Origin: a virus
Strand: one strand, 5' to 3'
DNA length: 22,961 nucleotides
Virus record (IMG/VR): IMGVR_UViG_3300028392_000303
Span: 1 to 22,961 of that record
Shown in pieces: positions 1 through 22,961 of this stretch. The notes under the pieces are model-generated. The model did no database searches. It was not told the origin of the DNA and was given only the letters and a program-made list of their open reading frames with translations. Positions within the stretch are counted from its first letter, which is position 1; every line of letters starts with the position of its first letter. A program made the position numbers and the translations under genes.

Positions 1-158
1 ACCAAGTACTTGATGAGTTTGTCTGACGTCTCTGTGTTGAGCTGATTGGAGGGATTGCTGACACGGGCGCAATACGCAATGAGTTCTTGCGCATCCGCAA
101 GACCCAGCTCTCTGAATTCCTCTGTAGGTTGGGAATATGATAAAAGTTTAACATTCAT
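1..158 (-). CDS. thyX: Flavin-dependent thymidylate synthase ThyX, N-terminal part (cut by window edge)
   Basis: ThyX makes dTMP from dUMP using FAD, NADPH and methylene-tetrahydrofolate, supplying thymidylate for phage DNA synthesis. I translated about 52 codons from the ATG at 158-156. The protein starts MNVKLLSY and contains ELIAYCARVSNPSNQ followed by ETSDKLIKYL, which is the conserved N-terminal ThyX segment (ARVSNP, then the SxKLIxYL helix). The catalytic RHR motif lies beyond the left edge and cannot be checked. The start overlaps the end of the upstream oxygenase gene by 11 bases. No clear Shine-Dalgarno is seen, so translation may be coupled. The family call is firm; whether the gene is intact is unknown. 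Confidence 0.88.
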   Translation of the reverse strand, partial: MNVKLLSYSQPTEEFRELGLADAQELIAYCARVSNPSNQLNTETSDKLIKYL

Positions 159-723
159 TTTTGTTTATTATAATTTTGGTTGCTATTGTAAATCGAGGAA
201 ACTCTGCTATCTTTGATGGGGTAGTAGCAGAATGCATTAGTACAGAATCAAACACTAGTACTCTACCCGGTTTAACTGTTGATGTAAAAATTGCGTCAAC
301 GGAATTAGAGTCATAAAAAATAGTTTCGCCGTGCCAGTTTGGATCCCAAGTATAGTTTGCATATTGAAGTATCGTATATACTCCTTCTTGGAATGTGTTA
401 CAGTCTGCGTGAATCAGATCAGCTGTGTCTGAGGTAGAATAGTTAACATATTGTCTAACGTCACTAACTTGTTCCCATGGTATAAAATCAATGGTTTTAG
501 AATATTTGTCTAAGGTAAATTGATATAACATATCATGTTGCCCTAAATTACAAATCCATTTTTTATTAGTTTCGTTTACATTAAATGATAGATCTACATT
601 TGTTCTAGTAAAATTTAGTTGAGATATAATTGCGTAGATATCAAAATTTTCTTGAGATGAAAATGCGTCATCATACACATAGATTTTTTTATTGTTAAAA
701 TTAAATTCTTTGCAATCGGGCAT
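148..723 (-). CDS. 2-oxoglutarate/Fe(II)-dependent dioxygenase
   Basis: Predicted 191-aa 2OG-Fe(II) oxygenase of the prolyl-4-hydroxylase-like type common in T4-like environmental phages. The iron ligands are visible: H105 and D107 in IHADCN, and H164 in the VFDSVLMHSATTPS segment. R177 in PRFTIATK is placed to bind the 2-oxoglutarate C5 carboxylate. The region ILQYANYTWDPNWHGETIFYD matches the usual Y-N-x-x-W ... G-E-T-x-F core of the double-stranded beta-helix. It sits directly before thyX with an 11-base overlap and abuts the upstream gene. Its substrate (a protein side chain, a base or a small molecule) cannot be read from the sequence. Confidence 0.8.
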   Translation of the reverse strand: MPDCKEFNFNNKKIYVYDDAFSSQENFDIYAIISQLNFTRTNVDLSFNVNETNKKWICNLGQHDMLYQFTLDKYSKTIDFIPWEQVSDVRQYVNYSTSDTADLIHADCNTFQEGVYTILQYANYTWDPNWHGETIFYDSNSVDAIFTSTVKPGRVLVFDSVLMHSATTPSKIAEFPRFTIATKIIINKNEC

Positions 724-1040
724 TATAATTTTCGATTTTTTAAAAATTTCTCGGTGGATTTTTCTATATCTTTTTTAACTTTAATAGTGTCAAGTTTAAA
801 ATCAATATTATCAATCCGTTTTTCATATGCCTTAAATAATTCTGACAACGATTTTTCGAAAGATTCCCATCCATCTTTTTTTGTCTTAGCTGTAACTTTT
901 ATTTCCCAAGTCTTGCCATCTTTAAAATTGACCAGTACCGCATGGAGATACCTAAGTGGTAACACGTTGAGCTTTACCTCTCCGAATACTTCTGGCCAAT
1001 GCTCAATGACTTCTTTGGGAAGAATTCTTCCCGCAGTCAT
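723..1040 (-). CDS. Conserved T4-like phage protein of unknown function
   Basis: A 105-aa basic protein with no domain I can name. The N-terminal GRILPKEVIEHWPEVFGEV, the middle NFKDGKTWEI and the lysine-rich C-terminal segment (DTIKVKKDIEKSTEKFLKNRK) follow a pattern I remember from environmental T4-like phages. The ATG at 1040-1038 overlaps the TGA of the upstream gene (TGATG). A GTG one codon earlier would overlap as GTGA. No strong ribosome site is seen, which suggests coupling to the upstream gene. The basic tail could bind nucleic acid, but that is only a guess. Confidence 0.7.
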   Translation of the reverse strand: MTAGRILPKEVIEHWPEVFGEVKLNVLPLRYLHAVLVNFKDGKTWEIKVTAKTKKDGWESFEKSLSELFKAYEKRIDNIDFKLDTIKVKKDIEKSTEKFLKNRKL

Positions 1041-1642
1041 CACTTAGCTTTTTTGGTCGGAACCAACTCCTCGGCCAAACGGCGCATAGCGGCAGCTTCT
1101 TTAGCAAGTTTATCAGCTTGTGAACGATAAAACTTGGCTTGATCTTCTGGAGTACCTGTTGGAGCAACTACTGGTTGAGCTATTTCAGGAGCACTTGTTG
1201 TAAGTTCTTTAGCAGATGCTACTTCAGTTAGTTTAGCAGTATCACCTAACCCTGGAGCAATAGATAATCCATCTACGGCAATACCGCGTTGTTCTGCGAT
1301 GATCTGATTTAATTCAGAAAGTAAAATAGACACACCAATTGACGGAGTCATTTCAATCTGATCAGTACCAACTTTAATTAGTCGACCTTTTGAATGTAGA
1401 CTTGGCAACATACGGCTTCCGTCTGGAAATTGTGTGCGATCTAATGCTTCGGCAAACTCATATGCTTCTTGAGCGGTTGCGCTTTCGACCAAATTAATGA
1501 GAGCATTATGATATTGGTCATCTAGGCTTTCAGTCGGTACGACTAGTGCGCTATATGCGTCACCTGGTAGAGTTCTATAAGCAACAAGTACTTTCTTATT
1601 TGATGCTTTGATTCTACCTACGTGTTTTAATGATTGTGCCAT
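1040..1642 (-). CDS. Conserved T4-like phage protein of unknown function (MAQSLKHVGRIK family)
   Basis: A 200-aa protein starting MAQSLKHVGRIKASNKK. The start is fixed by GGAG six bases before the ATG at 1642; the upstream extension in the same frame has no such site. The N-terminal two thirds look globular. The C-terminal 60 residues are rich in Ala, Pro, Glu and Lys and end in a likely helix (DQAKFYRSQADKLAKEAAAMRRLAEELV). The opening resembles proteins I remember from cyanophages and other T4-like phages, without a known function. It follows the 77-aa gene with a one-base gap and overlaps the downstream gene by one base. Confidence 0.72.
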   Translation of the reverse strand: MAQSLKHVGRIKASNKKVLVAYRTLPGDAYSALVVPTESLDDQYHNALINLVESATAQEAYEFAEALDRTQFPDGSRMLPSLHSKGRLIKVGTDQIEMTPSIGVSILLSELNQIIAEQRGIAVDGLSIAPGLGDTAKLTEVASAKELTTSAPEIAQPVVAPTGTPEDQAKFYRSQADKLAKEAAAMRRLAEELVPTKKAK

Positions 1643-1643
1643 A

Positions 1644-1877
1644 TTAGGCTCCTTGTTTAGATGCTTCTGCTTGTTTAGCAACTTGATCTAAGAATGTTGT
1701 TAGTTTGTTATATGTTTGCCCTACAACAGCCATTTCGTTTGGTTTAAATGCGCCTCGAGAGCTAGCAATATCAATAATAACTTTCATTGCGTTAAGATCG
1801 TTAATATTAAGTTCGGCCGCATTTTCTTGCGATTGTTCTGTTGTTGCTTCTTGATTTGTTTCCACTTGATCAGTCAT
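1644..1877 (-). CDS. Small conserved phage protein of unknown function
   Basis: A 77-aa protein. The first ~22 residues are Glu/Gln/Thr-rich and probably disordered. The rest, from LNINDLNAMKVIIDIASSRGAF to the end, is predicted helical and resembles a small family found next to the MAQSLKHVGRIK gene in T4-like environmental phages (from memory). AAGGAGA lies about five bases before the ATG, so the start is well supported. It forms a tight pair with the downstream 200-aa gene. No catalytic motif is visible. Confidence 0.7.
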   Translation of the reverse strand: MTDQVETNQEATTEQSQENAAELNINDLNAMKVIIDIASSRGAFKPNEMAVVGQTYNKLTTFLDQVAKQAEASKQGA

Positions 1878-1908
1878 GGTATCTCCTTAAATTAAGTGTG
1901 TATATAAT

Positions 1909-2196
1909 TTATCTCAATTGTAAATGTGGACAGGCAATTGTGAAGAAGCTGAGTTCTTTTTCACTTTCAAAGCCGATTCTTGTAGTATATACGATAGTAT
2001 TAGTATAATCTAAAGCTAGATCTTGCCCGATATAATACCTATTATTTAGGTTATTCATTATCCACTGATTAACTAATTTAATAAATGTAGGGGTGTGTTT
2101 TTCTATTACAGTATATTTAAAATGAGGAGCGGCAAACTCAACTCTCCGTAAATCAAAATAATTTAAAGGATTAGGTTTGCCATTCTTTAAAGCCAT
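1909..2196 (-). CDS. Hypothetical protein, 95 aa
   Basis: A small protein with mixed alpha/beta character, rich in aromatic residues (YFDLRRVEF, FKYTVIEKH, NNRYYIGQDLALDYTNTIVYTTRIGF). Its ATG directly follows the TAA of the metallopeptidase/VWA gene (TAAATG), so it probably belongs to that transcript. It has no signal peptide, membrane segment or recognisable motif. I do not recognise the family with confidence. Coding is supported by the close packing and by the absence of a competing frame. Confidence 0.6.
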   Translation of the reverse strand: MALKNGKPNPLNYFDLRRVEFAAPHFKYTVIEKHTPTFIKLVNQWIMNNLNNRYYIGQDLALDYTNTIVYTTRIGFESEKELSFFTIACPHLQLR

Positions 2197-3399
2197 TTAT
2201 GCCATTTCCTTAACTTCTTCGTAGTAAGCGTACTCGCCCCAAGGTGGCACAATAGTATTATTTCCATGAATAATAAAAATAGTATCACAGTAGTTTTCGT
2301 CGCCCCACGAGCTCCAAGGATAACCGTCTGTGAACATGATAAACTTTTTAGGTTGAATATCGTGTTCTTTCATATAATCCCAGTTAGCATCAAACTCAGT
2401 ACCGCCACCGCCCATGACTTCATAGTCGTCAAACTCGTCCATGGTGTAACCGTCAAAGTCTGCTTCGTTATATACCTTAGTGTCAAAGCACCAAACCTTA
2501 ATTTTAAAGTCTTTGTACTCTTCCATAATGCCTTTAATTTCTGTTAGGAAATCTTTAGCTTGTTCGTCGCCAATTGAACCAGACATGTCGATTGATACAC
2601 AGATATCAATTGTTTCCTGAAATTGTGTACCTGGCAAAATAGCACTCATATGCCAGCCTTTGCGGTTAGGGCGCATGAATGAATAATCGTTTTTAATGGT
2701 GCTTTGAATTTGTTGACGCAAAATTTCACGCCAGTTCATCTTAGGCTCAGTAAGTTCTTTGATCATACGTTGAACGCTGGCAGGTGTATTCCCAGCACCC
2801 GCCGCCTGCGCCGCTTGCATTGTTGCTTCACGAATTTCGTCACGGATTTGTTTTAATTCATCTTTTGTATACGACGGTTTACCTTGACCATCTTTACCAT
2901 CTTTACCATCTTTATCGCCCCAGTCGATATGATCATCAAGTAATTGACCAAGAGCGTCTAATTCTTGTTCGTCCATCTCGTCAAATATCTTGTCGTAGAC
3001 TTCTTCAGCACCCATACCGTAGTACTTTTGATCATGGAAAATTGTAATGCCTTTAATTTGATGATCACCAATATGATCGCGAACTAATTGTCCATTAACA
3101 CAATAGTCGGCGGCAATGTTAAAAATACGTGCATTACGTCCTTCTTTACGACCCATATGGTCAAATACGTTATGAAGAATTTCGTGAGCAATAACAAATT
3201 CCACTTGTTTAGTAGTAAGTGGTTCGAAAAATGTGCGATTAAAATAAATGGTTCTGCCGTCTGTGGCAGCGGTGCCCATCCATTCAGAGCCTTCTTCAAT
3301 TTTCAAACGTGTAGCCATGTTGCCAAAAAATGGATGACGAAGTAGCAGACCTACTCGGGCTACAATAATTTTATCAATAATTGGATCATTGTGTGACAT
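2197..3399 (-). CDS. Metallopeptidase/VWA-domain protein (DUF2201-like), partner of the MoxR-type ATPase
   Basis: A 400-aa two-part protein. Residues ~1-150 form a zincin-like domain with H72-E73-x-x-H76 (AHEILHNVFDH), preceded by a typical DGRTIYFN strand. Residues ~162-174 are a short GKD/GKDGQGK linker encoded by a small tandem repeat. Residues ~260-400 form a von Willebrand A-type domain with a MIDAS motif D271-x-S273-x-S275 (SIDMSGSIG) and a later FTDGYPW segment. VWA/metallopeptidase proteins of this kind pair with MoxR-type AAA+ ATPases, and the ATPase gene lies immediately upstream here. Such pairs are thought to act in maturation or remodelling of protein complexes. AGGAG lies five bases before the ATG, behind a very strong promoter. 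The client protein is unknown. Confidence 0.85.
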   Translation of the reverse strand: MSHNDPIIDKIIVARVGLLLRHPFFGNMATRLKIEEGSEWMGTAATDGRTIYFNRTFFEPLTTKQVEFVIAHEILHNVFDHMGRKEGRNARIFNIAADYCVNGQLVRDHIGDHQIKGITIFHDQKYYGMGAEEVYDKIFDEMDEQELDALGQLLDDHIDWGDKDGKDGKDGQGKPSYTKDELKQIRDEIREATMQAAQAAGAGNTPASVQRMIKELTEPKMNWREILRQQIQSTIKNDYSFMRPNRKGWHMSAILPGTQFQETIDICVSIDMSGSIGDEQAKDFLTEIKGIMEEYKDFKIKVWCFDTKVYNEADFDGYTMDEFDDYEVMGGGGTEFDANWDYMKEHDIQPKKFIMFTDGYPWSSWGDENYCDTIFIIHGNNTIVPPWGEYAYYEEVKEMA

Positions 3400-3429
3400 A
3401 TCTACTCCTGATGTTTGCTGTATGTATAT

Positions 3430-3458
3430 ATTATAACAGGACCCGAAGGTCCTGTCAA
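3430..3458 (-). promoter_or_regulatory. Consensus sigma-70 promoter for the metallopeptidase/VWA gene
   Basis: On the minus strand, TTGACA (3458-3453) and TATAAT (3435-3430) are both perfect and separated by exactly 17 bases. A TG precedes the -10 as an extended -10 (TGTTATAAT). The -10 lies about 30 bases before the start codon at 3399. Such a match should be read by unmodified host RNA polymerase, which suggests early expression. Confidence 0.85.
3436..3455 (-). terminator. UUCG-tetraloop hairpin lying in the promoter spacer; possible terminator or attenuator of the AAA+ transcript
   Basis: Minus-strand sequence ACAGGACC-TTCG-GGTCCTGT forms a perfect 8-bp stem closed by a C(UUCG)G tetraloop, which is exceptionally stable in RNA. 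It begins 18 bases after the stop codon of the AAA+ gene and is followed by TTATAATATATA rather than a clean U-run. It could slow or terminate the upstream transcript or protect its 3' end. The same bases are the spacer of the next promoter. Confidence 0.7.
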
Positions 3459-3473
3459 TTGGTTTTATAACTG

Positions 3474-4574
3474 TTAACGACTTTCTTTTTCTGTAGCCGC
3501 CGCAATGTACTTACCAAATTTAGAGTGGAATGCATCGAAGCACTCAATTTCGTCCGGATCCAACGGCAATTTGTAAGTGCTCAATGCCAATTTAGTACCC
3601 ATAATGACCAACTCAGTTTCAAAGTTATTCATAATGAATTCAAAGAAGTTGTTAACTTGTTTGTTCCAATCTTTAGCACCTTTGTCGCAACTATCTTTGA
3701 GCTCGTAGCATAATGCTACAGTAAGTGAATACATAGCTGAGATCTCTTTCGAATCCATCTTCTTAACTTTGCCATTCAAAATGTCAGTAGGGTTAGGCAT
3801 CTTGCTGGCGTGTTTACGGTGCGCCATAAATTTAATAGCCAGACCCTCACCGATTGATCCTGAAGTTAGGTCAGTTAATGTATCGGCATCAGTGTCGTCA
3901 TCTACAAGTAGTTCACTAACAAATGACCAACTACGTGGCGTAGCAAAGGCACGTGAGCTAGACTTTGGATCAAAGTCATATAAGTCTTTCTTGCTGAAAG
4001 TCAAAAAGCCCACAACATCTTTATGGATCTTATTAAGTACAGCCCATTCGTTCCAGTCTTCCCATTCAACTTGCATTTCCAAGTGAACAAAACGATTAGC
4101 CAACGGAGCAGGCATACGATAAGTAACACCCTTGTCAGTTTCACGGTTACCGGCCGCAACCATTACTACGTTATCGGGCAATTCATAAGTACCGACCTTA
4201 CGGTTAAGAACTAGTTGATAAGCCGCGGCTTGTACGCTAGGTGCGGCACTATTCATTTCGTCCATAAACAAGATAATTTGTTTATGTTGTTTGGCAAACT
4301 CTTTACTTGGTAACTCGCCAGGAGGCGCCCATACCATAGTGCCCGAGTTGCTATCAAAATATGGAATACCTTTGATATCAGTAGGTTCCCAAAGAGAAAG
4401 ACGAACGTCAATCACGTGAGCTTCTAACTCGTCGCCGAGTTGTTTAATAATATCGGATTTGCCAATACCTGGAGGACCCCAGAGGAAAATTGGACGCTTG
4501 TTTTTAAAAGCCTTACGTAGAGACTTTTTAGCGTTTTTTGGGCCTACTGTGCGGCTAAGAATTTCTGCTGCCAT
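3474..4574 (-). CDS. MoxR-type AAA+ ATPase
   Basis: A 366-aa AAA+ ATPase. Walker A is GPPGIGKS (residues 33-40). Walker B is ILFMDEMN (about 101-108). A sensor-1-like VMVAAGNRETDKG follows, and an Arg-rich ANRF segment comes after it, as in MoxR-like ATPases. These proteins act as chaperones with VWA-domain partners, and the partner gene lies directly downstream at 2197-3399. The start is supported by AAGGAAA about eight bases upstream. The gene has its own consensus promoter. The C-terminal ~130 residues are helical and less typical. I infer that the pair remodels a phage or host complex, but the sequence does not show the target. Confidence 0.87.
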   Translation of the reverse strand: MAAEILSRTVGPKNAKKSLRKAFKNKRPIFLWGPPGIGKSDIIKQLGDELEAHVIDVRLSLWEPTDIKGIPYFDSNSGTMVWAPPGELPSKEFAKQHKQIILFMDEMNSAAPSVQAAAYQLVLNRKVGTYELPDNVVMVAAGNRETDKGVTYRMPAPLANRFVHLEMQVEWEDWNEWAVLNKIHKDVVGFLTFSKKDLYDFDPKSSSRAFATPRSWSFVSELLVDDDTDADTLTDLTSGSIGEGLAIKFMAHRKHASKMPNPTDILNGKVKKMDSKEISAMYSLTVALCYELKDSCDKGAKDWNKQVNNFFEFIMNNFETELVIMGTKLALSTYKLPLDPDEIECFDAFHSKFGKYIAAATEKESR

Positions 4575-4618
4575 TTTACATTTCCTTAAAGTTTAGCGGG
4601 GTTAAAAATTTACTTTAT

Positions 4619-4637
4619 GTAGCTATTATACAGCTAC
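4619..4637. repeat. Inverted repeat around the -10 box of the AAA+ promoter (possible operator)
   Basis: GTAGCT and AGCTAC form a perfect 6-bp inverted repeat separated by seven bases that hold the TATAAT -10 box. The position would let a repressor block open-complex formation, or put a hairpin at the 5' end of the RNA. It may also be chance. Confidence 0.45.
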
Positions 4638-4653
4638 CTCGAGGAAGTGTCAA
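4625..4653 (-). promoter_or_regulatory. Consensus sigma-70 promoter for the AAA+ ATPase gene
   Basis: TTGACA (4653-4648) and TATAAT (4630-4625) on the minus strand are both perfect, with a 17-base spacer. The -35 overlaps the stop codon region of the upstream 135-aa gene. The spacer contains the palindrome CCTCGAGG. The leader to the ATG at 4574 is about 45 bases. Confidence 0.85.
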
Positions 4654-5057
4654 GCGGTATTTTCAGAATCTATTTCTTTTTGTCGCTCATTCATTGCTTT
4701 TATGAGCCCAAATTTTCGTATATCGTCTGAAAACAACATTAGCTCAAAACTCTTCTTTTCCGAAAAGACAGTAATACTTTGGTTAGTTAGCAAGTAAGGA
4801 CAGTCAATATATCTTTCCAAAAAGATAATTGTCTGTGGACTAAGTTCGATTGGTTCAGTAAATGGAATCTCGTATTCCTTTAATTCTAACTCACTAGTCA
4901 AAAACATGTACCCTTCTTCACTAAGCCGAAAGGCAGTTTGTTTGTTCACTCGATTTGATTGCCACCACTTATGCGAATATAGATTTACATTAGTTTCGTC
5001 TACACTCTTACCCCACTGTTGTAAGAATATTTTGGTTAGCACATCTCTGGTTATCAT
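4650..5057 (-). CDS. Conserved T4-like phage protein of unknown function, 135 aa
   Basis: A mixed alpha/beta protein with the stretch HKWWQSNRVNKQTAFRLSEEGYMFL, which looks like a small winged-helix-type segment, followed by LSPQTIIFLERYIDCPYLLTNQSITVFSEKKSFELMLFSDDIRKFG. I remember relatives with the same order of segments in environmental T4-like phages, without an assigned role. Its ATG overlaps the upstream stop as ATGA. It is the last gene before the AAA+ promoter, whose -35 box overlaps its stop codon. No catalytic residues are evident. Confidence 0.7.
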   Translation of the reverse strand: MITRDVLTKIFLQQWGKSVDETNVNLYSHKWWQSNRVNKQTAFRLSEEGYMFLTSELELKEYEIPFTEPIELSPQTIIFLERYIDCPYLLTNQSITVFSEKKSFELMLFSDDIRKFGLIKAMNERQKEIDSENTA

Positions 5058-5338
5058 TTTACGATAGTGCCAGAAGTTAATTTAACAACCTGAAAATCTT
5101 CAGATCCAAATGTTAAATTTAATTTCTTAGCAAGATTTACTGCGTGACCCGGATTAGAGAAGCTGGTCTTTTTATACTTTGGCCCAGGATAGCTGGTAAG
5201 ACTGTTGAACGATTTTAGATTGAATGGCTCGTTCTTATAGAATACGGCCCAGATAGCATCTGCTTCTAAAACTTGTTCAGCTTTATACGTTTTTTTGTTG
5301 GTGTACTCTAATAGTACTTTAGGTTTAGGTCTGCTCAT
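5054..5338 (-). CDS. Conserved T4-like phage protein of unknown function, 94 aa
   Basis: I chose the ATG at 5338 (MSRPKPKVLLEYTNKKTYKAEQVL) because relatives I remember begin at this point with M-(A/S)-RPKP. A GGAT element lies nine bases upstream of it. A longer frame could start at 5365 or at a GTG at 5401. The segment TSYPGPKYKKTSFSNPGHAVNLAKKLN is the most characteristic part and is basic. The sequence just upstream, GATAAATA on the minus strand (5373-5366), is one base from the T4 late promoter consensus TATAAATA, but its distance to the start makes this tentative. Function unknown. Confidence 0.68.
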   Translation of the reverse strand: MSRPKPKVLLEYTNKKTYKAEQVLEADAIWAVFYKNEPFNLKSFNSLTSYPGPKYKKTSFSNPGHAVNLAKKLNLTFGSEDFQVVKLTSGTIVK

Positions 5339-5375
5339 ATATGCGTATCCAAATAATATACGCATATATTTATCT

Positions 5376-5624
5376 TTATTTAGGCAGTTCGAATCCGCCA
5401 CCGTCCATCTCTACAGATATAACTTCAGAGTCTACGCTACGTTTAAGAGCACTATACATGCTTTCGTAGTCTTGGTTCATTTTATCCATCATCTCGGCAA
5501 GTGCTAAACCAAGCATCCTAGCCTGTTGTAAAGACATTTTAACTTCTTTACTTTGAGCTTGTTCAGCACTTCTAACCTGTTGTATAAATTGTGTAACAGG
5601 GCTTAAATTAATCTGATTTTGCAT
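5376..5624 (-). CDS. Small helical conserved phage protein, 82 aa
   Basis: A mostly helical protein with a central SLQQARMLGLALAEMMDKMNQDYESMYSAL segment and a C-terminal ISVEMDGGGFELPK. The same arrangement, with the MDGGGF ending, appears in small proteins of environmental T4-like phages (from memory). The start overlaps the end of the upstream 159-aa gene by 17 bases. It has no membrane segment or known motif. A helical protein of this size could be an adaptor or subunit, but nothing in the sequence proves it. Confidence 0.68.
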   Translation of the reverse strand: MQNQINLSPVTQFIQQVRSAEQAQSKEVKMSLQQARMLGLALAEMMDKMNQDYESMYSALKRSVDSEVISVEMDGGGFELPK

Positions 5625-6087
5625 TTGACAGTACCTGTTTCATTTCAATTTCTGATTTAAATGGGCCTTTGTATGGGTAACGTTCAACAGTAATTGCTTT
5701 TGGACAAAAACTTTTAACCCAGCCCTTGTCAAATTTAATTACATAGTAACCAGCACAATATAGACTCTTACTAGCATTTGATTTAGTAAACAACGGTAGT
5801 TTACGCCTTACATCGTACATGCTGTTATACGGACTACAACTTGTTGGGTAACTGTGACACTCATACGGAGCAGAATGTGTTACCTTAACTTTGGTACTGG
5901 TTAAGAAAAACTGTTCTCCAAACTGTTTAGTTAAGTCTTGTTTTTTATTAAACATGACTTCTCCCTTAGTACTACTCAAAACAAATTTATTATTTTCTTT
6001 TTTATGTAGGGTAGCAATCTTAGATCCGCCTTGCTCTACGATCCAAAATTTGCCGTCTACGATCGGCTTTGCGTGAATATCTGTCAT
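5608..6087 (-). CDS. Conserved T4-like phage protein of unknown function, 159 aa
   Basis: A basic, aromatic-rich protein beginning MTDIHAKPIVDGKFWIVEQGGSKIATL. Its C-terminal part has the strongly patterned block YDVRRKLPLFTKSNASKSLYCAGYYVIKFDKGWVKSFCPK, followed by ITVERYPYKGPFKSEIEMK. This block is familiar from T4-like environmental phages, where the gene is usually a conserved hypothetical. Cys residues are scattered and do not form a clear zinc finger. The start overlaps the stop of the nuclease gene as TAATG, with GAGGA six bases upstream. The tight link to the RNase H-like gene hints at a replication or nucleic acid role, but this is inference. Confidence 0.72.
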   Translation of the reverse strand: MTDIHAKPIVDGKFWIVEQGGSKIATLHKKENNKFVLSSTKGEVMFNKKQDLTKQFGEQFFLTSTKVKVTHSAPYECHSYPTSCSPYNSMYDVRRKLPLFTKSNASKSLYCAGYYVIKFDKGWVKSFCPKAITVERYPYKGPFKSEIEMKQVLSNAKSD

Positions 6088-7103
6088 TATTTTTCCTCAA
6101 ATAAATTTTGTACAGCTAGTACAGTCGGGTACCTTGCCTGGAATGGTTCTGCGTATGATTGAATATTGTCAGCAATCTTTTTCATATCGTAACTATTACA
6201 GAATTTTAGCATACGTATACCTACTTGAGTAATCTCTTTAGGCACAGCATACGTATCGATAGTTTCTTTAATCAATGCCTTGATATTATCTGGCTGTGCT
6301 GTTAGATCACACAGTTGTACATTACGTTGATAGTCTTCTAATACTCTATGTTCTTCGCCATTATGGTCGGTCCAACGTTGCAACATGAGATTGTTCCACG
6401 AATATCCTTTGGATTTACGGTCCTCAAATGCTTCAGTCAACCCGACTTTATTTTTAGTTCCCTTAACACGAACTCCCGGATATGCCGAAAAGACATTATC
6501 GCTAGTGTCGCCACGCATACACTTTTCAAATAGTAACCATTCTGGATTCGGAACTTCTTTAGGTTCTTTTGTTTTTTTGTCAATAACAAGTTTACCTTTT
6601 TTATCAAATATACCATTAATGGTATGTGTCTCTTCAGCAACACCGTTATATTGTTTTACGTTGCCTGACAGTAGTTGATAAAAATCTCTATCTGTTGAGA
6701 TAATAACATGATCAGCCATAGGATGAGCTTGAATAAATCCCGCAATCAAATCGTCAGCTTCTAGTTGATTATGTTGTAGTACAGTACAGTTAGTTTTTTC
6801 TGTCACAAATGTTTTAAACTCGTCAAATGCTTCCCAGAATACTTTTTCTTCTTCAGCTTCTTTTACTGTATGTGCGGCACGGGCTTCAGCTCGATTAGCT
6901 TTATACGGGGCATAATGATCTTTACGCCAGCTACGACCTTCGAGACAGAACACTACATGAGTACCACCGAAGTCTTGCCAAGCCTTCTTGATACTGTTAA
7001 ATGTAATATGAAATGCCATGCCGAGTTTAATCTCAGCATTGCCTTGTACTACATGTCTAGCACGAAAAAATGTGTTAGCAGTATCAACTAAAATATATGT
7101 CAT
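6087..7103 (-). CDS. rnh: 5'-3' exonuclease / RNase H of the FEN family (T4 Rnh-like)
   Basis: A 338-aa flap-endonuclease-type nuclease that would remove RNA primers and 5' flaps during lagging-strand synthesis. Motifs occur in family order: an N-terminal ILVDTANTFFRARH strand with the first acidic residue, VVFCLEGRSWRKDHYAPYKANR (Lys/Arg-rich arch), EADDLIAGFI, IISTDRDFYQLL, and the helix-3-turn region RGDTSDNVFSAYPGVRVKGT. These acidic clusters bind the catalytic metals. The length is close to T4 RNase H (305 aa). It begins inside the ATGA overlap with the upstream gene. T4 Rnh or a broader phage 5'-3' exonuclease name would both fit. Confidence 0.9.
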   Translation of the reverse strand: MTYILVDTANTFFRARHVVQGNAEIKLGMAFHITFNSIKKAWQDFGGTHVVFCLEGRSWRKDHYAPYKANRAEARAAHTVKEAEEEKVFWEAFDEFKTFVTEKTNCTVLQHNQLEADDLIAGFIQAHPMADHVIISTDRDFYQLLSGNVKQYNGVAEETHTINGIFDKKGKLVIDKKTKEPKEVPNPEWLLFEKCMRGDTSDNVFSAYPGVRVKGTKNKVGLTEAFEDRKSKGYSWNNLMLQRWTDHNGEEHRVLEDYQRNVQLCDLTAQPDNIKALIKETIDTYAVPKEITQVGIRMLKFCNSYDMKKIADNIQSYAEPFQARYPTVLAVQNLFEEK

Positions 7104-7510
7104 TCTATTTGTGCTCTATTGTTACCAAGTCTTGTTACATTAACATAACCAGCAGTCCGATCTTTAGCTTCCATACCTTCACCTTGAATCATGGAACTAT
7201 ACAAATCTCGAAACCACCGATCAACAATTTGTTCATCTGGATCACCGTCAAATCCGTAACCAGCTTGTTTCAATTGTACTATAAACAGGTCGTTCCAGTC
7301 AAGCTCAAAAAAGCCATTTCTTGGATTGTCTTTATTAACTTTGGTGTCCAATACGCTAACCCAAGGCTCACCTCGAGCAGTAGCACGTTCTTTTGGTGCT
7401 AGTTTAGCAATACGTTCATCTTCTTTAGCCTGAGCAGTTTCTAACTGTGCTTGCTCTTTCTCGGCAAGAAGCTTGTCTATACCAAACATCTTTCTAATAA
7501 ATTGTTTCAT
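7100..7510 (-). CDS. Conserved T4-like phage protein of unknown function, 136 aa
   Basis: The ATG at 7510 (MKQFIRKMFGIDKLLAEKEQ) is preferred: it overlaps the queE stop as TAATG and has GGGGA five bases upstream. A GTG 12 bases earlier is less likely. The N-terminal 50 residues form a charged helix or coiled coil. They are followed by GEPWVSVLDTKVNKDNPRNGFFELDWNDLFIVQLKQAGY and DEQIVDRWFRDL, a signature I remember from many T4-like phages. Function unknown. It sits between queE and the nuclease in a coupled string. Confidence 0.72.
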   Translation of the reverse strand: MKQFIRKMFGIDKLLAEKEQAQLETAQAKEDERIAKLAPKERATARGEPWVSVLDTKVNKDNPRNGFFELDWNDLFIVQLKQAGYGFDGDPDEQIVDRWFRDLYSSMIQGEGMEAKDRTAGYVNVTRLGNNRAQIE

Positions 7511-8364
7511 TAAGTTCCCCACTCATTTTTAAATAGTGGCACTTGTAAACGGTCACTATAACGTAATCCGTGCTTCATAGCCATTATTGCCACATTTTTA
7601 TTATTCAATGCGTAAACACTTTCCACACCGCCCACTGGCATTAGATAAACGTGTCCTTTAAATCCTGCTTTACGATATGCGGCAATGGCACATTCAGCAT
7701 CAGCAAAGTCTTGTTCAGTAGCAATAACAAACTTCAAATACGCTGTGCCGACTTCTTCATATTCACAAACTACTTCTGGAAGAATAGCTTCTTCCCACTT
7801 TTCACCACTACATGGAAGTTTAGCACTTACGCTAAATGTAATTTCTTTATTTTCACACCCATAGGCCCAAAAATTGTCAATCAAATATTGTTTAAATTCT
7901 GATGTAAGTTTTTGAGTGCCGTTAGTTTCAAAAGTGATTTCTTTAAGACCTTGCATCTTAGGGTGACTTAACAAGTCTGGGTAAGCACGTTGCCAGCCCA
8001 ATAACGGTTCTCCACCTGTAATAACCAAGTGTTCATCCTTCCAATGATCCTGTGGAAGAATTTCCATAATACGATCTGCGATTGCTTCGCTAGTAAGCAT
8101 AGGGCTAAGTTCTTTAAAACTAGGATGCCACGATGCGTAGCTATCACACCCTGTGCTAACTAATGGCAAGTCTTCATATTTTGTAAACATGTGAGATACG
8201 CTGGCAATTTCTTCGGCTTCTTCACTCAACATGCCTCGACTCATACCAAATCCAGCACATTTAAAGTTACAACCAAATGTACGTAAGAACACACTTGGTA
8301 CACCCATATAACGTCCTTCTCCTTGGATTGAATAAAATAACTCGGCTATTTTAATTTTTGACAT
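7510..8364 (-). CDS. queE: QueE-like 7-carboxy-7-deazaguanine synthase (radical SAM) with a split cluster motif
   Basis: QueE converts 6-carboxy-tetrahydropterin to 7-carboxy-7-deazaguanine by radical SAM chemistry. The 284-aa protein opens with AELFYSIQGEGRYMGVPSVFLRTFGCN, a QueE hallmark, and has the SAM-binding ITGGEP motif at 115-120. The usual CX3CX2C is changed: C32 and C36 are in place, but C73, in GCDSYASW (equivalent to the usual WCDT), follows a 36-residue insertion. I have seen a similar CxGF-type insertion in other phage QueE proteins, so this looks like a lineage feature rather than damage. It is in the folE transcript. Upstream and downstream genes overlap it. The QueE assignment is strong; activity is unproven. 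Confidence 0.87.
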   Translation of the reverse strand: MSKIKIAELFYSIQGEGRYMGVPSVFLRTFGCNFKCAGFGMSRGMLSEEAEEIASVSHMFTKYEDLPLVSTGCDSYASWHPSFKELSPMLTSEAIADRIMEILPQDHWKDEHLVITGGEPLLGWQRAYPDLLSHPKMQGLKEITFETNGTQKLTSEFKQYLIDNFWAYGCENKEITFSVSAKLPCSGEKWEEAILPEVVCEYEEVGTAYLKFVIATEQDFADAECAIAAYRKAGFKGHVYLMPVGGVESVYALNNKNVAIMAMKHGLRYSDRLQVPLFKNEWGT

Positions 8365-8692
8365 TTTTCTTCCTAAAATCTTCTACATCGTCTATTGCTA
8401 GTTTTAAAGTTTCTGCATAGTTTAAAGCACCTTGAGCTTTCAAACAAACAGTTGCTTGGGTATCAATATATCCTTTGGTAAGCAGAGTCCAGATATGATG
8501 CCATCGTGTTTGAGTCCAAAAGTTAGATCTAGTAGTAGTATAAATTGTTACAGTAACTCCAGTGTCTTCGGCCTCTACCCAAACATTATGGTCGCATTCG
8601 GAACTACCGCATTCGCATGTAACACGATAAACTTTTGAGTCTCCCCAATCGTTGTGTTTTAATATACCTTCTGCTGGCATTTGATAATTCAT
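8351..8692 (-). CDS. Unknown cysteine-containing protein between folE and queE, 113 aa
   Basis: A protein beginning MNYQMPAEGILKHNDWGDSKVYRVTCECGSSECDHNVWVEAE. The CxCxxxxC-x-H cluster (residues ~26-35) could bind zinc or another metal. The remainder has beta strands (VTVTIYTTTRSNFW), an HHIWTLLTKGYI helix and a Lys-rich end. It starts inside an ATGA overlap with the 73-aa gene and overlaps queE by 14 bases, so it is almost certainly co-translated with the deazaguanine genes. It lacks the QueD active-site pattern, so I do not call it QueD. It may simply be a common small phage protein. Confidence 0.65.
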   Translation of the reverse strand: MNYQMPAEGILKHNDWGDSKVYRVTCECGSSECDHNVWVEAEDTGVTVTIYTTTRSNFWTQTRWHHIWTLLTKGYIDTQATVCLKAQGALNYAETLKLAIDDVEDFRKKNVKN

Positions 8693-8910
8693 TCCACGCC
8701 CTCCTCAAACCATTCATCGACCATTTGTTCCGCCTCTTCTTGTGTAAGGGCTGGTACAAAAATACGAGCAGGTTCTCCTGCTGTATGTTGTATACTAAAC
8801 TTAATTACACCATTTAATGGTACATTATTAAATTCTCTTTCTACAACAAATTCTTGTAAATTTTTAGCACGATTGATTAATTGATCAGTTAACTCTTTAG
8901 CAGTGGTCAT
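8689..8910 (-). CDS. Small unknown protein, 73 aa
   Basis: A small acidic protein with an N-terminal helix (TAKELTDQLINRAKNLQEF), a central strand region (NGVIKFSIQHTAGEPARIFVPA) and an acidic C-terminal helix (TQEEAEQMVDEWFEEGVE). No known motif. It overlaps the folE stop (ATGA at 8910-8907) and the next gene (ATGA at 8692-8689), so it is a link in the folE-queE operon. Confidence 0.65.
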   Translation of the reverse strand: MTTAKELTDQLINRAKNLQEFVVEREFNNVPLNGVIKFSIQHTAGEPARIFVPALTQEEAEQMVDEWFEEGVE

Positions 8911-9644
8911 TTTGAGGCATACTCCTGTTGCATTTTAATATTATCAAAGAATTCTTTCTTAGTACCCATGTCGTCTTTGAATGCGCCTTTGAGTACAGTA
9001 GTCTGTGTTAAGCTACTCTTAGCCATAATGCCACGATTTTCACAACAACCGTGAGTTGCTTGAACATAGACTGCTACGTTTTCTGATTCGGTTGCTTTTT
9101 GGATTTCTCTTGCGATGTCGTTACATAATTCTTCTTGAAGTGTGCCACGACGAGCACACCACTGAGCGATGCGAGTATATTTAGAAAGGCCAATAAGTTT
9201 GTTAGCCGCAATAATTCCGATGTATGCCACACCTGATACAGGCTGGTGATGATGACTACACATAGAACGCAGTTCGCTACGTACAACCAACATACCTTCG
9301 TATCTATCTGCCGAATCATTTGGAAAAGCTGTTGCATCTGGTGCTGGATCATATCGACCTCCCATAATTTCGTTGTAATACATTTTAGCTAATCGTTTAG
9401 CTGTACCTCGACTGTTAGGATCGCTTTCACGATCAATGAGCAATCGATCTAATACTACTTCAAACGCTTCAGTGGCTTCTTTAATTAAGATAGCCTTGTC
9501 TTCTTCACTAACATACTCACTGATGTTATCGCCTGCCCAAAAGCGTTTGCCTTCTCGCTTCATTTTAAAGCGGATAGCATCTGCTAGATTAGCTTCTTCA
9601 TAGCCCTTGTCGTCTATGTTATTATAATTTACTGGGTCACTCAA
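8907..9644 (-). CDS. folE: GTP cyclohydrolase I (FolE)
   Basis: FolE converts GTP to 7,8-dihydroneopterin triphosphate, the first step to both folate and 7-deazaguanines. The 245-aa protein has the zinc ligands C129 and H132 in RSMCSHHHQPVSGVAYIGII and C200 in THGCCENRG, with the family segment NKLIGLSKYTRIAQWCARR between them. This pattern is the canonical type I enzyme. The start is a TTG at 9644: GGAG lies about eight bases upstream, and the next in-frame Met (residue 28) would remove part of the conserved N-terminal helix. A promoter sits 40-70 bases upstream. With QueE and a QueD-like protein in the same window, a deazaguanine role is more likely than folate supply. Confidence 0.93.
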   Translation of the reverse strand: MSDPVNYNNIDDKGYEEANLADAIRFKMKREGKRFWAGDNISEYVSEEDKAILIKEATEAFEVVLDRLLIDRESDPNSRGTAKRLAKMYYNEIMGGRYDPAPDATAFPNDSADRYEGMLVVRSELRSMCSHHHQPVSGVAYIGIIAANKLIGLSKYTRIAQWCARRGTLQEELCNDIAREIQKATESENVAVYVQATHGCCENRGIMAKSSLTQTTVLKGAFKDDMGTKKEFFDNIKMQQEYASK

Positions 9645-9685
9645 TTTATTACTCCGATGTTAAGGCAGTGGATTGCCATATGTGT

Positions 9686-9714
9686 ATTATACAATCTTAT
9701 TTAGGTTTATTCAA
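9686..9714 (-). promoter_or_regulatory. Sigma-70-type promoter for the folE-queE transcript
   Basis: TTGAAT (9714-9709, 4 of 6) and a perfect TATAAT (9691-9686) on the minus strand, with a 17-base spacer. The -35 lies inside the end of the upstream small membrane protein gene. The leader to the folE TTG start is about 35 bases. Confidence 0.7.
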
Positions 9715-9912
9715 GATATTTTCTGCTCGAAGTTTGCGACAGCCTTCTTTAACAGCTATTGGATAGTCTGGGCTTATTTCAGATATTGAGCAGTCATATA
9801 CTATTGTATCACCTTTTTTTGGTAGTGATAAAAATATCATTGGTATTACTATTAGAACAGCAACAGCAATCACACCTATTTCTATAGTTTCTCGCTTAAC
9901 AATATTTGACAT
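9697..9912 (-). CDS. Small single-span membrane protein, 71 aa
   Basis: One transmembrane helix (about residues 11-31, IEIGVIAVAVLIVIPMIFLSL) is followed by a short Lys-containing stretch and a conserved-looking tail, YDCSISEISPDYPIAVKEGCRKLRAENI. The tail resembles a small protein seen in many environmental T4-like phages (from memory). The start overlaps the upstream gene by 31 bases. Basic residues near the N-terminus (VKRE) suggest the tail faces outward, but orientation is not certain. Function unknown. Confidence 0.68.
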   Translation of the reverse strand: MSNIVKRETIEIGVIAVAVLIVIPMIFLSLPKKGDTIVYDCSISEISPDYPIAVKEGCRKLRAENILNKPK

Positions 9913-10136
9913 AGGTCAGCATCCCTCTTTGATTTGAAATAAAATTCCATCTTGTCTTCGCTCGGGTGACTAGTAAATTTATCTCCCGGCAATCCAAATA
10001 CTTCTAGAACGTCTATACATGCTTCATTCCACCAATATTTGTTTTGTCCCTTCCACGGAATTGCTACAATATATTGATAGCCATCGTCACGTGCTGGTAT
10101 ACGGCTATCCCAGTTAGCATGTTTTTTTGAGTTCAT
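9882..10136 (-). CDS. Hypothetical protein, 84 aa
   Basis: The ATG at 10136 (MNSKKHANWDSRIPARDDGYQYIVAIPWKGQNKYWWNEACIDVLEVFGLPGDKF) has AAAGGA about six bases upstream, so I prefer it over longer in-frame starts lacking such a site. The protein is soluble and aromatic-rich, with a helical C-terminal end (KSKRDADLCQILLSEKL). No known motif. It overlaps the end of the SGNH gene by 23 bases. Confidence 0.65.
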   Translation of the reverse strand: MNSKKHANWDSRIPARDDGYQYIVAIPWKGQNKYWWNEACIDVLEVFGLPGDKFTSHPSEDKMEFYFKSKRDADLCQILLSEKL

Positions 10137-10695
10137 CTTGAATCCTTTTAAAGACAAATCTGTTACCAACTTCTGTATAATGATTAATAGTACCCCGTTC
10201 ACTGGCCCATAACGTACTAAGATTAATATTATGTTTTTCTATTGCTAGTGAATTAACAATTTCAACATGCGACAAACTAATATATGGAACAGCAATCATA
10301 TCATGAATCTGCTTACGTAACAAATTATAAATGTCAATTTGATATTCTTCGTCGTAATGGTATTTGAAAAAATTCTTTGCTGTGTATAGATTTGTATTAA
10401 ACGGTCGGAAATGCTCAATTAAATCCGTAAGTATTAGATCACAATTTTTATGTAACCCAGATTTATGTATAGGATGATTATTAGTGTGTATCCTACTGGG
10501 ACTAGTATGACTTACTATTACTAGATCAAATTGGTTTATATCAACGCTACAAACTTGTTTATAAATTTTATATTCACCAATACCTGCTTGTGCTAGATTA
10601 GTTACCTGATGTTGTTCGGCAAGTAATCCTACCCAACTTAAATTAGGTGTTGATAATTTAGTAGCAAAACTATCACCGGCAATTAAAATGTTCAT
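10114..10695 (-). CDS. SGNH/GDSL-type hydrolase-like protein
   Basis: A 193-aa protein that opens with MNILIAGDSFA, the block I GDS motif with the presumed nucleophile S9. A block II-like NLAQAGIGEYKIYKQ glycine (about 38-40) follows, then VIVSHTSPSR where block III would lie, and NHYTEVGNRFVFKRI near the C-terminus with H172. The usual Asp three residues before this His is a Thr (T169), so the catalytic dyad may be altered. SGNH enzymes are esterases or deacetylases acting on lipids, sugars or acetylated polymers. Here the substrate is unknown. The gene follows a 49-base gap after the HIT gene, where I see no good promoter. Confidence 0.7.
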   Translation of the reverse strand: MNILIAGDSFATKLSTPNLSWVGLLAEQHQVTNLAQAGIGEYKIYKQVCSVDINQFDLVIVSHTSPSRIHTNNHPIHKSGLHKNCDLILTDLIEHFRPFNTNLYTAKNFFKYHYDEEYQIDIYNLLRKQIHDMIAVPYISLSHVEIVNSLAIEKHNINLSTLWASERGTINHYTEVGNRFVFKRIQDELKKTC

Positions 10696-10744
10696 ATAGT
10701 AACATACACGTAAGGGTAGTAGTTGACTATAAACACAGTCCTAC

Positions 10745-11116
10745 TCATTTTTTGTAATTTCCTTTTTCAGGTATAACATGTCTAACACCGCCACGTGGGT
10801 CTTCCATATCTCCGTTGCGTCTTGGAATCATATGTATGTGCGGATACATCACTGTTTGACCAGCTGCCGCACCGCAGTTTTGTCCAATATTATACCCGTC
10901 CCATTGTTCATTAATAATACCATCATACCCAAATTTATGTGCAGCTTTATAACAGGCAATAATGTTATCAAACTTTTCCTGTGTTGGTACAAACAATAAG
11001 TGCCCATCTGTAACAGCATACGCATCTCTAAAGACCCAAAAGTCTTTAGCTCTGTATTCGATTTCAGTCCATGGTGCTCGACGTTCGTCAAGTGCTTGTT
11101 CTAGATCTGTTTTCAT
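10745..11116 (-). CDS. HIT-family nucleotide hydrolase/transferase
   Basis: A 123-aa histidine-triad protein. The signature region YNIGQNCGAAAGQTVMYPHIHMIPRRNGD matches the HIT pattern N-x-G-x-x-A-G-Q ... H-x-H-x-h-P-R; the first His of the triad is replaced by Tyr and the two others, including the likely catalytic one, are kept. HIT proteins hydrolyse or transfer nucleoside phosphates and phosphoramidates. I chose the ATG at 11116 (MKTDLEQALDERR) because the longer frame needs a GTG with no ribosome site. The N-terminus overlaps the upstream 60-aa gene by 29 bases. A role in nucleotide salvage is inference. Confidence 0.82.
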   Translation of the reverse strand: MKTDLEQALDERRAPWTEIEYRAKDFWVFRDAYAVTDGHLLFVPTQEKFDNIIACYKAAHKFGYDGIINEQWDGYNIGQNCGAAAGQTVMYPHIHMIPRRNGDMEDPRGGVRHVIPEKGNYKK

Positions 11117-11270
11117 TTTCCAAAAATTTAATTTCGTCTTGAATATACTCACGGTACTCAGTTAGTACTCCCAACTTTCTTCCAGAGTCTCCTGTAGCCC
11201 TAAGTTTTTCTAAATCTTGATCTATAACTTTTAGTTTTGCTTTAAGATCGTCTACGGTTAACTCGCTCAT
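11088..11270 (-). CDS. Small coiled-coil protein, 60 aa
   Basis: A short, highly charged helical protein (MSELTVDDLKAKLKVIDQDLEKLRATGDSGRK ... YREYIQDEIKFLENE) that looks like a helical hairpin. It overlaps the upstream membrane protein gene as ATGA (11270-11267) and the downstream HIT gene by 29 bases. No known motif; it may be a small adaptor or oligomerisation protein. Confidence 0.6.
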   Translation of the reverse strand: MSELTVDDLKAKLKVIDQDLEKLRATGDSGRKLGVLTEYREYIQDEIKFLENENRSRTST

Positions 11271-11464
11271 TTGCTAGTTCCAAATCTTAATCCGCTAGCA
11301 CTGCCTAATAGAATTGCAAATGCCGCCCAAGTTTCCCAAGTATATGGGATATGTAGGATAGGAAAGAGTGTATTTAAACTCCATATACCTAACAATGGTC
11401 CAATAGCGATAGCAAATACTATCAAAATAATACCTAAAATAAGTTTAATTAATGCTGATGTCAT
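11267..11464 (-). CDS. Small two-span membrane protein, 65 aa
   Basis: The ATG at 11464 (MTSALIKLILGIILIVFAIAIGPLLGIW) overlaps the phosphoribosyltransferase stop as ATGA and has GGGAGGA nine bases upstream, so it is preferred over a longer frame. Two hydrophobic helices (about 5-30 and 42-58) flank a short loop, SLNTLFPILHIPYTWETW. A protein with a very similar layout (WSLNTLF ... IPYTxETW) occurs in many T4-like phages, in my memory. Function unknown; it probably sits in the inner membrane. Confidence 0.7.
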   Translation of the reverse strand: MTSALIKLILGIILIVFAIAIGPLLGIWSLNTLFPILHIPYTWETWAAFAILLGSASGLRFGTSK

Positions 11465-11952
11465 AACCAATAATCCTCCCAAGGATAAACTAACCAACAA
11501 TCTTCGTCTGCTTTATTAACTTCCCATACTGAGTAGTCTACATCTTCTTTGCTAGACAGGTTGTTCGTGAGTGTAGCAAAGCGTACAGTCTTGTGCCATA
11601 TATCATTGTCCCAGCGTATAGCACTGGGCAATGCTGATTCACGCCAGTCTTGTTTGATCCAGGCAATTGTGCTACCTTGGTCATTGATGTCATCTACTAT
11701 AAGGATATTTTTACCTTCATACGCATCTTCTGCCATGCCGCAGTTGCTGACAGTATCGCCGCCATCACGCAAACTGATATCTAGGCTGTTCATCTTAATG
11801 CCAGTGTACTGACTCAGCAGATTAGCGGGAACAAGACCTCCGCGACCAATACCTACAATGTAATCTGGACGCCAATTATGTACTGACATTTGCCTGGAAA
11901 TTTCCAAGCAGGCACCCTCTACTTGCGACCAAGTATAGTAAATCTTTTTCAT
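11461..11952 (-). CDS. Phosphoribosyltransferase-domain protein (PRTase fold)
   Basis: A 163-aa type I PRTase-like protein. The PRPP-binding motif is ILIVDDINDQGST (residues ~83-95), and the upstream YIVGIGRGGLVPANLLSQYTG loop (~31-51) fits the pyrophosphate-binding region of xanthine/hypoxanthine-type enzymes. Family members join a base to PRPP to form a nucleotide. The C-terminal half is aromatic and acidic (WEVNKADEDCWLVYPWEDYW), as seen in phage versions. The start overlaps the upstream stop as ATGA. The base specificity cannot be read. A salvage role for purines or a modified base is inference, though the neighbouring deazaguanine genes make purine chemistry attractive. Confidence 0.82.
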   Translation of the reverse strand: MKKIYYTWSQVEGACLEISRQMSVHNWRPDYIVGIGRGGLVPANLLSQYTGIKMNSLDISLRDGGDTVSNCGMAEDAYEGKNILIVDDINDQGSTIAWIKQDWRESALPSAIRWDNDIWHKTVRFATLTNNLSSKEDVDYSVWEVNKADEDCWLVYPWEDYWL

Positions 11953-12182
11953 GCTGTTAGTGCTGTAGCCAGAGTTGCCATTTCTTCTTTAGTCATAAAG
12001 AAATTATATACCGCTGTGTCTCGAACTTCGCCATCGAGCCCTAATGTTTGCTGTTCAAAGTCGACACTGAATAATCCTTTAGGCATTAGTACTTCGTGTT
12101 TTTTCAACACCAGACGAAATCCTTCGTGATCTTTAATAACTGTTTCCGTATAGGTATTTCTAATTGATTCATGTAGTTCCAT
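11949..12182 (-). CDS. Hypothetical protein, 77 aa
   Basis: The ATG at 12182 (MELHESIRNTYTETVIKDHEGFRLVLKKHEVLMPKGLFSVDFE) has GGAG six bases upstream. A longer frame would begin at a TTG with no suitable site. The protein looks mainly beta in its first half and ends with a helix (TKEEMATLATALTA). No motif recognised. It overlaps the upstream gene by 14 bases and the phosphoribosyltransferase gene by four (ATGA). Confidence 0.62.
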   Translation of the reverse strand: MELHESIRNTYTETVIKDHEGFRLVLKKHEVLMPKGLFSVDFEQQTLGLDGEVRDTAVYNFFMTKEEMATLATALTA

Positions 12183-12558
12183 TTTCATCTCCTTTAATTG
12201 CTTCAAATGTTCTGTATTTGCCCAATGCTGTAATGTATTCGTTATACAGTTTCTTCAGCTTCGGATGCTTACGTTCTAGTATAACATCTCTTTCAGGAAT
12301 TGCCAAGACTTTTTCAATGGTGTCTAACCGTTCTTCTAAATCTCGTCCGTTGATAACCATATTACCTTTAACTTCTATAGTAGGGGGATTAGTTTGATTA
12401 ATCTTCATTACTGTGTCATACGGATTAGAAGGATTAGCCCAATTAGTTGTACCAGTACCTGTGGTTGTATAAATCTGCCCAGGTTGTCCGGTAGTATGTA
12501 CCGTATTGTTTCCGTATAATACACTAGGCATTTTTACGGTCGTCAAGATATTTGCCAT
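12169..12558 (-). CDS. Probable virion-associated protein, 129 aa
   Basis: The N-terminal ~60 residues are Thr/Gly/Asn-rich (NNTVHTTGQPGQIYTTTGTGTTNWANP), typical of beta-structured phage fibre or decoration segments. The rest is a helical block: MVINGRDLEERLDTIEKVLAIPERDVILERKHPKLKKLYNEYITALGKYRTFEAIKG. I have seen this block (GRDL ... LxxIE ... HPxLKxxYxxY) in many T4-like phage proteins of unknown role. The start at 12558 has GGAT eight bases upstream; a TTG seven codons earlier is less likely. It overlaps the cupin gene by 35 bases. A structural role is inferred from composition only. Confidence 0.62.
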   Translation of the reverse strand: MANILTTVKMPSVLYGNNTVHTTGQPGQIYTTTGTGTTNWANPSNPYDTVMKINQTNPPTIEVKGNMVINGRDLEERLDTIEKVLAIPERDVILERKHPKLKKLYNEYITALGKYRTFEAIKGDENGTT

Positions 12559-13006
12559 TTGGTATCCATTTATTATCAACTAAAAAACCCCATTCTCTTT
12601 TTTGAGGACCTGGCATAAACAATGTCCAAGCAGTTACACTTTCTTTTAATTCAATACGATGATAACTGTTAGGACTACAGATGCGGAAATGCCCAGGACC
12701 TCTCCAATATTTTATTTCGTTAATCTTTTCGCCAAGGGTATTGAACACCGGCACCCATTCATAGTACCCACCTGCTAAAATTAAGGTAGCATACGGCCAT
12801 GGATGATCATGGACATCGTCCGGATCACCTTTTAAAAACTTGTGTAGAAATATATTAAACGGAAACTTTTTTCGATCTTTAAGGAACAAGTAGTACCGTT
12901 CTAAGTATGGCTCGTTGTTCACACGATCCATAATGATAATTTTACGACCACGTTTTTCTAACCATCTAAGGCTTTGCTCTTTGATCTTTTGGAGTATCAT
13001 AGTCAT
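12524..13006 (-). CDS. Cupin-fold protein
   Basis: A 160-aa single-domain cupin-like protein. The first cupin motif is seen in DVHDHPWPYATLILAGGYYEW, with two His positioned as metal ligands. The second is in GHFRICSPNSYHRIEL, with a further His, and is followed by AWTLFMPGPQKREWGF. The N-terminal 50 residues are basic and hydrophobic (LRWLEKRGRKIIIMDR). Related proteins occur in T4-like phages, usually described only as cupins. The reaction is unknown. It is inserted between two genes that share a virion-like character and overlaps both. Confidence 0.72.
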   Translation of the reverse strand: MTMILQKIKEQSLRWLEKRGRKIIIMDRVNNEPYLERYYLFLKDRKKFPFNIFLHKFLKGDPDDVHDHPWPYATLILAGGYYEWVPVFNTLGEKINEIKYWRGPGHFRICSPNSYHRIELKESVTAWTLFMPGPQKREWGFLVDNKWIPNGKYLDDRKNA

Positions 13007-13382
13007 CTTTTACAAGTTTATAAACTGTCTTAAATTTTTCAAACGCTATTGCTAGCCCGGGATACTGTTTACACATCTCCTCAACTCTAGACCAATCTGG
13101 GAATTTGTTAATCCATTCGTCCCCGCCACTCCATATACTTGACATATCAATGCCACTAATAGTATTAATAGTAGAGCCATTAGTAAAACAAACAGACCCG
13201 GTACTAATTGTATTTGGATAACATGGAATACATGGATTAGTATAATATGCTAAACCTGAGGTAGATAATGTTATAGTGCTTAAATCAATAGTATTACTAG
13301 CATAACTATTATCAGTAAAAGTAATAGTGTCTCCACTACTTAATGTTGTTAAGTAATCCGTTTGCGCTAAAGAAGTTGTCAT
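12966..13382 (-). CDS. Probable virion-associated protein, 138 aa
   Basis: About 75 N-terminal residues are Ser/Thr-rich strands (TLSSGDTITFTDNSYASNTIDLSTITLST), with a CIPC pair and a later Cys. They are followed by a short helical domain (DWSRVEEMCKQYPGLAIAFEKFKTVYKLVKDDY). The helical end resembles that of the protein at 12169-12558 and a motif I know from T4-like phages (YPxLxxAxExFKxxYxLV). The start has GGAGG six bases upstream and overlaps the glycosyltransferase gene by 47 bases. Surface fibre, decoration or assembly roles are all possible. Confidence 0.6.
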   Translation of the reverse strand: MTTSLAQTDYLTTLSSGDTITFTDNSYASNTIDLSTITLSTSGLAYYTNPCIPCYPNTISTGSVCFTNGSTINTISGIDMSSIWSGGDEWINKFPDWSRVEEMCKQYPGLAIAFEKFKTVYKLVKDDYDTPKDQRAKP

Positions 13383-14436
13383 GTAAAGCCTCCGCTTGTT
13401 TTTTAATGGACGGAATCATTTGTTGATAATTGTCCATGTACTGTATTATGCGTCCGCACAAGTCTGGACGAAATACTTCATACGCTTCAAAACTTTCAGT
13501 CCACTTGCTTGGGTATTTGAAAGTGTCAAAATACATCTCGGTGTAGCTAAGTCTATCCGGCACCATAGGAACGGCATCTACTACTGCCCCTTCATAGCAA
13601 CTGATGCCCAGCGTTTCTTGTAAGTTAGCACTGAACACTAATTTAGCTTCACCTAATAATTTATGATATTCGTCTTTAGATAATGCTCGATCTTGGCAAA
13701 CTACAAATTCATATTGTGGTAAGTGAGTAGCCAAGTCTCTAAAAATCTCAACTTGTTTCTCAGGAGCAATTCTGTGTGGGAATAGAATAAGATCACGCTT
13801 AGTCATATTTTTGTATGGGCTTAGTGTAGCATCCATATATTCCATTGGCCAACCAGTACGCACAAACTTATCACTAAATGTACCGGCACGTAGTTCTGTC
13901 AAATCTTCTTCAAACCACGGATTCTCTGTTGGAAAATCATTTAATAGATTTGTAAACAGTAGCTCAATATGAAATTGTGTAGCAAAGTAATTATAGTCAA
14001 ACGCCGCAAAGAATGATTTCTCAGCGTGTCTAACCCAGGGCTTGTTGCCAACAAGCCGCCCTAGGAAATCTTGAGGATCATAACTGCCAGCATGCCATAA
14101 TCCATGTGTAGTCACAGGTATCTGTAACAGTTCACTCATGTACTTTAAGTTTATGATGCCAGGATGCCAAGCATCAGCAAAGATGAAGTGATCGCCAGGA
14201 GCCACTGATCCGGAGCAAAATAAACGACCCATTTGCTCAACCTGACTAGCCTTGTATATATTGGTACCACCAAAATTAAGAAAAGCGCCTGGAGTAGTAG
14301 CCCGGGGAATATCCTCAGGGCCAGAGATAATTTGAACATTATGTCCTGCCTTTGTAAGTAACTCCGGTACATGAGTTTTCCATTGACCTGTGTACCGGGT
14401 ATCTACTGCTTCTAGATCAACGAGAAAAACAGTCAT
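13336..14436 (-). CDS. GT-B glycosyltransferase
   Basis: A 366-aa glycosyltransferase with two Rossmann-like halves. The donor-binding half shows LILFPHRIAPEKQVEIF (residues ~216-232, the usual R-x-x-x-EK element) and LVFSANLQETLGISCYEGAVVDAVPMVPDRLSYTEMY (~267-302), with the E-x(7)-E pattern of GT4-like enzymes (E274, E282). The N-terminal half has a Gly-rich NFGGTNIY loop and a FADAWHPGIINL strand/loop. It would move a sugar from an NDP-sugar to an unknown acceptor. Phage glycosyltransferases may act on modified DNA bases, capsid proteins or host surface sugars. It follows the QueD-like gene and a small gene in a coupled string (TAATG), so a link to DNA modification is possible but unproven. 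Confidence 0.8.
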   Translation of the reverse strand: MTVFLVDLEAVDTRYTGQWKTHVPELLTKAGHNVQIISGPEDIPRATTPGAFLNFGGTNIYKASQVEQMGRLFCSGSVAPGDHFIFADAWHPGIINLKYMSELLQIPVTTHGLWHAGSYDPQDFLGRLVGNKPWVRHAEKSFFAAFDYNYFATQFHIELLFTNLLNDFPTENPWFEEDLTELRAGTFSDKFVRTGWPMEYMDATLSPYKNMTKRDLILFPHRIAPEKQVEIFRDLATHLPQYEFVVCQDRALSKDEYHKLLGEAKLVFSANLQETLGISCYEGAVVDAVPMVPDRLSYTEMYFDTFKYPSKWTESFEAYEVFRPDLCGRIIQYMDNYQQMIPSIKKQAEALHDNFFSANGLLNNIK

Positions 14437-14693
14437 TAACTTTCTTGTCTGTTGTACGCTGGACGCGGATTTTTGCCTAGATACGGCTTACGCTCACCAT
14501 TCCAAGACTTGCGTGGGCGTGTGCTACGCTCATACGATTGCCAAACTTTTGCCCCTCTATTATACAGATCTGCTTCGTTAAACGGCAACATCTCAATACG
14601 ACAAAAATCTAACAGCTTTTCAAGATCATCAAAGATCCGAACAACGTCAGGACGGTTTTCAAAGTATGCGTAGTCTTTGTAATTCTTAGCCAT
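14436..14693 (-). CDS. Small basic protein, 85 aa, unknown
   Basis: The N-terminal half (MAKNYKDYAYFENRPDVVRIFDDLEKLLDFCRIEMLPFNEADLYN) is helical. The C-terminal third is Arg/Lys/Pro-rich (RSTRPRKSWNGERKPYLGKNPRPAYNRQ), likely disordered and able to bind nucleic acid. It resembles small conserved proteins of T4-like environmental phages whose role I do not know. It sits between the QueD-like gene (14-base gap) and the glycosyltransferase gene (TAATG overlap). Confidence 0.65.
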   Translation of the reverse strand: MAKNYKDYAYFENRPDVVRIFDDLEKLLDFCRIEMLPFNEADLYNRGAKVWQSYERSTRPRKSWNGERKPYLGKNPRPAYNRQES

Positions 14694-14707
14694 AATAGCC
14701 TCTTATT

Positions 14708-15103
14708 TTAATATTTAATGAACGAACCATTTTCTCCGTCTTCGGAGACCTCAATCCAAACCTCACGGTCTGGATACTTTTGTGAAATAGTGTCGTACAA
14801 TTCGTCCGACATCATTTCGCAACTCTTATGATCTAGCGACAAAACACCTTGTGCGCTAGAATACAGTTGTTCAAGCCATCGCTTGAACTGTATGAATTCC
14901 ACATCTCTATCATTGTGGGTGACACTAAGCCATACCCTAAAATGGAAAATATGACGATGAGGATTAGCAAGAAACGATACATCATATTGATCTCCTGTTG
15001 CTAGGTTAGGGTCTGTAGCGGCCGCAGGATAGCAATGAATGCCTTCCTTTTGAAATGTGACCCAAATCATTTTAAGCGGGCGAATGTCTTGTTTAATAAT
15101 CAT
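14708..15103 (-). CDS. Divergent QueD / 6-pyruvoyl-tetrahydropterin synthase-like protein (T-fold)
   Basis: A 131-aa protein that fits a diverged 6-carboxytetrahydropterin synthase. Visible similarities are PHRHIFHFRVWLSV (H49 and H51 in place of the HGH zinc ligands), HNDRDVEFIQFKRWLEQL (the V-x-DF-x-x-LK-like helix), the SLDH pair D91-H92 (the family's catalytic Asp-His), and VWIEVSEDG near the end (the VxVxET segment). The catalytic Cys expected four residues before H49 is Leu, and the first zinc His may be H23 in GIHCYPAA. So the chemistry is uncertain. Gene position supports the call: it overlaps (ATGA) the 180-aa gene in the DpdA-like operon, and folE and queE are in the same window. 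Confidence 0.55.
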   Translation of the reverse strand: MIIKQDIRPLKMIWVTFQKEGIHCYPAAATDPNLATGDQYDVSFLANPHRHIFHFRVWLSVTHNDRDVEFIQFKRWLEQLYSSAQGVLSLDHKSCEMMSDELYDTISQKYPDREVWIEVSEDGENGSFIKY

Positions 15104-15642
15104 TTTATAATTTGGTCGTTAGTGTAGTCAGTCCACGGAGTGAACTTACTACGGTCTTTAAGAGTGTGTAGACTATGTGACCACACACCAGGATTAGTAG
15201 CATTAAAATCTTTATCGTCAATTTTAATCATCGTATTATAATTCCATAATTTAATGTAGGGAATTGGAACTCTTATCTGCGGAATAAAATTATTATGATC
15301 ATTTAATCCGCCATCATTGAATTCTTCTACTTGATTTAAGGGAATATCTAAACTACACCAGTAGCCTTGCTCGAGAAAATATGTAATCATATCTTCCCAT
15401 AGTTTATGTTCATCATATCCGTTGGGATTAAAACTATGATTAGCACCAAAGAAAATATGCTTAATATGTTTACTAGTATCAAGCAAACAATTCTCATCTC
15501 CGAGGATATGCTCGATTGCTTGCTCGTTTTGAACACCAGTTACAAATAGTGTACGCATACCGAATGTAGGTGTATGCTCGACTTCATTACCAATAAAGAA
15601 ATCTACGTTATCACTCACACCGTCTTTATAGTCACGCTTCAT
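15100..15642 (-). CDS. Unknown conserved protein in the deazaguanine operon, 180 aa
   Basis: I do not recognise the fold. The sequence opens MKRDYKDGVSDNVDFFIGNEVEHTPTFGMRTLFVTGVQ, continues with HIKHIFFGANHSFNPNGYDEHKLWEDMITYFLEQGYWCSLDIPLNQVEEF, and ends with NFIPQIRVPIPYIKLWNYNTMIKIDDKDFNATNPGVWSHSLHTL. The alternation of short strands and helices suggests an alpha/beta domain, and the HSF, NPGVW and KIDDKDF segments look conserved-like. I have a memory of similar proteins in cyanophages, unnamed. It overlaps the BPSL0761 gene by 11 bases and the QueD-like gene by four, so it is co-translated with the DpdA-like pathway. Confidence 0.7.
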   Translation of the reverse strand: MKRDYKDGVSDNVDFFIGNEVEHTPTFGMRTLFVTGVQNEQAIEHILGDENCLLDTSKHIKHIFFGANHSFNPNGYDEHKLWEDMITYFLEQGYWCSLDIPLNQVEEFNDGGLNDHNNFIPQIRVPIPYIKLWNYNTMIKIDDKDFNATNPGVWSHSLHTLKDRSKFTPWTDYTNDQIIK

Positions 15643-15874
15643 TTTTAGTTTGCTCGTAAAGTTTAAACATTCGAGTCACGTCTTCCATGCGTTCAGCAAA
15701 ATGCTCAGGAGCACCTCGAGCCGCCGCTTTCATGTCATATTCTTCGGGATAGTGTCGTAAACAAGCTCGAGCACCGTCTTTGATTGCTTTTGGAACTCGG
15801 GGAGTAGTCAGGATCTCTAATAGAAATCTTTTAGTTTGTACTACTGCTCGATATCTTTCATCTGGTAATGTCAT
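15632..15874 (-). CDS. BPSL0761-family protein, 80 aa
   Basis: The opening MTLPDERYRAVVQTKRFLLEILTTPRVPKAIKDGARACLRHYPEEYDM matches the pattern of the small BPSL0761 family: an M-T-x-P-x-ER-x-RAV start, a helix ending FL, and LRHYP. The family is known from proteobacteria and some phages and has no established function. The protein is helical and basic. It overlaps the DpdA-like gene (ATGA at 15874-15871) and the 180-aa gene by 11 bases. Confidence 0.72.
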   Translation of the reverse strand: MTLPDERYRAVVQTKRFLLEILTTPRVPKAIKDGARACLRHYPEEYDMKAAARGAPEHFAERMEDVTRMFKLYEQTKNEA

Positions 15875-17508
15875 TTTACTATTGCTTCTAGTTCGTCAAG
15901 TTTATCAATTGCGGATTCGTTGAATTCGCTGTCTTCTGCTAATTGTACAGTATTGGAATCCACTTCGTCAAATAGATTGGCAAACGATGTACTAGCATTA
16001 ACAGTTTTCTTACCGCTAGCACCTCGAGTACCAATAATATCCATCCAATATTTGTTATATTCTTCAACTAGGTCGTCTGCTCGTCCTCGATCACTTGTTT
16101 CAAATATAGCATTAACGATGTCCTTGAAAAACATGTGTTCATATTGCTTAGACGATTTTCTATTTGCGTCTAGTACACTCATCATAGCAGGCATATTACC
16201 AGCATCATATTGGCGGTTAGCTTCTTGTACAGCATTAATATGCATCCAAACATTGTGCCCCATTTGAATAGCATAACTAAATGAATCCCAGCTAGTCTTG
16301 TTACTAACTTTACCTAACTTATTCAAGTCCGGTGTTTTAATCCAATCTGCTGGATTCATTGGGTCCGGATTAGTAATACCAGGTTTGGGAATACCAGCAC
16401 CGTAGATACAAATCTCTTTCATAGTAACTTGATCTATGATTGGACTAGATTCAAATAATTTAAAGATATTATCTTGTATTACTGCGTCTTTAAAGAGTCT
16501 AGTGTCTGTTGCGTATTTTTTATTGTCTGCAGAAGACTGCATACGGTAGACCCATTTTTTACGATCTTCGGTTTCTGTGTTGATATAGATTTGTCCGTTT
16601 GCGGTAGCAAGGAACGGACTTGCGCAGTCAAAAGAGATGGTAAATTGCTCATTATGATATTTCCTTACAGCACGTTGAATGTCAGTGAGCAGTACAGCCC
16701 ACTCCAATTTTGAGGTACCTAAGAAGTGCATCCAATCTTGTTCACCCTTCTCAAGCAAGCCATCAAATCTTAATGCCACTAGGCGTTTTAATACCAAGTG
16801 TACGTCACACATATTCTGCCCACCCATACCCCAACCGTTAAAATGACGGTCGCCGTATTGTTTAGGATCACAATACTTCTTCATGCGATCATACCAGTCG
16901 TCGGCATCGGCGTGATTTTCGCCCTGTAAAACGTTTAAGAACTTACAATTGCCGTTTCGATTATTAACAAAATAATCGTTATTAATATAAGTACCTTGTA
17001 CAGCTTCTGCGTATGTACTAATGCCAGTTGCCGCAACACCAGACGGACTACGAGCTACCCACGCTGGGATATCAAGCCCCATACCATAGTCCATTAGCGT
17101 GTCCATCCAAGTTAACACTTGAGAACGTTTCTTTGCCGCTTTGGGACAATTGGGATCTTTCCAATCAGCAGGCCAAACACCTTTACCGATCTGGAAACCA
17201 CCTGAGTCACCTAACACCCAACTTGTAGATCTATTACGATTTCGGAACATGTCCTCGCTTTCGTCTTGTTTATTCAAATCAAGATTAGCATGTCCTGCGG
17301 AGTACAAACAATGGTCATAATAAAATGCGCCTTTATCTGGGTCAAGATAGTTAAGACTTTCAACGCCATTCACAAAACTTGCCGGAATACGAGCAGGATC
17401 TACATAGTTGCTATAGCGTTGTTTACCTATAAATGTACTATAAAATCCCGATGTTGCTGGCAAGAAATATGCGTAATCGTTTTGATGTGCTGTTAAATTT
17501 TTATTCAT
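15871..17508 (-). CDS. dpdA: DpdA-like DNA guanine transglycosylase (TGT superfamily)
   Basis: TGT-fold enzyme predicted to replace guanine with a 7-deazaguanine base, in DNA rather than tRNA. Numbered from a possible longer start at 17550, the landmarks are: GDSGGFQ with D115 (general acid/base of TGT), D160 in MGLDIPAW (substrate base recognition), NVLQGENHADADDWYD (205-220), GWGMGGQ (239-245), HFLGTSKLEW (275-284) and FTISFDCASPFLATANGQIY (303-322) with the nucleophile D308 in the TGT-like FDC-x-x-P context. The zinc motif CxCxxC...H of bacterial TGT is absent, as I expect for DpdA-type enzymes. The ATG at 17508 overlaps the upstream stop (ATGA). An ATG at 17550 has AGGA 11 bases upstream and would add 14 residues. 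Sub-family not determined. Confidence 0.85.
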   Translation of the reverse strand: MNKNLTAHQNDYAYFLPATSGFYSTFIGKQRYSNYVDPARIPASFVNGVESLNYLDPDKGAFYYDHCLYSAGHANLDLNKQDESEDMFRNRNRSTSWVLGDSGGFQIGKGVWPADWKDPNCPKAAKKRSQVLTWMDTLMDYGMGLDIPAWVARSPSGVAATGISTYAEAVQGTYINNDYFVNNRNGNCKFLNVLQGENHADADDWYDRMKKYCDPKQYGDRHFNGWGMGGQNMCDVHLVLKRLVALRFDGLLEKGEQDWMHFLGTSKLEWAVLLTDIQRAVRKYHNEQFTISFDCASPFLATANGQIYINTETEDRKKWVYRMQSSADNKKYATDTRLFKDAVIQDNIFKLFESSPIIDQVTMKEICIYGAGIPKPGITNPDPMNPADWIKTPDLNKLGKVSNKTSWDSFSYAIQMGHNVWMHINAVQEANRQYDAGNMPAMMSVLDANRKSSKQYEHMFFKDIVNAIFETSDRGRADDLVEEYNKYWMDIIGTRGASGKKTVNASTSFANLFDEVDSNTVQLAEDSEFNESAIDKLDELEAIVK

Positions 17509-17855
17509 ATTAAATGTTGTGCCAGTACCATACAGCTGATCCACGCCCATATAGTGTTAAATCCTACTAGTGTCGGTAATAATTTCTTCTCACTTGCCCA
17601 AATAAGTGTTAGACTTGTTGCTAGTGTAAAGAAATACAACCACCATATTTGTATACCGAATATTAAACCAGGAACAATGATAAAAGCCTTGGCCGCCCAA
17701 CTTAAAAACTCCACGAGATTATAGTCAGTCCAATATTCCTTTGTAAACCACATGCCATAGCACTCTTTAATCTTAGTAAACGTAATATGTTTATATACTA
17801 TTACTATTAAAACTAGCCATGCTAGGCATGCAGATACTATCTGGACATTATTCAT
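17505..17855 (-). CDS. Polytopic membrane protein, 116 aa
   Basis: Four hydrophobic stretches, about residues 5-22 (IVSACLAWLVLIVIVYKH), 50-70 (FLSWAAKAFIIVPGLIFGIQI), 70-88 (IWWLYFFTLATSLTLIWAS) and 94-115, predict a small inner membrane protein with several Trp residues at the interfaces. No known motif. Its ATG overlaps the clamp stop as TAATG and its stop overlaps the DpdA-like ATG (ATGA), so it is translated between clamp and transglycosylase. A role with the modification enzyme is possible only by position. Confidence 0.7.
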   Translation of the reverse strand: MNNVQIVSACLAWLVLIVIVYKHITFTKIKECYGMWFTKEYWTDYNLVEFLSWAAKAFIIVPGLIFGIQIWWLYFFTLATSLTLIWASEKKLLPTLVGFNTIWAWISCMVLAQHLI

Positions 17856-18586
17856 TACTTAGATTGTGCTGGTAGAATGTAGTTATACTCGGCAAGTCCG
17901 CTGTCAACTGTAATTTGTAGTGCGCCTTGATCAGTAATCTTCATAGTAATATCACCACTTAGATTTAAAATGCTCATCATTTGATTAACGGGCCATGACC
18001 ACGATTGTTTCAATTTACCAGTAATGCCTGCTTGGAAAATAAATGATCCAGCATGGGTGCTAGCATCACCAAAACTAAACACTAGGTTATCATCTTTAGT
18101 TGTTATTTGAAATACTGTTTCTTCAGTATGTGCTTGTGCTTGGAACTTCAACCGTTGGATACTTGAAACGCTTGGTTGGAATTCAATATCCCAAGAAGAG
18201 CCTTTATACTTTACAGACTTAAGACGTTCGTTAATAATGTCTTGATTCATAAAACGGTAATCGTTTTCAAAATCGTTAGCCGCATTAACAAAGTGTAACC
18301 CTGTTGGAATTTCTTCCCCGTTACGTTGTTGTTTAACCACGCTAATCTTTGCGTTTTCTTTGTACTCTGGGCACTTCAAATGAATGTCCAACTTGTTTAA
18401 GTTAGGCATGCCAAACGTACCTTCAAAGTCGCTGACTGGTTTATGAGTCTTAGCATTAACAATAACTGAACGATCCTCAGCCATCGATTCAATTTTTGTT
18501 TCTGTGTCAGTAGCACTAATTTTCACTAATGGCAAAAAGCCAAGTGAATGTGTATGTGCTACTAGGTCTTGTAAAAAGTCTTTCAT
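17855..18586 (-). CDS. 45: Sliding clamp, T4 gp45-like DNA polymerase processivity factor
   Basis: A 243-aa protein close in length to T4 gp45 (228 aa). It begins with a helix (MKDFLQDLVAHTHSLGFLPLVKI), then repeated beta strands, a LNKLDIHLKCPEY segment, and a C-terminal end GALQITVDSGLAEYNYILPAQ that is typical of the T4-type clamp (AEYxYILPA). The clamp forms a trimeric ring that holds the polymerase on DNA and, in T4, also activates late transcription. The polymerase at 19408-22077 ends in a clamp-binding-like FNSLFEF. GGAG lies seven bases upstream of the ATG. It has its own near-consensus promoter. Confidence 0.8.
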   Translation of the reverse strand: MKDFLQDLVAHTHSLGFLPLVKISATDTETKIESMAEDRSVIVNAKTHKPVSDFEGTFGMPNLNKLDIHLKCPEYKENAKISVVKQQRNGEEIPTGLHFVNAANDFENDYRFMNQDIINERLKSVKYKGSSWDIEFQPSVSSIQRLKFQAQAHTEETVFQITTKDDNLVFSFGDASTHAGSFIFQAGITGKLKQSWSWPVNQMMSILNLSGDITMKITDQGALQITVDSGLAEYNYILPAQSK

Positions 18587-18607
18587 ATTGATTCTCCGTG
18601 TTTATCT

Positions 18608-18636
18608 ATTATATTTAGGTTTGTGACAAAAGTCAA
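18608..18636 (-). promoter_or_regulatory. Near-consensus sigma-70 promoter for the sliding clamp gene
   Basis: TTGACT (18636-18631, 5 of 6) and a perfect TATAAT (18613-18608) on the minus strand, 17-base spacer. The -35 overlaps the stop of the dehydrogenase gene. The spacer contains a short inverted repeat, TTTGT-C-ACAAA. The leader to the ATG at 18586 is about 20 bases. Confidence 0.83.
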
Positions 18637-19406
18637 GCATTTTTTCGTATTTGATGATTGTATTTCACCGTTTCTTCAACTAGTGTAATTGGCGACCCAA
18701 TTGCGTTAGCCCATTGTATAAATGCTGTCGTGTCTTTGGGGAAACAATGACCTCCCCATCCACGTTCTCCATCTGGTCCTGGCACAATAGTGTGTCCAGA
18801 ACCAATTCTTTGATCGTTAGCTAGTATGTGTCTAACGATATCATAATCCATTCCTGTTGTTTCGCAAATATCGTTTATTTGATTAAAGAAACTTGTTTTA
18901 AGAGCAAGGAACGAGTTAGTTGAGTATTTGACTAAACATGCTTCTTTAGCAGTACAGTTAAACACTAGTTTACAATTTGGTAATGTTGTTTGGAATAGTT
19001 CTTGCCAAAAACATTCAGGATCCTCACCGCCTAACACAACATACTTTTGATTTAAGAAATCTTCATTAGCACTTCTTGCTCTTAAAAACTCTGGACTATA
19101 TGTTATAGAAAGTGTTGAATATGCTTGTTCGAAAGCTTCGGCAATGCCAGGGGTTACTGTACTTTTAATTAACACTGGCATGAATATAGGTACTTGGTCC
19201 AATATGCTAATAATTATACTGTCATCGCAAACACCATTTTCAGTAGCGGGAGTTGGCGCACATATAATCAATCCATCGGCATCGTGATGATCTTTAATTT
19301 GATCTTCGGAATATTTAGGATCAACAATAACGATTTCGTGTTGATTTTTAAAAGCATTGAATACTGCTTTACCAACAAATCCGTATCCGGCAATAATTAT
19401 TTTCAT
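18633..19406 (-). CDS. UDP-glucose/GDP-mannose dehydrogenase-family enzyme, short form
   Basis: A 257-aa nucleotide-sugar 6-dehydrogenase. The N-terminal Rossmann motif is IIIAGYGFVG. The middle holds LIICAPTPATENG, KSTVTPG and YSPEFLRARSANEDF. The catalytic Cys lies in GWGGHCFPKD (C221), with the preceding GSGHTIVPGPDGERG substrate loop. Full-length family members are ~390-450 aa; this one stops soon after the catalytic Cys region and lacks the C-terminal UDP-binding domain. I recall such short forms in T4-like environmental phages. It would oxidise an NDP-hexose to a uronic acid, perhaps for a glycosyltransferase such as the one at 13336-14436. The ATG at 19406 is used; a TTG at 19418 is less likely. 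Confidence 0.85.
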   Translation of the reverse strand: MKIIIAGYGFVGKAVFNAFKNQHEIVIVDPKYSEDQIKDHHDADGLIICAPTPATENGVCDDSIIISILDQVPIFMPVLIKSTVTPGIAEAFEQAYSTLSITYSPEFLRARSANEDFLNQKYVVLGGEDPECFWQELFQTTLPNCKLVFNCTAKEACLVKYSTNSFLALKTSFFNQINDICETTGMDYDIVRHILANDQRIGSGHTIVPGPDGERGWGGHCFPKDTTAFIQWANAIGSPITLVEETVKYNHQIRKNA

Positions 19407-19407
19407 A

Positions 19408-22077
19408 TTAGAACTCAAATAAACTGTTAAATGTATTCTTTTCTTCAGTGCTAGTAACGTCCCACTTCAATACACCGATTAAGTTGTCTAACTTATTATC
19501 GATGATTGTTTGCTCCATTTCAGCATGATCGAACGGCAAGTCTTTGAACCATTGTGGTAATCGTAACTCGTCTACTGGATAGGCAACACTAGTGTATCCA
19601 AGAGGATTCTGTTTTAGCTTACAAACAATAACTTTAGCACCATCGGTAATCGACATTGAGTATTTGTCGTTAAACATACGCTTTAAGGTATTCCAATTAA
19701 TACTAGCACGGACATGTCCAGGCATATTAGCTTTACCGGCTTTTACTTCTTTAGCTTGATATTCTGTAATCTTGTTAGCACGTTTAGGTGAACCTTTCTC
19801 CCAACCTGGTCTGCTTTTGAATCTCAATCTAAATTCGCTGATATGTGCTAGTACATCATCTTCGGTGGCTCCTGTCAAGACTTTTTCAAGTACATCACTT
19901 AAAAAGTTCTGAATGAATTCCGGCGTATCACTGCGCTTCAAATCCAAGCCCATGGCCTTGATCTTACCAGGTTTACCATCCACGTCTGCCCGTTTGCCCT
20001 CCTTGTCATAATACAAGACAGCATAGCGTTTCTTAGTAATGAACAGACTCTTACTGCCAACGATCTCACGACCTGCTTTGATAACTTCACCACGGGTCTT
20101 TGGACAGTGGAACGCATCTAACATAAACTGTGGGAATGTGGTATTGACTTCTTCACCAATTTGGTCATACAACTGTATAACACTTTCTTTAGTCCAGGGT
20201 ACATGTCCTGCGGCAATTTCTTTTTCTAATGTTTTATACGCACTAAAGTAACAAGAGTCAGTATCACCATAGATAATAGCTTTGCCTGTGTGATTGTATT
20301 CGCCTGCGATAATTTCATTTACCTTACTTGCCATATGGTGTGCGATAGCACGTCCAGTAAGAGTGGTAGATTGACCGATGCGTTTATCAAAAAAGCGACA
20401 CCCAGGATTAAGAATGGCACCGTACAGCGAGTTAAGATTAATCTTTTTAACCAATTGTCGCTTGTCCCAGTATTCCTCTTCAATTTTATTACCAGCATTG
20501 ATTGCCTCCTTTAGTTTAGCTTGCATTTCTTTTCGCTCGCTATACCACCGTTTCAACAATCCGGGAATAATACCTTCATTTTCATAAGTGAAAATAGTAC
20601 CGTTGGCACTAAGCATCCAAGGTTGGTTGCTTTCGTAAATTAATCTATATACTTCTGCGGCACTTAGCACATCGCTATCGCCATTTTCCCAGTCGATGGT
20701 AATATCAGCGCCAATTTCTTGACCCATTACTGCAGTATACTCTACACTGCCGAACATACCTTCCCATGCCGCGGCAAATGATTTTCCTTTGGCAGTTTGA
20801 TTATCGATATATTCTTGTGTTTTAGTTTGTCGTAGTTGCCCAATAATAGTTTCAGGACCCATATTAAGTGCTCTAATGGCACTTGGATATAACGAATTAA
20901 TGTCTAACGAGCCAACCCAGTCCTGGATGCCTTCTTTAGGATATGCAACGTAAGCACCAGCGGCCCCTTCGTTGTCTTCACGTTCGTCCATTTTAGTTCT
21001 ATTGGGAACTTGAAATCCTCTGCGATGGCATTCATTAATGATAGCCTGTTCAGTTACCGCTACCGCACCCATTGTAGTCTGTAGCAACACAGTACATTCG
21101 TGTGCTAGTGTGTTGGCAAGATCCATGAACTTGAGCTTTTTATCAAGATCATCTAGTAGTTGGCAGTCATTAATATTATATTCTACAAATGTACGGAAGT
21201 CATTGTTGTATAGCTGATCCAATGTGCCTTCGTATTGTGTTTTACGCTGACCTAATTCGTATTCTGCGATTGCATCCAATCGATACGTATGACGTTCTTC
21301 ATACGTATACTTACGATACAGTTCAAGACTATCTAAGTGTACACGACCAATGAAGTCATAGGTTACTGCTTGACGTCCGTATTTTTCATATTCTCTGCGT
21401 TTAGGAAATTGATTAAACAAACAGAATCTACGTGTATCTTCTTTTGACAGTGCCTTAGTAACACGGTTAACAGTGTAAGGAATATCAAAGCCTTCTGAGT
21501 TCCACCCACTTAGTATGTCGGCGTCTTTAATTAAATCTAAAAATACATCTAGCATTTCTGCTTCAGATGCGTACAACATGACATTGTCAAAGTCTTTGAC
21601 AGCTTCCTTGGCTTGTTCCATGGTCATGGTCTTTGGAGGAATTGCCAAACAGATCATAGTGTCCATCCACTGTAGCTTGACTGCTATAGCAGTGATAGGC
21701 ATGAACGCATCGTCCGGACTAGCATAGCCACGTTCTGGGTCAAAGTCGACCTCAATGTCGAAGAACGCTACATTTAGTTTTGGTGCGTCTTGATTAAGAT
21801 AGTTTTCACTTAGGCAAACAAAGATTGGATTAATATCTGCTTCGAATAATTTCTTGCCACTATTAATAGCTTGTTCTTTTCGAAACTCTTTTGTGTTTTT
21901 ACATACAACACGGCTTACGGGATCGCCGTAAATGCTTTGGAATTTGCCCCTTGGGTCTTGATAGTAGAACGTGTGCTTAACAGGAATATCTCTGAATTCA
22001 CGTTCACCTTTCTTATTACGTTCAACCACTTTAATGATATCATTCTCGCGGTCGAACCATGCGTCTACATAGCTCAT
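19408..22077 (-). CDS. 43: DNA polymerase, family B, T4 gp43-like
   Basis: The 889-aa replicative polymerase (T4 gp43 is 898 aa). The 3'-5' exonuclease shows FFDIEVDF (D107, E109), ILSGWNSEGFDIPY (~188-201) and YNINDC (~300-305). Polymerase motif A is SLDINSLYPSAIR (D392), motif B is KKINLNSLYGAILN (~544-557), and motif C is YGDTDSCYF (D605, D607). The C-terminus, NTFNSLFEF, resembles the clamp-binding tail of T4 gp43. All catalytic residues are present, so both polymerase and proofreading activities are expected. GGAG lies six bases upstream of the ATG. A hairpin resembling the T4 autoregulatory operator lies just before it. No intein or frame interruption is visible. Confidence 0.96.
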   Translation of the reverse strand: MSYVDAWFDRENDIIKVVERNKKGEREFRDIPVKHTFYYQDPRGKFQSIYGDPVSRVVCKNTKEFRKEQAINSGKKLFEADINPIFVCLSENYLNQDAPKLNVAFFDIEVDFDPERGYASPDDAFMPITAIAVKLQWMDTMICLAIPPKTMTMEQAKEAVKDFDNVMLYASEAEMLDVFLDLIKDADILSGWNSEGFDIPYTVNRVTKALSKEDTRRFCLFNQFPKRREYEKYGRQAVTYDFIGRVHLDSLELYRKYTYEERHTYRLDAIAEYELGQRKTQYEGTLDQLYNNDFRTFVEYNINDCQLLDDLDKKLKFMDLANTLAHECTVLLQTTMGAVAVTEQAIINECHRRGFQVPNRTKMDEREDNEGAAGAYVAYPKEGIQDWVGSLDINSLYPSAIRALNMGPETIIGQLRQTKTQEYIDNQTAKGKSFAAAWEGMFGSVEYTAVMGQEIGADITIDWENGDSDVLSAAEVYRLIYESNQPWMLSANGTIFTYENEGIIPGLLKRWYSERKEMQAKLKEAINAGNKIEEEYWDKRQLVKKINLNSLYGAILNPGCRFFDKRIGQSTTLTGRAIAHHMASKVNEIIAGEYNHTGKAIIYGDTDSCYFSAYKTLEKEIAAGHVPWTKESVIQLYDQIGEEVNTTFPQFMLDAFHCPKTRGEVIKAGREIVGSKSLFITKKRYAVLYYDKEGKRADVDGKPGKIKAMGLDLKRSDTPEFIQNFLSDVLEKVLTGATEDDVLAHISEFRLRFKSRPGWEKGSPKRANKITEYQAKEVKAGKANMPGHVRASINWNTLKRMFNDKYSMSITDGAKVIVCKLKQNPLGYTSVAYPVDELRLPQWFKDLPFDHAEMEQTIIDNKLDNLIGVLKWDVTSTEEKNTFNSLFEF

Positions 22078-22089
22078 TTAATCTCCATA

Positions 22090-22107
22090 TGTCATTTAGG
22101 GCTGACA
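22090..22107 (-). promoter_or_regulatory. Candidate translational operator hairpin in the DNA polymerase leader
   Basis: The minus-strand RNA can form TGTCA / TGACA, a 5-bp stem with an 8-nt loop, GCCCTAAA. It ends four bases before the GGAG ribosome site (22086-22083) of gene 43. T4 gp43 represses its own translation by binding a hairpin with a 5-bp stem and 8-nt loop at the equivalent place (established for T4). The loop sequence differs from T4 and the stem here is weak, so this is a structural analogy. Confidence 0.5.
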
Positions 22108-22158
22108 AACACCAACGTTGCGGTTTATGGCCCGCCTGCCATCTATAGTATACTGCTT

Positions 22159-22416
22159 TTAGATACGTTTTGTAATATCCAAAATTGCTTCAATCTCAGC
22201 CCAATCTTCATTGTGTGAACTCCAATCGCCCTTGTGAGCAATCTTAATAGCACGATTAATAACGCTGGGTTTGATCTGTAATTCTTCTGCTACTGCCTTG
22301 ACTGTTTCTTTTAAGCCTTCTGTAAGATCTTCAACTTCACGTAGTACCGTACTACCTTCCGAAATCAATCGCTCTAGTTTTGCCTTTTCTTCTGCGCCAT
22401 AATTACGTCCTGACAT
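22159..22416 (-). CDS. Small DNA-binding-type protein, DsbA-like (T4 late transcription regulator family)
   Basis: An 85-aa charged helical protein. The C-terminal half (LKETVKAVAEELQIKPSVINRAIKIAHKGDWSSHNEDWAEIEAILDITKR) has the same layout as T4 DsbA, a double-strand DNA-binding late-transcription factor: a helix, an (E/D)ELG-type turn, an (x)NRxxxxxHK(x)D core and an acidic helix. The N-terminal half is a Lys/Glu coiled-coil-like helix. The similarity is modest and comes from memory. AAGGAGA lies seven bases before the ATG. It follows a promoter and precedes DNA polymerase, so it is the first gene of the replication block. Confidence 0.5.
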   Translation of the reverse strand: MSGRNYGAEEKAKLERLISEGSTVLREVEDLTEGLKETVKAVAEELQIKPSVINRAIKIAHKGDWSSHNEDWAEIEAILDITKRI

Positions 22417-22439
22417 GTGATATCTCCTTGTATAAGCCT

Positions 22440-22468
22440 ATTATACTTTACTTATCTTGTAATAGCAA
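22440..22468 (-). promoter_or_regulatory. Sigma-70-type promoter for the DsbA-like / DNA polymerase block
   Basis: TTGCTA (22468-22463, 4 of 6) and a perfect TATAAT (22445-22440) on the minus strand, with a 17-base spacer. It lies 24 bases before the ATG of the DsbA-like gene and just after the upstream terminator, so it restarts transcription there. Confidence 0.72.
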
Positions 22469-22490
22469 CCACTTAGAAATTTTAGAGGTG

Positions 22491-22517
22491 AAAATGGCAG
22501 AACGAATCTGCCATTTT
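22491..22517 (-). terminator. Intrinsic terminator hairpin after the proline-rich gene
   Basis: AAAATGGCAG and CTGCCATTTT form a perfect 10-bp stem with a 7-nt loop, 11 bases after the stop codon of the gene at 22528. On the minus strand the RNA ends the stem in UUUU followed by CACC, so the U-tract is short. A new promoter follows at once, which supports a transcript boundary. Confidence 0.72.
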
Positions 22518-22527
22518 AACTAATTGA

Positions 22528-22961
22528 TTACTTTAGTTTTTCTTGAGCAGCCGCTAGTCCTTTTTGGATTTCTGGATTTTTAGAAGTGCTTAGATCTTTA
22601 ATTAATGCTTCAATTTGAGCTTTTAGTGCTGCCATCTCAGCATCGTCGGCTGCTGATGTATCTGGAGGATTTGTTTGTCCACCTTGACCACCGCCTTCTG
22701 GAGGTTTAACTGGAACATTAGGTCTAACTGGGGTATTAGGAGTAACTGGAGTATTAGGGGTAACTGGGTCATTGCCACCAAGTTTGCCCGAAGCATAACC
22801 GCCTGCTAGTCCAAGCCCAGTCAATCCAGCTGCAGTTTTTAGTGGATTATTTTTTATCGCTTTAACACCTTGGCCGGCACGATAAGCGCCTCTTGCTAGC
22901 GCAGGCTGAGCGGCAAGTTGCTTTTGAAATATTTTAGTACCTTGACCAACTACTTGCGGAT
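22528..22961 (-). CDS. Proline-rich repeat protein, C-terminal part (continues past the window)
   Basis: The frame is open to the right edge, so about 144 codons of a longer gene are visible. The visible order is: a basic Gln/Ala segment (TKIFQKQLAAQPALARGAYRAGQGVKAIKNNP), a Gly-rich, weakly hydrophobic stretch (LKTAAGLTGLGLAGGYASGKLGG), a proline repeat (PVTPNT twice, then PVRPNV and PVKPPE), a Gly/Asp-rich linker, and a final helix (AEMAALKAQIEALIKDLSTSKNPEIQKGLAAAQEKL). The Gly/Ala stretch could be a short membrane-interacting helix. I cannot assign a function; a virion or lysis-related role would be a guess. A hairpin terminator follows the stop. Confidence 0.68.
   Translation of the reverse strand, partial: PQVVGQGTKIFQKQLAAQPALARGAYRAGQGVKAIKNNPLKTAAGLTGLGLAGGYASGKLGGNDPVTPNTPVTPNTPVRPNVPVKPPEGGGQGGQTNPPDTSAADDAEMAALKAQIEALIKDLSTSKNPEIQKGLAAAQEKLK
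22696..22767 (-). repeat. Four imperfect 18-bp tandem repeats coding the proline-rich linker
   Basis: Units of 18 bp, such as GGTATTAGGAGTAACTGG (22732-22749) and AGTATTAGGGGTAACTGG (22750-22767), repeat with growing divergence to 22696 (plus-strand view). Each encodes six residues of the P-V-x-P-N-x type. The repeat number could vary between related phages. Confidence 0.8.

Follow-up and report, generated by a model that had tools for sequence, protein, structure and literature searches.

With moderate confidence, we read the gene cluster described here as a DNA modification module of the DpdA type whose route turns off at 7-carboxy-7-deazaguanine (CDG), bypasses preQ0 and employs a protein of the family phrog_17812 in place of QueC. 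The cluster lies on a viral DNA fragment of 22,961 bases that constitutes an entire IMG/VR record (hereafter the window), where FolE, QueE, a QueD-fold protein and a protein of the TGT/DpdA fold are all encoded on the minus strand between positions 7510 and 17508 (Table 1). A sequence-only reading had already placed these four genes in one window, and both profile matches and predicted folds confirm it; that reading left the glycosyltransferase (GT)-type protein, the 180-aa protein and the phosphoribosyltransferase out of the pathway. Since the gene order is conserved among relatives, a chance co-occurrence of the pathway genes is unlikely.

Table 1. Features of the 7-deazaguanine gene cluster and its surroundings (positions in the window)
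Feature	Position	Strand	Basis or remark
DpdA-like TGT-fold transglycosylase	15871..17508 (ORF open to 17550)	-	AlphaFold with Foldseek/VIA; motifs
80-aa protein between DpdA and 180-aa protein	15632..15874	-	overlaps both neighbours
180-aa protein, module member	15100..15642	-	conservation in relatives
QueD-fold (T-fold) protein, phrog_17812	14708..15103	-	PHROG profile, model, residue conservation
85-aa protein, flanked by the QueD-like gene and the GT gene	14436..14693	-	relatives' matches
GT-B glycosyltransferase-like protein, GT4-type by homologues	13336..14436	-	homologues' PF00534, WlaC profile match
Xanthine/guanine-type phosphoribosyltransferase	11461..11952	-	PF00156, 6.9e-14
FolE, GTP cyclohydrolase I	8907..9644	-	PF01227, E 7.1e-39
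QueE, 7-carboxy-7-deazaguanine synthase	7510..8364	-	phrog_2076, E 6e-50
243-aa conserved neighbour upstream of DpdA	17855..18586	-	phrog_12062, 6e-36
Phage DNA polymerase, conserved upstream neighbour	19408..22077	-	phrog_262, 1.6e-199
UDP-glucose dehydrogenase	18633-19418		rejected as module part

Conservation of the locus

Relatives were scored as two sets of 80, one close and one more distant. The 243-aa neighbour was matched in 80/80 and 77/80 of these, and the DNA polymerase gene was present at the same locus in 77/80 and 75/80. The 85-aa protein was matched in 56/80 and 55/80; the 80-aa protein, found in 66/80 close versus 1/80 more distant relatives, is lineage-specific as judged by these matches. 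UDP-glucose dehydrogenase was rejected as a member of the module, being present in 53/80 close but only 7/80 more distant relatives.

FolE scored 133.5 bits against PF01227 (cut-off 27). In QueE, C32, C36 and C73 are invariant across 11 aligned phage QueEs; its match to TIGR03365 (5.7e-16) lies below the cut-off of that profile, as do all its NCBIfam QueE matches. The phosphoribosyltransferase likewise matches NF006613 below cut-off (4.2e-13), and its homologues adjoin QueE in PA5oct and BUCT-ZZ01.

The DpdA-like protein

The open reading frame at 15871-17550 has no Pfam or PHROG match at E<=1, and a PDB profile search with the alignment of its family gave no match. Its AlphaFold model (mean pLDDT 86.0) places it in the TGT fold: the best 50 of 804 Foldseek matches are all TGTs (top E 6.6e-7), and the comparison with the Thermotoga maritima TGT (VIA) gave Z 19.9 over 307 residues at 4.4 A. 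Translation probably starts at the ATG at 17508, because the family consensus begins there and the first 13 residues of the longer version are modelled with pLDDT values <50.

Catalysis and base binding in the Zymomonas mobilis TGT provide the residue roles against which the family was compared. Matched by motif order rather than by residue-level superposition, the TGT pocket motifs D115 SGG(F/Y)Q, D160, Q209G210, G244 and D308 are retained in sequence. D115, S116, G118, Q120, D160, G210 and D308 are kept in 57/57 family rows, G117 in 56/57 and Q209 in 48/57. The motifs of the base-exchange pocket, the lack of which the sequence-only reading had named as fatal to its proposal, are present.

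Among the viral structural neighbours of the model are a protein of nt-1 that is presumably DpdA2 and one from phiST. We infer that the target is DNA, and that its modification protects from restriction. The lineage, without Pfam or PHROG match, occupies at least 597 viral-contig stretches. As single-sequence queries against the viral contigs, the DpdAs of PA5oct and 2.275.O found no match, and the TGT-type enzyme of ACP17 found one contig, 100% identical to ACP17 and equal to it in length.

The QueD-fold protein phrog_17812

The QueD-like protein has no Pfam match at E<=1 and belongs to phrog_17812 (E 5e-33), a family that is also found in the cultured phages phiST, ACP17 and PA5oct; the start of its gene overlaps the stop of the 180-aa ORF. 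Its AlphaFold model (mean pLDDT 90.8) has E. coli QueD as the top Foldseek match (E 3.4e-4) and a Pyrococcus PTPS homologue as the best VIA match (Z 11.9, 93 residues, 2.2 A). The fold assignment rests on this model, since hhalign matched the family to phage QueDs only partially (E 3.6e-5 over 48 columns; another at 2.4e-4).

QueD catalyses its reaction with a Cys plus an Asp-His pair. In phrog_17812 no Cys is conserved between H23 and H49, and positions 91/92 hold Asp in 9/15 and His in 4/15 phage rows, the window protein itself reading D-H. The protein, called QueD-like in the sequence-only reading, is therefore not an ordinary QueD. The presumed zinc ligands H23, H49 and H51 are invariant in two overlapping sets of rows (15/15 and 43/43), as are S94-C95-E96 and E121. 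Together with the invariant C95, R66, E69 and E121, the histidine trio suggests an enzyme. Several relatives encode a QueD of the PF01242 type by a gene of its own; neither the window nor the 94-kb contig described below showed one.

Distribution of QueC and phrog_17812

Neither QueC nor QueF is encoded in the window. Because the window is a whole record, the absence of QueC inside it proves nothing alone, and it is the longer contigs that bear on the matter. A 94-kb contig (G001), 99.98% identical to 17 kb of the window, was taken as the same phage. In this contig and 24 other long uncultured relatives, QueC over the Pfam cut-off and QueF were each found in 0/25, which bears out the sequence-only reading beyond the window; we reject the idea that QueC is missing merely because the contig was cut.

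QueC and phrog_17812 are nearly alternative in 27 named phages. QueC scored over cut-off in 15/15 pathway phages without phrog_17812 (14/14 plus 2.275.O) and in 1/12 with it (Fisher p 9e-7, from phages chosen by hand rather than at random and with relatedness ignored). Several control phages had QueC annotated beside the very QueD that brought them in, and the sample held no QueC-less phages without phrog_17812, so that the exclusion is counted in one direction, which slightly tempers our confidence in the main reading; DpdA was looked for in part of the 12 carriers. Occurrence in QueC-less phages, a trait expected of DpdL, is thus seen for phrog_17812 in 11/12 named carriers. The family was present in 17/18 records searched, the sole exception being the QueC-bearing 2.275.O. 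One carrier, Roos, showed no FolE, QueE or QueD in our searches. Bipper has DpdA and pathway genes without QueC according to passages of Hutinet 2019 (PMC6884629); the 27 phrog_17812 records, drawn from a collection that may or may not include this phage, do not contain it.

Divergent QueC-superfamily proteins were detected in the contigs G013 (27.8 bits when scanned alone) and D479 (32.8 bits, C-terminal part only), and X1 has a PAPS-reductase-type ATPase beside FolE. A hidden QueC of the G013 kind was rejected, as this protein matched only itself among 39 records; it is possible that the divergent ATPases of X1 and D479 are hidden QueCs.

The glycosyltransferase-like and 180-aa proteins

The GT-type protein of the window has no direct Pfam or NCBIfam match of its own. 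It is classified through its homologues in X1 (PF00534, 45.5 bits, 8e-12, over cut-off) and ACP17 (2.5e-4, below cut-off), and through a PDB profile match to WlaC (3.5e-4). Its gene lies <=1.5 kb 3' of the QueD-like gene in 114/115 relatives showing both, and adjoins phrog_17812 or a DpdA-type gene in ACP17, X1, PA5oct, Phosso and BUCT-ZZ01. All 19 records found by tblastn (E<=1e-3) are 7-deazaguanine-pathway phages, each carrying phrog_17812 or a phage-type QueD, and a role as a general phage glycosyltransferase was rejected on this ground. This apparent link of a GT to the QueC-less pathway is new here. Our literature search, with few papers in full text, returned no account recognised as this module; for deazaguanine, glycosyltransferase and DpdA combined it found PMC12028318, in the accessible part of which a DNA glycosyltransferase is not treated.

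In PhiXhv-12, the GT gene directly follows genes for a Gat-QueC and for a deacetylase of the PIG-L type, an arrangement that would suit the attachment of an N-acetyl amino sugar with subsequent removal of its acetyl group. A sugar-bearing 7-deazaguanine in the DNA of these phages, made without QueC, is an idea that we put forward tentatively, as possible rather than probable. What speaks against this idea is that only 5/12 named phrog_17812 phages showed the GT. That a decarboxylated base offers the GT no obvious acceptor counts against the main reading given below.

The 180-aa protein is present in 88/88 relatives with enough downstream sequence and in PA5oct and ACP17; it has no Pfam match and no usable PDB match.

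Proposed pathway and alternatives

FolE, a phage-type QueD (encoded elsewhere in the genome or supplied by the host) and QueE would together yield CDG, at which point, we infer, phrog_17812 takes the place of QueC. It would most likely bind CDG in the purine/pterin pocket of the T-fold, beside a zinc held by H23, H49 and H51, and process it; the simplest such step would be its decarboxylation, with 7-deazaguanine as the product. The TGT-fold enzyme would then swap guanine in DNA for the processed base, the adjacent GT-type protein may decorate it, and the phosphoribosyltransferase could possibly salvage the guanine set free by DpdA. A 2023 study by Cui in NAR, which reportedly included phiST, is said to have identified DpdL as a CDG decarboxylase and to have measured dCDG and dDG. 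Since phrog_17812, also found in phiST, may be DpdL, the inserted base would in that case be 7-deazaguanine or CDG, not preQ0. With QueC absent from the 94-kb contig and its long relatives, the end product is best taken to be a base other than preQ0. Of the earlier proposal, the DpdA-type pathway without QueC therefore stands and the preQ0 option recedes; the choice of end product is narrower than that proposal put it, and CDG had already been considered for the QueC-less Bipper in passages of Hutinet 2019 (PMC6884629).

That CDG itself is the end product, with phrog_17812 serving as a helper (e.g., a chaperone or channel for CDG) instead of a decarboxylase, seems unlikely to us. The enzymes that can be named with confidence lead as far as CDG, the GT would find an acceptor in its carboxylate, and the Bipper precedent points the same way; yet the near-constant presence of phrog_17812 and its invariant residues suggest an enzyme. 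Distinctly unlikely is a role of phrog_17812 as QueD, or as a subunit of a mixed oligomer with the HGY-type QueD, the product being CDG or, with host QueC, preQ0. The model has the QueD fold, T-fold enzymes form their active sites between subunits, and two zinc histidines of phrog_17812 are missing from most phage QueDs of the HGY type, an observation that also made a split QueD attractive. However, the QueD catalytic residues are not conserved, PA5oct has an HGH QueD as well, and 12 QueC-bearing phages have the HGY-type QueD without phrog_17812; the HGY-type enzyme thus seems to need no such partner, and we rejected a split QueD with phrog_17812 as one half.

We give little weight to the improbable case that host QueC completes preQ0, the phage inserts dPreQ0 and the loss of QueC is mere economy. 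In E. coli, the DpdA of phage 9g on its own did suffice to equip a plasmid with dPreQ0 made by the host (passages of PMC6884629), but mere reliance on the host would predict no substitute protein, and the split between 11/12 carriers without QueC over cut-off and 15/15 other phages with it runs counter to this. Highly improbable is an action of the TGT-fold protein on tRNA or RNA, with the genes tuning queuosine rather than modifying DNA: its best PDB matches are tRNA TGTs, but its viral structural neighbours include the presumed DpdA2 of nt-1, whose DNA contains 7-deazaguanines, a DNA polymerase gene accompanies the locus in most relatives of both sets, and without QueC and QueF the phage makes no usual Q precursor.

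Comparison with known systems

The DpdL/dDG/dCDG systems reported in the 2023 study share with the window a QueC-less route from CDG and are not known to include a glycosyltransferase. The que clusters of ACP17 and X1 resemble the window in uniting FolE, QueE, a TGT-type enzyme, phrog_17812 and the GT, with QueC not over the Pfam cut-off. They depart from it in gene order and in their TGT-type enzyme, which is phrog_10773 (ACP17 versus the window DpdA: weak hhalign match, E 1e-4, probability 58; X1: no meaningful alignment). The QueC-less operon of ACP17 runs QueD, FolE, 180-aa protein, phrog_10773 protein, GT, phrog_17812 and QueE, the 180-aa protein thus standing between FolE and the DpdA-like gene; for its distant relative Ps15, passages of PMC9025141 describe a single cluster that holds QueC, TGT and QueE. 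PA5oct-type Pseudomonas jumbo phages also cluster DpdA (35% identity), GT, phrog_17812 and QueE without QueC, but place the GT before phrog_17812, not after it as in the window, and encode the 180-aa protein and two PTPS-family QueDs elsewhere. The DpdA2 of nt-1 and other DpdAs share the TGT fold and the company of FolE and QueE; unlike the window, nt-1 has QueC and ArcS, and DNA with dPreQ0/dADG/dG+ (Hutinet 2019, PMC6884629, in part), whereas the window lacks QueC and QueF.

Implications

The apparent QueC gap turns into a testable rule, drawn from 27 named phages: phrog_17812 predicts a base other than preQ0. Our analysis also points to a DpdA lineage that escapes Pfam and PHROG profiles, and to a putative glycosyltransferase tied to the 7-deazaguanine pathway. 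If the sugar reading were true, a 7-deazaguanine glycosylated within DNA would add a new class to the hypermodified bases, and these phages would unite two ways of disguising DNA, base exchange and glycosylation, each of them known on its own.

Organization of the Gene Cluster

In the window, which comprises the entire record of 22,961 bases, the gene run from DpdA to QueE lies downstream of a phage DNA polymerase gene. On the minus strand, the DpdA-like gene is followed by an 80-aa ORF, a 180-aa ORF, the QueD-like gene, an 85-aa ORF, the gene for a glycosyltransferase-type (GT) protein, several small ORFs, a phosphoribosyltransferase gene, small ORFs, a HIT protein gene, small ORFs, folE, two small ORFs and queE. 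The first four overlap with their neighbors (see the table), and this suggests that they may be translationally coupled. A fetched stretch of the 94-kb contig of the same phage (G001) is 99.98% identical to the window over 17,088 bases.

Coordinates of features in the window and in the sequences compared with it
Feature	Sequence	Position	Strand	Remarks
NDP-sugar dehydrogenase	window	18633-19418		adjoins DNA polymerase gene; TIGR03026 5.9e-41 (cut-off not reached); frequent only among close relatives
Overlap DpdA-like/80-aa ORF	window	15871-15874	minus	
Overlap 80-aa/180-aa ORF	window	15632-15642	minus	
Overlap 180-aa ORF/QueD-like	window	15100-15103	minus	
QueD-like gene	window	14708-15103	minus	phrog_17812
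GT gene	window	13336-14436	minus	
Cysteine-dioxygenase-like protein	window	12524-13006		phrog_4786 2.7e-38; in 22/26 close relatives with enough sequence
ATPase, then 400-aa protein	window	2197-4574		phrog_1297; phrog_1314 (HNH endonuclease according to PHROGs); homologues of both near the PA5oct cluster
ORF	window	148-723		endonuclease V according to PHROGs (phrog_274, 8e-12); by eye resembles a 2-oxoglutarate oxygenase more
Divergent QueC-superfamily protein	G013, C1 (L085/L206)	42795-43385		SGGLDS motif, C-terminal cysteine cluster
PAPS-reductase-type ATPase	X1 (L116)	7846-8379		PF01507 1e-13; directly behind FolE
Gat-QueC, PIG-L deacetylase, GT	PhiXhv-12 (L244)	8911-12145		consecutive

Searches (tblastn) with the DpdA-like protein yielded 13 phage records (11 of the PA5oct type, Phosso and Vibrio phage 2.275.O), and in viral contigs we found 293 relatives with a single query and at least 597 with an alignment query. 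Gene order is conserved across the 160 relatives, not dereplicated, that we obtained by keeping 80 from each of two contig searches. Counting only relatives with enough downstream sequence, by cut-offs of our own choice, we found the 180-aa gene in 88/88 (44 + 44 in the two sets), the QueD-like gene in 69/69 (34 + 35), the GT gene in 27/27 (26 + 1), the FolE gene in 26/27 (25 + 1) and the QueE gene in 22/23 (first set only). The GT gene lies at most 1.5 kb 3' of the QueD-like gene in 114 (56 + 58) of the 115 relatives showing both. Of 27 relatives whose sequence extends far enough, 22 carry the phosphoribosyltransferase, and homologues of this xanthine/guanine-type enzyme adjoin QueE in PA5oct and BUCT-ZZ01. 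Since base exchange frees guanine, salvage of this base would be a simple role for the enzyme. The QueE of the window (7510-8364) carries 36 residues between its second and third Fe-S cysteines (C36 to C73); this insertion is long in 7 of 11 aligned phage QueEs, those of PA5oct, Vibrio 2.275.O, X1 and BUCT-ZZ01 among them, and short in ACP17, phiST, MA9V-3 and Iggy.

The DpdA-Like Protein Adopts a Predicted TGT Fold

No Pfam or PHROG family matched the DpdA-like protein at E ≤ 1, and a profile of 41 relatives found nothing among PDB sequences. We therefore rely on an AlphaFold model built from 57 relatives (mean pLDDT 86.0), for which the best 50 of 804 Foldseek matches were all TGTs; compared with the TGT of T. 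maritima, it gave a VIA Z of 19.9 over 307 residues at 4.4 Å. The motifs known from TGTs follow in order (D115-S-G-G-(F/Y)-Q120, D160, Q209-G210, G244, D308), with D115, D160, G210 and D308 conserved in 57/57 rows and Q209 in 48/57. The base-exchange pocket, whose absence from a model the sequence-only reading had named as a refutation, is thus not obviously lost. The top match among viral models is a 596-residue protein, probably the 2.275.O homologue, which has the same length; the Motura TGT, an nt-1 protein and phiST M4SLA5 are among the others. The nt-1 match is presumably the DpdA2 described for that phage (Hutinet 2019, PMC6884629).

The QueD-Like Protein Differs from Ordinary QueD

The kinship with QueD seen in the sequence-only reading was borne out by an AlphaFold model of the QueD-like protein, a T-fold with QueD/PTPS as its best matches; an ordinary QueD it does not appear to be. 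In 15 phage sequences of this family, phrog_17812, residues H23, H49, H51, R66, E69, S94, C95, E96 and E121 are invariant. Nothing conserved corresponds to the catalytic Cys of QueD, and the Asp-His pair is variable (D in 9/15, H in 4/15); we therefore do not class the family as QueD. It was present in 17 of 18 records of the profile search, the exception being 2.275.O, and tblastn found it in 27 phage records. These we sorted into 12 groups (PA5oct type, Phosso, ACP17, the Cellulophaga phiST group, RHph_I1_18, X1, Ahp1, Bakedbeans, D479, BUCT-ZZ01, Roos and MA9V-3), one record of each being examined further.

Ordinary phage QueD (PF01242) is a second, separate gene. It scored over the cut-off in 6/18 and 13/21 records, among them the contigs G003, G004, G013 and G018-G022 as well as all named phages except D479 and Roos (10 of 12); none did so in the window or G001. 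In most of these proteins (9 of 11 aligned rows) Cys, Asp-His and Glu are present while HGY stands for HGH, and 7 of the 9 have Phe or Tyr at the first zinc histidine, as read off the alignment; the Bakedbeans QueD is HGH. HGY-type genes, with Cys and Asp-His retained and mostly Phe or Tyr at the first zinc histidine, were seen in the fetched stretches L089, L091-L093, L113, L114 and L201 and in 12 QueC-bearing phages. Since these 12 lack phrog_17812, a partner role for this family is less likely.

Distribution of QueC and QueF

We searched whole records with PF06508, scoring QueC as present when over the cut-off. The absence of QueC noted in the sequence-only reading extends beyond the window: none of 25 long uncultured contigs (14 + 11; 41-353 kb), including the 94-kb contig of its own phage, held a QueC over the cut-off, and among the other records only Vibrio 2.275.O (1/17) and, in a second set, D479 (1/21) did. 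A search for QueF, which that reading had called for, detected it over the cut-off in 2.275.O only (1/18; second set 0/21); low matches in ACP17, Ahp1, Bakedbeans and D479 all fell inside annotated FolE, as expected for related T-folds. G013 gave a weak QueC match (27.8 bits for its protein scanned alone), and this divergent protein, used as query, found only itself in 39 records. The ATPase of X1 could be a QueC stand-in there.

Probable Replacement of QueC and Possible Decoration of the Base

For comparison, we assembled 14 further pathway phages: 11 picked among 60 listed of 105 ACP17-QueD matches, plus CAjan, Iggy (also in that list) and 9g. QueC was over the cut-off in all 14 (weakest in Mendera, 30.9 bits) and phrog_17812 was found in none; its profile matched nothing in the controls of this search either, but it had matched 17/18 records in the profile search above. 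With 2.275.O added, 15/15 pathway phages without phrog_17812 have QueC versus 1/12 with it (Fisher p = 9e-7, ignoring relatedness, in phages of our own choice, some controls having QueC already annotated); the single phage with both, D479, has a C-terminal match only. The searches of the Roos record found no FolE, QueE or QueD.

The GT protein of the window itself matches no GT family directly in Pfam or NCBIfam, but among its homologues that of X1 matches PF00534 over the cut-off (8e-12) and that of ACP17 below it (2.5e-4), and the family profile matches WlaC (3.5e-4). Every one of the 19 phage records in which tblastn found the GT recurs among the matches of phrog_17812 (15) or of phage QueD (4; Ep032 and three PhiXhv). 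Its gene is a direct neighbor of the DpdA-type gene in ACP17, X1 and PA5oct and of phrog_17812 in ACP17, PA5oct, Phosso and BUCT-ZZ01. In PhiXhv-12, the GT is of the same family (hhalign E 3.6e-26), and its gene trio looks like one for amino-sugar decoration of 7-deazaguanine. From these homologue matches, gene placements and the trio, we tentatively raise the possibility of a sugar-bearing 7-deazaguanine in DNA, made without QueC and decorated by the GT. That the GT was found in no more than 5 of the 12 named phages with phrog_17812, the stretches searched from phiST, RHph_I1_18, Ahp1, Bakedbeans, D479, Roos and MA9V-3 giving no match, counts against a fixed role.

DpdL was reportedly proposed by Cui in 2023 as a CDG decarboxylase, with dDG and dCDG said to have been measured. 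That DpdA inserts CDG itself is improbable in our estimate. We rate it somewhat higher, and replacement of QueC slightly lower, than we otherwise would because QueC-less phages without phrog_17812 fall outside our sample; Bipper is described without QueC (Hutinet 2019, PMC6884629), and none of the 27 records in which tblastn found phrog_17812 belongs to it. Ps15, a Menderavirus and distant ACP17 relative, is reported to have FolE, QueC, TGT and QueE in one cluster (PMC9025141), whereas that of ACP17 includes the DpdA-like gene, GT, phrog_17812 and QueE; the contrast looks like a replacement of QueC. The pathway components in the window are well supported, and we regard it as likeliest, by a modest preponderance, that phrog_17812 acts on CDG and so takes the place of QueC in DpdA-type DNA modification.
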